Source of the DNA: Gammaproteobacteria bacterium
GTDB lineage: Bacteria; Pseudomonadota; Gammaproteobacteria; DSM-19610
Direction of reading: 5' to 3'
DNA length: 64,000 bases
NCBI GenBank assembly: GCA_026197075.1
Contig: JAPHQV010000013.1
Coordinates: 62,001-126,000 of the forward strand
The notes under the pieces are model-generated. The model did no database searches and had not been told where the DNA came from. It saw only the letters and a program-made list of their open reading frames with translations. How positions within the stretch are numbered: the first letter of the stretch is position 1; the number at the start of each line of letters is the position of its first letter. Of the stretch, positions 1 through 64,000 are shown piece by piece. A program made the position numbers and the translations under genes.

Positions 1-1017
1 CTCGTGGGCGAGACGGGTGCGCTCCTCCATGATGGACAGCAGGTTGGCCTCTTCATCCAGGCGCGCCTTCTCGATGGCCATGCCCAGGTGGTGACCGATG
101 CTGGTGAGCAGCTCCTGCATGTCCTCGCGGCGCACCAGGTCCTTTTCGCTGGTGAACAGGTTGTAGACCCCCAGCACCTTGCCCCGGTACTGGAGCGGCA
201 CGGCGATCATTTCCAGTTCACCGCCGGGGAAGAAGGAACGCCCGGCAAACTTGCTGCAGGGGCGGGTGTTCTCCTGGGACAATACCGCGCCTTCCTGCAG
301 GGCCTGGCCACACAGGCAGCGGTTCACGGGCACCAGGGCCTCCTCGGCGACGACTTCCGCGTCCAGGCCGGTATGGGCCAGCAGGCGCATCTGGCCATCG
401 TCGGTGAGCATGCGCACGGTGGCGGCCTCGGCATGGACCACATCCTTCAAGGTGTGCAGGAAGCGGGTGAGCAGGTCGTCGAGGTCGCGGGAGGCGTTGA
501 TGCTGGCCGCCACGTCGTAGAGGATCTCCAGGGAGTGGGTCTTGAGCTGGATGCGGTGGGTCTGCTGCTCCACCTGATTCTGCATATCCAGAGAAAGTGT
601 CTCAAGTTTATCAGATAGATTATTGATATCTTGAGCTAAAACAGAGAATTCTCCCGAGGATCGGGCGGGGATGCGCGCGGACAACTGGCCATTGCGCATC
701 TGCTGGGCCCAGGCGCGCACATGGTTGAGGGGCCGCTGCAGGTCGCGTCGCGCCACGTAGAACACGATGCCCACCAGGCCAAGGGCGAGCAGGGTCAGCA
801 ACAGATGCAGGACCACCAGGCCGGTGGCGGGCGAGGCCTGGCCGAGCAGGGCGGCCAGGTTGATCCCTTCGAGCAGCAGCAACAGGAAGGCCAAGGCCGC
901 CAGCGGGGCCTGCAGGTAACAGCCATGGCTGCGGCTGCCGCGCAGGCAGTCGGCGGGATATTCGCCTTCCCGTGACGGGGTCGGGGACCCGGGGACTGAT
1001 TTGGATTCGCTGCTCAT
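1..1017 (-). CDS. NarX-like sensor histidine kinase, partial (cut by window edge)
   Basis: This is an open frame of 339 codons read from an ATG at 1017 to the window edge, with no stop, so it is the N-terminal part of a longer protein. Two hydrophobic segments lie at about residues 33-60 and 65-90, with almost no periplasmic loop between them. A HAMP-like linker follows at about 90-150, then a GAF domain at about 165-320 with a CLCG motif and a further Cys (NTRPC). The last residues (EERTRLAHE) are the start of a HisKA_3 H-box, so the kinase core lies beyond the edge. The architecture is that of NarX/NarQ-type kinases but without a periplasmic nitrate-sensing domain. It follows dsrR on the same strand after a 157-base gap, so it may be co-transcribed with or regulate the dsr genes; that link is inferred. 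Confidence 0.75.
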   Translation of the reverse strand, partial: MSSESKSVPGSPTPSREGEYPADCLRGSRSHGCYLQAPLAALAFLLLLLEGINLAALLGQASPATGLVVLHLLLTLLALGLVGIVFYVARRDLQRPLNHVRAWAQQMRNGQLSARIPARSSGEFSVLAQDINNLSDKLETLSLDMQNQVEQQTHRIQLKTHSLEILYDVAASINASRDLDDLLTRFLHTLKDVVHAEAATVRMLTDDGQMRLLAHTGLDAEVVAEEALVPVNRCLCGQALQEGAVLSQENTRPCSKFAGRSFFPGGELEMIAVPLQYRGKVLGVYNLFTSEKDLVRREDMQELLTSIGHHLGMAIEKARLDEEANLLSIMEERTRLAHE

Positions 1018-1174
1018 GGACGACCGCCACTGCCGATACCGGTGATTATGGAACCTGTGAGCCTGTAGTCGTCATTCCGGCCTGTGCCGAATGGACGAGG
1101 AAATCAGACCCACCTAGGCAATATACCACCATCCCGGCAGGTGGATTAACCCGTCGTTCACTCCGGTATCCGGA

Positions 1175-1486
1175 TCATTCCGCCGGTTTGTAGTTGGGGT
1201 CGTTGGGATTGACGAAAATGATTTCAAACTTTCCCGGTTCCAGCTCCACGTAGTCGATGATGGTGCCGCTTAGCAGCGGGTTGCTGACGGCGCCTACCAC
1301 CAGGTCAATGCCCTCCGAGGTGTAGGTCTCATCTCCCTGCTGGCTCTGGTCGTCGAAGCCCATGGCATAGTGGAAACTGCCATCGGGCAGTTTCTGGCAG
1401 GCAATGCGCAGGGGCATGCCGATCATGTTGCCCTGTTTGGCGGAAGTGCGAATCTGTTCGGCGGCGCGTGGCGTGATGGTGATCAT
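1175..1486 (-). CDS. dsrR: DsrR, A-type iron-sulfur scaffold-like protein
   Basis: The 103-residue protein has the IscA/A-type fold signature (about residues 1-95, with GTIIDYVEL and VNPND). The C-terminal cysteine pair that binds iron-sulfur in IscA is missing: the protein ends NPNDPNYKPAE, and the only cysteine is in IACQKL. Loss of the scaffold cysteines is the known property of DsrR, which acts in the cytoplasm on dsr gene expression after transcription rather than as an iron-sulfur carrier. It lies 21 bases after dsrN, at the usual end of the operon. The start at 1486 is preceded by a good ribosome site (reverse strand GAGGAGCAC). Confidence 0.88.
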   Translation of the reverse strand: MITITPRAAEQIRTSAKQGNMIGMPLRIACQKLPDGSFHYAMGFDDQSQQGDETYTSEGIDLVVGAVSNPLLSGTIIDYVELEPGKFEIIFVNPNDPNYKPAE

Positions 1487-1507
1487 GGTGCTCCTCTCGT
1501 CTTGGCG

Positions 1508-2914
1508 TCAAAAACGGGCTTTGGATGAATTTGCGTTTCGGACCTTATGCGCGCGAACGAAGTCCACGAAGCGGGTGATCCAGGGATTCTGCCGGGTGTG
1601 GCGCAGATGGGCGTAACAGGCCAGCAGATTGTGCAGCATCAGGCCGTCATGTTCGCCGTCGATACCGGTGCCGCGCAATACCCGGTAGGCAAAATCCCGG
1701 GGACCTTCCAGGTTTTCCAGGCTGGAATAGTGAAATTCATGGGCGGCGAAGCGCGCCGGCTCGCCCGCGGCGTCACGCAGGTGCCAGGGACCCGAGCCGC
1801 TTTCCTGCAGGCGCACATAGCCTCGTCCCTGGGGACGTTCGTGCATGAGGATGTCACCGGGGATTACGCCGACCATGTCGCATACCCGGTCATTCCAGCG
1901 CAGGCTGCGTGCCAGGTACATGAGCCCGCCGCATTCGGCATAGCTGGGCAACCCGCCCTCGATGGCCTGGCGAATGGAGGCGCGCATGGCGTGATTGGCC
2001 GCCAGCTCTTCCATGCATTCTTCGGGAAAGCCGCCACCGATGAACAGGCCATCGGCCTCGGGTAGCCGGGTGTCATTGAGTGTATCGAAAGGCAACAACT
2101 CCGCGCCGGCCGCCTCGAGGGCCGCCAGGTCGTCGGGATAGTAGAATCCAAAGGCGGCGTCACGGGCGATGGCGATGCGCACCGGGGTGTCCCGTTCGAT
2201 GTGGGCAGGCGTGGGTGGTGGTGGCAGGGCGGCGGTGTTGCGCGCGATCTCCAGCACCCGATCCAGGTTTACCTGGCCACCGACGATCTCCCCGATGCGG
2301 GTGATTTTCTGATTGGCGGCGCTGGCCTCGTTACTGGGCATGAGCCCCAGGTGGCGTTCGACGATGGCCAGTTCCGGGTTGCGGCCCACGGCACCCAGCA
2401 CTTCCACATCCGTGTAATGCTCGATCACCGCCCGCAGCTTGCTTTCATGGCGACTGCCACCCAGCTGGTTGAGGATCACGCCGGCAATGCGAATTTCTGG
2501 GTCGAAGGCCTGGTACCCGAGGATCAAGGGGGCAATGCCACGGGTCATGCCGCGGGCATCGAGCACCAGTACCACGGGTGCCTGCACCAGCTTGGCCAGG
2601 GCGGCATTGCTGTTGCTGCCGTCGAGATCGAGGCCGTCGTAGAGCCCCTTGTTGCCCTCGATGAGGGCCATGTCGGCCCCCTGCGCATGGCGTCCCACCA
2701 TGGCCAGGATCTCGTCCCGTTCCATGGTCTGGAAATCGAGATTGAAACAGGGGCGGCCCGCGGCCAGGCCCAGCCACATGGGATCGATGTAGTCGGGGCC
2801 TTTCTTGAAGGGCTGCACCCGGGTGCCACGGGATGTAAGGGCCGCGCACAGCCCCAGGGTGACCGTTGTCTTCCCGGAGGACTTGTGGGCGGCGGATACC
2901 AGTAGCTGGGTCAT
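1508..2914 (-). CDS. dsrN: DsrN, sirohaem amidase (cobyrinate a,c-diamide synthase family)
   Basis: The 468-residue protein belongs to the CobB/CbiA glutamine amidotransferase family. Its N-terminal ATP-binding domain begins with a P-loop (AAHKSSGKTTV, about residues 8-18), and a class I amidotransferase domain occupies about residues 240-445 with the nucleophile in YAECGGLMYL. In rDsr organisms this enzyme converts sirohaem to sirohaem amide, the prosthetic group of DsrAB, in the cytoplasm. A REP pair (2958-3024) separates it from dsrP. The sirohaem source, CysG, is encoded 24 kb away in this window. Confidence 0.93.
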   Translation of the reverse strand: MTQLLVSAAHKSSGKTTVTLGLCAALTSRGTRVQPFKKGPDYIDPMWLGLAAGRPCFNLDFQTMERDEILAMVGRHAQGADMALIEGNKGLYDGLDLDGSNSNAALAKLVQAPVVLVLDARGMTRGIAPLILGYQAFDPEIRIAGVILNQLGGSRHESKLRAVIEHYTDVEVLGAVGRNPELAIVERHLGLMPSNEASAANQKITRIGEIVGGQVNLDRVLEIARNTAALPPPPTPAHIERDTPVRIAIARDAAFGFYYPDDLAALEAAGAELLPFDTLNDTRLPEADGLFIGGGFPEECMEELAANHAMRASIRQAIEGGLPSYAECGGLMYLARSLRWNDRVCDMVGVIPGDILMHERPQGRGYVRLQESGSGPWHLRDAAGEPARFAAHEFHYSSLENLEGPRDFAYRVLRGTGIDGEHDGLMLHNLLACYAHLRHTRQNPWITRFVDFVRAHKVRNANSSKARF

Positions 2915-2957
2915 GGCGGGGGAGGCTCAGAACGACCCACTGGCGTATTTGGGAGAT

Positions 2958-3024
2958 ATAGGAGCGGGCTCTGCCCGCGAACGACTGTGTGGATCCAACG
3001 TTCGCGGGCAGAGCCCGCTCCTAC
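2958..3024. repeat. REP pair (GGAGCGGGCTCTGCCCGCGAA family) inside the dsr operon
   Basis: Two facing copies of a short repeat, each itself palindromic (GAGCGGGCTCTGCCCGC), lie at 2958-2983 and 2999-3024 in opposite orientation with 15 bases between. The same sequence occurs at 43801-43915. This matches the BIME layout of REP elements. It sits between dsrP and dsrN, the only large non-coding interruption of the distal dsr operon, and may stabilise or attenuate the mRNA. Confidence 0.9.
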
Positions 3025-3040
3025 AAAAGAACGGCAAATC

Positions 3041-4267
3041 TCAGCTGGCCTTCTCGGCGCCGTGATGGTGATCCACATGGGCGTCGTCGAGGTTGTTCGG
3101 CAGGAAGCGCAGCACCTTCACGGCGATGGCGACCATCAGCAGGGCGAAGGCCAGCCCGCCGATGCCGAGCAGGAATTCCCACAGGCTCGGATTGTAGGTG
3201 GCGACGCTGCCTTCGAAGAAGCCTCCCTCGATCACTTCCTTGCCCGGGAACAACACCAGCGGGTAGGCCTGGCCGCCGATGAGGATGACGTACATCTGTA
3301 CCAGTCCACCCAGGATCACCAGCACGCTGGCGAGACCGATCATGGTACGAGACTTGCCCAGGCGGGGGTGGTAGAGCAGGAACAGGGGCACCAGGCTGCC
3401 GATCAGGATCTGGCCGAACCAGAACAGCTGGGTGTAGATGCCGCCTTCCAGCAGAAAGAACCGCTCCACGCCATGCAGGCGGGTGGAATAGAGGTTGGTC
3501 AGGTGGTAGACGATGACGAAGTACAGCACGCCGGCCACGAATACACCGAGCAGGTTCTTCAGGCGCTGTACCATGGCATCGCCCAGGGGGCGTTCGGTCC
3601 AGCGGTAGCTGGCCATGAGCACCAGCAGGAAGATGGCCAGTCCGAAGGAGAAGGACATGACGATGAACATGGGCGCCAGCAGGGCGGAGTCATAGGCCTG
3701 GCGTGCGACCAGGAAGCCGAAGATGGAGCCGGTACCGGTGGTCAATGCCAGGCGCCAGATAAAGGCCACCATGCCCACCTGCTTGGAGTACTGGTTCATG
3801 CGCCGTTCCATCATCATCCACAGGTACACACCGACGATGACCATGAAGCCGGTGTAGAGGAAGATGTTCCAGGCGAAGATGGACTTGAAGTTATAGTAGG
3901 TCATGGCCACGATCAGGCGATCGGGACGACCCAGGTCCAGCACCAGTACGGCGAGGCCGCCCACCAGCAGGGCGATGGCCAAGAGGCCGGACAGGCGGGC
4001 CAGCGGTTTGTAGGCCGTCTTGCCGAACACCGAGCTGATGGAGGCAACATTCAGCGCCCCGGATGCGGCCACGATCAGGAACACCGCGAACACATGGGGG
4101 ATGCCCCATACGACCTGGTTGTTCATGCCCGTGACCCAGTGGCCGCTGTGCTCCATGTGGTAGGTGGCAGCGAGGGCGATGGCGATGATCGCACCCAAAA
4201 GCGCCAGCAGGCCATAGTAGCCGGTGGAGCGGCCCTCGATTTCACTGTAATGCATCACTGGTTTCAT
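3041..4267 (-). CDS. dsrP: DsrP, NrfD/PsrC-type integral membrane subunit
   Basis: The 408-residue, very hydrophobic protein has about ten predicted transmembrane segments and resembles the NrfD/PsrC family of quinone-interacting membrane subunits. In the DsrMKJOP complex it spans the inner membrane and is thought to exchange electrons between the quinone pool and periplasmic DsrO/DsrJ. The tail is histidine-rich (DDAHVDHHHG). It follows dsrO after 28 bases. Length and position match the family. Confidence 0.95.
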   Translation of the reverse strand: MKPVMHYSEIEGRSTGYYGLLALLGAIIAIALAATYHMEHSGHWVTGMNNQVVWGIPHVFAVFLIVAASGALNVASISSVFGKTAYKPLARLSGLLAIALLVGGLAVLVLDLGRPDRLIVAMTYYNFKSIFAWNIFLYTGFMVIVGVYLWMMMERRMNQYSKQVGMVAFIWRLALTTGTGSIFGFLVARQAYDSALLAPMFIVMSFSFGLAIFLLVLMASYRWTERPLGDAMVQRLKNLLGVFVAGVLYFVIVYHLTNLYSTRLHGVERFFLLEGGIYTQLFWFGQILIGSLVPLFLLYHPRLGKSRTMIGLASVLVILGGLVQMYVILIGGQAYPLVLFPGKEVIEGGFFEGSVATYNPSLWEFLLGIGGLAFALLMVAIAVKVLRFLPNNLDDAHVDHHHGAEKAS

Positions 4268-4295
4268 TGCAGTCCCGCGTATCCGTTATTGGTTG

Positions 4296-5066
4296 TCAGA
4301 TGCCCCGGTAGCGAATGCCGGTGTTGAGACCCAGGTCGGCACGGATCTGTTCGCCGCCATAGTTTTTCAATTCCCGGGAAATCTCGCTGTCGGGATCCTT
4401 CAGGTCACCGAACACCATGGCCCTGTGACCTTCGCTGTTACAGGCCTCGGCGCAGGCGGGTACTGCCTTGTCACTGTCCCGGTCGACGCGGTGCACGCAC
4501 AGGGTGCAGGACTCCACCGTGCCCTTGCCGCGGGGGGCGTGGGGCAGCTGGTCCTGCAGGTCCTCGTGGATGAAAGAGCGAGCCTTGTAGGGACAGGCCA
4601 TCATGCAATAGCGGCAACCGATGCAGATATGCTTGTCCACCAGCACGATGCCGTCGGCACGCTTGAAAGAGGCGCCGGTCGGGCATACGTCCACGCAGGG
4701 CGGATGCTCGCAGTGCTGGCACATCAGCGGCAGCGATTGTACGTGACCGGTTTCCTTGTCGCGCAAGGTGACCTTGCGGATCCACTGGGCCTTCTGCTCC
4801 GGCGAGGACTTGTTCTCGGTGGGATTGGCACTGCCCCAGCCATTTTCCTGTTCGCAGGCGCTGACGCAGGAAGTACAGCCATTGGCGCACTTGTTGCTGT
4901 CGATCAGCATGCCCCAGCGATTCTCACTGCTCACCGGCTGGCCGGCCGGTTTGGCCTGTGCCGTCAGGGTGAGGAATACGCCGGGTGCCACTGCCAGGCC
5001 GGCGGCGGCTGTGCTACCAGACAGGAATTCGCGGCGGGAAAGCTGATTGTCCTGTTTTTCGCTCAT
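4296..5066 (-). CDS. dsrO: DsrO, periplasmic ferredoxin-type iron-sulfur protein
   Basis: The 256-residue protein starts with a twin-arginine signal (SRREFLSG near residue 10), so it is exported folded to the periplasm. Four cysteine-rich groups follow (CANGCTSCVSAC, CQHCEHPPCVDVC, CIGCRYCMMAC and CTLC with CAEAC), as in DMSO-reductase-type iron-sulfur subunits. It carries electrons between DsrJ and DsrP. Its ATG overlaps the dsrJ stop by 4 bases (ATGA), indicating translational coupling. Confidence 0.95.
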   Translation of the reverse strand: MSEKQDNQLSRREFLSGSTAAAGLAVAPGVFLTLTAQAKPAGQPVSSENRWGMLIDSNKCANGCTSCVSACEQENGWGSANPTENKSSPEQKAQWIRKVTLRDKETGHVQSLPLMCQHCEHPPCVDVCPTGASFKRADGIVLVDKHICIGCRYCMMACPYKARSFIHEDLQDQLPHAPRGKGTVESCTLCVHRVDRDSDKAVPACAEACNSEGHRAMVFGDLKDPDSEISRELKNYGGEQIRADLGLNTGIRYRGI

Positions 5067-5581
5067 TCCTCTTTACCTCCCTGATTGGTCAGTACCAGCA
5101 GGGTTTCCTCGGAAAGGCTTTCCTGGTTGTTGGAGATGTCGCTGCCATGATGCGGCATGCGTCCCGAGGTCAGCGGATGAAAGTTGGTCTGCTTGACCGG
5201 ACGATCCGCATGGCACTGGAAGCAATCCACCTTGACTGCGGCATAGGTGTGGCAACTGCTGCAGAAATGCTCCGGATTGCCCGCGCGTACCTCGGTGTTC
5301 TCCGGCACGTGGCAGTTGATACATTCCTCCAGGGCAAACTGGGGAGTCCGTATGCCCCGGTGCATGGTTTCGTCACGCTGGTGCAGGATGTATTCCATGT
5401 GGTTCTTGCGCATCTCGTCGACGGGCGCCACACATTCGGAATCCGCACTGTAGTGTCGTTTTGCCTTGGGAACATCTGGCATGGGCACGCCACCGCCCTG
5501 CACCACGAGGGGCAGGGCGAGGGTGACCAGCATCAGGATTCCAGCCGGCAGGTTCCTTGCGAACCGATACAAACGGGTCAT
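5063..5581 (-). CDS. dsrJ: DsrJ, triheme cytochrome c of the Dsr membrane complex
   Basis: The 172-residue protein has an N-terminal hydrophobic segment (about residues 10-30) that acts as an uncleaved anchor or signal, and three c-type haem motifs: CINCH, CSSCH and CFQCH. A further cysteine near residue 50 (SECVAP) lies where the unusual His/Cys-ligated haem of DsrJ takes its Cys ligand in Allochromatium. It is the periplasmic cytochrome of DsrMKJOP. It overlaps dsrO by 4 bases and follows dsrL after 18 bases. Confidence 0.95.
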   Translation of the reverse strand: MTRLYRFARNLPAGILMLVTLALPLVVQGGGVPMPDVPKAKRHYSADSECVAPVDEMRKNHMEYILHQRDETMHRGIRTPQFALEECINCHVPENTEVRAGNPEHFCSSCHTYAAVKVDCFQCHADRPVKQTNFHPLTSGRMPHHGSDISNNQESLSEETLLVLTNQGGKEE

Positions 5582-5599
5582 GTCGATTCCCTTGCCTTG

Positions 5600-7558
5600 T
5601 TATTCACCCAGGGCCATGTCGATGTAGCCGGTGGGGCACACATCGGAGCAGATATGGCAACCGATACACTTGTTGTAGTCGGTATCCACATAGCGACCGG
5701 TGGTGGCCTCGGCCTTGTTGACGCGGAAGATGGCGTCCTGCGGGCAATAGATGACGCAGTTGTCACATTCGAAGCACATGCCGCAACTCATGCAGCGTTC
5801 GGCTTCCTGCTTGGCGGTCGCCTCGTCGAGACCGATGACGCGCTCTTCAAAATGCCCCAGTACCGCACTGGCATCCGGCACTTCCTCGGCACGCTTGTAG
5901 CGCGGGGTGAAGGGGAAGTGGCCCAGGTACAGCTTGCTGGCCGGGATCACCTCGTTGGCGGCGCGATCCTCGTAGTTGTGGATGGCGAACTTCGCATCGG
6001 AAGTACCGCGGATTTCACCGCGATGGCCGTAGGATTCCGGCTCCAGGCCGGTTTCACGCAGCTTGTCCAACAGGTGGAAGTGGTGCTTGTCGACCTTCGG
6101 ACGCTTCTTCTGTTCTTCGTTGTTGAGGTAGTGAATGATGCTGTCGACGGCGATAGAGGCCTGGCCGATGGCAGTGGTCAGCAGATGCGGGCGAATGATG
6201 TCGCCGGCAACGAAATGACCGGACTTGCCGGGCACCTGGTAGAACTTGTCGGCGTCGATCAGACCACGGCCGTTGTCCAGGTCCTCGAAGCCGGTCAGGT
6301 CGCCGCCCTGGCCGATGGCGGATACGATCAGGTCGGCCTTGAGTACCTGCTCGGTGCCTTCCACGGGAACGGGACGACCGCCATCCATCTTGCACTTGGC
6401 AACCTTCAGGCCGGTGGCACGACCATCGTCACCCAGTACCACTTCGACGGGCATTACACCATCCAGGATGGTGACACCTTCGCGCAGGGCATCCATGACC
6501 TCGTGTTCGGAGGCAGTCATGTTTTCCTTGGAGAACAGGGAGGTCAGGGTGACCTCGGCGCCCATCTTCTCGGCAACGGAGATGGTGTCATGGGTCACGT
6601 AACCCAGGATGGCGGCCTCGGCAGCTTCCTGACGATCCTTGGGCTGCGGGCTGTTGATCTGGCCCAGGCGGCGTGCCACGGACACGACGTCGATGGAGGT
6701 GTCACCACCACCCACGCATACCACGTTGGAGGGGACGATCTGCATGCGGCCGGTATTGTAGGCCTCGAGGAACTGCACGCCGCTGACGCAATTGGGAGCG
6801 TCCGCGCCGGGCACCGGCAGGCCGCGACCCACCTGGCAGCCGACGGCCCACAGGATGGCGTCGAATTCTTTTTCGATATCGGCAAGGGCAACGTCCTTGC
6901 CGACGCGGGTCTTCAGACGCACTTCGATGTCGCCCATGTCCACGATGCGCTGGCATTCGTGGTTCAGGACTTCGCGCGGGGTACGGTAGCCGGGAATGCC
7001 GTAGCGGAACATGCCACCCAGTTCATCATGGTCGTCGAAGATGGTGGAGGCGATGCCCTTGCGGCGCAGCTGGTAGGCCGCGGCCATGCCGGCGGGGCCG
7101 CCACCGATGATCGCGACCTTCTTGTCGCTGGTCAGCGGACCACAAGCGAACTTGTAGCCTTTTTCATGTGCGGTGTCGCCGATGAACTGCTCGATGGCGT
7201 TGATGCCGACGAAATCTTCCACTTCGTTGCGGTTGCAACCATCCTCGCAAGGCGCGGGACATACGCGGCCCATCATGGAGGGGAAGGGGTTGGCGTCGGT
7301 GGAACGCTGGAAGGCGTACTCCTGCCAATCCACGTCTTTCGGCGGCTTTTCGATGCCGCGCACGATCTGCAGCCAGCCGCGGATATCTTCACCGGATGGG
7401 CAGCTGCCCTGGCATGGCGGGGTACGATGCACGTAGGTGGGGCACTTGTGGGAGTGGTCACCGATGAAGATCTGGTCGGTAAAGCTGTCCCACGTGTTCT
7501 TGCCATCTTCAAAACGACGGAACGTCAGTTTTTTCATGTCGTCACGAGAAGTTGCCAT
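5600..7558 (-). CDS. dsrL: DsrL, NAD(P)H:acceptor iron-sulfur flavoprotein partner of DsrAB
   Basis: The 652-residue cytoplasmic protein resembles the small subunit of glutamate synthase. An N-terminal cysteine-rich iron-sulfur region (CPTYVHRTPPCQGSC, CPAPCEDGC) is followed by an FAD site (IGGGPAGMAAAYQLRRKG, about residue 150), an NAD(P) site (VCVGGGDTSIDVV, about 280), and a C-terminal two-cluster ferredoxin domain (CMSCGMCFECDNC, CIGCHICSDVC). In sulfur oxidisers DsrL takes electrons from DsrAB to NAD(P)+. Its presence supports the oxidative direction. A 77-base gap separates it from dsrK. Confidence 0.95.
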   Translation of the reverse strand: MATSRDDMKKLTFRRFEDGKNTWDSFTDQIFIGDHSHKCPTYVHRTPPCQGSCPSGEDIRGWLQIVRGIEKPPKDVDWQEYAFQRSTDANPFPSMMGRVCPAPCEDGCNRNEVEDFVGINAIEQFIGDTAHEKGYKFACGPLTSDKKVAIIGGGPAGMAAAYQLRRKGIASTIFDDHDELGGMFRYGIPGYRTPREVLNHECQRIVDMGDIEVRLKTRVGKDVALADIEKEFDAILWAVGCQVGRGLPVPGADAPNCVSGVQFLEAYNTGRMQIVPSNVVCVGGGDTSIDVVSVARRLGQINSPQPKDRQEAAEAAILGYVTHDTISVAEKMGAEVTLTSLFSKENMTASEHEVMDALREGVTILDGVMPVEVVLGDDGRATGLKVAKCKMDGGRPVPVEGTEQVLKADLIVSAIGQGGDLTGFEDLDNGRGLIDADKFYQVPGKSGHFVAGDIIRPHLLTTAIGQASIAVDSIIHYLNNEEQKKRPKVDKHHFHLLDKLRETGLEPESYGHRGEIRGTSDAKFAIHNYEDRAANEVIPASKLYLGHFPFTPRYKRAEEVPDASAVLGHFEERVIGLDEATAKQEAERCMSCGMCFECDNCVIYCPQDAIFRVNKAEATTGRYVDTDYNKCIGCHICSDVCPTGYIDMALGE

Positions 7559-7635
7559 GCCTTTTCTCCTGTCGGGTGAATCCGGTCCATCCGAATTCGT
7601 AATAGTATTAACAGTAAATGAAGTCCGGTGACGCT

Positions 7636-9165
7636 TTACGCGTCGTCACCATCATCGTCGTTTTCATCGTCATCCTTGGGCGCGTCGCTCAGGATGATGG
7701 CGTTGCTTACCAGTTGGTGCAGGCTCACGATCGAATTCATGTCGAAGCCGTAGTAGGGCAGTGTCTTCGCGAACTGACTCTTGCAGATGGCGCAGATCGC
7801 GACCAGGTTCGTGACCCCGTGCTCCTCGACCACGGTCTTCAGGGCCTGCATGCGCGGCATCGCGCCCTTGACCCGCAGTTCCATCAGGTCGTCGGTCAGC
7901 AGGCCGCCGCCGCCACCGCAGCAGTAAGTGCTTTCGTGGATGGTGTCCGCCGGCATGTCATAGAAATGGTTGCAGCAGGCCTTGATGATTTCGCGCGGAA
8001 TGACGAACTGGCCGCCGGGCTTATCGCCCATGCGGGAAGCACGTGCCACGTTGCAGGAATCATGGAAGGTGAGCTTCATGTCGTCGTTCAGAGACTTGTC
8101 GAACTTCAGCTTGCCTTCCTTGATCAGGCCATTGGTAAGCTCGCAGATGTGCTGCGGCACCGGGTAGCGGGGATCCAGGAAATCGAAGGGGCCGGCCAGC
8201 GTGTTGAGGAAGCTGTAGGCGACGCGCCAGGCGTGCCCGCATTCGCCGAACACGATGCGCTTGACGCCCAGTTCCAGGGCCGCCTCGCGGATACGCATGG
8301 ACACCCGCCGCATGTTCTCGTAGGAACCGATGAACATGCCGAAGTTCGCGGCCTCGGAGGCCTTGGAGCTCAGGGTCCAGCTGATGCCGGCTTCATGGAA
8401 TACCTTGCCGTAGCCGATCAGGCCGTCCACGTGGGGTTCGGCGAAGAAGTCGGCGGATGGCGTGACCAGCAGCACCTCGGCACCCTTCTCGTCGAGGGGG
8501 TAACGCACCTTGACGCCGGTATCGTCCTCGACGTCTTCCTCGATGCCTTCCAGGGTGTCACGCAGGGCCGGCTCCGGCAGGCCCAGGTTGTTGCCGATCT
8601 TGAATACCTTGCCGATGATCTCGTTGCAGTACTTCTGACCCTTGCCTACGGCGTCCATGATCTCACGGGCGGCCATGGAGATTTCGGCGGTGTCGATGCC
8701 GTAGGGGCAGAACACCGAGCAGCGACGGCACTGGGAGCACTGGTGGAAATAGCTGTACCAGTCGTCCAGTACTTCCTCGGTCAGGTCCGCGGCGCCCACC
8801 AGCTTGGGGAAGTATTTGCCGGCAAAGGTGAAGTAACGACGGTATACCTTGCGCAGCAGGTCCTGGCGAGCGACCGGCATGTTCTTGGGATCGGTCGTGC
8901 CCAGGTAGTAATGACATTTGTCGGTGCAGGCCCCGCATTTCACGCAGGAATCCAGGTAGACCTGCAGGGAGCGGTACTTGCCGCAGAGTTCGCCCATCTT
9001 TTCGATGGCGACTTCCTTCCAGTTGTCGAGCAGTTCACCGGGAAAGCCCAGCGGCTCCTGCATGACAGCCTTGGCCACATATGGCGAACTATGCGCCATC
9101 GTCCCTTCCTTGAGCTTCGGGATGATGGGGTATTCGCGCAGTACTGGAACCTCAAAATCAGCCAC
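7636..9165 (-). CDS. dsrK: DsrK, HdrD-like catalytic iron-sulfur subunit
   Basis: The 509-residue protein resembles the heterodisulfide reductase subunit HdrD. Two [4Fe-4S] motifs (CVKCGACTDKC, CSQCRRCSVFC) are followed by CCG-type cysteine motifs, including CHDSCNVAR and CCGGGGGL, which bind the special catalytic cluster. It sits on the cytoplasmic face of the membrane with DsrM and is believed to act on the DsrC trisulfide. The protein ends in a run rich in Asp (DDDENDDDGDD). It follows dsrM after 24 bases, with a ribosome site GGAGGAG upstream. Confidence 0.95.
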   Translation of the reverse strand: MADFEVPVLREYPIIPKLKEGTMAHSSPYVAKAVMQEPLGFPGELLDNWKEVAIEKMGELCGKYRSLQVYLDSCVKCGACTDKCHYYLGTTDPKNMPVARQDLLRKVYRRYFTFAGKYFPKLVGAADLTEEVLDDWYSYFHQCSQCRRCSVFCPYGIDTAEISMAAREIMDAVGKGQKYCNEIIGKVFKIGNNLGLPEPALRDTLEGIEEDVEDDTGVKVRYPLDEKGAEVLLVTPSADFFAEPHVDGLIGYGKVFHEAGISWTLSSKASEAANFGMFIGSYENMRRVSMRIREAALELGVKRIVFGECGHAWRVAYSFLNTLAGPFDFLDPRYPVPQHICELTNGLIKEGKLKFDKSLNDDMKLTFHDSCNVARASRMGDKPGGQFVIPREIIKACCNHFYDMPADTIHESTYCCGGGGGLLTDDLMELRVKGAMPRMQALKTVVEEHGVTNLVAICAICKSQFAKTLPYYGFDMNSIVSLHQLVSNAIILSDAPKDDDENDDDGDDA

Positions 9166-9189
9166 GTCTTGACTCCTCCGATACCGGTG

Positions 9190-9930
9190 TTAGCGCTGTT
9201 CGCCAGATTCCAGACGGGCAGCCCAGGGCGCCAGATGGCGTTTCTCGCGAGGGTTATCCACCTGGTTGCGCGAGGGGCTGAAGAACACCCCGGGTGCGTG
9301 CAGCAGTTTACTGATCGGGAATACGATCATGAGCGCCACCACCATGCCCAGATGGGCCAGCAGCAGCGGGTCGGTGGGCAGAGGCTGTGGCGAGAAGCGC
9401 ATCAGACCCAGGAAAAATCCTTTGACCATGACGATATCGGTGTGGGCAACGAAGGTCATGCCCATGCCGGTGATGGCGATGCCGACCAGCAGTGCCAACA
9501 TCAGGTGATCGGACGGGGCGCTGATGTAGCGCACGCGATCCACCAGGAAGCGGCGCGCCCACAGACCGAGCAGGCCGGCCAGCATGGCGAAGCTGGCATA
9601 CTTGCCAAAGGGCTGCATGAGTGCCACCCAGGTCCATACCGGGTCAGTGAAATAGCGCAGATGGCGCAGCAGCACCAGCAGCATGCCAAAGTGGAACAGG
9701 TAGCCGAACAACCAAATCCACTTGTTGGACTTGAACAGGCTTTCGAAAAAGACCACTTCGCGAAACAGACGCAACACGACACCGGACTGTGTCGTCGGTG
9801 CGGGCGTGGTGGGAATCTTGAGGGGAGCAGGCGTGCTCGCATATTTTTTGATGCGAAATGCCAATCCAACCACCAGGAGTACCGTGGCGGCATAGAACAG
9901 TACGACGTACAGACCTGTTACGAGCGACAC
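9190..9930 (-). CDS. dsrM: DsrM, NarI-like haem b membrane subunit
   Basis: The 246-residue protein has about five to six transmembrane segments and conserved histidines within them (FHFGMLLVLLRH, LLLAHLGMV), as in the haem b-binding subunit NarI. DsrM anchors DsrK in the inner membrane and exchanges electrons with quinones. A strong hairpin (9962-9983) lies between dsrC and this gene. The ATG at 9930 follows a modest ribosome site (reverse strand TAGGAGCC). Confidence 0.94.
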   Translation of the reverse strand: MSLVTGLYVVLFYAATVLLVVGLAFRIKKYASTPAPLKIPTTPAPTTQSGVVLRLFREVVFFESLFKSNKWIWLFGYLFHFGMLLVLLRHLRYFTDPVWTWVALMQPFGKYASFAMLAGLLGLWARRFLVDRVRYISAPSDHLMLALLVGIAITGMGMTFVAHTDIVMVKGFFLGLMRFSPQPLPTDPLLLAHLGMVVALMIVFPISKLLHAPGVFFSPSRNQVDNPREKRHLAPWAARLESGEQR

Positions 9931-9961
9931 TGTCGGCTCCTATTCATACGGTAAACGGGAG

Positions 9962-9983
9962 TGGGGGGCTTTGCAGCCCCCCA
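9962..9983 (-). other. Strong hairpin between dsrC and dsrM
   Basis: A perfect 9-base stem (TGGGGGGCT / AGCCCCCCA) with a TTGC loop stands in the 77-base gap after dsrC. No T run follows on the minus strand, so it is not a classical terminator. It could protect the dsrC 3' end after processing and so raise DsrC over the membrane subunits; that role is inferred. Confidence 0.7.
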
Positions 9984-10007
9984 GGAACATCCAACCCGGG
10001 TCGGCGC

Positions 10008-10340
10008 TTATACGCAACCGGTCGGCTTGGGCAGGCCGGCATATTTACAAGCCTGCTTGGCGGGACCATAGGGGAACAGTTCGTACAGGTACTTGCTGTT
10101 GCCCTTGTCCTTGCCCAGCTTCTTGCCGATGGCCTTGGTCAGAACGCGGACGGCCGGGGCGATCTGGTACTCTTCATAGTACTCACGCAGGAAATTGATC
10201 ACTTCCCAGTGGGCGTCGGTCAGTTCCTGGTCTTCGGCGGCGGCCATTACGGTGGCGGCTTCCGGTTCCCACTGGTTCAGGTCGGCCAGGTAACCTTCTT
10301 CGTCGGTTTCCAGCATTTTACCGTTTACTTCGATAGGCAT
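10008..10340 (-). CDS. dsrC: DsrC, sulfur-carrier substrate protein of DsrAB
   Basis: The 110-residue protein is a canonical TusE/DsrC-family member with both redox cysteines: Cys98 (KQACKYAG) and the penultimate Cys109 (PTGCV). The two cysteines carry sulfur atoms between DsrEFH, DsrAB and DsrMK as persulfide or trisulfide. The protein is cytoplasmic. It lies after dsrH with a clear ribosome site (GAGGAGATG on the minus strand). Compare the cysteine-free paralogue at 16414-16752. Confidence 0.97.
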   Translation of the reverse strand: MPIEVNGKMLETDEEGYLADLNQWEPEAATVMAAAEDQELTDAHWEVINFLREYYEEYQIAPAVRVLTKAIGKKLGKDKGNSKYLYELFPYGPAKQACKYAGLPKPTGCV

Positions 10341-10382
10341 GATACATCTCCTCGTTGGGATGATTGCAGTTTATGAAATCGC

Positions 10383-10691
10383 TTACAGCCAGGACTGGAC
10401 TTTGTCGTACTCAGTCACCAGGTCAACGAAGCCTTCGTAATCCACGACCTTGACGCCGTCGATCACGTTGTCCTCGGACAGCCCGCGGGCCTTGACATCA
10501 GGACCGAGGACATAGAGGGAACGGCCCGACAACGCGGCTTTCACCTTGTCGGCCACGGCGGTTCCGTTCATTGCGGCATAGACTCCGTCTTCAAACAGAA
10601 GAATGCCGCTACCTTCCTTCGCGTGCTCCAGGCAGGAGACGAATGCGTTACGCTCGAAAGGGGATTTGTTTACCGTATGCAACTGTGCCAT
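10383..10691 (-). CDS. dsrH: DsrH, subunit of the DsrEFH sulfurtransferase
   Basis: The 102-residue protein belongs to the DsrH/TusB family and carries the conserved Cys20 (AFVSCLEHA). With DsrE and DsrF it forms the cytoplasmic alpha2beta2gamma2 hexamer that passes sulfur to DsrC. It lies 10 bases after dsrF, with a GGAGA ribosome site. Confidence 0.94.
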   Translation of the reverse strand: MAQLHTVNKSPFERNAFVSCLEHAKEGSGILLFEDGVYAAMNGTAVADKVKAALSGRSLYVLGPDVKARGLSEDNVIDGVKVVDYEGFVDLVTEYDKVQSWL

Positions 10692-10701
10692 GGAAATCTC
10701 C

Positions 10702-11097
10702 TCAGAAGCTCAGAATCACGTCCTGTTCGTCCATCAGGTCGGCCATTTCCGCACGGGAAACGACCTCCACGGGTACGATCAGGTCGTCGGTGGTAAGGCC
10801 GCGTTCTTCCAGGGCTTCCTTCTCGACATAGAGCTTCTCGACATCGTAGCCTTCCAGGGCCCGATAGGTCGGCGAGAAGTTCTTCATGCCGATGCCGGCG
10901 GTATCCTGTCCCTTCTTGATCTGGTATACACCATCATCAACAAAGGCCAGGCTTACGTCCTGTTCGAATGCTGCGGCGATCAACACCACTTCCAGGGACT
11001 CCAGGGCATAGATGGTGCCGTAGGGAGCCTTACGGTTTACATATAAGAACTTGAAGACCGGGCCTTCAACTTCATCGTCTTCCCAAGGTTCTGCCAT
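10702..11097 (-). CDS. dsrF: DsrF, subunit of the DsrEFH sulfurtransferase
   Basis: The start MAEPWEDDE at 11097 gives 131 residues, the usual length for the DsrF/TusC family. The frame extends upstream to 11133, but that would overlap the end of dsrE, and the inner ATG has its own ribosome site (reverse strand AGGAAATC). DsrF is the non-catalytic structural subunit in DsrEFH. It lies 16 bases downstream of dsrE. Confidence 0.93.
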   Translation of the reverse strand: MAEPWEDDEVEGPVFKFLYVNRKAPYGTIYALESLEVVLIAAAFEQDVSLAFVDDGVYQIKKGQDTAGIGMKNFSPTYRALEGYDVEKLYVEKEALEERGLTTDDLIVPVEVVSRAEMADLMDEQDVILSF

Positions 11098-11113
11098 TTT
11101 CTGATTTCCTGTG

Positions 11114-11506
11114 TTAGTCGCCAAAGACCACAAGACGGTCAGCCTGGATGCCGGCTTCGATCAGCTGACCGAGGCCGGAGATGCGAAAACCCGGGGCGAT
11201 GTTATTACCATCCTTGCCCTGACGCTTCGCTTCATCCGCGTCCAGAATGCCGCGACGCTGCGCGGCCGCGATACACACCACCAGGTCGATATTGTGTTCA
11301 GCGGCCAGTTTCGACCAGCTGTCCACGATGTTCCTATCATCCTGCGGCGGTACGGGAAAACGGGTGCTGTTGTTCACGCCGTCGTGATAAAAGAACACGC
11401 GGAAAATCTCGTGTCCCTTGCTCAGGGCGGCGCGAACGAACTGCAGCGCGCTGTCCGCGGACTGGTGCTGATAAGGGCCTTCGTTGACCATTACTGCCAG
11501 TTTCAT
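11114..11506 (-). CDS. dsrE: DsrE, catalytic subunit of the DsrEFH sulfurtransferase
   Basis: The 130-residue protein is of the DsrE/TusD family with its catalytic cysteine at position 78 (LVVCIAAAQRRG), the same number as in Allochromatium DsrE. The persulfide formed there is transferred to DsrC. Presence of dsrEFH with dsrAB is a recognised marker of sulfur oxidation rather than sulfate reduction. It follows dsrB after 36 bases. Confidence 0.96.
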   Translation of the reverse strand: MKLAVMVNEGPYQHQSADSALQFVRAALSKGHEIFRVFFYHDGVNNSTRFPVPPQDDRNIVDSWSKLAAEHNIDLVVCIAAAQRRGILDADEAKRQGKDGNNIAPGFRISGLGQLIEAGIQADRLVVFGD

Positions 11507-11542
11507 TGATTCACCTCTGTCCCGTTAGCCATGCACACCCGC

Positions 11543-12619
11543 TCAGAAGCGGATGTGGGTAGAGGCGTTCAGGTTCGCGCGAGCACCAACCCAGTTGTCG
11601 ACGTGGTACTTGGTAAAGGGCAGTCCGGTCTTCTCGAAGAAGCGGGGCCAGCCGATGCGTTCGACCCAGTCGTTGATGCGCTCCCAGTCTTTCGCATCTT
11701 CCTTGTAAACTTTGAGGATGCGCTTGACGATGGCGGTGGCTTCGGGCCAACGCGGCGGGTTGTTGGGGATGCCGGACGCAACCAGTTTCTGGAAGGTGGG
11801 CTTGCCACGGGCGTTGGAGTGGTTGCCACCGACCCAGATGGCCAGCTTGGTGTGCTCGGCGTCGTTGATCTGCATCGGGGGGCAGGGCGGGAAGCAGGCA
11901 CCGCAGCAGATGCACTTCTTCTCGTCCACTTCCAGGGAGGGCTTGCCGTCGACCAGCGCGGGGCGAATGGCGGCCACCGGGCAACGCGCCACTACGGAGG
12001 GACGTTCGCAGACGTTGGATACCAGGTCGTGATTGATCTTCGGCGGCTTGGTGTGCTGCACGTTGATCGCGATATCACCCTGGCCGCCGCAGTTGATCTG
12101 GCAGCAGGAGGTGGTGATATGCACACGGTTGGGCATGTTCCAGGACTTAAAGTCGTCGATCAGTTCGTCCATCATGGACTTCACGACACCGGATGCATCG
12201 GTACCGGGGATGTCGCAGTGCAGCCAGCCCTGGGTATGGGACAGGCTGGTGACGGAGTTCTTGGTGCCACCGACCACGAAGCCGGCGTCCTCGACGGCCT
12301 TGATCAGGGGTTCGACCTTGGCTTCGTCGGCAACCGTGTATTCCAGGTTGCTGCGCAGGGTGAAACGGATGTAACCGTCGGCGTACTTGTCACCGATGTC
12401 GCACAGGGTGCGCAGGGTGAAGATGTCGAGGATACGCTGGGTGCCGACCTTCACGGTCCACACGATGTCACCGCTGTGGGCAACGTGCCGCAGCACGCCG
12501 GGACGCGGATCATCATGGTATTTCCACTGGCCAAAGTTCTTGCGCATCACAGGATGCATGTACTGGAATCCGTCCGGGCAACCGGATTCGATCGGCGGAC
12601 GCATGTCTGACATTGCCAT
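11543..12619 (-). CDS. dsrB: DsrB, beta subunit of reverse dissimilatory sulfite reductase
   Basis: From ATG 12619 the protein has 358 residues; the ribosome site AGGAGATAACC just upstream decides this start over one at 12655. The sirohaem/iron-sulfur half-motif includes TTSCCQINCGG, and a ferredoxin domain follows (CICCGACFPPCPP). With DsrA it forms the cytoplasmic sirohaem-amide enzyme that oxidises DsrC-bound sulfur to sulfite. A hairpin and about 100 bases separate it from dsrA. Confidence 0.97.
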   Translation of the reverse strand: MAMSDMRPPIESGCPDGFQYMHPVMRKNFGQWKYHDDPRPGVLRHVAHSGDIVWTVKVGTQRILDIFTLRTLCDIGDKYADGYIRFTLRSNLEYTVADEAKVEPLIKAVEDAGFVVGGTKNSVTSLSHTQGWLHCDIPGTDASGVVKSMMDELIDDFKSWNMPNRVHITTSCCQINCGGQGDIAINVQHTKPPKINHDLVSNVCERPSVVARCPVAAIRPALVDGKPSLEVDEKKCICCGACFPPCPPMQINDAEHTKLAIWVGGNHSNARGKPTFQKLVASGIPNNPPRWPEATAIVKRILKVYKEDAKDWERINDWVERIGWPRFFEKTGLPFTKYHVDNWVGARANLNASTHIRF

Positions 12620-12656
12620 GGTTATCTCCTGAAACTTATCTGATTCAATCGTCAAG

Positions 12657-12679
12657 GCGGGGCGGTGGAACCGCCCCGC
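12657..12679 (-). other. Hairpin in the dsrA-dsrB gap
   Basis: A perfect 10-base stem (GCGGGGCGGT / ACCGCCCCGC) with a 3-base loop lies 47 bases downstream of the dsrA stop. No U tract follows, so it is more likely an mRNA stability or processing element than a terminator. Confidence 0.7.
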
Positions 12680-12725
12680 ACCAGACTTGGTAGATACCTA
12701 CCGGGTTAATACGGTCGCAGCCGAT

Positions 12726-13979
12726 TTACACCTGACCTTCGGCCTTGCGGGCAAACCACTTCTCGGCTTCCTCGTCCCAGCCATCCATGCGGATGTAGGA
12801 GATACGACGGGGATTCGAGATCATGTTCGGGTCTACCTCGATGCCGATGCCTTCCAGGAAGTTCATCAGGCCGATACGCTCGATCATTTCACCGCAGCGT
12901 TCGTGTTCCAGGCCGTTCTCGGCCCAGAAGTCGATGATTTCCTCGGCCATTTCCACCAGGCTTTCGTAGTCTTCTTCGGTTTCCAGCTTCTTGAAGGGCA
13001 CCACGACGGTACCCATCAGGTCGCCGATCTTCAGGGTGCGCTTGCCACCGATCAGGATGGACACGCCGCGGTCATCGCCGGGGCTCAGAGCCTTGGGCAT
13101 GACGTTCAGGCAGTGCATGCAGCGTACGCAGTTGCTGTTGTCCACCACCAGGGTGTCGTCATCCGCGAGGGACAGGGCCTTGGTGGGGCACATGCCGACC
13201 ACGTAGTCGATGATGTACTGGCGACCCTTCTTGGCCACGTAGGCCTTCACTTCTTCCTGGTCGACCTTCATGTCGTCGCGCCAGGTACCGATCACGGCGA
13301 AGTCCGAACGTTCGATGGCGTTCTGGCAGTCGTTGGGGCAGCCGGAAACCTTGAACTTGAACTTGTAGGGCAGTGCCGGACGATGCACGTCGTCGGTGAA
13401 GTTGGTCAGCAGGTGACGGTGAATGGCGTGCTCGTTGCAGCAGGACTGTTCGCAACGGGCGGCACCCACGCAGGACATGCCGGTACGAACGCAGGGGCCG
13501 GCGCCACCGAGGTCCCAGCCATATTCGTTGATTTCGTCAAAGAAGTGCTGGGTGCCGGGGGTGTCGGTACCGATGAACATGATGTTGCCGGTCTGACCGT
13601 GGAAGGTCTGCAGGCCGGAGCCGTGTTTTTCCCAGCTGTCCCCGAGCTTGCGGAGCATGTCGGTGGTGTAGTAGTTGCCGGGTGGCGGCTGAACGCGGAG
13701 GGTGTGGAATTCTTTGGATTCGGGGAAGGCCTTGGCCACTTCGGAGAAGCGGGGGATGATGCCGCCGCCGTAACCGAATACAGAAACGGTGCCACCTTTC
13801 CAGTAGCCCTTGCGGGTCTCGTAGGAGTGTTCCAGCTGACCCAGAAGAGAGTTGGTGACTTCCCGAATGCGCTCTTCAGGATGTTCGTCGCGCAGACGCT
13901 TGATGCCGGTGATGAAGCTGGGCCACGGGCCGTTTTCCAGTTCGTCGAGCATCGGAGTTTCATGGATCTTCTTTGCCAT
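12726..13979 (-). CDS. dsrA: DsrA, alpha subunit of reverse dissimilatory sulfite reductase
   Basis: The 417-residue protein shows the coupled sirohaem-[4Fe-4S] cysteine motifs (CVGAARCEQSCC and CPNDC) and an inserted ferredoxin domain (CVRCMHCLNVMPKA), in the order typical of DsrA. It is the first gene of the operon and is preceded by a GGAGAACGAC ribosome site. The 530-base region upstream, shared with the divergent plus-strand cluster, must hold the operon promoter. Confidence 0.97.
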   Translation of the reverse strand: MAKKIHETPMLDELENGPWPSFITGIKRLRDEHPEERIREVTNSLLGQLEHSYETRKGYWKGGTVSVFGYGGGIIPRFSEVAKAFPESKEFHTLRVQPPPGNYYTTDMLRKLGDSWEKHGSGLQTFHGQTGNIMFIGTDTPGTQHFFDEINEYGWDLGGAGPCVRTGMSCVGAARCEQSCCNEHAIHRHLLTNFTDDVHRPALPYKFKFKVSGCPNDCQNAIERSDFAVIGTWRDDMKVDQEEVKAYVAKKGRQYIIDYVVGMCPTKALSLADDDTLVVDNSNCVRCMHCLNVMPKALSPGDDRGVSILIGGKRTLKIGDLMGTVVVPFKKLETEEDYESLVEMAEEIIDFWAENGLEHERCGEMIERIGLMNFLEGIGIEVDPNMISNPRRISYIRMDGWDEEAEKWFARKAEGQV

Positions 13980-14511
13980 GTCGTTCTCCTATAAGGATTT
14001 TGTGGGTGGCAAGCGGCCTTGGGGTCGTCTGCCGTGTTAGTACCGTTTACTGCAAGACTGCTTGAATCTGTATGCCGTTCTCGTGTTTCCAGGTCCAGAG
14101 CAACCGAAACACGGACGATCCTCGATTTCGGTTATGGAAGTCTAGGGAGACACCCCACAACAGCAAACCCTACCCTTGGGGTGTTCCGGGGGCGTCCGCT
14201 TATCCCAAATGGGATAGGCATAAACTCCCGGAATTCAAGGCCGTGGATTATACGAGGGCGGCGCCCGGGTGCCAAGCCTTCTTTAATGGGGTCATAAAAC
14301 AAAGACTTGAGGCGATGTTTTCGATCCGTCCCGGGGGCCTGCCGAAACGATGCCGGCGGGGATAGGCGGTAAATAACACACTAATTATCCTGGTGTATGG
14401 TCCTGGCTCCCCGGCGATCCTGTATTAGAATGGCCGCGCCATGCCGGGTGGACTTGTGTTTGTGGGGGATCGTCCCCAAATCCGGTTTGAGCCAGAGACG
14501 GTGGGTAGCGG
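13980..14511. promoter_or_regulatory. Divergent intergenic region between dsrA and the TauD/Cas6-like cluster
   Basis: About 530 bases without a convincing gene lie between two head-to-head operons. It contains a palindrome at 14201-14216 and a possible plus-strand -10 (TATTAGAAT, about 14424-14432). I cannot fix the dsr promoter by eye. Confidence 0.6.
14201..14216. promoter_or_regulatory. Palindromic operator candidate upstream of dsrA
   Basis: The sequence TATCCCAAATGGGATA is a perfect inverted repeat of 7-base half-sites around 2 bases, located 222 bases before the dsrA start. Its form and position suit a dimeric regulator. The regulator is not identified. Confidence 0.45.
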
Positions 14512-15432
14512 GTGGTCACTGAAAATCCCTTTGCATTGCAGGATGGCGACGCCTACGCCCGCTGGCGTGACTGGAAACTGGCCCGATATCCAGGCTCCAG
14601 CGCCGAGCTGCTGGTCGAGATCGCCGACCCGTTCCGGCTCACGGCCGTTGAGCGGGAGGCGATCCTCGACCGTTGCCGGCGCGCCAATATGGTGCTCTAT
14701 GCCCTGCGGGACAGCGTCGGTGAGGACAAGGAGGCCATCCGGGCATTGGGCCGGCAGCTGGGGCTGGAACGGCTGGACAGCAACCTCGGCGCCGACGAGG
14801 ACAGCATTACTTCGCTGCGGGTGGTGGAAGGGGATCGCCGTACCGGTTACATCCCCTATACCAACCGGCGTCTGAGCTGGCATACGGATGGCTATTACAA
14901 TGGCCAGGATGAACAGATCCGCGCCATCCTGATGCACTGCGTACGGGCCGCCGCCGAGGGTGGCGCCAATGCCCTGGTGGATCACGAGATGGTGTATATA
15001 CAGTTGCGCGAAGCCGACCCGGCCTATGTGCAGGCATTGATGCAGCAGGACGTGATGACCATTCCGCCCAACGAAGAAGGTGGCGAGGCCATCCGGGAGG
15101 CGCGCAGTGGCCCGGTGTTTTCACTGGATGCGAACAGTGGCAGCCTGCATATGCGCTACACGGCCCGCACGCGCAGCATCGAGTGGAAACAGGACGCGCT
15201 CACACAGGAGGCGATCACCCTGCTGAGCCGCCTGCTGGAGGATGCGAATCCGTATCGCTTCGAATATCGCCTTGATCCGGGGCAAGGCATCATTTGCAAC
15301 AATGTGCTTCATTGCCGCACGGCATTCGCGGACGACGAGGCATCTGGACAGCAGCGGCTCCTGTACAGGGCACGCTACTATGACCGCATTCACGAAACCG
15401 GAATGGCCGACCTGGGTTGGCAAGGGAATTGA
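14512..15432 (+). CDS. TauD/TfdA-family Fe(II)/2-oxoglutarate-dependent dioxygenase
   Basis: The 306-residue protein has the TauD-fold facial triad: His124 and Asp126 (SWHTDGYY) and the distal His267 (NNVLHCRTAF), followed by an Arg-rich 2-oxoglutarate-binding strand (QRLLYRARYYDR, about 281-292). It should hydroxylate a small molecule using O2; the substrate is unknown. The start is a GTG at 14512. It heads a plus-strand cluster divergent from dsrA, and the next gene starts one base after its stop. TauD-like enzymes can release sulfite from organosulfonates, but nothing here shows that this one does. Confidence 0.82.
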   Translation: MVTENPFALQDGDAYARWRDWKLARYPGSSAELLVEIADPFRLTAVEREAILDRCRRANMVLYALRDSVGEDKEAIRALGRQLGLERLDSNLGADEDSITSLRVVEGDRRTGYIPYTNRRLSWHTDGYYNGQDEQIRAILMHCVRAAAEGGANALVDHEMVYIQLREADPAYVQALMQQDVMTIPPNEEGGEAIREARSGPVFSLDANSGSLHMRYTARTRSIEWKQDALTQEAITLLSRLLEDANPYRFEYRLDPGQGIICNNVLHCRTAFADDEASGQQRLLYRARYYDRIHETGMADLGWQGN

Positions 15433-15433
15433 T

Positions 15434-15622
15434 ATGTTATGGCTGAGCGAGGTGTTGATGCAGCACCATGAGATGACCTCCTTCGAGGAACTGGAAAAGG
15501 TGATCAAGGAGAAGGCGCGCAGCGGCGAAACCTTTTTCAGCATGGATGTGCGTCCGCCCTTCCCGGATACCCCCGAGAGCTGGGAAACCCGGCTGGAAGC
15601 GGCGTTCTACACGGCCAACTGA
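15434..15622 (+). CDS. Small conserved protein of the Cas6-like/RspA cluster (62 aa)
   Basis: The start ATG at 15434 follows the TauD-like stop by one base, so the two are translationally linked. The protein (MLWLSEVLMQHHEM at the start) has an amphipathic N-terminal half (FEELEKVIKEKARSG) and a proline-rich part (VRPPFPDTPESWE). It has no cysteine and no recognised domain. The tight packing between an oxygenase and a Cas6-like protein argues that it is real. Function unknown. Confidence 0.72.
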   Translation: MLWLSEVLMQHHEMTSFEELEKVIKEKARSGETFFSMDVRPPFPDTPESWETRLEAAFYTAN

Positions 15623-15636
15623 CAGGAGAGTACCCC

Positions 15637-16335
15637 ATGATGTACTGGGAAGAGGATCGACAGGACAAGGACCGCTTGACGGTGCCGGATGACATCGTCG
15701 ACCTGATCTATGTCATCAATTGCAAGATGCTGCCGCTGGATCATGCCTATGCCTTTTCGCGGGCGCTGCTCCAGGCCCTGCCCTGGCTGGAAGAGGAATC
15801 AGCAGCCGGCATCCACCTGATCCATGGGGCCGAGTCCGGCAACGGCTGGTACCGGCCGGAGAGCGGAGAAGGCCAGTTACTGCACCTGTCGCGCCGGGCC
15901 CGCATGTCCATCCGGGTACCGAAGGAAAGGGTGGAGGATGCCCGTGCCCTGGTGGGTCAGACCCTGGATATCGAGGGCTATCCCCTGGAGGTGGGCGAGG
16001 CCAGCACCAAGAAGCTCAGCTCCATGGCGACCCAGTTCTCCCGCTATGTCGTAGAGGCCGAGGGACAGAGTGAAGAAGAATTTCTTGAGCATGTGGTGCA
16101 AGAAATGCGAAAATTACAAGTTCCCGTGCGTAAGATCATGTGTGGGCGTTCCCACCTGATCCGCACGCCGGAGGAAGACATCCATACCCGTGCCGTCATG
16201 GTGGCCGATCTGGATCCCGCCCATGCCATCCTGCTGCAGGAGCAGGGCATCGGACCAGGCCGTAAGCTGGGCTGCGGGTTATTCATCCCGCACAAGGGTA
16301 TTTCCTCCATAGGCGAAACCCGCGCGGATGACTGA
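15637..16335 (+). CDS. Stand-alone Cas6/Cmx6-like RAMP protein
   Basis: The 232-residue protein resembles the Cas6/Cmx6 family of CRISPR-RNA endonucleases from type I-MYXAN-like systems. It has the N-terminal strand DLIYVI (22-27), the LDHAY motif (34-38, with His36 a candidate catalytic residue), two ferredoxin-like halves, and the C-terminal glycine-rich RAMP loop GIGPGRKLGCGLFIPHK (204-220). No CRISPR array, cas1/cas2 or effector gene is present in the window. It lies between a 62-residue protein and a DsrC paralogue, with AGGAG 8 bases before its ATG. I infer a Cas6-derived RNA-binding or RNA-cutting protein now working with sulfur metabolism. Catalysis is not shown. Confidence 0.78.
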   Translation: MMYWEEDRQDKDRLTVPDDIVDLIYVINCKMLPLDHAYAFSRALLQALPWLEEESAAGIHLIHGAESGNGWYRPESGEGQLLHLSRRARMSIRVPKERVEDARALVGQTLDIEGYPLEVGEASTKKLSSMATQFSRYVVEAEGQSEEEFLEHVVQEMRKLQVPVRKIMCGRSHLIRTPEEDIHTRAVMVADLDPAHAILLQEQGIGPGRKLGCGLFIPHKGISSIGETRADD

Positions 16336-16413
16336 GCCGAATACCCCGGGGGCCGGATACGGACTCCATGGGTTGTTTTTTGACTTAACTGCAAAACCCG
16401 GACGGAGAGAACG

Positions 16414-16752
16414 ATGAGCATTGAGTGCAATGGCAAGACCATTGAAACAACCGAAAACGGCCACCTGGTGAACGCGGAAGACTGGAGCGAGGATGTCGCG
16501 AAGGTCATCGCTGAAAAAGAAGGCGTCGAGATGACCGACGAACACTGGGACGTGGTCAACTACCTGCGTGACGAGCACTTCAATAATGCCGGTAACGAGC
16601 CCAACGAGCGCACCATCCTCAAGGACATGAGCAAGAAATGGGACAAGAAACTCACCAGCAAGGACATGTACAATCTGTTCCCGCTGATGCCCAGCAAGCA
16701 GGGTCGCAAGATTGCCGGCCTGCCCCAGAGTACCCGCAAGGGCGGTTACTGA
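16414..16752 (+). CDS. RspA-like DsrC paralogue lacking both redox cysteines
   Basis: The 112-residue protein aligns end to end with DsrC (10008-10340), sharing the TDEHWDVVNYLRD region and the LFP..P.KQ..K.AGLP C-terminal arm. However, Cys98 of DsrC is Arg98 here (KQGRKIAG) and the penultimate Cys is replaced (TRKGGY). The only cysteine is Cys5. It cannot carry sulfur as DsrC does; cysteine-free DsrC homologues have been called RspA and are suspected to be regulatory. It lies 78 bases after the Cas6-like gene, with a GGAGAG ribosome site. Confidence 0.9.
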   Translation: MSIECNGKTIETTENGHLVNAEDWSEDVAKVIAEKEGVEMTDEHWDVVNYLRDEHFNNAGNEPNERTILKDMSKKWDKKLTSKDMYNLFPLMPSKQGRKIAGLPQSTRKGGY

Positions 16753-16885
16753 TCCCGGCCGGGGCCGGCCCCACTGCCCAATGGGGATATGGCCCCGTGC
16801 CCTCACAGGCTCTATAGTCCCTGCACTCCGGGGCTCCCCGAGCCGAATCCGATGAAAACCTTGACTTAGCCAAAGGTGGAAGAAG

Positions 16886-17089
16886 ATGAGCGAAAAGGCG
16901 GAAATGATCAAGAAGATGCTTGAATTGCAAAAGAAATTCATTGCATACGAGCAGCAGAATGGCGTCGACCCCAAGGATTACTATGCACCGGAATCCGGTC
17001 ACGTACTGGCTGGCTACCGGCAGGAATACCGCGACCTGGCCATGAAGGTCGTGGAACTGGCGCATGCGGAGAAGGGCTCCCACGCCTGA
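16886..17089 (+). CDS. Small conserved protein closing the Cas6-like/RspA cluster (67 aa)
   Basis: The 67-residue protein has a basic, helical N-terminus (KAEMIKKMLELQKKFI) and a middle segment DYYAPESGHVLAGYR that looks like a conserved core. It has no cysteine, signal or membrane segment. A GGTGGAAG ribosome site precedes ATG 16886 and a terminator follows at 17119-17147, so it is the last gene of the cluster. An octamer TTGACTTA lies shortly upstream of both this gene (16861) and the DsrC paralogue (16380). Function unknown. Confidence 0.72.
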   Translation: MSEKAEMIKKMLELQKKFIAYEQQNGVDPKDYYAPESGHVLAGYRQEYRDLAMKVVELAHAEKGSHA

Positions 17090-17118
17090 TCCGGCGGCCT
17101 CGCGGCCCAATCGAAAAA

Positions 17119-17147
17119 GCCGGACGGGATTCCCGCCCGGCTTTTTT
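17119..17147 (+). terminator. Rho-independent terminator of the TauD/Cas6-like/RspA cluster
   Basis: A 10-base stem (GCCGGACGGG / CCCGCCCGGC, one mismatch) with a 3-base loop is followed by TTTTTT, 30 bases after the last gene of the cluster. Confidence 0.92.
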
Positions 17148-17220
17148 GTGGGCGGCCTTTAAGCCGATAATTTAGATGAAATATATTACTTAACTATAAA
17201 TAAAATAATAAAAACATTAC

Positions 17221-17251
17221 CCGTCATTGCGAGCGCAGCGAAGCAATCCCC
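17221..17251. repeat. Solo repeat of the GTCATTGCGAGCGCAGCGAA type
   Basis: The sequence CGTCATTGCGAGCGCAGCGA (17222-17241) and its continuation match a dispersed repeat common in environmental bacterial genomes. Only one copy is seen here, in an AT-rich gap (17148-17266) that holds nothing else I recognise. Confidence 0.5.
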
Positions 17252-17266
17252 CGGGAGGCGTTGGGC

Positions 17267-17938
17267 CTACAGCTCCGCCCACATGCGCACCAGGTTGATA
17301 TAGGTTCGGCTGACCCGTTTGGTTTCCTCGGCACCGGGGCGCTCCCGCAACAGCCGCTCACGAGCCTGGTAGAGCTCGAACAGGATCTCCCGCTGGCCGG
17401 GGTCACGCACCAGGCTTTGCACCCAGGTGACGGCCACCAGGCGTTCACCACGGCTGACCTCGGCCACCTGGTGCAGGCTGCCCGAGGGATACATCACCGC
17501 ATCGCCGGCGGGCAGCTTCACGGCCTGGTCGCCGAAGCCGGTGCGGATCACCAGCTCTCCACCCTCGTAATCCCCAGGACCGTTGAGGAATACGGTAATG
17601 GAAAGATCGGTACGATAACGGTCGCCCTGGCCCATGACGGGGTCATCGATATGATCACCATAGCCCATGCCGGTCGTGTAGCGGGCATAGAAGGGGGCTG
17701 CCACACGGTGGGGAAGCGCCGCGCCCTGGTAGAGGGGATGTCGCACCAGGTTGCCCATGACGATCTGGTTGAGCTGCTGCACCATGGGGGCGTCACCGGC
17801 GAGTTCCTCGTTGTGTTTCACCTGGCCGGCCTCCATGCCGGCGGACAGGCGGCCGTCGACGAAGCGGCCGCGCTCGAGCAGCTGGCGGATGGTGGCAAGT
17901 TGCGTGGCGTCCAGGACACCGGGGATGTGCAGCAGCAT
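17267..17938 (-). CDS. PKHD-type (PiuC/YbiX) Fe(II)/2-oxoglutarate hydroxylase
   Basis: The 223-residue protein matches the PiuC/YbiX family in length and motifs: His96 and Asp98 (GDHIDDPVM), His156 (SGSLHQVAEV) and Arg166 (RGERLVAVTWVQS) form the iron and 2-oxoglutarate sites. Family members are often linked to iron uptake, with a TonB receptor nearby; here no such neighbour is adjacent. The first residues (MLLHIPGVLD) are typical of the family, supporting start 17938. Confidence 0.9.
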   Translation of the reverse strand: MLLHIPGVLDATQLATIRQLLERGRFVDGRLSAGMEAGQVKHNEELAGDAPMVQQLNQIVMGNLVRHPLYQGAALPHRVAAPFYARYTTGMGYGDHIDDPVMGQGDRYRTDLSITVFLNGPGDYEGGELVIRTGFGDQAVKLPAGDAVMYPSGSLHQVAEVSRGERLVAVTWVQSLVRDPGQREILFELYQARERLLRERPGAEETKRVSRTYINLVRMWAEL

Positions 17939-17980
17939 GGGCGGTTGCTCTAGAATGAGTTATTTGCAGTGAAACCGGAT

Positions 17981-18120
17981 TTTCACCGCAAAGGTGCAAA
18001 GAACGCAAAGAAATTCATCGGGTGAATACGCTGCCAGATCGCCCGGCACTCGTCGAGACAGGACAATCATCCGAATAATCGCATGGGGTTCCCTGCGTTC
18101 TTTGCGCCTTTGCGGTGAAA
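17981..18120. repeat. Long inverted repeat (CACCGCAAAGG...GCAAAG family), copy 1
   Basis: Arms at 17981-18010 and 18093-18120 are near-perfect inverse copies (core CACCGCAAAGGTGCAAAG / CTTTGCGCCTTTGCGGTG) around about 80 bases. Related copies are at 23802-23887 and 46438-46634. It has no coding frame of its own, which suggests a non-autonomous, MITE-like element or a REP relative. Confidence 0.88.
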
Positions 18121-18143
18121 TCGCACAGTACAGGACTGAATCA

Positions 18144-18473
18144 ATGATATTGAATCTAACCGTGGACGACCAAACCATCCGGGTCAGCGTGCCCGAGGAA
18201 CTCATCCAGGAAGCGGAAGAACTCTACAGCAGAATGGACGCCGACATGGACAAAGGCTGGCAGATGAGCCGCACCTGGGTGGAGAATCTCGATACCTACC
18301 AGCGTTGCCAGGTGGCTGCGGACAAGGTGCTCGGCGCACTGCACAAGGACAACCGTAATCTCATGATGCTCTGGTCCGGGTACATCCTGTCGCGCATGCC
18401 CGGCGTGGGCGAGGTGGTGGTGGACACCAAGGGCGATATCACCGAAACGGTGATCCTGGGCGAGGCGCCCTAG
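18144..18473 (+). CDS. Conserved protein of unknown function (109 aa)
   Basis: The start ATG at 18144 lies just after the repeat element. The frame stays open upstream, but only through repeat sequence. The protein has a short beta-rich start (LNLTVDDQTIRVSVPEE) followed by helices and one cysteine (YQRCQVAADKV). It has no signal or membrane segment. It is followed after 5 bases by another small gene on the same strand, so the two probably form an operon. I do not recognise the family. Confidence 0.7.
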   Translation: MILNLTVDDQTIRVSVPEELIQEAEELYSRMDADMDKGWQMSRTWVENLDTYQRCQVAADKVLGALHKDNRNLMMLWSGYILSRMPGVGEVVVDTKGDITETVILGEAP

Positions 18474-18478
18474 CACTC

Positions 18479-18829
18479 ATGGCCGACCTGTTCCGTGTCA
18501 CCGCGCCTCTCGTGGTCCGTTTTCCCGACGGGGAGAAATGCATCATGGTGGAGCGATTTCCCCTCGCCAACGGCGTGCTCTACCTGGAACCCTTCTGGAC
18601 GCAACAGGATCCCGAGACCGCCTTCCAGCGCGTGGAAGGCCCGTTAAAGGGCGATGGACCCTGGAAGGTGGGGGATGCGGTCATTACTGTGCTCGGCTGC
18701 CAGGGCACGGACCCCGCAATGGCCGAGCTGCATGCCCGCTGGCAGACCCATATGCAGGAACCCGGCTTTGAACTCCCGCCGCGGGAGATCGTCGAGGCCC
18801 TGGCGCGGGAGCGTGGCGCGCTGGTGTAG
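18479..18829 (+). CDS. Conserved protein of unknown function (116 aa)
   Basis: The 116-residue soluble protein starts 5 bases after the stop of the preceding gene. It contains a beta-rich N-terminal half (FRVTAPLVVRFPDGEK) and a helical C-terminus (REIVEALARERGALV). No motif or metal site stands out. It is convergent with cmoB. Function unknown. Confidence 0.7.
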   Translation: MADLFRVTAPLVVRFPDGEKCIMVERFPLANGVLYLEPFWTQQDPETAFQRVEGPLKGDGPWKVGDAVITVLGCQGTDPAMAELHARWQTHMQEPGFELPPREIVEALARERGALV

Positions 18830-18870
18830 GTCTATCCCCTGCAGGTGAGACTTCAGTCCGACTCGCCCTG

Positions 18871-19845
18871 TCAGGGCCGCCGCGCCAGCAGGATCGCCCG
18901 CCGTGGCGCGGGATCGCCTTCCACTGTTTTTGCAGGGTCGTCCGGGTCCAGGCACTGGGCCAGGGATTCGAAGCGCATCCAGTCGGTGCCGCGCTGTTCT
19001 TCCGTGGTGGTGCGCGTCACATCCACGCAGCGCACCTCCAGGAATCCGGCCCGTTCCAGCCAGTGTTGCAGTTCCGGCACCGAGGGGATGAACCAGACAT
19101 TGCGCATGCGCGCGTAGCGATCCCGCGGTACCAGCACCCGGCCGGCTTCCGCTTCGATCACCAGGGTCTCCAATACCAGCTCACCTCCGGGCCGTAACGT
19201 CTCGCGCAGTTCCTGCAGGTGGTCGAAAGGCGAGCGGCGGTGATAGAGCACGCCCATGGAAAATACCGTATCGAAGAGCGCCATCCTGGCCGGCAGCTCC
19301 TCCAGCGCAAGGGGCAGCAGGCCCGTATGCGGATCCTTGAGGTAATGCTGCAGGGCCGCGAACTGGTGAACAAAGAGCAGGGTAGGGTCGATGCCCAGGG
19401 CCAGGCGCGCGCCCGCGCCCCGCATGCGCCACAGGTGATAGCCGTTGCCGCAGCCCACATCCAGCACCAGGCGATCCTGCAAGGGCTGGATGTGTTCGCG
19501 CAGGCGTCGCCACTTCCAGTCGGAACGCCATTCGGTGTCGATGTGCAGGCCGAACAGGCAGAAGGGCCCCTTGCGCCAGGGATGGAGCTGCCGAAGGGCC
19601 TGTTCCAGGGCCTGCCGCTGCGCCGCGTCCAGATCCTCGGCGCAGCCGATGCCGATGCAATCCTGGTCCAGGTCCAGGTGATCGGGTCGTGCCATTGGCA
19701 GCGCCCGCAGCGCCGCCTGCCAGCGCGGCAGGTCGCCATGTCCTTCCGGCCGTAATCGTGCCGCCGTCAGCGCGCGCAGTTGCTCACGCCAGGGGTCCAG
19801 GGCGGCATCGTCCAGGGCCCCGTGGTCGAACCATGCGTCTGTCAT
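18871..19845 (-). CDS. cmoB: CmoB, tRNA U34 carboxymethyltransferase
   Basis: From ATG 19845 the protein has 324 residues, the usual CmoB length. A SAM-binding motif ([15 protein letters not shown]) and the C-terminal [14 protein letters not shown] are characteristic. It uses carboxy-S-adenosylmethionine made by CmoA to convert 5-hydroxyuridine at tRNA position 34 to uridine 5-oxyacetic acid. Its ATG overlaps the cmoA stop (ATGA), so I chose it over the upstream in-frame start at 19890. Confidence 0.95.
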
Positions 19846-20570
19846 TTGAAGGCGACGAAGGAGGCGAAGTTGAAGCAGCGGAACCAGCATTCACTGCGCT
19901 GAAAGCCCGCCCAGCGCAGTCGTTCCTCGTGCTGCTCGCGGGTGTCTGGGATGAGTACGTTTTCCAGCGCCGTGCGTTTCTGACTGATCTCCAGTTCCGA
20001 GTAACCGTTGGCGCGTTTGAAGGCGAGATGCATGGCGGTATTGAAGTCCTGCTCCTGCTCATTGGCGAACATGAGCTTCTCGGACAAGACCAGAATCCCG
20101 CCCGGACGCAGGCCGGCGTGGATGCGCTGCAGCATGGGGAGGCGTTCGGCGGGTTCGAGGAACTGCAGGGTGAAGTTCAGCACCACCACCGAGGCATCCT
20201 CGATGTCCACCTCGCGCACATCCGCGCAGCGCAGCTCCACCGGCACGGTGCCGGGCGCCTGTTCCAGGTTGGCGCGCGCCTGTTCCAGCATCGCCGGGGC
20301 GTTATCCACGGCGATGATACTGCAATCCGCGTGGGGGATGCGCCGACGCATGGACAGGCTGGCAGCGCCCAGGGAACAGCCCAGGTCATAGCAGCGGCTG
20401 CCGGGTTGCGCGTAGCGCTCCGCCAGCAGTCCGGTCAGTGCGATGATCTCGCCGTAGCCGGGAACCGAGCGGCGGATCATGTCGGGAAATACCGACGCCA
20501 CACTGGCGTCGAAGGCGAAATCGACGATGTGGTCGCGGGGGGTGGCGAAAAGGGTATCGGGGGTTTTCAT
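19842..20570 (-). CDS. cmoA: CmoA, carboxy-S-adenosyl-L-methionine synthase
   Basis: From ATG 20570 ([11 protein letters not shown]) the protein has 242 residues, as usual for CmoA. The SAM-binding site [15 protein letters not shown] and a family signature near the C-terminus (ENVLIPDT) are present. It makes carboxy-SAM from SAM and prephenate for CmoB. Upstream in-frame codons to 20648 run into a repeat (20617-20707) and are not coding. Confidence 0.95.
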
Positions 20571-20616
20571 GGTGGTTATGATAAGCCAGCGTAGCTGGTG
20601 GATTCTATTGGATTCG

Positions 20617-20707
20617 GAGGTGCAAAACGCGGAGAACGCAGAGTACACGGAGATTTCGTAATCAAAAACTCTGTGTCCTCCGTTTCTCTGCGTTCTCCGC
20701 GTTCAGC
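20617..20707. repeat. Inverted repeat (ACGCGGAGAACGCAGAG family)
   Basis: Arms at about 20621-20653 and 20666-20704 are inverse copies (core CGCGGAGAACGCAGAG / CTCTGCGTTCTCCGCG). The wording resembles the CCGCAAAGGCGCAAAGG family but the sequence is distinct. It occupies the gap between cmoA and the GNAT gene. Confidence 0.85.
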
Positions 20708-20753
20708 AGCGCCAGACTTCAAAATCCCTCCTCGCTGCACGGCACCGGATCAC

Positions 20754-21185
20754 TCATAAATCCTTGACCATGCGCACATGGGCAATGCGTCCGAACAGGG
20801 TATGGGCCTCGCCCAGGGTGCGGTACCCCTGCTTGGCGTAGAAGCGCTCGGCCGGCTTGCGCGCATCGAGCACCATGCGGCGGGCGCCGGCGGCGCGGGC
20901 CTGTTCCTCGAGAGTCACCAGGATGCGCCGGCCGATGCCCTGGCCGCGGCAGTCCTCGTCCACGGCCATGAAACGGATCTGGGCTTCTTCAGGGGTGTTG
21001 AAGTGCAGGCGGCCCACGCCGATCACATTGCCATCGGCGGCGGTTACCATCAGGTGTACGGCCTGTTCCTCCCGTTCATCGCGTTCACTCCCGGGCGGCT
21101 GGCCCCAGGGGCCGCGCAACAGGCGGTGGCGGAAGGCATAGTAACGCGTGAATTCCTCGACCGTGGCGGGTGCGCGGATGTCCAT
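20754..21185 (-). CDS. GNAT-family N-acetyltransferase
   Basis: The 143-residue protein has the GNAT core: a beta strand with IRFMAVDEDCRG, the acetyl-CoA loop GQGIGRRIL (about residues 82-90), and the C-terminal FYAKQGYRTLGEA. The substrate is unknown. It lies 10 bases after the Fe(II)/2-oxoglutarate oxygenase gene on the same strand. Confidence 0.88.
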   Translation of the reverse strand: MDIRAPATVEEFTRYYAFRHRLLRGPWGQPPGSERDEREEQAVHLMVTAADGNVIGVGRLHFNTPEEAQIRFMAVDEDCRGQGIGRRILVTLEEQARAAGARRMVLDARKPAERFYAKQGYRTLGEAHTLFGRIAHVRMVKDL

Positions 21186-21195
21186 GTCATCCGCT

Positions 21196-21804
21196 TCAGG
21201 CGAACACCACCCAGGTGGTGGCGATGTATTTCACGCCCTGGTGAAGGGTCACGCCGCGGTGCTCGTGGGTCCAGAAGGGCGGGAACAACAGCAGCTTGCC
21301 CTGTTCCGGCTTGATCCTCACATCCTGGAACAGGAACTCGGTCTCACCGCCGGGACCGGGCACGTCGTTGAGATACCAGACCGCCACCAGCTGTCGCTCG
21401 GAAAAGTCGTGGCTGCCACCGTCGATGTGCCAGTGGTAGTGCTCACCGGGCAGGGTACGCTGGATGGCGTACCCGTTATCCTTGAAGGGGCCCTTGAAGT
21501 AGGGAAAGGTCTCGCGGAATTCCTTCAGCGCCAGGCCCAGGGAACGGAACAGGTTGTTGTCCACGTCCTTCCAGTGTTCCTTGCCGCTCACCACCAGGTC
21601 GGTGGATTTCTTGATGCTGCGGTCCTCGACCGCGACCTGGCCGATGCGCCCCAGGTATTGTTCTTCGCTGGCCGCCTCGAAGCGCTCGATCATGTTGTCG
21701 CACAGGAAGCCGGGCAGGGCATCGCGCTTTTCGAAAATGAAGCTGTGCGGCTTGATCTCGCGGATGGAGGCGAGTGGCGGGCCCTCGGGATTGGGTCGGG
21801 ACAT
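21196..21804 (-). CDS. Fe(II)/2-oxoglutarate oxygenase (prolyl-4-hydroxylase-like)
   Basis: The 202-residue protein has the HxD motif at His126/Asp128 (HWHIDGG), a distal histidine at 180 or 182 (FWTHEHRG) and a basic residue (VKYIATTW), as in the 2OG-FeII_Oxy_3 family. It would hydroxylate a protein side chain or small molecule. It precedes the GNAT gene by 10 bases, suggesting co-expression. It is the third such oxygenase in about 7 kb (with 14512-15432 and 17267-17938), although the three are of different subfamilies. Confidence 0.85.
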   Translation of the reverse strand: MSRPNPEGPPLASIREIKPHSFIFEKRDALPGFLCDNMIERFEAASEEQYLGRIGQVAVEDRSIKKSTDLVVSGKEHWKDVDNNLFRSLGLALKEFRETFPYFKGPFKDNGYAIQRTLPGEHYHWHIDGGSHDFSERQLVAVWYLNDVPGPGGETEFLFQDVRIKPEQGKLLLFPPFWTHEHRGVTLHQGVKYIATTWVVFA

Positions 21805-21862
21805 GCGGATACCAGTGCGGGATTAGTGTGACGGCGCAGTTCTTTTGCCATCGCTGTCTCAA

Positions 21863-21965
21863 GCCGAGTCACATGCCTGGCAGCAGGTGTCGGCCGCAGG
21901 GATGCGGCCGTCAAGCCTACAGGGATGTATTTACGGCGTCCTGCTGCCAGGCATGTGACTCGGCT
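21863..21965. repeat. 26-base perfect inverted repeat with conserved spacer
   Basis: Positions 21863-21888 and 21940-21965 are exact inverse copies of 26 bases (start AGCCGAGTCACATGCCTG). The 51-base spacer has its own inverted pieces (CGGCCGC, GCGGCCG). It separates two genes and looks like a mobile palindromic unit or a structured RNA; only one copy is seen. Confidence 0.85.
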
Positions 21966-21987
21966 GCTGGCAACGCCTCCGATTCTC

Positions 21988-23031
21988 TTACAGATGATGA
22001 CGGTCGATCAAGGCTTCCATGTGCGGCGCGGCCCGCGGGCCGTGGTGCCGGTGCAGCTCCAGCAGGCCCTCGGCGAGGGTCAGCCAGTGAGCGCGGGCGG
22101 TACTGGTGAGCTTTTCGAGGGCGCCGAGCTGCCCCGTGTCGCGCCAGTGTTCATAGGCCGCGCGCAGGCTGGGGAAGATCTCGTGGCGCATGCCGTTGAG
22201 GTTGGCCATGTAGAAGTGCAGGGAACCGGCCTGGCGGCGTTCCAGCAGGGCGGGCAGGGTGGACAGGGCATCGGCCAGGTGATCGCGCACGGCGCGTGCC
22301 ATGATCTCCGGGCGGGAACGGTCCAGGCTGGACAGCATGTCCTGCCACTGACTGCCGAGCTGGCGCCCGGCCATGACCTCGCCCAGTTCGTGCAGCACCA
22401 CCACGTCCACCTCGTTGTCGGTCATCTGGTCGAGGGCCTGTTCCAGGTCGTGATCGAAATCATAGCTGGCAATGGCCCGGCCCATGGGGTTGTCGTTCTT
22501 GTGCCAGCGCCATTCCTCGAGCTTTTCCCACAGCATGCGGCGGAAGGATTCACGTCGTACATAGATGGTCGTGCCCTGGCTCATGGCCGGTGGGGCGGTC
22601 AGGTCGCGGGCATGCTCGCGACCGGAAATCAGGATGCGGTAGCCATCCTGCGTCTCGACCCGCTCCAGGTCGGCCAGGAAGAAATGGGGGCGGCTGTTGT
22701 GGCCCAGGCCACCGCTGTAGACCAGTCCCTGGTCGAGCAGGAATTCGTTTACACGGTCGGATTCGAAGGGGGGCAGGTGTGCCTCGCCGATGACCAGGTC
22801 CTGGTACGGACGTTGTTCGAGGCCTTCCCAGAGAGCCTCGCGCGCCATCAGCCACTCGCCGACCGCCTCGCCAGGCAGGGAGGCGCCATAGGGATAACCC
22901 TGCTCCCAGCGAAAATACTCGCGCATCTTGAGCAGGTAGATGCACATGGTGTAATCGCTGGCGTGGCGCGCATCGGCGATATGACAGTTGGTCTGCACCG
23001 TCTCACGCAAGGACTGGAAGGCTGTCTCCAT
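21988..23031 (-). CDS. Conserved protein of unknown function (347 aa, Sfum_1244-like)
   Basis: The 347-residue soluble protein opens with a cysteine-containing helical segment (CHIADARHASDYTMCIYLLKMREYF) and has a histidine-containing region (VVLHELGEVMAGRQ) and a histidine-rich end (LHRHHGP). It resembles, from memory, proteins named Sfum_1244 family in sulfur-cycle bacteria; that name carries no known function. HELGE resembles a zinc-protease HExxH but lacks the second histidine at the right spacing. No signal or membrane segment. Confidence 0.75.
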   Translation of the reverse strand: METAFQSLRETVQTNCHIADARHASDYTMCIYLLKMREYFRWEQGYPYGASLPGEAVGEWLMAREALWEGLEQRPYQDLVIGEAHLPPFESDRVNEFLLDQGLVYSGGLGHNSRPHFFLADLERVETQDGYRILISGREHARDLTAPPAMSQGTTIYVRRESFRRMLWEKLEEWRWHKNDNPMGRAIASYDFDHDLEQALDQMTDNEVDVVVLHELGEVMAGRQLGSQWQDMLSSLDRSRPEIMARAVRDHLADALSTLPALLERRQAGSLHFYMANLNGMRHEIFPSLRAAYEHWRDTGQLGALEKLTSTARAHWLTLAEGLLELHRHHGPRAAPHMEALIDRHHL

Positions 23032-23199
23032 GGGTGATCACCACTGGCTGTAAAACAACAGTTGGAAGCCGGTCAATACCTGAGTAGAATACTCGGTTAT
23101 GTATGCTAGCACGAGCCGGGGCAGCCCCGCCAGCCGTCCCGCCCGTGCCAGAAACCCTGTACCATCGGGCGTCCTCCGTCCCGCTGAATCCGTAGGAGA

Positions 23200-23787
23200 G
23201 TGAACAAGGTGGCCATTCGCGTAAAAAGCCGTTGGGCGAACAAAGACCGTAAACACAGTGCCGCGGAGGCGGCCAGCGCCCTGGCCTTCATTGCCTGGCG
23301 TATCGCCGGCAACATGGTCCTGAACCTGGAAAACGAAGGTTTTCAGACCGAGACCAATGTGCAGCGCCTGCGCGTCATGTCCGAGGCCCTTTCCTTCCTG
23401 GTGCACATCACCGACCGCCAGGTGGCCGACACCATGACGCCGGAACAGCGCCAGGTCTTCATCACCGCCTATGCCCTCAAACTGGCGGACTACATGCAGG
23501 AAAATATGGACGACCTGGCGGGTGCCGACAAGGATTACCGCAAGGTTTTTATTGATGTACTCAACGAACGCATGGCCGATTACGCGGACTTCAGTTTCAG
23601 CGAGGGCGAGCCGGGCTACGGCTTCAAACGCTACCTGGGGGAGAAGGTGACCGATGCCATGGGGCCCAAGGACCGCAAGTGGATCAGCGACCAGGTCATG
23701 GAGATCGAGGTGCCGGAGATGCTCAAGTCCCTGCGCAAGGGGCTCGGCGACCTGGCCGACCCGGAGAAGATCGACTGGGAGGGTTAA
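23200..23787 (+). CDS. Conserved protein of unknown function (about 195 aa)
   Basis: The gene starts at GTG 23200 or, more likely by family appearance (MAIRVKSRW), at GTG 23209; AGGAG (23193-23197) stands nearer to the ideal distance from the second. The protein is alpha-helical and soluble, with the conserved-looking segment KDRKHSAAEAASALAFIAWRIA near the start. No catalytic motif is evident. A repeat element follows directly after its stop. Confidence 0.72.
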   Translation: MNKVAIRVKSRWANKDRKHSAAEAASALAFIAWRIAGNMVLNLENEGFQTETNVQRLRVMSEALSFLVHITDRQVADTMTPEQRQVFITAYALKLADYMQENMDDLAGADKDYRKVFIDVLNERMADYADFSFSEGEPGYGFKRYLGEKVTDAMGPKDRKWISDQVMEIEVPEMLKSLRKGLGDLADPEKIDWEG

Positions 23788-23801
23788 ACGGAAAAAGCAT
23801 C

Positions 23802-23887
23802 TTCACCGCAAAGGCGCAAAGGACGCAGAGAAAAATCAAAAAATAATCATGAATTTCTCGGCGTCCTTTGCGCCTTTGCGGTGAAAA
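23802..23887. repeat. Long inverted repeat (CACCGCAAAGG...GCAAAG family), copy 2
   Basis: Arms at 23802-23833 and 23854-23885 are inverse copies (core CACCGCAAAGGCGCAAAGGA) around a 20-base spacer. This is the tightest copy of the family seen in the window. Confidence 0.92.
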
Positions 23888-23900
23888 CGAATTTCGCATA

Positions 23901-23929
23901 AAAAAAGCGGGCACAAGGCCCGCTTTTTC
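23901..23929. terminator. Bidirectional Rho-independent terminator
   Basis: AAAAAGCGGGC, a 5-base loop ACAAG, then GCCCGCTTTTT gives a symmetrical hairpin with T runs on both strands, placed between the convergent genes ending at 23787 and 23950. Confidence 0.92.
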
Positions 23930-23949
23930 ATGACGCGATTGCGAAGGAC

Positions 23950-24147
23950 TTACTTCTTCACCCAGGCGCTGAAATCGCCCAGTTCGCGATCCTTGCCCAT
24001 TTCGTAACCGGCCTCGTAGGCCTCGGTCAGGCGCTGTTCCTCGCGCGGGGGATTCAAGACATAGGCGCTCTGCCAGCCTTCGATGAAATCCGGGTCCACG
24101 CCGGCCTGCTCCATCTTGGTGGTCGCGTCATAGTATTGCTGGTTCAT
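23950..24147 (-). CDS. Small conserved protein (65 aa)
   Basis: The start at 24147 (MNQQYYDATT) has an excellent ribosome site (GAAGGAGAG). The protein is acidic and helical, with two similar motifs, GWQSAYVLNPPREEQR and AYEAGYEMGKDRE. The second loosely recalls the AYQRGYQAG element of ribosome modulation factor, but I would not assign that function. The gene ends 20 bases before a strong terminator. Confidence 0.75.
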   Translation of the reverse strand: MNQQYYDATTKMEQAGVDPDFIEGWQSAYVLNPPREEQRLTEAYEAGYEMGKDRELGDFSAWVKK

Positions 24148-24532
24148 AGTGCTCTCCTTCGTAGGATGATTCGCTGTAAACCGTATGGCACGCAAGGCGC
24201 GTACCAATGGATTCCTGGTGGATCGCCCGCACGGCGGACCGATCCGAATTCCACCGTCCCGGGACGGTAACCCCGGGTCCGGCGCGGGACACGGGGGCAT
24301 TCGACCGGCGGCAGTATACAAGTCCCCGCCGGGGGCCTGTATATCCCCATGGAGGTGGGGGGGATGGCCGGGGCGAAAACCACGGATTATGCCAGTATTT
24401 CCCCCAATGCTCTAGCTTTTGGGGTATAACACCCCTCCACACCGGTCCGTACCATAAGCCTGTCCGGTGGACCGGCATCGATGCCGGTGTATCGCCATCC
24501 CGGAAATACCCCGAGCTTTACGGAGGTCTACC
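24148..24532. promoter_or_regulatory. Divergent intergenic region with no gene seen
   Basis: About 385 bases between the small minus-strand gene and the SEL1 gene. It contains GC-rich palindromes (CCGTCCCGGGACGG near 24261-24274, CCCCATGGAGGTGGGG near 24345), and an ATTATGCCAG stretch near 24386 could be promoter. I see no gene. Confidence 0.5.
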
Positions 24533-24967
24533 ATGCCTGATTTGCAAGATATTGATTTACAAAGTGGCCTGTCGGCCTTTGAGAGCCGCAGTTTTGCCCA
24601 GGCCTCCAAACTCCTGTCGCCCTTCGCGGAATCGGGACACCCTGAAGCCCAGCACCGTATGGCCATCATGTTCCAGAATGGCCTTGGCTGTGCCCGCCAT
24701 GACGACCTGGCGCTGCGCTGGATGAAGGCCGCCGCCGAGCAGGGGCATGCCCTGGCCCAGCATGGCCTTGGGTTCATGTACCTGGAAGGCGAGTGCGTCG
24801 AGAAGAACCCCGCCGAGGCGGTGAAGTGGTTCACCAAGGCCGCCGAGCAGGGGCTGGTGGGGTCGCAGACCACCCTGGCCCTGATGTACGAGCAGGGCAA
24901 CGGCGTGGAGCAGAACCAGGAAGAGGCCAACAAGTGGTATCGCCTGGCAGGCTTCGAGGACCGCTAG
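24533..24967 (+). CDS. SEL1-repeat protein
   Basis: The 144-residue protein starts at ATG 24533 after a GGAGG ribosome site. It contains about three SEL1/TPR-like repeats, marked by EAQHRMAIMFQNGLGC, LAQHGLGFMYLEGE and SQTTLALMYEQGNGV. No signal peptide is present, so it is cytoplasmic. SEL1 repeats mediate protein contacts. It lies 15 bases before the probable dsrS gene and may be co-transcribed with it. Confidence 0.88.
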   Translation: MPDLQDIDLQSGLSAFESRSFAQASKLLSPFAESGHPEAQHRMAIMFQNGLGCARHDDLALRWMKAAAEQGHALAQHGLGFMYLEGECVEKNPAEAVKWFTKAAEQGLVGSQTTLALMYEQGNGVEQNQEEANKWYRLAGFEDR

Positions 24968-24982
24968 GACGCGGCCGCGGGG

Positions 24983-26125
24983 ATGGAGCTTGCCACCGAA
25001 GACGCCCTGCGCCTCAATGTGTTGCTGGCCAACCAGCTGCAGGCGGTGCGCATCGATGAATCCCATATGGCCGTCAGTGCCCTGTCGGAGCGCGGCGAGG
25101 CAACCATCCGGCTCAATCCCACGGGCCGGCACGACCAGTACATCCGCAAGGTCAAGGAACTGATCTCCAGCCAGGTGCTCGGGTCACCGGGTGGTTACCC
25201 CGTCTATCTCAAACGCTGGACGCGCATGGGACAGGCCCGTGACGATAGCCTGGAACAGCTGCTGATGCTGGGCGAGCCGGAGGCGGTAGTGGCCGCCGTG
25301 CATGCCCCCGGGCTCACCCACGAACTGGCGCGTCGTGCCTGGTGGGCCCTGCCGGAAGCGGGCAACGCCCGGCGCATGCTGGAGCGCGATTGCGTGGTGG
25401 CCGGTGAGATGGGCCAGGTGCTGGCGGAGTTTCTGCTCGAATACCTGCCTTTCGAAACCGAACCCCAGGCCATGATGGAAAGCGTGCGCCTGATCCTGCG
25501 CCCTGGTCTGATCAGCGACGATGCCCGGGACAAACTCTGGGTCAAGGCGAAACACAAGAATACCTACTACGTGGGGTTCCTGCGCGCCATCCCCGACAGC
25601 TTGCCCGAGCCTGCCGCACCCCACCCGGAATATGCGCGTCGGGCCGATACCCTGGAGGCACTTTCGAAGCAGGGCAATGGCGCGGCCACCCAGTTGCAAC
25701 GGGTATGGCGGGGCCCGGGCCAGGCATTCCTGCGGACAGCGGAAGGTGTATTGCGCAAACCCAATAACCAGGATGTGGTGCTGGGCCTGTTGCAGGCCTT
25801 GCAGCAGTATTTCGCCCCGGTTCATCCTCGCCTGCCCAATCATGACCATATGCCGGTGATCATCGAGCAGGTGGAACGACTGTGCGCCGACGAAGCGATC
25901 GATGGCTGCGCTTGCCGCGACGATGTGCGTGCTCTGCTGGCGGCCCATCCGGACCTGCAGGCGCCGGTGCAGGCCATGCTGGTACTGGCCTGCCTCAGCG
26001 ACCGGGTCGTAACCCCCGTGTTCGCCCATACCGATGCCATCGGCACGGTGATGCGCCGCAAGCTGGAACCGGTGACCCAGCCCATCCTGGAACAGTTTGC
26101 GCGCCTGCTCGGAACGGCCGGCTGA
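24983..26125 (+). CDS. dsrS: Probable DsrS, soluble sulfur-oxidation accessory protein
   Basis: The 380-residue (about 41 kDa) cytoplasmic protein, with the segment VLGSPGGYPVYLKRWTRMGQ at about 64-83, fits what I remember of DsrS, the last gene of the Allochromatium dsr operon. DsrS has a role after transcription in dsr expression. It has no signal, haem or iron-sulfur motif. Here it is separated from the dsr operon by 9 kb and stands with glutaredoxin and cysG. Identity rests on recalled sequence likeness and length; an alternative is an unrelated conserved protein. Confidence 0.65.
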   Translation: MELATEDALRLNVLLANQLQAVRIDESHMAVSALSERGEATIRLNPTGRHDQYIRKVKELISSQVLGSPGGYPVYLKRWTRMGQARDDSLEQLLMLGEPEAVVAAVHAPGLTHELARRAWWALPEAGNARRMLERDCVVAGEMGQVLAEFLLEYLPFETEPQAMMESVRLILRPGLISDDARDKLWVKAKHKNTYYVGFLRAIPDSLPEPAAPHPEYARRADTLEALSKQGNGAATQLQRVWRGPGQAFLRTAEGVLRKPNNQDVVLGLLQALQQYFAPVHPRLPNHDHMPVIIEQVERLCADEAIDGCACRDDVRALLAAHPDLQAPVQAMLVLACLSDRVVTPVFAHTDAIGTVMRRKLEPVTQPILEQFARLLGTAG

Positions 26126-26664
26126 TGCCGCAACTGCGGGCAACGCGGGTGTCCCTGACCCTGGTGGTGGGGATTCCGCCCGCGGTGTTCGAACGTCACC
26201 TGCCGTCTTCGCCACAGCTGGTGGGGCGTCTGCTGGCAGAAGAGGTAGGGCGCTACGAACAGGAACATGAACTGGGCTATTATCCCGCCCTGGATTTCTT
26301 CCAGGAACAGGGACAGGTGGATCCGGAGCTGCTCAACGCGGCGGAGAGTATCGCCTGGCTGGGCAGCAGCCTGGTGCGTGAAGAGGTGCGGCTGCGCTTG
26401 CGAGGTGTGTTCGCCAACGTCAAGATCCAGTCCATTCAGTGCCAGGCCTTCGTCATGCCCACGGTTCGCCCTCACGGTCCTGCCGCATTGGAGCGTCTGG
26501 CGGAGCATTTCACGCCCGATCGTATCAAGCTGGAACTGCAGGTGACCTTGTTCCGCAAACAAGACGCAGCCGAGGGCATGGAGCAGATGGCCCGTAACAT
26601 GGCTCACCATTGGCTGAAGGATTCATTCGATTTTCTGGAGATTACCAGCGCAACCCTGGTGTGA
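26125..26664 (+). CDS. Conserved protein of unknown function coupled to dsrS (179 aa)
   Basis: Its ATG overlaps the dsrS stop (TGATG) and its own stop overlaps the glutaredoxin start in the same way, so three genes are translationally chained. The protein is soluble, with one cysteine (IQCQAFVMPTVR) and a C-terminal helix (NMAHHWLKDSF). I recognise no domain. The coupling suggests a role with DsrS and Grx in sulfur or redox handling. Confidence 0.75.
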   Translation: MPQLRATRVSLTLVVGIPPAVFERHLPSSPQLVGRLLAEEVGRYEQEHELGYYPALDFFQEQGQVDPELLNAAESIAWLGSSLVREEVRLRLRGVFANVKIQSIQCQAFVMPTVRPHGPAALERLAEHFTPDRIKLELQVTLFRKQDAAEGMEQMARNMAHHWLKDSFDFLEITSATLV

Positions 26665-26924
26665 TGATGCCGAAGATATTGATGTACTGTACCGCGAGCT
26701 GCCCTTACTGCATACGCGCCGAGCAATTTCTGCGCCGCAAGGGGGTTACCCACATCGACAAGATCCGTGTCGACGATGATCCCACCAAGTGGGACGAGTT
26801 GATGGACCTTACCCACCGTGACACGGTGCCGCAGATCTTCATCGGCGAGCGTCATGTGGGTGGCTACGACGACCTGGTGGACCTGGATTTCGAAGGTGGC
26901 CTGGATCCCTTGCTGTCCTCATAG
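26664..26924 (+). CDS. grxC: Glutaredoxin 3
   Basis: The 86-residue protein has the dithiol active site CPYC (Cys13, Cys16), the cis-proline motif TVPQIFIG and the glutathione-binding GGYDDL, all typical of GrxC. It reduces disulfides with glutathione in the cytoplasm. It starts by TGATG overlap with the preceding gene; ATG 26667 is also possible. It precedes cysG by 9 bases. Confidence 0.94.
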   Translation: MMPKILMYCTASCPYCIRAEQFLRRKGVTHIDKIRVDDDPTKWDELMDLTHRDTVPQIFIGERHVGGYDDLVDLDFEGGLDPLLSS

Positions 26925-26933
26925 GAGTGGAAT

Positions 26934-28346
26934 GTGAAGTTCTTCCCCGTATTTCTTGATCTGCGCGCGCGCGACTGCCTGGTGGTGGGCGGCGGTCCCG
27001 TGGCGGCCCGCAAGGCGGCCATGCTGCTGGAGGCAGGTGCCCGTGTGACACTGGTCACCCCCGTGCTGGCCCCGTCCCTGGAACGGCGCGTGGCAGCCGG
27101 TGAATTGCACCACGAGGCGCGCGTCTTCGCCGATGCCGATGTGGAGGGCAAGGCACTGGTGATCGCCGGCACGGATGACGATGGCGTGAACCGGCACATC
27201 GCGGAACTGGCCCGGGACCGCAACATCCCCGTCAACGTGGTGGACCAGCCCGAGCTGGGCAGTTTCATCGTGCCCTCGGTGATCAACCGCGAACCCATCC
27301 AGGTGGCCGTGTCCACCGGTGGTGCCTCACCGGTGCTGGCGCGCCTGTTGCGCGCCCGCCTGGAAACCTATATCCCCTCCGCCTATGGGCGTCTGGCCCG
27401 CATGGTGGATGGCTTTCGCAGCCGGGTGCAGGAACGTTTCGCCACCACCGACGAGCGGCGCCATTTCTGGGAACATATCCTCGAGGGACCCATTGCCGAA
27501 TTGCTGTTCGCCGGGCGCGACGGTGATGCGGAGAAGGCCCTGGAACAGGCGGTCGCCGGCGCCGAGCTGCCCCGATTCCATGGCGAGGTGTACCTGGTGG
27601 GCGCTGGTCCCGGCGACCCGGACCTGCTCACCTTCCGTGCCCTGCGCCTGCTGCAGCAGGCCGATGTCATTGTCTACGATCGGCTGGTGGCGCCGCCCAT
27701 TCTCGACCTGGCGCGCCGGGATGCCGAGCGCATCTACGTGGGCAAGGAACGCGACAAGCACACCCTGACCCAGGAAGGTATCAACCAGCTGCTGGTGCGC
27801 CTGGCCAAGGAAGGCAAGCGGGTGGTGCGACTCAAGGGAGGCGATCCCTTCATCTTCGGCCGTGGCGGTGAGGAGATCGAGGAGCTGATGGAAGAGGGCA
27901 TTCCCTTCCAGGTGGTGCCCGGCATCACCGCGGCCTCGGGTTGCTCCAGCTATGCCGGCATCCCGCTTACCCACCGCGATTACGCCCAGTCCTGTGTGTT
28001 CGTTACCGGCAATCTCAAGGACGGCAGCGTCAATCTCAACTGGAAGGCGCTGGCCCACCCGAACCAGACGGTGGTGTTCTACATGGGCCTGCACGGGGTG
28101 CCCATCCTGTCGAGGGAACTGGTCGCCCACGGTCTGCCCGCGGACACCCCGGTGGCCCTGGTGCAGCAGGGCACCACCCAGCACCAGCGGGTGATCATCA
28201 GCACCCTGGAAAGCCTGCCGGAGGATGTGCAAAAGAGTGAACTCAAGCCACCGACTCTGATCATCGTCGGTGAGGTGGTGCGCTTGCACGAAAAACTCGA
28301 CTGGTTCCGCCCCACGGAGAGTGGCGCCGCCTGGAGCGAGAAATAA
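26934..28346 (+). CDS. cysG: CysG, multifunctional sirohaem synthase
   Basis: The 470-residue protein fuses a precorrin-2 dehydrogenase/ferrochelatase domain (residues 1-210, nucleotide-binding VVGGGPVAARKA) to a uroporphyrinogen III methyltransferase domain (about 215-460, with VGAGPGDPDLLT, RLKGGDPFIFGRGGEE and GITAASGCSSYAGIPLTHRD). It makes sirohaem from uroporphyrinogen III. The start is GTG 26934. Sirohaem is the cofactor of DsrAB after DsrN amidates it, so this gene is functionally tied to the dsr operon. Confidence 0.97.
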   Translation: MKFFPVFLDLRARDCLVVGGGPVAARKAAMLLEAGARVTLVTPVLAPSLERRVAAGELHHEARVFADADVEGKALVIAGTDDDGVNRHIAELARDRNIPVNVVDQPELGSFIVPSVINREPIQVAVSTGGASPVLARLLRARLETYIPSAYGRLARMVDGFRSRVQERFATTDERRHFWEHILEGPIAELLFAGRDGDAEKALEQAVAGAELPRFHGEVYLVGAGPGDPDLLTFRALRLLQQADVIVYDRLVAPPILDLARRDAERIYVGKERDKHTLTQEGINQLLVRLAKEGKRVVRLKGGDPFIFGRGGEEIEELMEEGIPFQVVPGITAASGCSSYAGIPLTHRDYAQSCVFVTGNLKDGSVNLNWKALAHPNQTVVFYMGLHGVPILSRELVAHGLPADTPVALVQQGTTQHQRVIISTLESLPEDVQKSELKPPTLIIVGEVVRLHEKLDWFRPTESGAAWSEK

Positions 28347-28348
28347 TC

Positions 28349-28999
28349 ATGGACCCGGATTTCTGGCATGCCCGCTGGCGCAATCGTGAAATCGGCTTTC
28401 ACCAGGAGGAGATCAATCTTCACCTGCAGAACTTCTGGGCGCAAACCGGTGCGGTGGCCGGCAGTACCGTGTTCGTCCCCCTGTGTGGCAAGAGTCGTGA
28501 TCTGCTCTGGCTGCGCGAGCAGGGCCATCCCGTGCTGGGAGTGGAAATCAGTCCCATCGCCGTGGAGGCTTTTTTCCAGGAGAACGGGCTGGCCGCGGTC
28601 CAGACGAACCAGGGGCCCTTCACCCGCTGGGAATACGAGGGCCTGGTGATCCTGTGCGGTGATTACTTCGACCTGCAACCCGCGGATCTGACTGCGGTCG
28701 GTGCCACCTATGATCGAGCCTCCTTGATCGCACTGCCGCCCGCCATGCGTCAGCGCTATGCCGAACAGTCCATTGGCCTGTTGCCCGCGGCCACGCCCAC
28801 CTTGTTGGTCACGTTGGAATACCCCCAGCAGGAAATGGATGGCCCGCCCTTCTCCGTGAGCGAGACGGAAGTGCGTACCCTCTTCGCGGGGCGGCGCCAG
28901 GTAACACGCCTGTTCCAGCAATCCATCCTTGCGGAAAATCCCCGTTTCCAGGCCCGCGGTCTCAGCCGTCTGGAAGAAAAGGCCTACCGGATCCAGTGA
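28349..28999 (+). CDS. tpm: Thiopurine S-methyltransferase family protein
   Basis: The 216-residue protein matches the bacterial TPMT family throughout: start DPDFWHARWRNREIGFHQ, SAM-binding FVPLCGKSRDLLWL, and TYDRASLIALPP. In bacteria it methylates thiol, selenium or tellurium compounds in the cytoplasm. It begins 2 bases after the cysG stop, so it is in the same operon. Confidence 0.93.
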   Translation: MDPDFWHARWRNREIGFHQEEINLHLQNFWAQTGAVAGSTVFVPLCGKSRDLLWLREQGHPVLGVEISPIAVEAFFQENGLAAVQTNQGPFTRWEYEGLVILCGDYFDLQPADLTAVGATYDRASLIALPPAMRQRYAEQSIGLLPAATPTLLVTLEYPQQEMDGPPFSVSETEVRTLFAGRRQVTRLFQQSILAENPRFQARGLSRLEEKAYRIQ

Positions 29000-29025
29000 T
29001 CCGCAGGTTGCCGGGGTTGCCAAGT

Positions 29026-29140
29026 AACCATTTGAATCTAAATTGCTTCTGATGTCGGTCGCTATAGAGACCAGGTGCGGGCCGGAAGCCCACCTGCTGG
29101 CGGCTTCCGGTGACGCGATTTAACACTGAATCAAATGGTT
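29026..29140 (+). promoter_or_regulatory. Structured leader upstream of the VWA gene
   Basis: An 11-base inverted repeat (TAACCATTTGA near 29026, TCAAATGGTTA ending near 29140) encloses a 9-base hairpin (CCGGAAGCC / GGCTTCCGG, about 29080-29109). The outer arms end just before the ribosome site of the VWA gene, so folding could hide or expose it. No T run follows the inner hairpin. No riboswitch class was recognised. Confidence 0.45.
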
Positions 29141-29156
29141 ATAAGGATATCCCGGC

Positions 29157-30767
29157 ATGAATCGGAGCATTGACCAGCGCCACTTTCCCTTTGTCCCCGC
29201 GTGGGCCCGTCTCAGCTGGCAGCTGCCGATCCTGCTGGCAGCACTGCTTGGCCTGCACAGTGCCGGGCTGTGGGCGCAACCCGCCGACGCCAAGAACGGC
29301 ATCGATGCCGTGTTGCTCATGGACAGCTCCGGCAGCATGCGTTGGACCGACCCCAAGAAGCTGCGTGTCCCGGCGGCGCGTCTGTTCATGTCCCTGCTGG
29401 GCCCCGAGGACCGGGTCGGGCTGGTCAGTTTCAGTGATGCCGGCTACCCGGTGCAATTCCTGACCCCGCTGGAAGGCGAGGCGGAAGAAAAGGCCCTAGC
29501 CTCCACGGACCGGATTTCCTCGCGAGGGGTATTCACCAATCTGCACGCCGCCCTGCTCAAGGGCCAGGAGATGTTGCAGCGGCGGGGGGACCCGCAACGG
29601 GAACAGATCCTGATCCTGATGACCGACGGACTCATGGACGTGGGGGATGATCTCGAGGACGAGCGTCTCGGCGGTCTGGTCGTTGGAGAGACCCTCGATC
29701 AGTTGAAAGCCGATGGCATCAAGGTCTATACCATCGCCTTCACGGAAGGCTCCGACCAGGTAATGCTGCAACGGCTGGCCGATGGCACGGGTGGTCTGTA
29801 TCGCCTCGCCAGGACCGACCGTGATTTGCACGAGGTATTCAGCGCCATCTTCGAAAGCGCCAAGGCGCCGGACATGCTGCCCATGGAGGGTGGCGAGTTC
29901 ATGGTGGACAGTTCCATCAAGGAAGTCACCATCGTCGCCTCCAAGGAGCGCGCCGATGTGAGCATCTTTCTCGAGACTCCTTCAGGCAAGCAGGTTTCCG
30001 CCGAGGATGCCGGCGATGGACTGAAGTGGTTCATCTCCGAGCACTTTGACATGATTACCCTGCGCAAGCCGGAACAGGGACGCTGGAAGTTGCTGTTCAG
30101 TGCCGGTAACAACCGTGCCTATATCGTCACCAATCTGTCCATGGGCACCAACCTGCAGGGTGGAGAAGTTCCTGCCGGCAGCCAGACGGCCATCGAAAGC
30201 TGGCTGGAGCGGGATGGTGAAGGGGTGACCGCGGAAGCCATGCTGAGCAATACCGAATTCCTGATCGAGATCACCGAACCCGATGGTGTGGTGTCCGATA
30301 TTTTCCCCATGCTGGACCTGGGAGAGGTGGGTGATCGCGAGGCCGGTGATGGCATCCATACCAACCTGCTCACCTTCCGCAAACCGGGGGATCACAACCT
30401 GCGGGTGATTGCCCGCAGCCCCACCTTCGAGCGCAGCCGTTCCGCTTATTTCAAGGTGCAGGCACCCGCGGAGACCCTTCCCGAACCGGAACCGGTAACG
30501 GAGCCTGAACCGGAACCGGAACCCGTCCCTGAACCGGAGGCAGAGCAACCGGCTCCCCAGCTGGAGGAAGAGGTGCTGGTCGAGGAACCGCAGGAAGAGG
30601 GCAGCAGCCTGGTCATGATCCTGGGTGTGTTCTTCGGTGTGAACCTCCTGCTGGTCCTGGTGGGTGGCGGTGTCTGGTGGTTCCTGGCGCGGCGCAAGAA
30701 GAAGGCAGCCGCGGCCGCCATCCAGGGAGAGGACGGGGATGAGGACGAAGACGAGGACCGGAAATAG
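29157..30767 (+). CDS. VWA-domain secreted/membrane-anchored protein
   Basis: The 536-residue protein has a signal sequence (about residues 18-41), a von Willebrand A domain (about 48-240) with an intact MIDAS (DSSGS at 56-60, and MTDG), a beta-rich middle part, a Pro/Glu repeat linker (about 438-480) and one C-terminal transmembrane helix followed by a basic and then acidic tail. The layout fits a periplasmic metal-binding adhesion or scaffold domain held in the inner membrane. It is followed by a membrane-anchored coiled-coil protein. Function unknown. Confidence 0.85.
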   Translation: MNRSIDQRHFPFVPAWARLSWQLPILLAALLGLHSAGLWAQPADAKNGIDAVLLMDSSGSMRWTDPKKLRVPAARLFMSLLGPEDRVGLVSFSDAGYPVQFLTPLEGEAEEKALASTDRISSRGVFTNLHAALLKGQEMLQRRGDPQREQILILMTDGLMDVGDDLEDERLGGLVVGETLDQLKADGIKVYTIAFTEGSDQVMLQRLADGTGGLYRLARTDRDLHEVFSAIFESAKAPDMLPMEGGEFMVDSSIKEVTIVASKERADVSIFLETPSGKQVSAEDAGDGLKWFISEHFDMITLRKPEQGRWKLLFSAGNNRAYIVTNLSMGTNLQGGEVPAGSQTAIESWLERDGEGVTAEAMLSNTEFLIEITEPDGVVSDIFPMLDLGEVGDREAGDGIHTNLLTFRKPGDHNLRVIARSPTFERSRSAYFKVQAPAETLPEPEPVTEPEPEPEPVPEPEAEQPAPQLEEEVLVEEPQEEGSSLVMILGVFFGVNLLLVLVGGGVWWFLARRKKKAAAAAIQGEDGDEDEDEDRK

Positions 30768-30794
30768 CATGTCTGTCCGGCACATCCAGTCTCA

Positions 30795-32090
30795 ATGCGG
30801 GAGCACATGGCCATGATCGAACTCGGCCTGTTGCCGCTGCTGTTGTGGATGGAACTCCTGTTGGTGCTGCTGATCGTGGCGGTGGTGCTGACCTTGCGCA
30901 ATCGTGCCCTGTCCAGGAAGTTGCATGATCTGCAGGGCCATGAGCCCGGAGTAATCGTGGCGGGTGGCGTGTCCTACGCGGCCTATCTGCGCGATGAACT
31001 CCTCAAGGCCCGCGCCCTCCTGGAACAGCATGCCGCTGCGGACGACGCGCCCGACTGGCTGCTTGCGCGTCGACGTTTCCTGGAACTGGAACTCGATACC
31101 CAGACCATGGGCGGAGATCCCATGGCCCTCCAGGAAAAACTGGAGAGCGGCTTCCAGGCGCTGCTCGAAGAGTGTCGGCCGCTTCCCGAGAACAGCGTCG
31201 AGGACAAGGCCGAGGACGTGCAACTGGCGGAGGAAACGCAACCGGAAGCCGAGGAGGCGGATGTCCAGGAGTCGGCCAATAGCCGGGTTTCCGATGATGA
31301 CCTGCACAAGAAGGAAGTGATGCGCCTGCGCGATCTGATCGGCCATCAGCAGGATGCCATGCGCAACCTGCGGACCGAGCTGGAGTCGCGCTCGGGCGAG
31401 ATCGACGAACTGGAAAGCATCGTGGCGCAATTGGATGCCTTCGAGGCACAGATGACGGAACTGGTGCGTTGTATCGAGGTGCTGGAGCAGGAGAACGAGC
31501 GCCTGAAGCAGGCACGGGAAGAGGGTGTTGTTACCGGTCCCGGCACCAACCCTGAAGAATTGAACCGTCTCAAGGAGATGGTGAACGACCAGCACTCCAC
31601 CATTGGCAACCTGCAGATCATGCTGGAGCAGTTACGCCCTGAGGCCGGCAAGGCTCATGACCTGGAAGACATGCTCAACGACGTGGTCAAATCCAACAAG
31701 GAATTGAACACCTGCATCATGGTGCTCGAGGATGAGAACCAGAGTCTGCGCGACCAGCTCAACAGCATCGAAAAGCAGGACGACACACCCGAGGGAAAGG
31801 ATGGCGCGGATATCGCCGTTTTCCAGCAGCGTATCCAGGAACTGGAATCCCTGCTGGAATTCAAGGATGCCACTCTGGAACAGCTGGAACAGGACATCGA
31901 CCGTCTGCGCAAGGAGGCCAATAGCGGCGATGACAGTGGCGGCGATGACGAGACGCTGGAGATCAAGGTGCAGGAACTGGAGGCCTTGCTGGAATTCAAG
32001 GAAGCCGCCATCGAGGAACTGGAAAAACAATACGCCGAGCTGGAAGCCAAGTACCTGGAGCTGAGCGATCCCGAAGTACCGTCAAACTGA
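30795..32090 (+). CDS. Membrane-anchored coiled-coil protein
   Basis: The frame opens at ATG 30795, but GGGAG (30799-30803) better serves ATG 30813 (MIELGLL). An N-terminal membrane helix (about residues 8-34) is followed by an acidic linker and long coiled coils (about 170-425) in which a segment of the type LE.KD..LEQLE is repeated, as in QELESLLEFKDATLEQLEQD and QELEALLEFKEAAIEELEKQ. It probably scaffolds an envelope complex with the VWA protein 27 bases upstream. No known family recognised. Confidence 0.82.
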   Translation: MREHMAMIELGLLPLLLWMELLLVLLIVAVVLTLRNRALSRKLHDLQGHEPGVIVAGGVSYAAYLRDELLKARALLEQHAAADDAPDWLLARRRFLELELDTQTMGGDPMALQEKLESGFQALLEECRPLPENSVEDKAEDVQLAEETQPEAEEADVQESANSRVSDDDLHKKEVMRLRDLIGHQQDAMRNLRTELESRSGEIDELESIVAQLDAFEAQMTELVRCIEVLEQENERLKQAREEGVVTGPGTNPEELNRLKEMVNDQHSTIGNLQIMLEQLRPEAGKAHDLEDMLNDVVKSNKELNTCIMVLEDENQSLRDQLNSIEKQDDTPEGKDGADIAVFQQRIQELESLLEFKDATLEQLEQDIDRLRKEANSGDDSGGDDETLEIKVQELEALLEFKEAAIEELEKQYAELEAKYLELSDPEVPSN

Positions 32091-32110
32091 GGTCGGGTCT
32101 CCGCCCGGCT

Positions 32111-32635
32111 TCAATAGAAATTCCCTGCCCCCACCATACGCTGCCGCCAGTAGGGATTGTCCAGGCTGGCCATGGATACCTGCTTGCCCGAGGAAGGGGC
32201 GTGCACGAAGCGGCCATTGCCGACGTAGATGCCCACATGGTCCACCTTGCGGCCCGAGAGCCGAAAGAACACCAGATCGCCGGGTTGCAGCTGGCGTCCC
32301 GGCACGGGCCGGGAGTGGGTGCGCTGGTCGCGGGCCGTGCGCGGCAGTTCGATGCCGGCCTGGAGATGGCTGTAGTAGACCAGTCCACTGCAATCGAAAC
32401 CCGCAGGGCTGCTGCCGCCATAGCGATAGGGCGTGCCCAGCATGTTGAGGGCCTCGTCGAGGACATAGCGGCGTGGTCCGGATGCCGGCACCCGCTCCCG
32501 TGGCGCGGGTGCGGTGGAACCGGGTGGCTGGGTGGTGGGTACCGTGGCGGGTTGGTGCGCGCAGCCGCCCAGTAGCATGCCGAGCCAGAGCAGGTGGGCA
32601 AGGGCATGACCAGTGGTGGTGGAGCGGAGCCTCAT
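32111..32635 (-). CDS. NlpC/P60-family peptidoglycan hydrolase lipoprotein
   Basis: From ATG 32635 (MRLRSTTTGH) the protein has 174 residues with a lipoprotein signal ending LLGGC. The NlpC/P60 domain follows with the catalytic cysteine in GFDCSGLVYY, the histidine in VDHVGIYVG and a third polar residue at HAPSSG. It would be attached to a membrane and cut peptide cross-links in the cell wall. It is convergent with the coiled-coil gene. The in-frame ATGs upstream are less likely because they bury the signal. Confidence 0.92.
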   Translation of the reverse strand: MRLRSTTTGHALAHLLWLGMLLGGCAHQPATVPTTQPPGSTAPAPRERVPASGPRRYVLDEALNMLGTPYRYGGSSPAGFDCSGLVYYSHLQAGIELPRTARDQRTHSRPVPGRQLQPGDLVFFRLSGRKVDHVGIYVGNGRFVHAPSSGKQVSMASLDNPYWRQRMVGAGNFY

Positions 32636-32844
32636 GGCGTCGTCCTCGGACGGGAGGAATATCGGGTAATCGGCCATGGTCAGGGGATCCTTGAAAACCG
32701 GTGGCAATGGAGGCTGTCAGTCCCGGCAGACTCTGGTAGAGTATGCGAGCGGGCGAACCAATGCAATTTCAATGCATTGCCACCAAAACCTGCTGTATAT
32801 CCTTTCTTCCATCCAGGTTCCGCCAGGGGCGGCCGGACACCCCC

Positions 32845-35178
32845 ATGGCACGCAAACCCAAGAAATCCAGTACAAAAAAATCCTCTCCCCGGAAGCCGCG
32901 TCGCCGCAAGAGCGGCTTCGCCTTTCCCTGGTGGCGGTTGGCGCTGGTCCTGGTGTTCCTGGGCCTGGTCTACGTGGCCTGGCTGGATTTCCAGGTCTAT
33001 CGCCAGTTCGAGGGCAAGCGCTGGGCGCTACCGGCCAAGGTCTATGCACGCCCGCTGGAACTCCATGCCGGGGCGGAGTTGGGGCCGGATGCCTTCGCCC
33101 GGGAGCTGAGCCTGCTTGGCTATCACCTGGTACCCAGCCTGCGACAGCCCGGCGAGGTGTCCCGCGATGGCACGCGTTTCCATCTCTGGACCCGGGGCTT
33201 CGCCTTTTCCGACGGTGACGAACCCGCACGCCAGTTGCGCCTGCGTTTTTCCGATCAGCGGCTGGAGTCGGTGGAAGCCTTGCGCGGGGATGACCCGGTA
33301 CGTCTGTTGCGGCTGGAGCCCCTGCAGATCGGGGCTATCCACCCGGCACGCCACGAAGACCGCCTGCTGGTACGGCGCGAGGAGGTCCCCGAGTTATTGG
33401 TGAATACCCTCATCGCCGTGGAGGACCGGGATTTCTATCGGCATCACGGTATCTCCCTGCGCGGGATCGGTCGCGCCCTGTGGGTGAACCTGCGTGCCGG
33501 TGGCGTGGTCCAGGGTGGCAGCACTCTGACCCAGCAGCTGGTCAAGAACCTTTTCCTCAGCAGTGAGCGCAGCCTGGTGCGCAAGGCCAACGAGGCGATC
33601 ATGGCGCTGTTGCTGGAACGCCGCTATGACAAGGATGAAATCCTCGAGGCCTATTTCAACGAGGTCTATCTGGCCCAGGACGGCAGTCGCGCCATCCATG
33701 GCTTCGGACTGGCCAGCCGACACTTCTTCGACCGGCCACTGGCGGAGCTCGATGCCGGACAGGCCGCCCTGCTGGTGGGCATGGTCAAGGGACCCTCCTA
33801 TTACGATCCATTGCGCCAGCCGGAACGGGCGACCCGGCGCCGTAACCTGGTGCTGGCGCTGATGGCGGAACAGGGGATCATCGCCCCGGACCGGCTCAAG
33901 CACCTGCAGGCCAGCCCCATTCGGGTGGTGCCTCATCGTGCGCAATCCAGCAACCGGGTGCCGGCCTTCATGGACCTGGTGCGCCAGCAGTTGCGACGTG
34001 ACTACCAGGAGGCGGACCTGCAGTCGGAAGGGCTGCGTATCTTCACCACCCTGGATCCGCAGGTGCAGGAAACGCTGGAGCAGTCCCTGTCCCGCCAGCT
34101 CACCCGGCTGGAGCGGCAGCGCGGTCTTGCGGACAAGGAATTGCAGGGCGCCGGGGTGGTGACCAGCGTGGCCGGCGAGGTACTGGCCATGGTCGGGGAT
34201 CGCGAGCCTCATGCAGCCGGCTTCAATCGTGCCCTGCAGGCACGCCGTCCCGTAGGTTCGCTGCTCAAGCCCGCCGTGTTTCTCAGCGCCCTGGAACAAC
34301 CGGATCGCTATCATCTCGCCACCCTGTTACAGGATGAACCCCTGCGCCTCGAACAGCCTACCGGTGAACCCTGGGAGCCGCAAAACTATGACAAGCAGTT
34401 TCATGGTGCCGTGCCCCTCTACCAGGCGCTGGTGCATTCCTATAACGTGGCCACAGCACGCCTGGGCCTGGATCTGGGCATCCCCGCGGTGATCACCACC
34501 CTGCAGAGGCTCGGGCTGGACCAGCAGATGCGACCCTTTCCCTCGCTGGTACTGGGGGCGGTGGATTTGTCCCCCTGGAAGGTCACCGAGATGTATCAGA
34601 CCTTTGCCAGCGGTGGTTTCCGGGTACCCTTGCGGGCCATTCGCGAAGTGGTGGCGGTGGATGGCACGCCGCTGCAACACTACCCTCTGCAAGTGGAGGC
34701 GGTGGTGGCGCCGGAACCCACCTACCTGCTCACCGTGGCCTTGCAGGGCGTGGTACGGGAAGGTACCGCCAACGGGCTGGCACAGTGGCTGCACCCGCGC
34801 TTGAAGGTGGCCGGCAAGACGGGGACGACCGATGACCTGCGCGACAGCTGGTTCGCCGGCTACAGCGCGGATCACCTCGGTGTCATCTGGATCGGTCGCG
34901 ATGACAACCAGGCCATGGGTTTGACCGGCGGTAATGGCGCCATGCAGGTCTGGGGAGACCTGTTTTCCCGCATGTCCACCCGTTCACTGGAACCACAACC
35001 GCCGGAAGGTATCGAGTGGTTGTGGATCGATGCCGCCACCGGCCTGCGTTCGGAGGAAGGCTGCCCCGGTGCCGTGCCGCTGCCCTTCATTCGTGGCAGC
35101 GCACCGCAGGAGCTGGCACCTTGTGCGCGCACACCCGTGCCGCGTCCGTTACAATGGCTGCGCGAGCTGTTTCAGTAG
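32845..35178 (+). CDS. mrcB: PBP1b, bifunctional penicillin-binding protein
   Basis: Starting at ATG 32845 (MARKPKKSS) the protein has 777 residues: a basic cytoplasmic start, a membrane helix (about 27-47), a UB2H-like region, a glycosyltransferase domain (EDRDFYRHHG, GGSTLTQQLVKN) and a transpeptidase domain with SLLKP, SYN and KTGTTDD motifs. It polymerises and cross-links peptidoglycan at the inner membrane. In-frame codons upstream from 32743 would place extra residues before the basic start and are not needed. Confidence 0.95.
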   Translation: MARKPKKSSTKKSSPRKPRRRKSGFAFPWWRLALVLVFLGLVYVAWLDFQVYRQFEGKRWALPAKVYARPLELHAGAELGPDAFARELSLLGYHLVPSLRQPGEVSRDGTRFHLWTRGFAFSDGDEPARQLRLRFSDQRLESVEALRGDDPVRLLRLEPLQIGAIHPARHEDRLLVRREEVPELLVNTLIAVEDRDFYRHHGISLRGIGRALWVNLRAGGVVQGGSTLTQQLVKNLFLSSERSLVRKANEAIMALLLERRYDKDEILEAYFNEVYLAQDGSRAIHGFGLASRHFFDRPLAELDAGQAALLVGMVKGPSYYDPLRQPERATRRRNLVLALMAEQGIIAPDRLKHLQASPIRVVPHRAQSSNRVPAFMDLVRQQLRRDYQEADLQSEGLRIFTTLDPQVQETLEQSLSRQLTRLERQRGLADKELQGAGVVTSVAGEVLAMVGDREPHAAGFNRALQARRPVGSLLKPAVFLSALEQPDRYHLATLLQDEPLRLEQPTGEPWEPQNYDKQFHGAVPLYQALVHSYNVATARLGLDLGIPAVITTLQRLGLDQQMRPFPSLVLGAVDLSPWKVTEMYQTFASGGFRVPLRAIREVVAVDGTPLQHYPLQVEAVVAPEPTYLLTVALQGVVREGTANGLAQWLHPRLKVAGKTGTTDDLRDSWFAGYSADHLGVIWIGRDDNQAMGLTGGNGAMQVWGDLFSRMSTRSLEPQPPEGIEWLWIDAATGLRSEEGCPGAVPLPFIRGSAPQELAPCARTPVPRPLQWLRELFQ

Positions 35179-35216
35179 GCTCGTTGGCGGCTCATCAATC
35201 GATGTAGAGGTTTTGA

Positions 35217-35765
35217 ATGGAGAACAGTACATCCAACTTGGCCACACGCACGCTGTTGCCCTGGCTGCTGACCGGCCTTGTCCTGTTGAGCGCCTGCACC
35301 ACGATGCCGCGCCAGCAATCGGCGCCGGTGGAGGATCGCGGCGCCAGCAGCCCACACTCGGTACCCCAGCGGCTGCCCGAGGACCAGCAGGTGACCATTT
35401 CCCCCCTGGAGCGGGAACCGGTGGCACCGGCCACGCCGCTGGCCTCTTCGGCGGTGGTGGCCCTGCTGCAGAATGCGGAACAACAGCAACGCGCCGGCCA
35501 GTACGACAGCGCGGCGGCGACCCTGGAACGAGCCCTGCGGATCGAGCCCGACAACGCCCACCTCTGGCATGAACTGGGGAAGGTGCGCCTGGGACAGCGG
35601 CAGTGGGCACAGGCCGAACAGATGGCGCAGAAATCCCTGCGGCTGGCCAGTGGCGATCGCCTGCTGGGCGCGGCCAACTGGCGCCTCATCGCCGCGGCAC
35701 GCCGGGGCAGCGGTGACCTGGCGGGCAGCCGTGAAGCGGAACGCCAGGCCGGCAGCCTGCGCTGA
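35217..35765 (+). CDS. TPR-repeat lipoprotein
   Basis: The 182-residue protein has a lipoprotein signal with lipobox LLSAC (about residue 26), a linker rich in Pro and Glu, and about two TPR motifs (about 80-160; QRAGQYDSAAATLERALRIEPD). It lies 38 bases after the PBP1b gene on the same strand. It may be an outer-membrane activator or partner of the cell-wall synthase; that is inference from position. Confidence 0.85.
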   Translation: MENSTSNLATRTLLPWLLTGLVLLSACTTMPRQQSAPVEDRGASSPHSVPQRLPEDQQVTISPLEREPVAPATPLASSAVVALLQNAEQQQRAGQYDSAAATLERALRIEPDNAHLWHELGKVRLGQRQWAQAEQMAQKSLRLASGDRLLGAANWRLIAAARRGSGDLAGSREAERQAGSLR

Positions 35766-35841
35766 CCCGGGGTGAAACTGGTGCCCCTGGAGGATTGCGG
35801 TACAATGCCGCAGGATCCGCCTTTCGGCAGACATAGAGGCC

Positions 35842-36360
35842 TTGGGGAATTTGTCACTTTACGCCATCGATAAATTGATGTCCGAGGCCCGGCGGCTGGC
35901 AGTGGAATACCGCCGTACCACGGGTAAACCCTTGCCGGGCGTCAGTGGCGAACTGGCCAATTACGACGCCGCGCGTCTGCTCGATCTGGAATTGTGCAAG
36001 GACGCCCCCGGTGGCTATGACGCCATCGGCAAAGGTGCACGTGCGGGCCGTCGGGTGCAGATCAAGGGCCGTGCCATCTTCGATGACCGCAAATCCGGCC
36101 AGCGTGTCGGCCAGCTCAAGCTCGACCAGGACTGGGACAGCGTGGTGCTGGTACTGATGGATGACGCCTTCGAGCCGGTGGAACTCTACGAGGCCGAACG
36201 CGACGCCATTCTCGAAGCCCTGGACGAAGGCGCCAGCAGCAAGCGCGCCAAGCGCGGCATCATGTCGGTGGTGCGCTTCAAGGCCATTGCCCGCCTGGTC
36301 TGGGCCCGCGACGAGGGTCCGGTCGAGGACGAGATCTGGGATAACCAGGGTGGTGGCTGA
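35842..36360 (+). CDS. Conserved protein of unknown function (about 172 aa)
   Basis: The possible starts are both TTG (35842 or 35851). The protein is soluble and basic; the segment GRRVQIKGRAIFDD followed by QRVGQLKLDQDWDSVVLVLMD looks like a restriction-endonuclease-type beta core, which fits a DUF of unknown role. Its stop overlaps the likely GTG start of the helicase gene, indicating coupling. TTG start use makes the exact N-terminus uncertain. Confidence 0.7.
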   Translation: MGNLSLYAIDKLMSEARRLAVEYRRTTGKPLPGVSGELANYDAARLLDLELCKDAPGGYDAIGKGARAGRRVQIKGRAIFDDRKSGQRVGQLKLDQDWDSVVLVLMDDAFEPVELYEAERDAILEALDEGASSKRAKRGIMSVVRFKAIARLVWARDEGPVEDEIWDNQGGG

Positions 36361-38320
36361 GGTCACGGCCCGGGGCACTGCGCAGGGCATCTCCAGCATA
36401 CGGCAGCTGCTTGACGCCAACGGCCCCCTGGCCAGCCAGGTGCCCGGCTTCGCGCCGCGCTCCGAACAGCAGACCATGGCCGAGGCGGTGGCCGCTGCAC
36501 TGGAAGAGCGCGCCACCCTGGTGGTGGAAGCGGGTACCGGCACCGGCAAGACCTTCGCCTACCTGGTACCGGCGCTGCTGTCCGGCCGCCGGGTCATCAT
36601 TTCCACGGGCACCCGTCACCTGCAGGACCAGCTCTATCACCGCGACCTCCCCACGGTACGCGATGCCCTCGGGGTGTCGGTACAGACCGCCCTGCTCAAG
36701 GGTCGCGCCAACTACCTCTGCAAGCATCGCCTCGACCTGACCCTGGCCGAGGGCCGGCTGCGTTCCCGCCTGCAGCTGGCGCAGCTGGAGGACATCCATG
36801 CCTGGGCCGGTCGCACCCGCAGCGGTGACATCGCCGAGCTCAGCGGCATCCCCGAGGATTCACCCCTGTGGCCGCGGGTGACTTCCACCACGGATAACTG
36901 CCTGGGCCAGGAATGCGGCGAGTACCAGCGCTGCCATGTGGTCAATGCGCGGCGCGCCGCCCAGGAGGCGGACCTGGTGGTCATCAACCATCACCTGCTG
37001 CTGGCGGACATGGCGTTGAAGGAGGAGGGCTTCGGTGATCTGCTGCCGGGTGCCGACGCCTTCATCATCGACGAGGCCCACCAGCTGCCGGAAACGGCCG
37101 CGCAGTTCTTCGGCATCGGCCTGGGCAGCCGGCAACTGGAGGAACTGGGCCGCGATACCCTGGCCGAGCATTTGCGCGAGGCCGGCGACATGCAGTCACT
37201 GCCCGACTGTGTGCAGCTCCTCGACAAGCAGGTGAAGGACCTGCGTCTGGCACTGGGCGAGCGGGAACGACGTGCCGCCTGGTCCGAGGTGCAGGACGAT
37301 CCTCGATTGCGCACCCATTGCGAGGCCTTGCGGGAAAGCCTGCAGGCGCTGACTGCCTGGCTGGAGATCGCCGCGCCGCGTGGCAAGGGCCTGGAGGCCT
37401 GCTGGCGTCGCGCGCAACTGCTGTTGCTGCGCCTGGTGCAGACCACCACCGAACCGCCGGAAGGTCATGTCCACTGGTTCGAGACCCACCGTCATTCCTT
37501 CCGCTTGCAGCTCACGCCGCTGGAGATCGCCACCACCTTCCAGCAACGCATGCAGGAACTGCCCAGTGCCTGGGTGTTCACTTCCGCCACCCTGGCGGTG
37601 GGCGACAGCTTTGTCCACTTCGCCCACCGCATGGGGCTGGAGGAACCGCGCACCCTGCGTCTGGACAGTCCCTTCGACTACGCCCGCAATGCCCTGCTGT
37701 ATCACCCCACGGGTCTGCCCGATCCCAACGATTCCGCCTACACCACAGCGGTCATCGAGGCCGTGCGCCCGGTGCTGGCCGCCAGCCGTGGCCGTGCCTT
37801 CCTGTTGTTCACCAGCCACCGCGCCTTGCGCGAGGCGGCCAGCCTGTTGCAGGGCACGCTCGACTATCCATTGCTGCAGCAGGGCGAGGCGCCGCGCGCG
37901 GAGCTGCTGGAACGTTTTCGCGTGCTTGGCAATGCCGTGCTGCTCGGCACCAGCAGCTTCTGGGAGGGTGTGGATGTACGCGGTGAAGCCCTGTCCTGCG
38001 TGGTGATCGACAAGCTGCCCTTCGCCTCGCCGGGTGATCCCTTGCTGCAGGCGCGTCTCGATGCCCTGCGCGCCAGCGGCGGAAATCCCTTCATGGAGGA
38101 ACAGTTGCCACGTGCGGTGATTACCCTGAAACAGGGTATCGGCCGCCTGATTCGCGACGTGCGTGATCGCGGCGTACTGGTGCTGTGCGACCCGCGCCTG
38201 ACCGGCAAGCCCTACGGCAAGGTCTTTCTCAAGAGTTTTCCGCCCATGCGCCGCAGCCGCGAGCTGGCGGACGTGGTGGAATTCTTTAGCGACGAAGCGG
38301 ATATCGGAGTACAAGGATGA
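36350..38320 (+). CDS. DinG/YoaA-family ATP-dependent iron-sulfur helicase
   Basis: GTG 36350 or 36353 begins a 655-656-residue XPD-like helicase. It has Walker A (EAGTGTGKTF, about residue 62), iron-sulfur cysteines (NYLCKHR, CLGQECGEYQRC), the DEAH box (IIDEAHQLPE) and the final motif QGIGRLIRD. The four cysteines suggest a redox-sensitive 5'-3' helicase used in DNA repair. The frame stays open upstream into the preceding gene, but protein likeness starts here. Its stop overlaps the tsaB start (ATGA). YoaA is closer than DinG by size. Confidence 0.93.
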   Translation: MVAEVTARGTAQGISSIRQLLDANGPLASQVPGFAPRSEQQTMAEAVAAALEERATLVVEAGTGTGKTFAYLVPALLSGRRVIISTGTRHLQDQLYHRDLPTVRDALGVSVQTALLKGRANYLCKHRLDLTLAEGRLRSRLQLAQLEDIHAWAGRTRSGDIAELSGIPEDSPLWPRVTSTTDNCLGQECGEYQRCHVVNARRAAQEADLVVINHHLLLADMALKEEGFGDLLPGADAFIIDEAHQLPETAAQFFGIGLGSRQLEELGRDTLAEHLREAGDMQSLPDCVQLLDKQVKDLRLALGERERRAAWSEVQDDPRLRTHCEALRESLQALTAWLEIAAPRGKGLEACWRRAQLLLLRLVQTTTEPPEGHVHWFETHRHSFRLQLTPLEIATTFQQRMQELPSAWVFTSATLAVGDSFVHFAHRMGLEEPRTLRLDSPFDYARNALLYHPTGLPDPNDSAYTTAVIEAVRPVLAASRGRAFLLFTSHRALREAASLLQGTLDYPLLQQGEAPRAELLERFRVLGNAVLLGTSSFWEGVDVRGEALSCVVIDKLPFASPGDPLLQARLDALRASGGNPFMEEQLPRAVITLKQGIGRLIRDVRDRGVLVLCDPRLTGKPYGKVFLKSFPPMRRSRELADVVEFFSDEADIGVQG

Positions 38321-39006
38321 CCCGCATCCTCGCTATCGAGACGGCTACCGAGGCCTGTTCCGCCGCGCTGCTGCAGGACGGTGCCGTGCTCGAAAAATAC
38401 GAGCTGGCACCCCAGGGACATGCCCGGCTCATCCTGCCCATGCTGGATTCCCTGCTGGCCGAATCCGGGTTGACCCTGGGGCAGCTCGATGCCCTGGCCT
38501 TCGGTCGCGGCCCCGGTTCCTTCACCGGCGTGCGCATCGCCGCCGGCGTGGTACAGGGGATCGCCTTCGGCGCCGATCTGCCCGTGGTAGCAGTGTCCAG
38601 CCTGGCGGCCATGGCCCAGTGGGTGTTCGAGACGGAACAGGCCCGGCAGGTGCTGTGCGCCTTCGATGCCCGCATGGGCCAGGTCTACTGGGGCGTCTAC
38701 GAGACCGAGGCCACGGGACTGGTATGCCTGCGAGGAGACGAGCGTGTCTGTAACCCGGATGAACTCCCCGCGGTGACGACAGGCGCATGGGTCGGCGCCG
38801 GCAGCGGCTGGGCGAGCTACGGCGATCAACTTGCCCATGCCGTCGGCGTGGAACCGGTCAGGCGGTATCCCCAGGCCATGCCCCATGCGGCGGCGCTGGC
38901 CCGCCTGGCCCTGGAGGAATTCACGCAGGGCAGGGCGGTCCCCGCGGAACAGGCGCAGCCCGTGTACCTGCGTGACCGGGTGGCGGAGAAATCCTCGAGG
39001 TCCTGA
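38317..39006 (+). CDS. tsaB: TsaB, tRNA t6A synthesis protein
   Basis: The 229-residue protein matches TsaB (YeaZ), with the start ILAIETATEACSAAL and the signature FGRGPGSFTGVRIA. It acts with TsaC, TsaD and TsaE to make threonylcarbamoyl-adenosine in ANN-decoding tRNAs. It overlaps the helicase stop by 4 bases. The yoaA-tsaB arrangement is common in gammaproteobacteria. Confidence 0.95.
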   Translation: MTRILAIETATEACSAALLQDGAVLEKYELAPQGHARLILPMLDSLLAESGLTLGQLDALAFGRGPGSFTGVRIAAGVVQGIAFGADLPVVAVSSLAAMAQWVFETEQARQVLCAFDARMGQVYWGVYETEATGLVCLRGDERVCNPDELPAVTTGAWVGAGSGWASYGDQLAHAVGVEPVRRYPQAMPHAAALARLALEEFTQGRAVPAEQAQPVYLRDRVAEKSSRS

Positions 39007-39012
39007 CCAAAC

Positions 39013-39086
39013 GGGGACAGACCACGGTTTTTCCGCAGGTCCCCTGTTTCTCACGAGCAGAAACGGAATAACCGTGGTCTGTCCCC
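39013..39086. repeat. Inverted repeat (GGGGACAGACCACGGTT family), copy 1
   Basis: The two arms GGGGACAGACCACGGTT and AACCGTGGTCTGTCCCC are exact inverse copies at the ends of the element. A second copy is at 40402-40471. The terminal hairpin type is shared by widespread REP elements. Confidence 0.92.
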
Positions 39087-39101
39087 GATGAAAACTCGCC
39101 C

Positions 39102-39132
39102 AAAAAAAAGCCCCGCCGAAGCGGGGCTTTTT
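39102..39132. terminator. Bidirectional terminator between tsaB and the cold-shock gene
   Basis: AAAAAGCCCCGC, a CGAA loop and GCGGGGCTTTTT form a symmetrical hairpin with A/T runs on both sides (eight A on the left, serving the minus strand). Confidence 0.93.
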
Positions 39133-39152
39133 GCAACCGGTTTGACGGCTGC

Positions 39153-39356
39153 TTATTGCGGTACGACGTTGACCGCGCTCGGGCCCTTCTGGCCGCGCTC
39201 TACGTCAAAGGTCACCTGTTGACCTTCAGCCAGGGACTTGAAACCGCCCATCTGGATGGCGCTGTGATGCACGAATACATCATCGCTGCCATCGGCCGGT
39301 GCGATAAAACCAAAACCCTTGCTGTCGTTGAACCACTTTACTGTGCCTGTAGCCAT
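39153..39356 (-). CDS. Cold-shock protein (CspA family)
   Basis: The 67-residue protein from ATG 39356 ([10 protein letters not shown]) is a single cold-shock domain with RNP1 (KGFGFI, 13-18) and RNP2 (VFVHHS, 27-32). It binds single-stranded RNA or DNA as a chaperone. The frame is open 10 codons upstream, but the conserved family start is chosen. A likely long 5' leader (about 130 bases) is typical of cold-inducible csp genes. Confidence 0.95.
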
Positions 39357-39497
39357 GCTAATTACCTTCAAATCGATTGATAACAATACTGTTTAGCGAG
39401 CAGGTTCATGAGAGGAACGTACGGTCGGTCTGCTAAACAACACTGCAAGCAACTGCCGGAACTACGGTCAAAAATCTGCCACTGAAGGCACTTTATA
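39357..39497 (-). promoter_or_regulatory. Promoter and long 5' leader of the cold-shock gene
   Basis: A -10-like TATAAA (minus strand, 39492-39497) would give a transcript start near 39485 and a leader of about 128 bases before ATG 39356. No good -35 is visible. Long leaders of csp genes often act as thermosensors; that is inference here. Confidence 0.4.
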
Positions 39498-39538
39498 CCC
39501 TTTGCGAGCATTTAGCTACTGATAATTCATATATTTCG

Positions 39539-39544
39539 TATAAT
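39539..39544 (+). promoter_or_regulatory. -10 box (TATAAT) upstream of the GNAT gene
   Basis: A consensus TATAAT lies 34 bases before the GNAT ATG in an AT-rich stretch. A matching -35 was not found. Confidence 0.4.
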
Positions 39545-39577
39545 CATCGCTTCTTTTTTGCAGGCAATTCCCGTTCC

Positions 39578-40075
39578 ATGTCCGAAACCCTCCCCATCCC
39601 ACTGCGCCAGGCCACCAGCGGGGACCTGCCTGCCATCAACCGGGTGATCGATGCCGCGGTCATGGGCTGGAAACTGCCTGAACGGGTGAAGCGCCTGGCC
39701 CTGCCCAGCTACCGCTACGACGCGCTGGACCTCGACCACCTGGAAATCCTGCTGGCCGATTCCCTCGAGGACGGGGTCGTCGCTGTGGCCGCCTGCGAAC
39801 CGGCCAATCCGGCCGATCTTCCGGAGGGTCGCGCAGGTCTGCTGCTGCATGGCCTGTACGTGGATCCTCGCAGCCAGGGGCAGGGGATCGGCCAGCAGCT
39901 GTTCCGAGCGGTCGAGGAAAAGGTGCGACAAGAGGGCTATGACGGCCTCCTGGTCAAGGCGCAACCGGATGCCACCGGGTTCTTCCAGGCAATGGGAATG
40001 CAAGGGCTGGAGAGCCGTGTCCCGGCCAGGGACTATCCCTATCGCTACTGGAAGCCGATCAAGACTCCGGCGTGA
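39578..40075 (+). CDS. GNAT-family N-acetyltransferase
   Basis: The 165-residue protein has the GNAT motif A (GLYVDPRSQGQGIGQQLF, about residues 91-108) and the C-terminal FFQAMGMQGLESR. Its substrate is unknown. A TATAAT -10 box lies upstream and a small gene follows after 56 bases. Confidence 0.88.
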   Translation: MSETLPIPLRQATSGDLPAINRVIDAAVMGWKLPERVKRLALPSYRYDALDLDHLEILLADSLEDGVVAVAACEPANPADLPEGRAGLLLHGLYVDPRSQGQGIGQQLFRAVEEKVRQEGYDGLLVKAQPDATGFFQAMGMQGLESRVPARDYPYRYWKPIKTPA

Positions 40076-40131
40076 CGTTCTGCCTGCGCAAGTACATAGC
40101 CCCTATCCTGATTTCACAGAGAGCAACCATC

Positions 40132-40398
40132 ATGACCGACAAGATCCTGCAGGAAGTCACCGAACTGATCGAGGCCGAGCCCCATAGCGGCCTCGCCCTC
40201 AATCTCTATGCCTTGATGAGCACCCTGCGCATGGAGAAATCCGGCTATATGTACATGCTGCGCAAACTGCGTGACCTGGAGCCGGAACAGCGTCAACTGG
40301 CCTACCGGTTGATGGAATTGATGGCGCGCGGGGGCAATGCGGGTGAGGAGTGGGAGCAGGCCCTGGTGCGTATGGACGAGGCGGTGCGCAAGGGCTAG
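40132..40398 (+). CDS. Small conserved protein of unknown function (88 aa)
   Basis: The ATG at 40132 gives an 88-residue, all-helical acidic protein (HSGLALNLYALMSTLRMEK, QLAYRLMELMARGGN). It has no cysteine, signal or membrane segment. The repeat element at 40402 starts 3 bases after its stop. Function not recognised. Confidence 0.7.
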   Translation: MTDKILQEVTELIEAEPHSGLALNLYALMSTLRMEKSGYMYMLRKLRDLEPEQRQLAYRLMELMARGGNAGEEWEQALVRMDEAVRKG

Positions 40399-40401
40399 GA
40401 G

Positions 40402-40471
40402 AACCGGGGACAGACCACGGTTTTCCCTCAGTTTGAACGTCGAAGTGAAAACCGTGGTCTGTCCCCGGTTT
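40402..40471. repeat. Inverted repeat (GGGGACAGACCACGGTT family), copy 2
   Basis: Exact inverse arms ACCGGGGACAGACCACGG and CCGTGGTCTGTCCCCGGT flank a short centre. It lies between the convergent genes ending at 40398 and 40479, ends with TTTTT, and may act as a terminator for both. Confidence 0.92.
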
Positions 40472-40478
40472 TTAGAAC

Positions 40479-40964
40479 TTAGTGCTGATGTCCGCCCGGG
40501 CCATGCACATGGCCGTGGCTGAGCTCTTCCTCGGTGGCATCACGCACATCCATCACTTCCACTTCGAAGTTCAGGGTGGCGCCGGCGAAGGGGTGATTGC
40601 CATCCACCTGTACCTGTTCGTCCTCGATGGCGGTGACGGACACCACGTAGGGTTGGCCATCCTGGCTCTGGGCATGGAACTGCATACCGACCTCGAATTG
40701 CACACCTTCACCGAACATTTCCTTGGGCACGGTTTCCACCAGGCGATCGTCCCGTTCTCCGTAGGCATCTTCCGGGGGCAGGCTCACTTCCAGCTTGGCG
40801 CCGGCCTCTTTTTCCTGCAATGCCTTTTCCAGCCCCGGGATGAGGTTGTGGTGGCCGTGCAGATAGGCCAGTGGCTCACCCTGGAAAGAGCTTTCCAGTT
40901 GCTTGCCGGCGGCGTCTTTCAGGGTGTAGTGGATGGTGACGACTTTGTCCTGGGCGATTTTCAT
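40479..40964 (-). CDS. slyD: SlyD-type FKBP peptidyl-prolyl isomerase
   Basis: From ATG 40964 (MKIAQDKVVTIHYTL) the protein has 161 residues: an FKBP domain split by an insert-in-flap chaperone domain (about 70-130), and a histidine-rich tail (SHGHVHGPGGHQH) able to bind nickel. It speeds proline isomerisation in folding proteins in the cytoplasm. The frame is open 13 codons upstream, but without family likeness. Confidence 0.94.
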   Translation of the reverse strand: MKIAQDKVVTIHYTLKDAAGKQLESSFQGEPLAYLHGHHNLIPGLEKALQEKEAGAKLEVSLPPEDAYGERDDRLVETVPKEMFGEGVQFEVGMQFHAQSQDGQPYVVSVTAIEDEQVQVDGNHPFAGATLNFEVEVMDVRDATEEELSHGHVHGPGGHQH

Positions 40965-41007
40965 AGTGGGAATCCTGGAAAAATGTGGCGCACAGTGTAG
41001 CACTTTT

Positions 41008-42267
41008 TTATTTCCACCACAGACTGAGGAAGGGAATATAGGTAACCAGGCCCAGCCACAGCAGCATCAGCCCTAAAAACGGCAGTACGGAGCGGAACAG
41101 GGTGAGAATGGAGCGGCGAAAGCGCTGCATGGCGATGTACAGGTTCAGCCCCACGGGTGGGGTGCTGTAGCCGATCTCCATATTGGCGAGGAACAGAATG
41201 CCGAGATGCACGGGGTCGACGCCGTAGAGCAGCGCCAGGGGCAGGATCAAGGGCACTACCACCACAGTGGCGGAGAAGATGTCCATGGTGGCGCCGACGA
41301 TGAGCAGAAATAGGTTCAGCAACAGCAGGAATTTGAGTTTGCTGTCCACGCTGCCTTCCATCCACTCGAGTATTTTCGTGGGCAGCTGGGCGTCGATGAG
41401 CAGGTTGGTGAGGCCCATGGCCACGCCCAGGATGATGAGGATACTGCCCACCAGCAAGGTGGTCTCCGACAGCAGTTCCATCAGTTGCCGGCGCAAGTTC
41501 AGGGTGCGGTGGATGAAGGCCTCCAGGATCAGTACATAGAGGCCGGTGCAGGCGGCGGCCTCGCTGATGGTGACGAAGCCGCCGAAGATGCCAATGACCA
41601 CCAGCACCGGCAACAACAGGTCCCAGATACCCATGCGCAACGCCTGGCGTGCCTCGCCCCAGGAAAAGTCCTGGCGTGGCACGCCGGCGAACTTGCCGAT
41701 GAGGCCGCTGTAGAGCACCAGGATCACCAGCAACAGCAGTCCCGGCACCAGGCCGGCCAGGAACAGTTCGTCGATGTTGACCCCGGCGACGATGCCATAG
41801 AGCAGGATCGCCAGGCTGGGGGGGAACAGCAGCCCCAGCGAGCCGGAGGAGGTGAGCAGGCCCAGGGAGAAGCGCTCCGGGTAGCCGGCACGGCTGAGCA
41901 TGGGCAGCAGCAGCCCGCCCAGGGCCAGGATGGTGACACCCGAGGCACCGGAGAAGGAGGTGAAGAAGGCGCAGGCCACCAGGGCGACGGCGGCGATGCC
42001 CCCGGGCAGCCAGCCCAGCAGGCTGTTGAACAGGCGTACCAGGCGCTGGGCCGCGCCGCCCGCCGCCAGCACCACCCCGGCGAAGGTGAACAGGGGAATG
42101 GCGGTGAGGTTTGGCGAGGCCGCCAGGCGGCTGATCTCGATGATGAGCACCGCCGGCACCAGGTCGGCGGAATGGGCCGCCAGCAGGCTGCCGGCGCCCA
42201 GCACCACGAACAGGGGGAGGCCGAGCAGGGCCAGCAGGACCAGGCCGAGGACCAGCATGATCATCAC
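41008..42267 (-). CDS. dctM: TRAP transporter large permease (DctM)
   Basis: The 419-residue protein has about 12 membrane segments and the DctM family pattern (GASGVTILALGGLLLPMLSRAGYP, GLLFPPSLAILLYGI). It is the sodium- or proton-coupled permease of a tripartite TRAP uptake system in the inner membrane. Its ATG overlaps the dctQ stop by 4 bases. The substrate, probably an organic acid, cannot be told. Confidence 0.94.
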   Translation of the reverse strand: MMIMLVLGLVLLALLGLPLFVVLGAGSLLAAHSADLVPAVLIIEISRLAASPNLTAIPLFTFAGVVLAAGGAAQRLVRLFNSLLGWLPGGIAAVALVACAFFTSFSGASGVTILALGGLLLPMLSRAGYPERFSLGLLTSSGSLGLLFPPSLAILLYGIVAGVNIDELFLAGLVPGLLLLVILVLYSGLIGKFAGVPRQDFSWGEARQALRMGIWDLLLPVLVVIGIFGGFVTISEAAACTGLYVLILEAFIHRTLNLRRQLMELLSETTLLVGSILIILGVAMGLTNLLIDAQLPTKILEWMEGSVDSKLKFLLLLNLFLLIVGATMDIFSATVVVVPLILPLALLYGVDPVHLGILFLANMEIGYSTPPVGLNLYIAMQRFRRSILTLFRSVLPFLGLMLLWLGLVTYIPFLSLWWK

Positions 42268-42749
42268 GGGGGACTCGGCTCCGCCGCCGGCTTGCCGATC
42301 AGGCCGGCGAGCAGGAAATGCAGGCTCAGCAGGCCGAAGCCCACGGGCAGGATGAGCGCCAGCAAGGTCATCCAGCGTTCATCGTCGCTGACGTAGGTCC
42401 ATTCATCCCACCAGTACGCCCAGGCCGCCTGGCACAGCAGGGCGGTGACCAGCGCACCGATGAAGTGCAGAGGGCGATGGAGTCGGTCGCGCCAGCATTT
42501 CCCGAGCCAGACGCACAGCACATCGAGGCTGATGTGGCGTTGCCCATGAATGGCCAGGATGGCACCGAAGAAGGTGACGTAGAGCACCAGGTAACGGGTC
42601 AGGGTGTCGGCCATGGGCAGGCCGATGGAGAACAGATTGCGGGCGACGATCTGGGTCAGGGCGAGAATCAGCAACAGCAGCAGGCAGGCACCGCCAAGCC
42701 AGCGCTCCACGCGCAGCAGCCGGGCCTGGATGTCGGCCAGCAGCGCCAA
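42264..42749 (-). CDS. dctQ: TRAP transporter small permease (DctQ)
   Basis: The 161-residue protein has four membrane segments typical of the DctQ family (NLFSIGLPMADTLTRYLVLYVTFFGA). It supports DctM. It begins 2 bases after the dctP stop and overlaps dctM by 4 bases, so the three are translationally coupled. Confidence 0.92.
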   Translation of the reverse strand: MALLADIQARLLRVERWLGGACLLLLLILALTQIVARNLFSIGLPMADTLTRYLVLYVTFFGAILAIHGQRHISLDVLCVWLGKCWRDRLHRPLHFIGALVTALLCQAAWAYWWDEWTYVSDDERWMTLLALILPVGFGLLSLHFLLAGLIGKPAAEPSPP

Positions 42750-42751
42750 GT

Positions 42752-43954
42752 TCAGGGTGCCGCGACGGGCTGTGCGGCGGCCTGGGCCCGCTGCTTGTCG
42801 ATCAGGCGGCGGGTTTCCTCGATCAGGGCTTCGGGGATGTAACCGCTGTCCATGAGTTCGCGCGCGGCGCGGTCGGAGATGGCGCGCAGTTCCGCTTCAC
42901 GCATGCCCTCGCTGGCCGCCACCACCGTCAAACCGCGCTTGCGCAGCTCGGTCATGCTCTTCTCGTTATCGATGCGACTGGCCTCGATCAGGCGCTTGCC
43001 GATCTCCTGGCCGGTCTCCCGCAGCAGCGCCTGCAGTTCTTTCGGAAGACGATCATAGAAGCGCTTGGTGACCACCAGGGCGCCCATGGCGTTGGTCAGG
43101 GGCGTCTCCGAGACATAGTCGGTCTTGGTGAACCATTGCAGGGCGATGGAAGCCAGGGGTGTGCTGTACACCGTGTCGATGAGGCCGGTGGACAGGCTGG
43201 TGAATACGTCGATGATGGACAGGGGTACGGGGGAGATCCCGCTGGCGTTGAAGAAGGCGCGACCCAGCGGGTCACCCTGCCACAGCCAGACGCGGCGCGA
43301 CTTGAGGGCGTCCACGCTTGCCACCGGCTGCTTGGAGAAGATGTGCACGAATCCCACTTCCATCCAGCCCAGTAATTCGTAACCGTTGTCCCGGAAGCCT
43401 TCCTCGAATCGTGGCGTGAAGTGCTCGCGCACGTAATCGATCTCGGCAAAGTTCTCGAACAGGAAGGGCAGTTCCAGTACCCGGGCCGGGGAATACATCT
43501 CGCCGATACCATGGCCACTGAAGGCGCCACCGTGCACCTGGCCGAAGCGCATCTTTTTCAGGACATCGGGCTCGTCACCCTGGATGCCACCGGGATAGAA
43601 CTTGAATGCAAGCCGTCCTTCGCTACGCTCGCGCACCTCGGCGGCCCATTCCTCCAGCAAAACCATCCAGGTGGAGCCGGGCGGGGCGAGGGTGGCGAAC
43701 TTCAGTTCGAACTCGGGTTTGGCGCAGGCGCTGGTGGCGAGCAGCAGCAGACACAGGGCGAGCAACCCTCCTCGCAGCCAAGCATTACCGATACCTCCCC
43801 GTAGGAGCGGGCTCTGCCCGCGAACATTCGCGGCCAAGGCTGCTCCTGCGGGAGGATTGTTTGAGCGTGTTGCAGCGGGTAACGACGAGCATTCGCGGGC
43901 AGAGCCCGCTCCTACAGGGGGATGATCCTGCGCCGGGTACGTGCATCCATTCAT
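42752..43954 (-). CDS. dctP: TRAP transporter substrate-binding protein (DctP)
   Basis: The mature protein (from about AKPEFELKFATLAPPGSTW) is a DctP-family periplasmic binding protein of about 330 residues. The signal peptide is GLLALCLLLLATSACA. The start is unclear. ATG 43954 has AGGAG 8 bases upstream and overlaps the tatT stop (TGATG), but the first 50 or so codons then read through a REP array (43801-43915) in frame. Another ATG (43785) with good GGGGAGG is out of frame. Either the REP array entered the coding start, or translation restarts at TTG or CTG inside the signal region. Confidence 0.85.
   Translation of the reverse strand: MNGCTYPAQDHPPVGAGSARECSSLPAATRSNNPPAGAALAANVRGQSPLLRGGIGNAWLRGGLLALCLLLLATSACAKPEFELKFATLAPPGSTWMVLLEEWAAEVRERSEGRLAFKFYPGGIQGDEPDVLKKMRFGQVHGGAFSGHGIGEMYSPARVLELPFLFENFAEIDYVREHFTPRFEEGFRDNGYELLGWMEVGFVHIFSKQPVASVDALKSRRVWLWQGDPLGRAFFNASGISPVPLSIIDVFTSLSTGLIDTVYSTPLASIALQWFTKTDYVSETPLTNAMGALVVTKRFYDRLPKELQALLRETGQEIGKRLIEASRIDNEKSMTELRKRGLTVVAASEGMREAELRAISDRAARELMDSGYIPEALIEETRRLIDKQRAQAAAQPVAAP
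43801..43915. repeat. REP array (GTAGGAGCGGGCTCTGCCCG family) within the dctP start region
   Basis: Inverse copies at 43801-43828 and 43891-43915, identical in core to those at 2958-3024, flank a third, diverged piece (GGCCAAGGCTGCTCCTGCGG, about 43832-43851). The array lies in the open frame of dctP upstream of the signal peptide. Confidence 0.92.
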
Positions 43955-44829
43955 CAGAACCACTCCTGTTCTTTTTGCAGCAACCAGGCGGCGCGACGCT
44001 TGGCAATGGCATTCGCCAGTTCCATTTCCGGCAACAGACCTGCCGGGGCCTCGAGTACCCGCGTCAGGCGCTGATGGAAGGCTTCCTGGTCGAGTCGTTG
44101 GCGCGCCAGGTATTCCGCGTACAGCACATCGACCAGCAACAGGCGATCCGAGTTCAATTCGTTGGCGCGGGCGAAGTGGGCCGCCGAACGGTCGTAGTCG
44201 CCACCGAACATGGGGGCGCGGCTGCCGAAGTAGACGGCGAAGAACAGGTCCGGACTGGCATGGTGATAGGCGGGCTCGAGTTCCATTACCCGCTCCATGA
44301 GGGCCGCAGTACCGGACAGCTGGGCGATCATGGCCGGGTTGGTGCGATCGAGGTCGATGCGCTTGGCCCAGTTGGAGGCGGTCCAGAACAGCAATGGCAC
44401 AGCATCGGCACGCAGTGGCGCCACGGCGGCGCGGATGGCATCGGGGGAGGCACTTTCCAGCTCGAGTTCGACCCCCAGGTTGCGCAGGCCCTCGCGTCCG
44501 TGTTCATAGCCCCGGCGGTAGAGTTCCGCGGCCCGCTTGGGATCGTCCAGTTCGATGAAGCCGAAGGCGTAGCCGTAGAAGCCCTGGGCGGTATACAGGC
44601 GCAGGGCGAGGTTGCCAGGATCCTTGTGGATCAGACCTTCCAGGAGCTTGATATTGGCGGGGATGGCCTCACGGGCCAGTTCGTAGTCGGGCTCGCGGTT
44701 CAGCGCCTCGACACCGCCGTCGAGCATGGTCACGGAGGTGCGTGCCACCATCTGGCCCATGGAACAGCCGTTCAACAGCAACGCGAGCAGTGCGATGGCC
44801 CAGAGCGGATGGATGGTTGATTTTGTCAT
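43954..44829 (-). CDS. TatT-type TRAP-associated lipoprotein
   Basis: The 291-residue protein has a lipoprotein signal with lipobox LLNGC (about residue 22) and a helical TPR-like body (RAAELYRRGYEHGREGLRNLG, AEYLARQRLDQEAFHQRL). It belongs to the TatT (T component) family found with TRAP transporters, thought to form a trimeric periplasmic partner of DctP. It is the first gene of the TatT-DctP-DctQ-DctM operon, and its stop overlaps the dctP ATG. Confidence 0.9.
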   Translation of the reverse strand: MTKSTIHPLWAIALLALLLNGCSMGQMVARTSVTMLDGGVEALNREPDYELAREAIPANIKLLEGLIHKDPGNLALRLYTAQGFYGYAFGFIELDDPKRAAELYRRGYEHGREGLRNLGVELELESASPDAIRAAVAPLRADAVPLLFWTASNWAKRIDLDRTNPAMIAQLSGTAALMERVMELEPAYHHASPDLFFAVYFGSRAPMFGGDYDRSAAHFARANELNSDRLLLVDVLYAEYLARQRLDQEAFHQRLTRVLEAPAGLLPEMELANAIAKRRAAWLLQKEQEWF

Positions 44830-44880
44830 CGTGGTCGATACTCCCCTTGCCGGGTATTGTCGACCCCGCTACCGGTCCGG

Positions 44881-46080
<1,200 letters not shown>

Positions 46081-46425
46081 CTACAATAGTTCGTCGGCAT
46101 ATTCCTCCGGCTTGAAGCCCACCCGGCGTTCCCGGCCCAGGTCCAGCACCGGCCGCTTGATAATGGCCGGCTCTGCCAGCATGACTTTTATGGCGCCGGC
46201 CTCGTCGATGCTCTCACGGGTCTTCTCCGGCAACTTGCGCCAGGTGGTGCCGCGGCGGTTGAGCAGGGTTTCCCAGCCCAGTTCGCGCACCCAGGCGCGC
46301 AGCCGTTTCTCGTCTAGACCGTCGGCGCGAAAATCATGGAAACGGTAGTCCACGTCATGGGCATCGAGCCAGGCGCGGGCCTTCTTCACGGTGTCGCAGT
46401 TCTTGATGCCGTATAGGGTGATCAT
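46081..46425 (-). CDS. ArsC/Spx-family protein (YffB-like)
   Basis: The 114-residue protein has the single N-terminal cysteine of the YffB/Spx group (IKNCDTVKKA, Cys10) and the family ending RPVLDLGRERRVGFKPEEY. It is probably a glutathione-dependent thiol reductase or regulator, not an arsenate reductase. Its place between dapD and dapE is conserved in many gammaproteobacteria. Confidence 0.92.
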   Translation of the reverse strand: MITLYGIKNCDTVKKARAWLDAHDVDYRFHDFRADGLDEKRLRAWVRELGWETLLNRRGTTWRKLPEKTRESIDEAGAIKVMLAEPAIIKRPVLDLGRERRVGFKPEEYADELL

Positions 46426-46437
46426 GGGGTTATATAT

Positions 46438-46634
46438 TCACCGCAAAGGCGCAAAGGGCGCAAAGAGTACCAATGGAAGATTCGATTAACCCGTCATTCC
46501 GGCGCATGCCGGAATCCATGTCTCTGTAAAGGCTGGATTCCGGCATGCGCCGGAATGACGAAAACAGGCTGGATCGGATGTTCCCGAGATATTCATCACG
46601 ATTTTCATTGCGTACTCTGCGCCTTTGCGGTGAT
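46438..46634. repeat. Long inverted repeat (CACCGCAAAGG...GCAAAG family), copy 3, carrying a nested repeat
   Basis: Arms at 46438-46470 and 46612-46634 (TCACCGCAAAGGCGCAAAGG; GTACTCTGCGCCTTTGCGGT) match copies at 17981 and 23802. Between the arms lies a complete element of another family (46492-46560). It separates dapD and the arsC-like gene. Confidence 0.9.
46492..46560. repeat. Perfect 27-base inverted repeat (GTCATTCCGGCGCATGCCGG family), nested
   Basis: The arms 46492-46518 and 46534-46560 are exact inverse copies of 27 bases around 15 bases, each with an internal CCGGCGCATGCCGG palindrome. The type is widespread in proteobacterial genomes. It lies inside the repeat at 46438-46634. Confidence 0.93.
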
Positions 46635-46647
46635 AAAGGGTTTTTTT

Positions 46648-47469
46648 TCAAATATCCCGCAACAGTTCATTGATACCCACCTTGCCGCGGGTCTTTTCGT
46701 CCACCTTCTTGACGATCACGGCGCAGTAGAGGCTGTACTTGCCATCCTTCGAGGGCAGGTTGCCGGATACCACCACCGAGCCGGCGGGCACGCGTCCGTA
46801 GATCACCTCGCCGGTCTCGCGGTCGTAGATCTTGGTGCTCTGGCCGATGTACACACCCATGGAGATTACCGAGCCTTCTTCGACGATCACGCCTTCCACC
46901 ACCTCGGAACGGGCGCCGATGAAGCAGTTGTCCTCGATGATGGTGGGCGCGGCCTGCAGCGGCTCCAGCACGCCGCCGATGCCGACGCCGCCGGACAGGT
47001 GCACGTTCTTGCCGATCTGGGCACAGGAACCCACCGTGGCCCAGGTGTCCACCATGGTGCCGGAATCCACGTAGGCGCCGATGTTGACGTAGGAAGGCAT
47101 GAGCACCACGCCGGGGGCGATGTAGGAACCGCGCCGCGCCGTGGCCGGTGGCACTACACGCACGCCGCCCTCGCGGAAATCACGCGAGTTGAAGTCGGCG
47201 TACTTGGACGGCACCTTGTCATAGTAGTTGGTGAAGCCACCCTTCATGAATTCGTTGTCCTCGATGCGGAAGGACAGCAGCACGGCCTTCTTCAGCCATT
47301 CGTTGACGATCCACTTGCCATCTTTCTTCTCCGCCACACGCGCCTGGCCGGCATCCAGCAGGCGCATGGCCTCCAGGGTGGCTTCCTTTACCAGCGGCTC
47401 GACAGAGCGGGGGGTGATGTCGGCGCGGCGCTCGAAGGCCTCTTCGATGATGGGCTGGATGTCGGACAT
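46648..47469 (-). CDS. dapD: DapD, tetrahydrodipicolinate N-succinyltransferase
   Basis: From ATG 47469 ([15 protein letters not shown]) the protein has 273 residues, the usual DapD length, with a left-handed beta-helix of hexapeptide repeats (about 100-240; [21 protein letters not shown]). It succinylates tetrahydrodipicolinate in lysine and diaminopimelate synthesis. The start is chosen by the family pattern and the AGGAG upstream. Confidence 0.97.
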
Positions 47470-47559
47470 GGGTTCTCCTTGGGAATGCATGTAAATTATG
47501 CCGGGGGATTATAGAGGGGCGGCGCGCAAATACCTAGGTGCCATGCAGGAGCGTCATTC

Positions 47560-48753
47560 CTAACGGGATTCGACGAAGCGGCGGATGCGTTTCGCGGCCT
47601 CGATACAATCCTCAATCGGCGCCACCAGCGCCAGGCGCACGTGGTTGTGGCCGGGGTTGCCCGCCGTGGTGTCGCGGGACAGGAAGCTGCCGGGCAGCAC
47701 GGTGACATGCTCCTGCGCGAACAGCTCGCGGGCGAATTCCGTGTCGCCGCCCGGCACCTCGGGCCAGAGATAGAAGCTGGCATCGGGCGCCTGCACCGGT
47801 AGCACCGGCCGCAGGATCTCCACCACGGCGGCGAACTTCTCCCGGTAGGCGTCACGGTTGGCGCGTACATGGGCCTCATCCTGCCAGGCCTGCTCGCTGG
47901 CGGCCTGCACGGCCAGCGACATGGCACAGCCGTGGTAGGTACGGTAGAGCAGGAAGGCCTTGAGGATGTCGGCATCGCCGGCCACGAAGCCCGAGCGCAG
48001 GCCAGGGGCGTTGCTGCGCTTGGACAGGCTGTGGAACACCACGCAGCGGCGGTAGTCGTGGCGACCCAGGGCGGCCGCCGCCTGCAGCAGACCCGGCGGC
48101 GGCCGGTCCTCGTCGAGGTAGATCTCCGAATAGCATTCATCGGCGGCGATGATGAAATCATGTTCGTCGGCGAGTCCGATCAGCTTCTGCAGGGTCTCGA
48201 GTTCGAGCACGGCGCCGGTGGGATTGCCGGGCGAACAGATATACAGGAGCTGGCAACGGCGCCACTGTTCCGGCGTGACGGCATCGAAGTCGGGCCGGTA
48301 GCCGGTGGCCGCCTTGGTGTTGAGGAACAGCGGCTCGGCGCCGGCCAGCAGGGCCGCACCCTCGTAGATCTGGTAGAAGGGATTGGGCATCAGCACGGCG
48401 GCGTCCGGTCCCGGCTCCACCACCGCCTGAGCGAACGCGAACAGGGCTTCGCGTGTGCCGTTCACCGGCAGCACCTGGGTCTGGGGATCCAGGCCGCCCG
48501 CAAGGGCGAAGCGTCGCTCCGCCCAGCGGCCGATGGCCCCGCGCAGGGCATCGCCACCACGGGTGGTGGGGTATACCGCCAGGCCGTGCAGGTGTTCGAT
48601 CAGCGTCTCGGTGATCAGCGCCGGGGTGGGATGGCGCGGCTCACCGATGGACAGGGCGATATGGGTCAGGTCCGCGGGCGGCGTGACGCCGGCCTTGAGC
48701 TGGTTCAGGCGCTCGAAGGGGTAGGGCTGCAGGCGGCTGAGTAGGGGATTCAT
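47560..48753 (-). CDS. dapC: DapC, N-succinyl-L,L-diaminopimelate aminotransferase
   Basis: From ATG 48753 (MNPLLSRLQPYPFERL) the protein has 397 residues: a fold-type I PLP enzyme with the lysine in FHSLSKRSNAPGLR and the SPGNPTGAV motif. It aminates N-succinyl-2-amino-6-oxopimelate, the step before DapE. The frame is open 52 codons upstream without family likeness. It is followed by dapD after 90 bases. Confidence 0.95.
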   Translation of the reverse strand: MNPLLSRLQPYPFERLNQLKAGVTPPADLTHIALSIGEPRHPTPALITETLIEHLHGLAVYPTTRGGDALRGAIGRWAERRFALAGGLDPQTQVLPVNGTREALFAFAQAVVEPGPDAAVLMPNPFYQIYEGAALLAGAEPLFLNTKAATGYRPDFDAVTPEQWRRCQLLYICSPGNPTGAVLELETLQKLIGLADEHDFIIAADECYSEIYLDEDRPPPGLLQAAAALGRHDYRRCVVFHSLSKRSNAPGLRSGFVAGDADILKAFLLYRTYHGCAMSLAVQAASEQAWQDEAHVRANRDAYREKFAAVVEILRPVLPVQAPDASFYLWPEVPGGDTEFARELFAQEHVTVLPGSFLSRDTTAGNPGHNHVRLALVAPIEDCIEAAKRIRRFVESR

Positions 48754-48847
48754 GCTGATCTGAGGATCCGGTGACGGTGGCGGCGTTAGCCCCCGAACGA
48801 TTACCATGCGGGGCAAGCAACAACGAGGCGGCAGTATACGGCATCCC

Positions 48848-49726
48848 ATGGGGGCAACCAAACCGGAAGACCATTCACTGGCGGTGCTGAGCCTGCTGCT
48901 GGCCGCCACCCTGTGGGGTGTGGTGTGGTACCCGCTGCGCCTGCTCGAGGACGCCGGCCTCGCCGGCCTGTGGGTGACGCTGGTGGCCTACGGCGCCGCC
49001 CTGATCACCGGCCTGCCGGTGCTGTGGCGGTTGCGGCGCGGCATGCCGGGCGGGCCGGTGTTGCTGCTCATGGCATTGGCGGCGGGCTGGCTCAATGTGT
49101 CCTTCATCCTCGCCATGCTGGAGGGCACGGTGGTGCGGGTGCTGCTGCTGTTCTTCCTGTCGCCACTCTGGTCACTGCTGCTTGCCTGGCTGCTGCTCGG
49201 CGAACGGTTGCACCGAACCAGCTTCAGCCTGCTCGCCCTGGCCCTGGTCGGAGCCCTGGTCATGCTGTGGAACCCGGCGCTGGGCTGGCCCTGGCCCCAG
49301 GAGCAGGCCGACTGGCTGGCCCTGTCCGCCGGTGTCGCGTTCGCCTTCAATAACGTGCTGGCGCGTCGCCTGGTGCTGGTGCCCGTGGCAATCAAGGCGG
49401 TGGCAAGCTGGTGTGGGGTGGTGGTGGTGGCCCTGGCCGGGTTGTTGCTGCTGCAGCCGGCCTGGCCCCCGGTGGGTCCGGGTCCCTGGCTGGGCGCCGT
49501 GCTGTTGGGCTGGTTCGGCTTTGTGGTCATGACCCTGGCAACGCTCCATGGCGTCAGCCGACTGCCCGTGCAGCGCTCGGCCATCATTCTGCCGGTGGAG
49601 CTGGTGGTCGGTGCTCTGTCAGCCTGGTGGCTGGCCAAGGAAATGGTCCAGCCCCAGGAGTGGATCGGCGGTACGCTCATCGTCACCGCCGCCTTCATCA
49701 GCGCACGCCGACGCGGAGGAGTGTGA
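48848..49726 (+). CDS. EamA/DMT-family transporter
   Basis: The 292-residue protein from ATG 48848 (MGATKPEDH) has about ten membrane segments in two EamA halves. The first contains LLLAATLWGVVWYPLRLLEDAG and the second LSAGVAFAFNNVLARRL. It probably exports or imports a small metabolite. It is the first gene of an accessory block, divergent from dapC. Substrate unknown. Confidence 0.88.
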   Translation: MGATKPEDHSLAVLSLLLAATLWGVVWYPLRLLEDAGLAGLWVTLVAYGAALITGLPVLWRLRRGMPGGPVLLLMALAAGWLNVSFILAMLEGTVVRVLLLFFLSPLWSLLLAWLLLGERLHRTSFSLLALALVGALVMLWNPALGWPWPQEQADWLALSAGVAFAFNNVLARRLVLVPVAIKAVASWCGVVVVALAGLLLLQPAWPPVGPGPWLGAVLLGWFGFVVMTLATLHGVSRLPVQRSAIILPVELVVGALSAWWLAKEMVQPQEWIGGTLIVTAAFISARRRGGV

Positions 49727-49728
49727 TC

Positions 49729-50109
49729 ATGAAAACCGTTGCCCGGTTGCACCATGTGAGCGTCATCGTGGCTGATACCGTTCGCGCACTGGATTTCTAC
49801 CATGGCGTACTCGGCCTGGAGACCAACGATCGACGACCCGACCTCGGTTATCCCGGTGCCTGGCTGCAACTGGGTGAGGCACAGATCCACCTGCTGGAAC
49901 TGCCCAATCCCGATCCCATCGAAGGGCGGCCCGCGCACGGTGGCCGCGACCGGCACTTTGCCCTGAGCGTGGCGGAACTGGAACCCGTGGTACAGGCGCT
50001 GCAGGCGGCCGGCATCGCCCACACCCTGAGTCGCTCGGGCCGCAGGGCGCTGTTCTGTCGCGATCCCGACGGGAATGCGGTGGAGATCATCGAGCGGAAG
50101 GTGGGATAG
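49729..50109 (+). CDS. VOC-family (glyoxalase-like) protein
   Basis: The 126-residue protein starts at ATG 49729, after a GGAGGAG ribosome site and two bases after the transporter stop. It has one VOC module (RLHHVSVIVADTVRALDFYHGVLGLE at the start, DPDGNAVEIIE at the end); His8, His9, Glu96-type and the final Glu are possible metal ligands. It may act as a glyoxalase-like or dioxygenase enzyme. Substrate unknown. Confidence 0.87.
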   Translation: MKTVARLHHVSVIVADTVRALDFYHGVLGLETNDRRPDLGYPGAWLQLGEAQIHLLELPNPDPIEGRPAHGGRDRHFALSVAELEPVVQALQAAGIAHTLSRSGRRALFCRDPDGNAVEIIERKVG

Positions 50110-50258
50110 CAACAGGAAAATGGGGGGATACGATTCAGTTCCGTTGTACCCGATCAGCGAGTTAAGGTTTCCTCACGCAGTTGAGTTCGGCTGCAAATAT
50201 CTGCCCAGGTGAGAGAGTGTCCGCCTGATGATCGGCGTGAATAGTGGAGGGATCAATC

Positions 50259-51005
50259 ATGATGATGAACCAGAAGCAGGAGGCTTTGTGCAGGGGACAC
50301 AAGTTCGACTTTTCGAGCCTTTCCGCCCTATTCCTCAATTGCACCCTGAAACCGACAGGGAAACTTTCACATACTGAAGCCCTGATCGAGGTCTCGAAAG
50401 CCATCATGGATGCAAACGGGGTCGGCACGGAGGTGATCAGGCCCGTCGATTACGATCTGCCACCTGGTGTTTACCCGGATATGACCGAACACGGGTTTGC
50501 CCGTGACGAATGGCCTGAATTGTGTGGCAAGGTTCTCGACGCCGATATTCTGGTGGTCGGCACACCCATCTGGCTGGGGGAGGAAAGCTCGGTCTGCCGC
50601 CGGGTCATTGAACGCCTTTATGGGGAATCCGGGACACTCAACGACAAGGGGCAGTATCTCTATTACGGCCGCGTGGGCGGCTGCATCATTACCGGCAACG
50701 AGGATGGGGCCAAACACTGCGCGATGACGGTTTTCTACGCACTGCAACACCTGGGCTACGTCATTCCTCCCCAGGCGGATGCCGCCTGGGTCGGCGAAGC
50801 CGGCCCCGGCCCATCCTATGCGGACGATGGCTCGGGTGGGCCGGAGAACGATTTTACCCAGCGCAATGTCACCTTCATGACATGGAACCTGATGCACTTG
50901 GCGCGGATGATCAAAGATGCCGGTGGTATTCCGGCGCACGGCAATCAACGAAGCGAATGGGATGCCGGTTGCCGCTTCGACCACCCGAATCCGGACTATC
51001 GGTAG
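50259..51005 (+). CDS. Flavodoxin-like NAD(P)H-dependent FMN reductase family protein
   Basis: The start ATG at 50259 (one of three adjacent ATGs) follows a GGAGGG ribosome site. The 248-residue protein shows a flavodoxin-like fold, with a phosphate-binding loop after ALFLNCTLKPTGKLSHTEAL and the flavin-contact region VVGTPIWLGEESSVC. It probably binds FMN. It lies 150 bases after the VOC gene. Physiological partner unknown. Confidence 0.85.
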   Translation: MMMNQKQEALCRGHKFDFSSLSALFLNCTLKPTGKLSHTEALIEVSKAIMDANGVGTEVIRPVDYDLPPGVYPDMTEHGFARDEWPELCGKVLDADILVVGTPIWLGEESSVCRRVIERLYGESGTLNDKGQYLYYGRVGGCIITGNEDGAKHCAMTVFYALQHLGYVIPPQADAAWVGEAGPGPSYADDGSGGPENDFTQRNVTFMTWNLMHLARMIKDAGGIPAHGNQRSEWDAGCRFDHPNPDYR

Positions 51006-51379
51006 GTGCGTCGATGACAGGTTGATCTGCAACTAAGGGGGCAGATTTATTTGAGGAACGCCTAATTAATCCGCTTTTCGTCATCCCGGTGATGACCGGT
51101 ATTCAGGGGATTCAACCACATGGATGACTCGCTGCGCTTGCTGGATGCGTATACGCTGGCCCATAAGAATCCTGCAGCAAAACGCGCTGGTCGACAGAAA
51201 AAGCATACGCCAGCCTGAGTCTTAATGTAGTGGTCAAGTCTTTTTGCCCCGACCATGGGGTTGCAAGACGATATTGTCGACAATTCGTTTTCTGTAATTC
51301 TCGCTCAGACTCCACGCCGTATTCAGCTTCATTTCAGCCTGCGCGATTAAGGTGCCTCCAACACTCAAGGAGGTGCTGC
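51006..51379. other. Gene-poor gap before the SHP/DHC genes
   Basis: This AT-richer stretch of about 375 bases includes an inverted repeat (GTCATCCCGGTGATGAC, about 51080-51096) and a 32-codon frame at 51121-51219 that I do not trust. I see no intact gene. It could be the trace of a lost mobile element. Confidence 0.4.
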
Positions 51380-51781
51380 ATGCGAAGGTTCCTGTTACCC
51401 GTACTGATTTTCCTGTCCGTTGCCTTGCCGGCGGCGGCCGCTGATGCGGTGCGCGAGCGGCTCGATGCCTACCGCGCCGCCGGTGCCGGCGAGTTCAGCG
51501 CGGCGCGCGGCGAGGCCATGTGGACCCGGCAGCAGGGCGCCCGTGCCCCCGACCGCGCCGAATCCTGCGCGACCTGCCACACCCCTAACCTGACACAGCC
51601 CGGTGAGCACTTCCGCACCGGCAAGCCCATTGCTCCGCTGGCGCCCTCAGTTAACGCCGAACGCCTGACCGATACGGCCAAGATGGAGAAGTGGTTCCTG
51701 CGTAACTGCAAAGGGACCTGGGGGCGTGAGTGCACACCGCAGGAAAAGGGCGATTTTCTCACCTATATGAAGGCACAGTAA
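51380..51781 (+). CDS. SHP-like monohaem cytochrome c (DUF1924)
   Basis: The 133-residue protein has a signal sequence (about 1-21) and one haem motif CATCH (63-67), followed by NLTQPGEHFRTGKPIAPLAPSVN. These are the marks of the DUF1924/SHP group, whose haem is bound on the sixth side by Asn (probably Asn92 here). It also has two cysteines (110, 118) that could form the known disulfide. SHP binds oxygen or NO when reduced and acts in the periplasm. An AAGGAGGTGC ribosome site precedes it. Confidence 0.9.
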   Translation: MRRFLLPVLIFLSVALPAAAADAVRERLDAYRAAGAGEFSAARGEAMWTRQQGARAPDRAESCATCHTPNLTQPGEHFRTGKPIAPLAPSVNAERLTDTAKMEKWFLRNCKGTWGRECTPQEKGDFLTYMKAQ

Positions 51782-51791
51782 GCGAGGTGAC

Positions 51792-52340
51792 ATGATGAAG
51801 GGCAAGTACATTCTGATTGGTGGATTCGCAGTGGGCCTGGCCGTGGCCAGCGCCCTGTCATTCAGCGACGGTGATCGCGACTGGAGCATGTCGGCGACGG
51901 ATGTCAGACCGGTAACCAACCCGATGTACGCAGCCGAATGCGGCAGCTGTCACTTCGCTTACCAGCCCGGCCTGCTGCCGGCGCGGTCCTGGGAGAAGAT
52001 GATGGCCGGACTGGACGATCATTTCGGCGAAAATGCCGAGCTCGGCCCTGATGTCCTCGCCACCTTGACTGACTATCTGGTCGCCAATGCCGCCGAGACC
52101 GACCCGGGCTGGGTCGCCAAACGCATCGAGGCCTCGGCACCGGACGGCGCGGCGTCGCTGCGCATCAGCGAACAGCCCTATATCGTGCACAAGCACGATG
52201 AAATCCCCCGGTACATGGTCCGCGACAATGCCGAGGTTGGCAGCCTGAGCAATTGCATGGCCTGTCACACCCGTGCCGACAAGGGTGTCTATGACGAAGA
52301 TACGGTACGCATCCCCGGCTATCCCTACTGGGAAGACTGA
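51792..52340 (+). CDS. DHC-like dihaem cytochrome c
   Basis: The 182-residue protein has an N-terminal membrane/signal segment and two c-type haem motifs, CGSCH (50-54) and CMACH (155-159), which fits the dihaem cytochrome DHC that reduces SHP. In Rhodobacter sphaeroides shp and dhc sit with a cytochrome b gene. Here the next gene is an opposite-strand TonB receptor, and no cytochrome b is present. Confidence 0.9.
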   Translation: MMKGKYILIGGFAVGLAVASALSFSDGDRDWSMSATDVRPVTNPMYAAECGSCHFAYQPGLLPARSWEKMMAGLDDHFGENAELGPDVLATLTDYLVANAAETDPGWVAKRIEASAPDGAASLRISEQPYIVHKHDEIPRYMVRDNAEVGSLSNCMACHTRADKGVYDEDTVRIPGYPYWED

Positions 52341-52442
52341 GCCTAAAGTACCGGAGCCTCACGGATACAGGCCACCCCGTCTGTAACAAAGAGGGTGATG
52401 CAGGTGCATGGATGCCGGCATGACGGGGTGATCAGAGGTTCC

Positions 52443-54614
52443 CTAGTTGAACATCCAGCTCAGTTCCAGGTACACGCGCCTGTCCTGCAGGCTGCCGTTT
52501 GCATTGATGCTGCTGGAGGAAGGCGCCACCACGGTCTGGGTGGCGTCGGTGTAGCGGGTTTTGTTGTAGTCGTAATAGTCTTCGAGCAGGTTCTGCAGGA
52601 CCAGTGCGTACTGCAGCCGGCCCGAATCGAACTTCCGGGTCTTGCTGATCTTGATATCCAGTTTGTCATAGGACTGGGCGGAGCGGTCCTGGTGAGGTTC
52701 GGCGCTGGAGCCGGTGCGGTCCAGCCAGTCCATCTCGCCCACGCGGAAATAACTGATGCCGAGATCGACATTGCCGGCAAAATGCCGTATCAACATCAGG
52801 CCATAGCTGTGGGTGGGGGCCGATATCTCCAGGCGACGGATATCACTGACGTTGCCGCGCGGGTCATACATCTCGGCATCGATGTCGATGTAGGCGTAAT
52901 AGCCATAGATGCGGCTCCGCGGGCTGGGCTTGTAGTCGAGGGCGATTTCCAGGCCCTGCATGCGCGACCTGTGGCTGTTGAGCAACCACTGGGCCTCGCC
53001 ATCGAAGTTGTCTTCCGGCGCCGGCAACGGGGTAGTCCTGGAGGTGTCGAAGATCAGCCGGTCGGTCTTGTCCCTGAAAAGTTTGACGTCCAGCAGCAGC
53101 TGGTTGTCCAGCAGGCGCCCGATATAGCCCAGTTCCACGCTCCGGATCTGTTCTGACTGCATATCGGTGGGGGAGATGAGCTGCACCAGGTTGAGTACAT
53201 CGGTGCCGCCGATCAGACCGGTGTAGACCGGGCTGAGCGGCTGGCCGCCATCCTGGGTGAGTTGCTGGTTGGTGCGCACATAGGCGTTCTGGTCGAACAG
53301 GGTGGGCGTGCGCGTAGCGCGCGAGGTACCCACGCGCACGCTGTGCCGGGCGTCGAGATGGTGGATGAGAGCGATGCGCGGCGCGATATCGGTACCGGAG
53401 ATGTCATTGTCTTCCACCATCAGGCCGGCATTGAGCAGAAGATCCGGGGTAAAACGGTATTCGCCATGGGTAAACGCCCGGTAGAGGCGATGGTGTTGCG
53501 CGTCGTCGCTGACGAAGACGTTTTCCGCGGATACGATATCGAGGCGTGCGCTGAGGCCGGATACCAGCCTTAGTTTGTCGAAATGACGGGTATGTTGCAG
53601 TTCCAGGTCATGGCGCTCGGAACGGATCCCGATGCGCGGGGCGGGAAAGGCATCGATGGGGGCGAGAAAGGTCCGTACTGCATCGGAGGAATCCGCGCCC
53701 AGCTTGATCATCAGGTTTTCGTTGGTCAGTTCCTGCTGGTTGTAATTGTAGTAATACTGCAGCGAGGTGATGTCATCGCCCGGGCTGACATGCTCCCATT
53801 TCAGCCACTGGAAGGCGGAACGGGACTGGTTTTCGTGATCCGGCGGCGGTTCGTGGTCGCCCAGTACGGTGTCCCTGAACCCTCCCTGGTAGAACAGTTG
53901 ATTGTAGTTGTCGACCTGGTAGTCGACGCGATAGCTCAGGTAGTCGGAGCGGGTGTAGTCATTGAGCGCATCCGTGCCCTCATCGTTCCGGGTGCCCAGG
54001 GTGACGCGGTAATTCAAGGCATCGGTGCTGCCGCCGAAGCGGTACAGGGCATCCTTCGTGTCATGGGATCCGGCTGTCAGCTTGACCTTGTGGCCCTGGT
54101 CCTCGATGGCATGGCGGGTGGTGATGTTGATAACGGCCAGGAAGGCATTGTTGCCGTATGAGGCGGCATTGGGGCCGCGGGTGACCTCGATGCGCTCGAT
54201 CTCCTCCAGGGTGATGAGCTCCTCCGACCATTGCACGGCGGCCAGGGCGGGGATGTAGATGGATCGTCCGTCGATCAGTACCTGCACGCGGCGGGATAGC
54301 TCGTCACCATGGCCGTGGTAGGTGGCCACCGGCGAGTTGCCGTCGAAATAGCCCACCTGGAAGCCGGGCACCAGGCGCAGCAGTTCCGGAATGGTGCGCG
54401 CGCCGGAGGCCCGGATCATTTCCCGGTCGATGACCGTCATGGCCACGGGGACTTCCGACAGGGGCTGTGACAGGCGGGTGGCCGACAGCACGATGGGCAG
54501 GTCCTGCAGGTAGGCCTGTTCCAGGCCGGCGTCCATGTCCCCTTCGGGTGCGCCATGGCAGGGGAGGGAAATCGACAGCAGGGGGAATGCCAGAAGAACT
54601 ACAAGACGCTGCAT
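52443..54614 (-). CDS. TonB-dependent outer-membrane receptor
   Basis: The protein of about 723 residues has a signal sequence (MQRLVVLLAFPLLSISLPCHG), a plug domain with LSATRLSQPLSEVPVAMTVIDREMI and RRVQVLIDGRSIYIPALA, and a 22-strand barrel (about 180-723) ending in Phe-containing LSWMFN. It imports an iron complex, vitamin or similar nutrient with TonB energy; no ligand can be assigned. It is convergent with the DHC gene. No riboswitch was found upstream. Confidence 0.93.
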   Translation of the reverse strand: MQRLVVLLAFPLLSISLPCHGAPEGDMDAGLEQAYLQDLPIVLSATRLSQPLSEVPVAMTVIDREMIRASGARTIPELLRLVPGFQVGYFDGNSPVATYHGHGDELSRRVQVLIDGRSIYIPALAAVQWSEELITLEEIERIEVTRGPNAASYGNNAFLAVINITTRHAIEDQGHKVKLTAGSHDTKDALYRFGGSTDALNYRVTLGTRNDEGTDALNDYTRSDYLSYRVDYQVDNYNQLFYQGGFRDTVLGDHEPPPDHENQSRSAFQWLKWEHVSPGDDITSLQYYYNYNQQELTNENLMIKLGADSSDAVRTFLAPIDAFPAPRIGIRSERHDLELQHTRHFDKLRLVSGLSARLDIVSAENVFVSDDAQHHRLYRAFTHGEYRFTPDLLLNAGLMVEDNDISGTDIAPRIALIHHLDARHSVRVGTSRATRTPTLFDQNAYVRTNQQLTQDGGQPLSPVYTGLIGGTDVLNLVQLISPTDMQSEQIRSVELGYIGRLLDNQLLLDVKLFRDKTDRLIFDTSRTTPLPAPEDNFDGEAQWLLNSHRSRMQGLEIALDYKPSPRSRIYGYYAYIDIDAEMYDPRGNVSDIRRLEISAPTHSYGLMLIRHFAGNVDLGISYFRVGEMDWLDRTGSSAEPHQDRSAQSYDKLDIKISKTRKFDSGRLQYALVLQNLLEDYYDYNKTRYTDATQTVVAPSSSSINANGSLQDRRVYLELSWMFN

Positions 54615-54747
54615 GGATACCACGGGATTTTATGAGTATACGATGGTCGGGGCTACACCCCGGCTCCTGCCCCGGGCGATGCTCCTCGTAGTCTACCAGC
54701 ATTTCCGCCCATTGCCTAAAGGCGGTGTCAGCATCCTGTGAGAGCCA

Positions 54748-57408
54748 TCACTCAAGGTACTGCAGCAAGGTCGCCTTCAGTCGCTCCTGCTGTCCCTCGT
54801 CCAGCACCGAACCGTCCTCGTTGACCACGTAGAACACGTCCTCGGCGCGTGCGCCAAAGGTGGCGACGCGCGCGTTTTCCAGGGAGACCTTGCAGGCGTT
54901 GAAGGCCTGGCCGATGCGCGACAGCAGGCCGGGGCGGTCGCTGGTGATGACCTCCACCATGGTGCGCTCGCCGGGTTCCTGGTCTGGAAACCGGATCTTG
55001 GTGGGGATGTGGAAGTGTTGATGCTGGCGCGGGGCACGACGGGTGACCGGCGGTGGCGTGGTGGTGCCGGAACGCAGGCGTTTGAGCAGCGCAGTACGGA
55101 TTTCCTCGTTGCGGAAGGGGCCCTGGGTGGCGGCGCCTTCCCGCTCCATGACCACGTAGGTATCGAGGGCGCATTGCTTGCGCGAGGTGACGATGCGCGC
55201 GTCCATGATGCTGAGGCCGAGCTGGTCGAGCAGGGCGGTGGTGAGGCTGAACAGGTTGCTGCTCAGGCAGGTGTAGAGGAACAGTTGGGTACCGCCGCCC
55301 TGGGGCAGGGTGCGCAGGGCGACGAGGGTGTCCTGGTCGGCGGGGGCGCCAAGGATAACGCCGGCCTGCCAGGCGATTTCGTCGGGACTGTGGCGCAGAA
55401 AGTAATCATCCTCGAGGGTGTCCCACAGGGCCGCCACGTCCGCCGGGTCGAGTCCGGCTTCGAGGATCAACTCGCCAGCCTGTTCCTGCGTGTCCAGGAT
55501 CCACTCTGCCTGCTCAACCGGTTCGTCCAGGCCGCGCCGCAGGGCCTGGCGGGTCTGGATGAAGAGTTCCTGCAGCAGGGCTTCCTTCCAGGAATTCCAT
55601 AACTCGGGATTGGTGGCGCGGATGTCGGCCACGGTCAGCAGGTACAGGTAGTCGAGCCGTACCGGGTCGCCGATCTTCTCCGCGAAGCCGTGGATCACGG
55701 CGGGATCACTGATGTCCTGGCGCTGGGCGGTCGTGGACAGCAGCAGGTGCTGGCGCACCAGCCAGGCGACCAGCTCGGCATCCTTTTCCTCTAGTTCATG
55801 GAGGATACAGAAGTCATAGGCGTCCCTGGCTCCCAGCTCGGAATGATCCCCGCCGCGTCCCTTGGCAATGTCGTGGAACAGGCCGGCGAGGTAGAGCAAT
55901 TCCGGCTTGGGGAGGGTCTGGATGACTTCGCTGCAGAGCGGGAACTCATGGGCAAACCGTTCCACGGTGAAGCGGCGCAGGTTCCGCACCAGGAACAGGG
56001 TGTGCTCGTCCACGGTGTAGACGTGAAACAGGTCATACTGCATCTGTCCGACGATGCGTGCGAATACGGGGATATAGGCTGCCAGTACGCCGTAGCGGTT
56101 CATCTTGCGCAGCACCAGGGTCAGTCCCGCGGGCTGGCGGAAGATCTCCATGAACAGGCGGCGGGCCCTGGGATCCTGGCGGAAGGATTCATCGATCAGC
56201 CAGGTGTGGGCGCGGATCAGGCGGATGGTGGAGGCGCGTACGCCTTCCAGCTTCGGGTGCTGCTGCAGCAGCAGGAAGACCTCCAGCAGGGCGCAGGGGT
56301 CGCGCCGGAACACCTGGTCGTCGCGCACCTCGAGGAAGCCCTTGATGGACTGGAAACGTTCGTTGATGACATGGGGCTCGGTGGTGTCGCCGGCATGCAG
56401 AATCACCTCGCGAAACAGTTGCAGCAGCATTTCATTCAGGCGGTTGAGCTCCTGCACATTGCGGAAGTAATCGCGCATGAACAATTCCACGGCCTGCTGG
56501 TAATCGCTGTCACGGTACCCGAGGTCGTGCGCCAGGGTGCGCTGGTAATCGAACAGCAGGCGGTCTTCGTGGCGGCCGGTGAGGGTGTGCAGGGCGAAAC
56601 GCACCCGCCACAGAAAGGATTGTCCCTGGGTCAGTGCCTGGAATTCCCGCGGCGTGAGAAAGCCGTGGTCCACCAGTTGTTCGAGACGATCGGCGCCGAA
56701 ATGGTGTTTGGCCACCCAGCCCACCATGTGGATGTCGCGCAGTCCGCCGGGGCTTTCCTTGATGTTGGGCTCTAGCTTGTAGGCGGTGTCGTGGAACTTG
56801 GCGTGGCGGGCCTTCTGCTCCGCCAGTTTGGCGGCGAAGAATGCCTGGCTGGTCCAGAGCCGGTCCGGCGCCGTCACCTCACCCATGGTCTCGAACAGGC
56901 CCGGGTCACCGGCCAGGAAGCGCGCCTCCACCAGGTTGGTCATGACCGTGACGTCCTGGCGTGCCTGTTCGGCACACTCCCCGGGGCTGCGTACACTGTG
57001 CCCGACCTCCAGGCCGATGTCCCAGAGAAAGGCGAGGAAGCGCTGCAGTTCATCCCGGTAGGGTCCGTCTGCGGCACCGTCCGGCAGCAGGATCAACAGG
57101 TCGATATCGGAACCGGGCAACAGTTCACTGCGCCCGTAGCCGCCCACCGCCACCAGGGCAAGCTCGCTGCGGTGGTCGATCTGTTCCCGCCAGGCACGGG
57201 AGAGCAACTGGTCCACCAGCCAGGACAGGGCGCGCACCAGTTCGGCGGCATCGGTTCCGGCGGCAAACTGTTCCTTGAGGGCCTTGTGGCCCGCTTCCAG
57301 GGCCGCACGATAGGCCTGGATGCGTTCAGGGGTGGGCGATGCCGGTTCCAGCCCCGGCAGGGAAAACCACTGGGCATGGGCGGGTGCGGGGGTGGAAGAG
57401 GCGGTCAC
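54748..57408 (-). CDS. glnD: GlnD, PII uridylyltransferase
   Basis: The 886-residue protein has the nucleotidyltransferase motif GGYGRSELLPGSDIDLLILL (about 87-106), an HD domain (FHDIAKGRGGDHSELGA, about 510-526), and two C-terminal ACT domains (about 700-880). It uridylylates or de-uridylylates PII in response to glutamine. It starts 18 bases after the map stop, a common pair in gammaproteobacteria. Confidence 0.97.
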   Translation of the reverse strand: MTASSTPAPAHAQWFSLPGLEPASPTPERIQAYRAALEAGHKALKEQFAAGTDAAELVRALSWLVDQLLSRAWREQIDHRSELALVAVGGYGRSELLPGSDIDLLILLPDGAADGPYRDELQRFLAFLWDIGLEVGHSVRSPGECAEQARQDVTVMTNLVEARFLAGDPGLFETMGEVTAPDRLWTSQAFFAAKLAEQKARHAKFHDTAYKLEPNIKESPGGLRDIHMVGWVAKHHFGADRLEQLVDHGFLTPREFQALTQGQSFLWRVRFALHTLTGRHEDRLLFDYQRTLAHDLGYRDSDYQQAVELFMRDYFRNVQELNRLNEMLLQLFREVILHAGDTTEPHVINERFQSIKGFLEVRDDQVFRRDPCALLEVFLLLQQHPKLEGVRASTIRLIRAHTWLIDESFRQDPRARRLFMEIFRQPAGLTLVLRKMNRYGVLAAYIPVFARIVGQMQYDLFHVYTVDEHTLFLVRNLRRFTVERFAHEFPLCSEVIQTLPKPELLYLAGLFHDIAKGRGGDHSELGARDAYDFCILHELEEKDAELVAWLVRQHLLLSTTAQRQDISDPAVIHGFAEKIGDPVRLDYLYLLTVADIRATNPELWNSWKEALLQELFIQTRQALRRGLDEPVEQAEWILDTQEQAGELILEAGLDPADVAALWDTLEDDYFLRHSPDEIAWQAGVILGAPADQDTLVALRTLPQGGGTQLFLYTCLSSNLFSLTTALLDQLGLSIMDARIVTSRKQCALDTYVVMEREGAATQGPFRNEEIRTALLKRLRSGTTTPPPVTRRAPRQHQHFHIPTKIRFPDQEPGERTMVEVITSDRPGLLSRIGQAFNACKVSLENARVATFGARAEDVFYVVNEDGSVLDEGQQERLKATLLQYLE

Positions 57409-57426
57409 GGGTAAGGGTGGCTGCCT

Positions 57427-58194
57427 TCAGAAGGTTTCGTCGGGGCGCCGGGTCAGGATCTCATGGCCTGTTTCCGTGACCAGGATGGTGTGTTCCCACT
57501 GAGCGGACAGACTGTGATCCTTGGTGACCACGGTCCAGCCATCGCGCAGCAGCTTGGTGTGACGCTTGCCGGCGTTCACCATGGGTTCGATGGTGAAGGT
57601 CATGCCGGCTTCCAGCGTCAGCCCGGTGCCGGGCTGACCATAGTGCAGCACCTGGGGATCCTCGTGGAATTCCCGGCCGATGCCGTGGCCGCAGTATTCG
57701 CGCACGATGGAGTAGTTATGGCTTTCCGCGTGGCGCTGGATGGCGTGGCCGATATCCCCCAGGCGCACCCCGGGTTTCACCATGCCAATGCCGATCACCA
57801 TGCTCTCGTAGGCCACCCGCGCCAGGCGCTGGGCGATCACCGAGGGCTCGCCGACGAAGAACATCTTGCTGGTATCACCGTGGAAGCCTTCCTTGATGAC
57901 GGTGACGTCGATATTGAGAACATCGCCGTTTTTCAGCACCTTGTCACTGGGGATGCCGTGGCAGACCTGGTGGTTCAGGCTGGTGCAGATGGACTTCGGG
58001 AAGCCCCGGTAGTTGAGCGGGGCGGGGATGGCCTCCTGCACGTTCACGATATAGTCGTGGCAGATGCGGTCCAGTTCATCGGTGCTGATGCCGGCCTGTA
58101 CGTGGGGCCCGATCATCTCCAGGACCTCGGCGGCCAGGCGGCCGGCGACGCGCATTTTTTCGATTTCTTCCGGGGTTTTGATGCTAACGGGCAT
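57427..58194 (-). CDS. map: Map, type I methionine aminopeptidase
   Basis: From ATG 58194 (MPVSIKTPEEIEKMR) the protein has 255 residues, the usual length. Metal ligands are in NIDVTVIKEGFHGDTS, HGIGREFHE and FTIEPM. It removes the initiator methionine from new proteins. It is divergent from rpsB, and the frame extends upstream without likeness. Confidence 0.97.
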   Translation of the reverse strand: MPVSIKTPEEIEKMRVAGRLAAEVLEMIGPHVQAGISTDELDRICHDYIVNVQEAIPAPLNYRGFPKSICTSLNHQVCHGIPSDKVLKNGDVLNIDVTVIKEGFHGDTSKMFFVGEPSVIAQRLARVAYESMVIGIGMVKPGVRLGDIGHAIQRHAESHNYSIVREYCGHGIGREFHEDPQVLHYGQPGTGLTLEAGMTFTIEPMVNAGKRHTKLLRDGWTVVTKDHSLSAQWEHTILVTETGHEILTRRPDETF

Positions 58195-58241
58195 GGGATT
58201 CGGCTGCTGTGGGGCGGATTGCCCGTAAGTGACGGTAAAGA

Positions 58242-58270
58242 TTGTCGTTCCGCGCAGTGTATGGTATAAA
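58242..58270 (+). promoter_or_regulatory. Sigma-70 promoter of rpsB
   Basis: A -35 TTGTCG (58242-58247) and -10 TATAAA (58265-58270) are spaced by 17 bases. A start near 58277 would leave a 5' leader of about 164 bases. Confidence 0.75.
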
Positions 58271-58276
58271 GTTGCG

Positions 58277-58440
58277 CTTGTTAAGCCGGGTCTGTCATTC
58301 CCCTGATCGGTCAGCGGAAATAGCCCGGCTGACAAAATCCACGCATGCACCGACACAGACGGCGGGGTGCCCGAAACCGCAAGGCCAGGGTCGCAGTCTG
58401 GGGTGCATGTCAGCCCGAACCCCTACAACGGAGTAATCCC
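58277..58440 (+). promoter_or_regulatory. Long 5' leader of rpsB, probable S2 autoregulation site
   Basis: About 164 bases separate the predicted start of transcription from the rpsB ATG. The leader has inverted pieces such as GCCGGGTC near 58284 and AGCCCGGC near 58323. In gammaproteobacteria the rpsB leader is bound by S2 to repress rpsB-tsf; this leader is a candidate but its structure was not tested. Confidence 0.5.
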
Positions 58441-59202
58441 ATGTCGAACGTAACCATGCGCCAGATGCTTGAGGCAGGCGTGCATTTCGGTCATCAGACC
58501 CGCTTCTGGAACCCCAAGATGGCGCCCTACATCTTCGGTGAGCGTTCCAAGATCCATATCGTCAACCTGGAAAAAACCCTTCCGCTCTACAACGATGCCA
58601 TGAACTTCATGGGCAGCCTGGTCGCCAACCGCGGCAGCGTGCTGTTCGTGGGTACCAAGCGCTCCGCCCGCGACACCGTCCGCGAAGAAGCCGCCCGCGC
58701 CGGCATGCCCTATGTGAACCACCGCTGGTTGGGTGGCATGCTCACCAACTTCAAGACCGTGCGTCAGTCCATCAAGCGCCTGAAGGACCTGGAAGCCATG
58801 TCCCTGGATGGCACCTTCGACAAGCTGAGCAAGAAAGAGGCGCTGATGATGCGCCGCGAGATGGAAAAGCTGGAGCGCAGCCTGGGTGGCATCAAGGACA
58901 TGAATCGCCTCCCCGACGCAATGTTCGTGGTCGACGTGGGCCACGAGAAGATCGCCGTCAACGAGGCCGTGAAGCTGGGTATCCCGGTGGTGGCCGTGGT
59001 GGATACCAACAACTCGCCGGAAAATGTCGATTACGTGATCCCGGGTAACGATGACGCCATTCGCGCCGTGCAACTCTATGTGCGCGGCGCCGCCGATGCC
59101 ATCATGGAAGGCCGTAACACCATGGCCCACCGCTCGACCAGCGAGAGCGACGACTTCGTCGAGCTCGACGCCGAGGGCAACCCGAGCGTTGCCAGCCAGT
59201 AA
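58441..59202 (+). CDS. rpsB: 30S ribosomal protein S2
   Basis: The 253-residue protein is clearly S2: [22 protein letters not shown] near the start and [27 protein letters not shown] later. A ribosome site CAACGGAGTAATCCC precedes it. It is the first gene of the rpsB-tsf-pyrH-frr-uppS-cdsA-dxr cluster. Confidence 0.98.
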
Positions 59203-59222
59203 GCGGATCGCATCCGCGCGGA

Positions 59223-59246
59223 GGAGGGTGCCGATCGGTACCCTCC
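59223..59246 (+). other. Hairpin in the rpsB-tsf gap
   Basis: GGAGGGT (59223-59229) and ACCCTCC (59240-59246) form a stem around GCCGATCGGT. No T run follows, so it is more likely an attenuator or stability element than a terminator. Confidence 0.55.
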
Positions 59247-59280
59247 CGCACCGAACAACGAATTCGTAAGGGGAAGAGCA

Positions 59281-60165
59281 ATGACTATTTCTGCAGCGCA
59301 GGTAAAAGAACTGCGTGAGCGTACCGGCTCCGGAATGATGGAATGCAAGAAGGCGCTGGTGGAAGCCGGCGGCGATATGGAAGCGGCCGTGGAACTGCTG
59401 CGCAAGTCCGGCGCGGCCAAGGCCGACAAGAAGGCCGGCCGCGTGGCCTCCGAAGGCCTGATCATGATCGAGATCGGCGCCGATGGTAAGCGTGGCGTCA
59501 TGGTGGAAGTGAACAGCGAGACCGACTTCGTCGCCCGCAAGGATGACTTCCAACAGTTCGCCGCCGCCGTGGCCCGTCGCGCCCTGAACGACAAGCCCGC
59601 CGACGTGGCGGCCCTGTCGGCCCTGCCGCTCGCGGACGGTGGTGAGACCATCGAGGAAGCACGCAAGAACATGGTGGCCACCATTGGCGAGAACATCACG
59701 GTGCGCCGCATGCTCGCCATCGATGCCACCGCCGGCACCCTGGCCCAGTACCTTCATGGCGGCCGCATCGGCGTGCTGGTGGAGTTGCAGGGCGGCAACG
59801 AGGACCTGGCCCGTGACGTCGCCATGCACATCGCCGCCAGCCGGCCCGTGTGCGTGGACGAGACCCAGGTGCCCCAGGAACTGCTGGACAAGGAACGGGA
59901 GATCTTCATCGCCCAGGCCCAGGAAAGCGGCAAGCCCGCCGAGATCATCGAAAAGATGATCGACGGGCGCATGCGCAAGTACCTCGGCGAGATCACCCTC
60001 GTGGGCCAGCCCTTCGTCAAGGACCCGGACCAGACCGTGGGCAAGCTGCTCAAGGCCGCCGGTGCCAGCGTGGTGCGCTTCGAGCGCCTGGAGCTGGGTG
60101 AAGGCATCGAGAAGAAGCAGGAAAACTTCGCCGAGGAAGTCATGGCGCAGGTGCGCGGCGGCTGA
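59281..60165 (+). CDS. tsf: Elongation factor Ts
   Basis: The 294-residue protein has the EF-Ts start [19 protein letters not shown] and the [11 protein letters not shown] motif. It recycles GDP from EF-Tu. It is preceded by a GGGGAAGAG ribosome site and followed by a 190-base gap before pyrH. Confidence 0.98.
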
Positions 60166-60225
60166 TCGCCGTTGCGGATCCGGTTTGGCTGCCGGGCTCG
60201 CCCGGGACATTGCCGCAGGCTGGAA

Positions 60226-60252
60226 CAATGGGGTCGCAATGCGGCCCCATTG
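60226..60252 (+). other. Hairpin in the tsf-pyrH gap
   Basis: The sequence CAATGGGG (60226-60233) pairs with CCCCATTG (60245-60252), with an inner CGC/GCG stem. It has no T run. It may mark the end of the rpsB-tsf transcript unit. Confidence 0.55.
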
Positions 60253-60357
60253 CATACATGGCGCGGCCAGGCGAAAAGTACGACAATGTCTGCCAGGGCC
60301 TGAATAGCGTTACAGATTTGTTTAAGAATATCTTTTAACTACTCGATATATATAAAA

Positions 60358-61077
60358 ATGTCAGAAGATAAGCCGGCGTACAAGCGAATCCTCCTCAAGC
60401 TCAGTGGCGAGGCCCTGATGGGGGATGGTGAATACGGTATCGACCCTGCCGTGATTCGCACCATGGCCACGGATATCGCCGCGGTGGTCAGCCAGGGTGT
60501 GCAGGTGGGCCTGGTGATCGGCGGCGGCAACATCTTCCGCGGCGCGGGCCTGGCGGCGCGCGGCATGGACCGGGTGACCGGTGACCACATGGGCATGCTG
60601 GCCACGGTGATCAATGCCCTGGCCATGCAGGACGTGTTGCAGGGCATGGGGGTGCCGACACGGGTGATGTCGGCCCTGACTATGGACCAGGTGTGCGAGA
60701 GCTACGTCAAACGCCGGGCCGTGGAGCGGCTGTCGGCCGGCGAAGTGGTGATCTTCGCCGCCGGCACCGGCAATCCTTTTTTCACCACGGATTCGGCCGC
60801 CAGCCTGCGCGCCATCGAGATCGGCGCCGACCTGATGCTCAAGGCCACCAAGGTGGACGGCGTATATAACGCCGACCCCATGAAGGATCCATCGGCGACC
60901 CGCTACGAGCGCCTGAGCTTCGACGAGGCCATCGAGCAACGACTGGCGGTCATGGATACCACGGCACTGGTGTTGTGTCGTGACCAGCACATGCCGATAC
61001 GGGTCTTCAACATGCATCAGCCAGGTAATCTGGCGCGCATCATCCAGGGTGAGGACGTAGGCACCCTGGTGCAATAA
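60358..61077 (+). CDS. pyrH: Uridylate kinase
   Basis: The 239-residue protein is a bacterial UMP kinase ([26 protein letters not shown]). It phosphorylates UMP to UDP. The region before its ATG is AT-rich (TCGATATATATAAAAATG) and lacks a purine-rich ribosome site, which is unusual among its neighbours. The family-conserved start still points to 60358. Confidence 0.98.
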
Positions 61078-61089
61078 GGGCACAAGATC

Positions 61090-61647
61090 ATGATCGAAGA
61101 TATCAAGAAGGACGCCAAGGAGCGCATGGCCAAGAGTGTCGAGGCGGCGCGTCACGAATTGAGCAAGATCCGTACCGGTCGCGCTCATGCGAGCCTGCTG
61201 GATCACATCACGGTGGACTATTACGGCAGCCCGGTTCCCATCGGTCAGGTGGCCAATGTGTCCGCCGAGGATGCCCGTACCCTGGCCATCACGCCCTGGG
61301 AAAAATCCATGGTGCAGGTCATTGAGAAGGCCATTATGACCTCTGATCTCGGCCTCAATCCCAATACCGCCGGCACCGTGATCCGCGTGCCGCTGCCGGC
61401 CCTCACCGAGGACCGGCGCAAGGATCTCATCCGCGTGGTGCGCCAGGAGATGGAAGGTGCCCGGGTGGCGATCCGCAACATCCGTCGCGATGCCAACGGC
61501 GATCTCAAGGATCTGCTCAAGGAAAAGGAAATCTCCGAGGACGAGGAACATCGTGCCCAGGAGGCCATCCAGAAACTCACCGACCAATACGTAGCGGAAG
61601 TCGACAAGTTGCTTGAAACCAAGGAGGCCGAGCTGCTGGAAATCTGA
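61090..61647 (+). CDS. frr: Ribosome recycling factor
   Basis: The 185-residue protein has the RRF start [19 protein letters not shown], the signature [15 protein letters not shown] and the C-terminal helix [18 protein letters not shown]. It splits post-termination ribosomes with EF-G. It begins 12 bases after pyrH. Confidence 0.98.
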
Positions 61648-61664
61648 CCCGCGGTTTCCCACTT

Positions 61665-62435
61665 ATGGCCCATACACCCAGTAACCCGGATTCACGCCTG
61701 TTGCAGGGCGACGTGCCGCGTCACATTGCCATCATCATGGACGGCAACGGGCGCTGGGCGCGCAAGCGGCACCTGCCGCGTCACGCCGGTCACCGGGAAG
61801 GTGTCAAGGCCGTGCGCCGGGTGGTGGAGGCCTGCAAGCTCAAGGGGGTCGAGGCGCTGACCCTGTTCGCCTTCAGCAGCGAAAACTGGCGTCGCCCCAA
61901 GCAGGAAGTGGGGCTGCTCATGGAACTGTTCCTGCACACCCTCAAAAAGGAAGTGAACCGCCTCGACCGCAATGGGGTGCGGCTGCGCTTCATCGGTGAG
62001 CGCAGTGCCTTCCCCGCCAAGCTGCAGGATCTGATGGCGGCCGCCGAGGCGCAGACCGCCGCCAACCAGGAACTCACCCTGACCGTGGCCGCCAATTATG
62101 GCGGTCGCTGGGATATCGGCCAGGCATGCCGGCACCTGGCCGCGCGGGTCGCCGCCGGAGAACTCCAGGCCGCGGACATCGACGAGGACGCCCTGGCGGC
62201 GGAACTCTCCCTGGCCGACCTTCCCGAGCCGGACCTGTTCGTTCGCACCGGTGGCGAACAGCGCATCAGCAACTACCTGCTCTGGCAGCTGGCCTATACG
62301 GAACTCTATTTCACCGACACCCTGTGGCCCGATTTCGATGCCCAGGCCTTCGAGGTCGCGTTGCAATCCTTCTCCAGCCGGCAGCGGCGTTTCGGACGCA
62401 CCGGCGAGCAAGTGGAGCAACTCAAGGGTGCTTAG
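61665..62435 (+). CDS. uppS: Undecaprenyl diphosphate synthase
   Basis: The 256-residue protein has the cis-prenyltransferase motifs [16 protein letters not shown] (with the catalytic Asp) and [16 protein letters not shown]. It makes the C55 lipid carrier for peptidoglycan. Its last 8 bases overlap the cdsA start. Confidence 0.97.
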
Positions 62436-63246
62436 ACAACGCATCCTCACCGCCCTGGTGCTGATCCCGGCGGTGATCTGGGCGGTACTGCAGCTGCCCA
62501 CCCAACAGTTCGCCGCCCTGCTGGCGGTGCTGGTGTTGATGGGTGCCTGGGAGTGGGGCAATCTCGCGGGCCTGCGTACCGCTCCCGCGCGCGTGCTCTA
62601 TGTGCTGTTCGTGGCCCTGGCCCTCTGGCTGGCCTGGTGGTGGCACGGCCAACCCGTGGCACGCGCGGTTCTCTTCCTGGGCTTCATCGGCTGGTTGCTG
62701 GCACTGGCGTGGATCAGTCGCCCGGACTTTGCCCGGGACAATGATGCGCTCAAGGCCGTGGCGGGATTATGGGTGCTGGTTCCCGCCTGGCTGGGGCTGG
62801 TGCTGCTGCATGGCCACCCGGCCATCGGTCCTCGGCTGGTGTTGTTCCTGATGGTGCTCATCTGGGTGGCCGACAGCGGCGCCTATTTCGCCGGCCGCCG
62901 CTGGGGCCATACCAAGCTGGCACCCCGGGTCAGCCCGGGCAAGACCTGGGAAGGGGTCTATGGTGCACTGGCCGCCTGCGCCCTGGTGGCCCTGGCCGGG
63001 GCCTGGTGGATGGGTGGCACACCGCGCCAACTGGTCAGCTTTCTGCTCATCTGCCTGGTTACCATCCTGTTCTCCATCGCCGGCGACCTGTTGGAAAGCC
63101 TCATGAAACGCCAGCGCGGCGTCAAGGACAGCGGCCAGCTGCTGCCCGGGCATGGCGGTGTGCTGGACCGGGTCGACAGCCTCACGGCCGCGGCGCCGGT
63201 ATTCGTGCTGGGTCTGTACTGGACGGAACTCTGGACGGTGCTCTGA
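62428..63246 (+). CDS. cdsA: Phosphatidate cytidylyltransferase
   Basis: The GTG at 62428 gives a 272-residue protein that overlaps uppS by 8 bases and starts [16 protein letters not shown]. It has about eight membrane segments and the CdsA signature ([18 protein letters not shown], about 205-222). It makes CDP-diacylglycerol in the inner membrane. Longer upstream starts in this frame lie inside uppS and are rejected. Confidence 0.96.
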
Positions 63247-64000
63247 TGCCCAACGATAGCGCAGCCATGGGAATCACGGTACTGGGATCGACCGGCTCCA
63301 TCGGCGTCAGCACCCTGGACGTGGTGGCCCGCCACCCGGAGCGTTTTCGCGTGGTGGCGCTGACCGCCCACCGTGACGTGGAAGGACTCTTTCGCCAATG
63401 CCTGCAACACCGTCCCGATTACGCGGTCATGGCCGATGCGGATGCCGCGCAGCAGCTGCGCGACCGCCTGCGCGGGCACGACAGCGATGTCGAGGTGCTG
63501 GCGGGTATGGAGGGCCTGGTGCGGGTGGCGGGACTGGCGGAGGTGGATACCGTGATGGCGGCCATCGTCGGGGCCGCCGGCCTGTTGCCCAGTCTGGAGG
63601 CGGCCCGCTGTGGCAAGCGCGTGTTGCTGGCCAACAAGGAGGCACTGGTCATGTCCGGGGCATTGTTCATGGAGCAGGTGCGCAACTGCGGGGCTGTTTT
63701 GCTTCCTATCGACAGCGAACACAATGCCATCTTCCAGTGCATGCCCGGCGGCTTTGTCAGCGGCCAGACAGCGCGCGCGGTACGCCGTATCCTGCTGACC
63801 GCATCTGGCGGCCCCTTTCGCACCACGCCCCTGGAACAACTGGCCCGGGTCACGCCGGAACAGGCCTGCGCCCATCCCAACTGGGACATGGGCCGCAAAA
63901 TCTCGGTGGATTCCGCCACCATGATGAACAAGGGGCTGGAGGTGATCGAGGCCTGCTGGCTGTTCGATACCGACGCCAGCCGCATCGAGGTGGTGCTGCA
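63246..64000 (+). CDS. dxr: 1-deoxy-D-xylulose 5-phosphate reductoisomerase, partial
   Basis: The gene starts at ATG 63246 (TGATG overlap with cdsA) and runs off the window after 251 codons. The NADPH-binding site VLGSTGSIG, the [10 protein letters not shown] segment and the active-site [12 protein letters not shown] and TASGGPF are all present. Dxr makes 2-C-methylerythritol 4-phosphate in isoprenoid synthesis. About a third of the protein is missing by window truncation. Confidence 0.97.

Follow-up and report, generated by a model that had tools for sequence, protein, structure and literature searches.

Background

The penultimate cysteine of DsrC takes sulfur from DsrEFH, and the protein is thought to present it to DsrAB with its flexible C-terminal arm (PMC3397948). 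DsrC of Allochromatium vinosum is also stated, with reference to earlier work, to bind DNA upstream of dsr (PMC5944118). TusE, a member of the same superfamily, keeps the penultimate cysteine. A further kind, RspA, is said to consist of regulatory DsrC-like proteins from which both conserved cysteines are absent. The paper to which that definition is ascribed, Venceslau et al. 2014, is cited in PMC7787665, where DsrC is also mentioned as having a putative part in regulating transcription. Five phage DsrC proteins with neither cysteine are reported in PMC8190135.

The window studied here (the whole stretch of DNA analysed, 64,000 nucleotides of a gammaproteobacterial contig) encodes a canonical DsrC with both cysteines on the minus strand at 10008-10340, within dsrABEFHCMK, and this protein, ending KQACKYAGLPKPTGCV, was used for comparison. 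On the opposite strand, at 16414-16752, lies the gene for a DsrC-family protein of 112 amino acids (ATG start) in which both sulfur-carrying cysteines are absent and the C-terminus is RKGGY. RspC is our own name for this protein and its RKGGY orthologues.

Results and discussion

Firstly, the family membership of RspC was determined. It scored 113.6 bits against Pfam DsrC PF04358 (7.6e-33, cut-off 24.9) and 100.4 bits against NCBIfam TIGR03342 (6.7e-29, cut-off 53.5), in the superfamily that also holds TusE (PRK11508, NF008562), while the TusE equivalog cut-off was missed (86 bits vs 191). In the alignment Cys98 of DsrC corresponds to Arg98, the penultimate Cys109 to Gly111 and Val110 to Tyr112, and there is an Arg-Lys insertion ahead of the glycine, giving the C-terminus KQGRKIAGLPQSTRKGGY. 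RspC thus differs from DsrC proper, which has the penultimate cysteine and another 11 residues before it, and from TusE, at Gly111. Neither active position holds a cysteine in any of 114 distinct RspC orthologues. The sequence-only reading of the window, that both sulfur-carrying cysteines are replaced and that no trisulfide can form, is upheld; since both are gone, RspC cannot hold a persulfide or trisulfide, and a non-carrier role is supported. The same reading had singled out Cys5 as a new cysteine. That residue is present in the RspC of the window, yet in just 3 of the 114 orthologues, and it was rejected as a new active cysteine. As a DsrC-family protein with no conserved cysteine, RspC is presumably of the RspA kind, with a putative regulatory function.

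The AlphaFold model of RspC had a pLDDT of 90 and a pTM of 0.83, with a disordered tail (pLDDT 46). All eight significant Foldseek hits were DsrC-family structures, with a TM of 0.86 to 1yx3, the A. vinosum DsrC. The DsrC fold is thus retained, and so is the C-terminal arm as far as AGLP, both in line with the sequence-only reading. RspC shares with DsrC the linkage to dsr and the scaffold residues G7, G16, W24, L51, R52, P63, R66, K70, Y86, F89, P90, K95, Q96 and G102-P104. Beyond the arm the active tip of DsrC is replaced by the new, invariant RKGGY tail. Elsewhere than in the arm, RspC has also changed at about 20 positions whose invariance among 54 DsrC proteins is 93-100% (for example in EEYQIAPAVRVLT). 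With these DsrC-only surface residues lost, RspC and DsrC may differ in their partner surfaces.

The RKGGY codons (16735-16749, plus strand) are conserved in their meaning and not in their letters. Over all the loci analysed, RKGGY closes every one of the 124 distinct complete nucleotide sequences, which encode 123 proteins, with the lowest identity among orthologues at 54%. The three residues preceding it vary freely, and the five residues are specified by 4, 2, 4, 4 and 2 different codons for Arg, Lys, Gly, Gly and Tyr, respectively. The dN/dS of RspC lies between 0 and about 0.2 (dN 0-0.19 vs dS 0.17-1.6), which points to purifying selection. In a tree built without the arm and tail columns the RKGGY proteins formed one clade apart from DsrC (support 98/97), which shows a single origin. 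A whole-genome search of relatives recovered the full-length orthologue in 17 of 19 other genomes of the same family (70-97% identity). In the remaining two it was found in pieces where contigs end. Beyond the family, eight more genomes of the class have an orthologue with 54-75% identity. The next paralogues are well separated: their matches stop near residue 107 and reach 50% identity or less.

These results bear on whether RspC is simply a dying copy of DsrC. Loss of both active cysteines fits such a history, as does a short remnant seen at one locus without RspC (G215; at such loci the Cas6-like gene is followed either by a remnant or by another gene). Purifying selection, an invariant new tail written in varied codons, a deep single clade and conserved synteny are against it, and no close homologue at the same site was found to keep the C-terminal cysteines. 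We therefore reject a decaying duplicate, the probability of which we put at practically nil. From the sequences, RspC is judged a real, selected, orthologous component tied to sulfur oxidation.

A total of 11 DsrC domains, several of them lacking cysteines, is encoded by the genome of the window, which includes a 251-codon open frame with two tandem DsrC domains (G000 contig C14:9903-10595; loci L002, L007). An RKGGY protein was also found at 2971-3309 of a contig filed as viral (L175, IMGVR_UViG_3300032087_002997), where a DUF3310 gene adjoins it. It is nested among the RKGGY proteins of genomes of about 1.1 Mb, and by this placement the gene was apparently taken up by a phage. A second viral case (L174) is less clear.

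In the usual gene order dsrCHFEBA runs leftward and is followed, in the rightward direction, by tauD-like, sorfX, o230 where present, the Cas6-like gene, RspC and, where present, sorfY. In the window dsrA (12726-13979, minus strand), with which the oxidative dsr cluster begins, is divergent from the set containing tauD, cas6 and RspC. The first plus-strand gene encodes a TauD/gamma-butyrobetaine-dioxygenase-like 2OG-Fe(II) dioxygenase (14512-15432; Pfam TauD 2.4e-22; syntenic in relatives). It is followed on that strand by sorfX (15434-15622), a conserved 62-amino-acid protein with 16 orthologues 50-95% identical and no Pfam or NCBIfam match, and by a gene for a Cas6/Cmx6-like protein (15637-16335) 78 bp upstream of RspC. 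Downstream of RspC is sorfY (16886-17089, plus strand), a conserved 67-amino-acid protein with no Pfam match. Counts were made over 86 distinct loci with enough flank: dsrA was within 8 kb of RspC in 68, the Cas6-like gene within 2 kb in 70, a dioxygenase gene no more than 6 kb away in 59, and sorfY within 1.2 kb in 47. In 30 of the 86 loci (for example L101 6513-7208 and L064 1565-2299), sorfX is separated from the Cas6-like gene by o230 (ALGQGIWLAVTYPIDPEL..), a conserved protein of about 230 amino acids without a Pfam match that is missing from the cluster of the window itself.

The region upstream of dsrA contains two conserved features. One is an element, ACACCCCAAGGGTAGG, on the minus strand at 14169-14184. 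The other is a palindrome, TATCCCAAATGGGATA, at 14201-14216, with the form TATCCC-N4-GGGATA in the window and a sigma-70-like promoter match just ahead of it. Sixty-eight of 84 dsrA upstream regions match CTATCYC-N4-GRGATAG with two mismatches or fewer, and the palindrome is a probable operator of dsr. A similar palindrome half, GCCCAATGGGGATATGG, occurs between RspC and sorfY at about 16777-16793.

The company kept by RspC was examined in a class sample of 369 Gammaproteobacteria. RspC was found in 110 genomes, dsrA in 117 and Pfam Cas6 (PF09559) in 118; RspC and dsrA occurred together in 103 (Fisher p 3e-66), RspC and Cas6 in 106 (p 7e-73), and Cas6 and dsrA in 110 (p 1e-74), values which overstate the independent evidence because the genomes are related to each other. 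RspC occurs in Allochromatium palmeri, Thiocapsa, Thiocystis and Thiolinea, is retained beside dsr in genomes of only about 1.0-1.1 Mb (G058, G160, G304), and in one genome (G051) is directly upstream of dsrL and dsrJ. It was undetected in 14 of the 117 dsrA genomes, some of which may hold the diverged form described below, and therefore is not essential to Dsr. Cas6 was present without RspC in 12 genomes, and one genome (G224) has RspC and dsrA with no Cas6. Four complete genomes from outside the Gammaproteobacteria have RspC and a full dsrABEFHCMKL, again with no Cas6, and therefore tie RspC to Dsr and not to Cas6; in all four, tauD-like and sorfX are divergent from dsrA. At nine sampled loci in other genomes of the phylum, all without RspC, dsrAB-dsrL has no adjoining dsrEFHC or dsrMK. 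These loci (L216-L224) belong to other classes of the phylum, sometimes with two dsrA per genome.

Three members of the class sample that had earlier appeared negative (G585, G612, G636), betaproteobacterial as inferred from divergence, contain a DsrC-family protein ending GKGGY, with its gene directly downstream of the Cas6-like gene and divergent from dsrA. The GKGGY group is a clade of its own (support 100/99). Its union with the RKGGY proteins has weak support (82/35), and the place and the tail of the two agree. One GKGGY protein, in L227, retains a cysteine at about the upstream DsrC position. The window also encodes, at 23200-23787, a 195-amino-acid protein with no Pfam match. Loci L225, L226 and L227 have homologues of it (E 1e-34 to 5e-28) adjoining their GKGGY genes, and it is therefore another dsr-linked family. 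Taken over all these genomes, the KGGY proteins are consistently accompanied by a complete oxidative dsr cluster, with the Cas6-like gene a frequent but non-obligatory partner.

That neighbour clears the Cas6 thresholds by a wide margin. The protein at 15637-16335 matched Pfam Cas6 with 204 bits (2.3e-60, cut-off 26.7) and TIGR02807 with 124 bits (6.9e-36, cut-off 98.85), and its closest solved relative by sequence was a type I-B Cas6 (PDB 8fcj, 8.5e-18). However, the genome has no cas1 and no spaced CRISPR-like repeats were found at 9000-24000 of the window, so a CRISPR locus was rejected. The Cas6-like gene is immediately upstream of RspC, on the same strand and within 1 kb, in 89 of the 95 genomes where the two genes share a contig. 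The link noticed in the sequence-only reading is accordingly real and, in gamma- and beta-type genomes, far stronger than could be seen from the window, but it is not obligatory, as G224 and the four non-gamma genomes show.

For a protein that presents KGGY and lacks the sulfur-carrying cysteines, the simplest inference is a tail-in-pocket role in which no redox chemistry takes place. RspC would offer its flexible C-terminal tail, as DsrC does, to a pocket in some partner from the Dsr system, and the Lys-Gly-Gly-Tyr end would make a redox-inert contact, both charged and aromatic. In this way RspC could gate, report on or regulate Dsr, at the level of activity or of dsr expression, without passing a persulfide; by analogy with DsrC it may act in transcription. 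The Cas6-like RNA-binding protein and the TauD-like dioxygenase encoded with RspC in gamma- and beta-type genomes are probably parts, together with it, of one regulatory or maturation module, which can exist without RspC, as RspC can without Cas6. We give an even chance to the view that RspC is a selectively maintained, cysteine-free DsrC branch serving oxidative Dsr as an accessory or regulator without carrying sulfur.

Adjacency in 89 of 95 genomes and co-occurrence in 106 of the 110 with RspC would suit a different role, in which RspC serves a repurposed Cas6-like RNA endonuclease as subunit or ligand: the Cas6-like protein would bind or cut an RNA (dsr mRNA, for instance), and RspC would be the sensor or adaptor coupling this to sulfur flux. 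The pairing is held in the three beta-type genomes too, and the Cas6-like gene stands in a genome without cas1 and with no repeats near it. An RNA target was sought as conserved hairpins in four dsr/Rsp intergenic regions, where RNAalifold on 31-34 loci found none and Rfam gave no match. Within the family to which the genome of the window belongs, a dyad in the dsrA leader emerged, the palindrome described above, and its pair 6/13 (CG 33, TG 9, CA 7, TA 6) matches independence. The variation fits a DNA operator and is unlike an RNA hairpin, so the dyad, the sole conserved one in that leader, was rejected as the target of the Cas6-like protein. With RspC and dsrA present without Cas6 in G224 and the four non-gamma genomes, and Cas6 without RspC in 12 others, we consider the RNA role unlikely.

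A plain competitor, occupying the place of DsrC at the DsrAB channel, DsrK or DsrEFH and blocking sulfur transfer, is favoured by the shared fold and AGLP arm, by the redox-inert tail end and by the strict tie of RspC to oxidative dsr clusters that are complete. A mere blocker leaves five invariant tail residues unexplained, however, and the roughly 20 changed DsrC-invariant positions presumably lie on the partner surface; we hold this to be decidedly unlikely. Of the regulatory or competitor role suggested earlier, a non-carrier role is therefore retained, but not competition at DsrAB or DsrMK specifically. The invariant Gly-Gly next to the C-terminus, together with the dioxygenase gene found near RspC in 59 of the 86 loci, also raises processing or modification of the KGGY end: loss of Tyr would expose a Gly-Gly carboxylate that could undergo conjugation or thiocarboxylation, or the TauD-like dioxygenase would hydroxylate the tail. 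This is highly improbable: the conserved neighbours include no recognised E1-like or peptidase gene, RspC has the DsrC fold and not beta-grasp, and the dioxygenase is absent beside many copies of RspC.

As to novelty, cysteine-free DsrC-family proteins are already known as a kind, and there is weak evidence that the KGGY tail and the Cas6-TauD linkage are new. The open literature, which excludes most subscription papers, yielded no invariant KGGY tail, no DsrC paired with RspA in the relevant sense and no Cmx6 with dsrAB, and mentioned Cas6 alongside DsrC only in passing; the dsr-linked Cas6/TauD set seems to be undescribed there. In PMC8190135 and PMC4164917, on phage dsrC/tusE auxiliary genes without cysteines, neither an RKGGY tail nor a host orthologue was found described, and the RspC of the window is chromosomal instead. 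A DsrC-like gene, THSYN_22565, lies a few locus tags from the Thiodictyon dsr cluster (PMC5944118) and may be an RspC gene.

Conclusions

DsrC paralogues are numerous in sulfur oxidisers and are usually put aside as TusE-like; RspC is singled out among them as conserved and tied to dsr. It is conceivable, though doubtful, that in gamma- and beta-type genomes a hitherto undescribed accessory module regulates sulfur oxidation, made up of a Cas6-like RNA-binding protein exapted from CRISPR, a TauD-like dioxygenase, small proteins and a cysteine-free DsrC with the invariant KGGY tail acting as a protein switch. A Cas6 gene that annotation routinely assigns to CRISPR mainly accompanies dsr in Gammaproteobacteria, which matters for false CRISPR calls, and the finding is relevant to the reading of phage-borne dsrC genes. 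The five-residue tail is directly mutable, so that the role of non-canonical DsrC proteins can be tested in genetically tractable organisms such as Allochromatium.

Follow-up and report, generated by a model that had tools for sequence, protein, structure and literature searches.

Within a window of 64,000 nucleotides from a gammaproteobacterial genome (G000), we found an array of GTAG-type REP units directly past the stop codon of tatT and wholly inside the open reading frame of dctP. On the sequence we consider it likely that the array was inserted past the tatT stop and that translation from the ATG at 43954 runs through it, which would place about 54 residues before the Sec signal. The relevant features are as follows.

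43954..44829, minus strand: tatT, encoding the T-component of a TRAP transporter (PF16811), whose stop TGA (43954-43956) shares bases with the dctP ATG
43963..43967, minus strand: AGGAG Shine-Dalgarno-like site, 8 nt ahead of the dctP ATG, kept in the sister species G001
43952..43954, minus strand: dctP ATG within the TGATG overlap, with AGGAG upstream
42752..43954, minus strand: dctP open reading frame, 400 aa, stop at 42752-42754; PF03480 at residues 86-354
43781..43954, minus strand: 58-codon extension ahead of the signal, counted from the dctP ATG
43892..43915, minus strand: solo REP unit GTAGGAGCGGGCTCTGCCCGCGAA in gene sense, read as VGAGSARE; exact match to GTAGGAGCGGGCTCTGCCCGCGA at 43893-43915
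about 43827-43849, gene sense: variant REP unit, part of the compact REPIN
43801-43823, opposite sense to the gene: second exact REP unit, part of the compact REPIN
43798..43852, minus strand: compact REPIN of 55 nt, bounded by CCC/GGG and made up of a head-to-head pair of REP units
43797..43919, minus strand: long mRNA hairpin with 28-nt arms, including part of GGGGAGG (43794-43800)
43783..43785, minus strand: out-of-frame ATG, 8 nt past GGGGAGG, a 27-codon dead end
43775..43777, minus strand: in-frame CTG60 (CTG64 in G001), chief competitor of the ATG as a start
43721..43780, minus strand: Sec-type signal WLRGGLLALCLLLLATSACA, W59-A78, with putative cleavage after A78
42264..42749, minus strand: dctQ (PF04290), from Pfam
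41008..42267, minus strand: dctM (PF06808), from Pfam

The gene order tatT, dctP, dctQ, dctM, with the domains PF16811, PF03480, PF04290 and PF06808, is that of a TPAT-type TRAP transporter; pairing of TatT with TatP is described in PMC5812351. The first-pass annotation had chosen the ATG at 43954 as the dctP start on account of AGGAG and the TGATG overlap with tatT, had read through the REP array into the signal without meeting a stop, and had placed the signal about 55 residues from the start. Our analysis agreed on each point: AGGAG is spaced 8 nt from the ATG, the 400-aa frame is open to 42752, and the signal at W59-A78 is followed by the Pfam DctP domain from residue 86. The extension does not have native codon usage, with a log-likelihood per codon of -4.41 in frame vs -3.64 for mature dctP.

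The array consists of a solo GTAG-type REP and, after a gap of about 40 nt, the 55-nt compact REPIN. The unit GTAGGAGCGGGCTCTGCCCGCGAA is a palindrome of the 20-40 nt size range of GTAG REPs and REPINs and carries GTAG at one end. Allowing up to 3 mismatches, REP matches numbered 4 in the window, against 0 in 100 shuffles, and 167 in the whole of G000, where a reversed control pattern gave 0. An alternative REP pattern showed the high copy number of such elements in G000 (196 matches), G001 (469) and G002 (113), and matched 0-5 times per genome in 17 genomes of a third genus; these counts fit the insertion history proposed below. Matches to Y1_Tnp (PF01797), counted by domain alone as candidates for a cognate RAYT transposase, numbered two in G000 and five in G001. 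Elsewhere in the window another REPIN of two inverted REP units was located at 2958-3024.

The array was absent from all 17 family homologues examined (loci L002-L018), in every one of which tatT was followed by dctP; the family includes MAGs named Thiogranum and Thiohalobacter. The leader from ATG to KFAT comprised 26-34 codons (median 31) in these loci vs 85 in G000 and 89 in G001. Six of the 17 had the TGATG tatT/dctP junction, and in the remaining ones no more than about 25 nt separated the dctP start from the tatT stop; the leaders were short and free of the array. The first-pass annotation had raised the possibility that the repeat lengthened the protein and had called for a comparison with relatives lacking it; a long N-terminus without the repeat was seen in none of the 17 homologues, and lengthening by the repeat is favoured. 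The genus itself was represented among the genomes compared by G000 and its sister species G001 only.

For dctP we infer start use at ATG 43954, read-through, export and cleavage in the following way. A GTAG-type REP array was probably inserted just past the tatT stop in an ancestor of the genus. Because the dctP start overlaps the tatT stop, an insertion after this stop lands inside dctP, and the TGATG overlap would have put it within the first dctP codons, in frame and free of stops. Translation would still begin at the coupled ATG and read the array, so that a Sec signal normal in other respects would be preceded by about 54 extra residues. The additional residues would be removed along with the signal peptide, so that mature DctP would stay unchanged and neither it nor its pairing with TatT would need to change. 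The extension would be tolerated without its sequence being selected; an insertion that shifted the frame or brought in a stop would destroy the gene that follows, and in-frame insertions into the leader would survive.

In G001 the same array occupies the same position, with AGGAG and TGATG kept, and the TGATG frame is open through the array in both species, being 12 nt longer in G001. The two arrays differ by substitutions, one 12-nt indel (at 43926/43927) and an inversion of the compact REPIN, which in ungapped comparison is identical at 49 of 55 positions when inverted vs 34 of 55 forward. We discarded paired +1/-1 alignment gaps as evidence for frame keeping, since these gaps represent one inverted REPIN; the inversion changes no length and keeps the reading frame, and the argument from frame keeping hangs on the single 12-nt indel.

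Up to the signal, the in-frame ATG, GTG and TTG codons of G000 were ATG1, TTG40 and TTG64, and those of G001 were ATG1, GTG8 and, further on, TTG71, which leaves the ATG of TGATG as the only start of these types common to both species that preserves the whole signal. A downstream TTG or CTG start, as considered in the first-pass annotation, fared unevenly: TTG64, abutted by AGGAGG, is not TTG in G001, but CTG60 is conserved as CTG64. Together with ATC55/ATT59 it makes up the non-standard start candidates common to the two species. Such a start belongs to an alternative that we regard as unlikely, in which the array separates tatT from dctP without being translated, dctP is initiated with low efficiency past it at a codon other than ATG (CTG60, or ATC55/ATT59 in G001), and the ratio of tatT to dctP is adjusted by the hairpin, a role proposed for intercistronic REPs. 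The conserved CTG60/CTG64 would yield a normal short signal peptide of textbook type (MRGGLLALCLLLLATSACA), the hairpin is very stable (-122.3 kcal/mol for a fold over 251 nt, z -4.72), and location outside the true gene is held to be the usual situation for N-terminal REPs in PMC3733652. The extension is moreover neutral and shows no codon bias, and both the neutral drift and the absent codon usage, equally expected of an untranslated spacer, count against read-through. However, CTG is a rare start type, no ATG, GTG or TTG past the array is common to both species, and GGGGAGG, the sole Shine-Dalgarno-like motif nearby, is located 16 nt from CTG60, is partly paired and reads GGGGGGG in G001. 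The partial cover of this motif by the hairpin argues against a start 3' of the array, and since the hairpin sets in about 35 nt 3' of the dctP ATG, initiation at that ATG should stay free. In neither species does the ATG at 43785 lie in the dctP frame, and as an old start it would need an older frameshift.

Open frames are common 3' of REP clusters, and the missing stop in dctP alone is therefore weak evidence. The REP unit is stop-free in five of six frames, and 135 of 564 frames were open in 174-nt REP-centred stretches. Among called genes 3' of REP clusters, 24 of 85 in G000 (among the matches listed) and 15 of 56 in G001 (first 100 of 469 sites) were open through the cluster anyway, so that we rejected an open frame as proof of translation. 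For the TGATG frame to be open in both species without selection, a rough chance of about 0.03 was obtained (0.24 x 0.33 x 0.36, where 0.33 stands for one in three for the indel and 0.36 for the chance that 44 random changes create no stop), which speaks against an untranslated spacer.

Between G000 and G001, dN/dS (Nei-Gojobori) was 0.12 for tatT, 0.10 for dctQ and 0.07 for dctM, and in dctP it reached 0.13 for the first 56 mature codons and 0.22 for the C part. For the signal (20 codons) it was 0.28 and for the extension (58 codons) 0.93, the latter value being inflated by the REPIN inversion. Mature dctP is thus conserved while the extension drifts neutrally. The low values of mature dctP between the two array carriers imply that the gene stayed translated after the insertion, and the value of the extension implies that its sequence is free to drift. 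Given that mature dctP, at 0.13-0.22, lies near tatT, dctQ and dctM and that the gene is intact in G000, we find it improbable that the insertion abolished the dctP start, with dctP becoming a pseudogene and the open frame being an accident of stop-poor REPs. This possibility draws on the openness of REP units in five of six frames and on a 206-nt frameshifting deletion in the dctP of G001 (L020 around 1506, contig C262), which represents either incipient decay into a pseudogene or an artefact of assembly. That the array occurs in two genomes only, in one of which dctP is broken by this deletion, also counts against read-through. An own job of the extension, for example slower export or targeting as in long autotransporter signal sequences, is barely credible: the extension is kept in both species and has a net charge of +2, but no amino-acid constraint is seen with a dN/dS of 0.93 and an inverted REPIN.

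For a broader view of REP clusters, 172 sites in G000 (among the matches listed) were grouped into 113 clusters, of which 103 were fetched and 94 kept after exclusion of contig ends and repeats, while the first 100 of 469 sites in G001 gave 58 fetched and 57 kept clusters; genes were called with a home-made frame score. In 83 of 119 gene calls of G000 a same-strand stop lay 5-124 nt upstream of the cluster, and in 23 of the 119 (L078-L180) the REP's own TAG was the stop of the upstream gene, both among the matches listed. As is usual for GTAG REPs and REPINs, the units were mostly intergenic, near 3' ends and sometimes supplied a TAG stop, a placement also described for other species in PMC3733652. 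The position of REP clusters right after stop codons explains the entry point of the array at tatT/dctP.

Using six frame models, we found no convincing mid-gene REP among the 94 clusters of G000 (among the matches listed), L138 giving a mixed outcome. Codon-usage scoring trained on the longest open reading frames had yielded several mid-gene candidates, most of which looked like antisense frames on inspection. Two further candidates were rejected: the REP in L080 sits upstream of the start of a gene that we take, by the look of its sequence, to be IspG-like, and L243 of G001 combines a REP before a presumably ArgE-like start with a chance match. The 61 non-open genes of G000 were inspected if at least 12 codons preceded the first start or if the start lay at least 95 nt past the cluster, and the inspected ones, judged by eye, had plausible starts 3' of the REP. 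Clear cases without ATG, GTG or TTG between the REP and the conserved part amounted to two of 85 (among the matches listed), one being dctP and the other a prepilin-like gene. Neither frame meets a stop within its cluster, for which the chance is about 0.28 squared, or 0.08; as support for read-through from the upstream start this is suggestive only.

The prepilin-like gene (L143 1169-1672, G000 contig C34) encodes an N_methyl motif and contains a REPIN in frame before the prepilin cleavage site. The GspH-like gene upstream of it ends in an ATGA overlap, and the frame proceeds from MNRRAGTIGS through the REPIN to a leader ending in RRQA, followed by GFSLIELVIV. Its homologues in L190-L197 (8 of 11 loci) likewise begin at this ATGA; their leaders measure about 5-13 residues and contain no REP. 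An in-frame ATG inside the REPIN loop is a possible alternative start. We put forward tentatively, with more doubt than for dctP itself, that REP transposition directed to the 3' ends of genes may, at stop/start overlaps, regularly place repeats among the first codons of the following gene, that tolerant leaders (Sec, prepilin) may survive this, and that REP-rich genomes may steadily gain in-frame pre-leaders. If true, annotation and signal predictors confined to the first residues would overlook pre-leaders carried by exported proteins from coupled operons, and such export signals may escape tools whose search stays close to the annotated start.

REPs in frame within genes, N-termini included, are already in print (PMC3733652, and PMC10969869 for Rickettsia palindromic elements), and dctP illustrates well a type of event described before, with better-than-usual evidence for a coding N-terminal REP. 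According to PMC3733652, the intragenic GTAG REPs of 'REP-decorated' proteins are in frame, often occur as dimers or groups and encode 20-30 aa, up to 82 aa. The dctP array resembles them in that its GTAG REP units lie in frame and wholly within an open reading frame of known function. N-terminal intragenic REPs are known there but called doubtful as coding, with the caution that most may fall outside the true gene. Unlike in that set, dctP was tested for a better downstream start, with no common ATG, GTG or TTG found, and its array, present in two species, lies where two genes overlap and ahead of a Sec signal. The same text leaves the coding status of N-terminal REPs open, and the usual downstream start is missing from both dctP and the prepilin-like gene. 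The dctP array offers a case, accessible to experiment, in which selfish repeat DNA has probably turned into protein where this is tolerated, in the cut-off part of an exported protein.

Rickettsia palindromic elements likewise are palindromic repeats in frame within protein genes, and N-terminal RPE-1 proteins are reported as expressed (PMC10969869 and PMC3733652). These elements are described there as about 150 bp long with a conserved peptide per element, whereas the REPs found here are mostly intergenic units of 23-24 nt whose peptide drifts and whose REPIN is inverted. With REPINs, as characterized in PMC3116915, the array shares two inverted REP units, a hairpin and high copy number; REPINs are described there as outside genes, whereas the compact REPIN lies inside a reading frame and is inverted between the two species. 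Long autotransporter signals (PMC2805444) also place a long N-terminal stretch ahead of the export signal, but those are frequent and domain-organised, and here the stretch would be a neutral repeat product in a TRAP binding protein. Our literature search over 5.39 million papers, which left most subscription journals outside, found none joining REPs, an N-terminal extension and a signal peptide; a further search turned up one paper, on a Geobacter genome.

A possible third and weaker case of the same arrangement is truD (L101 1188-2237, G000 contig C11), whose first codons seemingly derive from a single REP (MLAP-VGAAFGRE-). The REP codes for VGAAFGRE behind the ATG, with an alternative TTG start 3' of it, and is absent from G001 and the other relatives shown.
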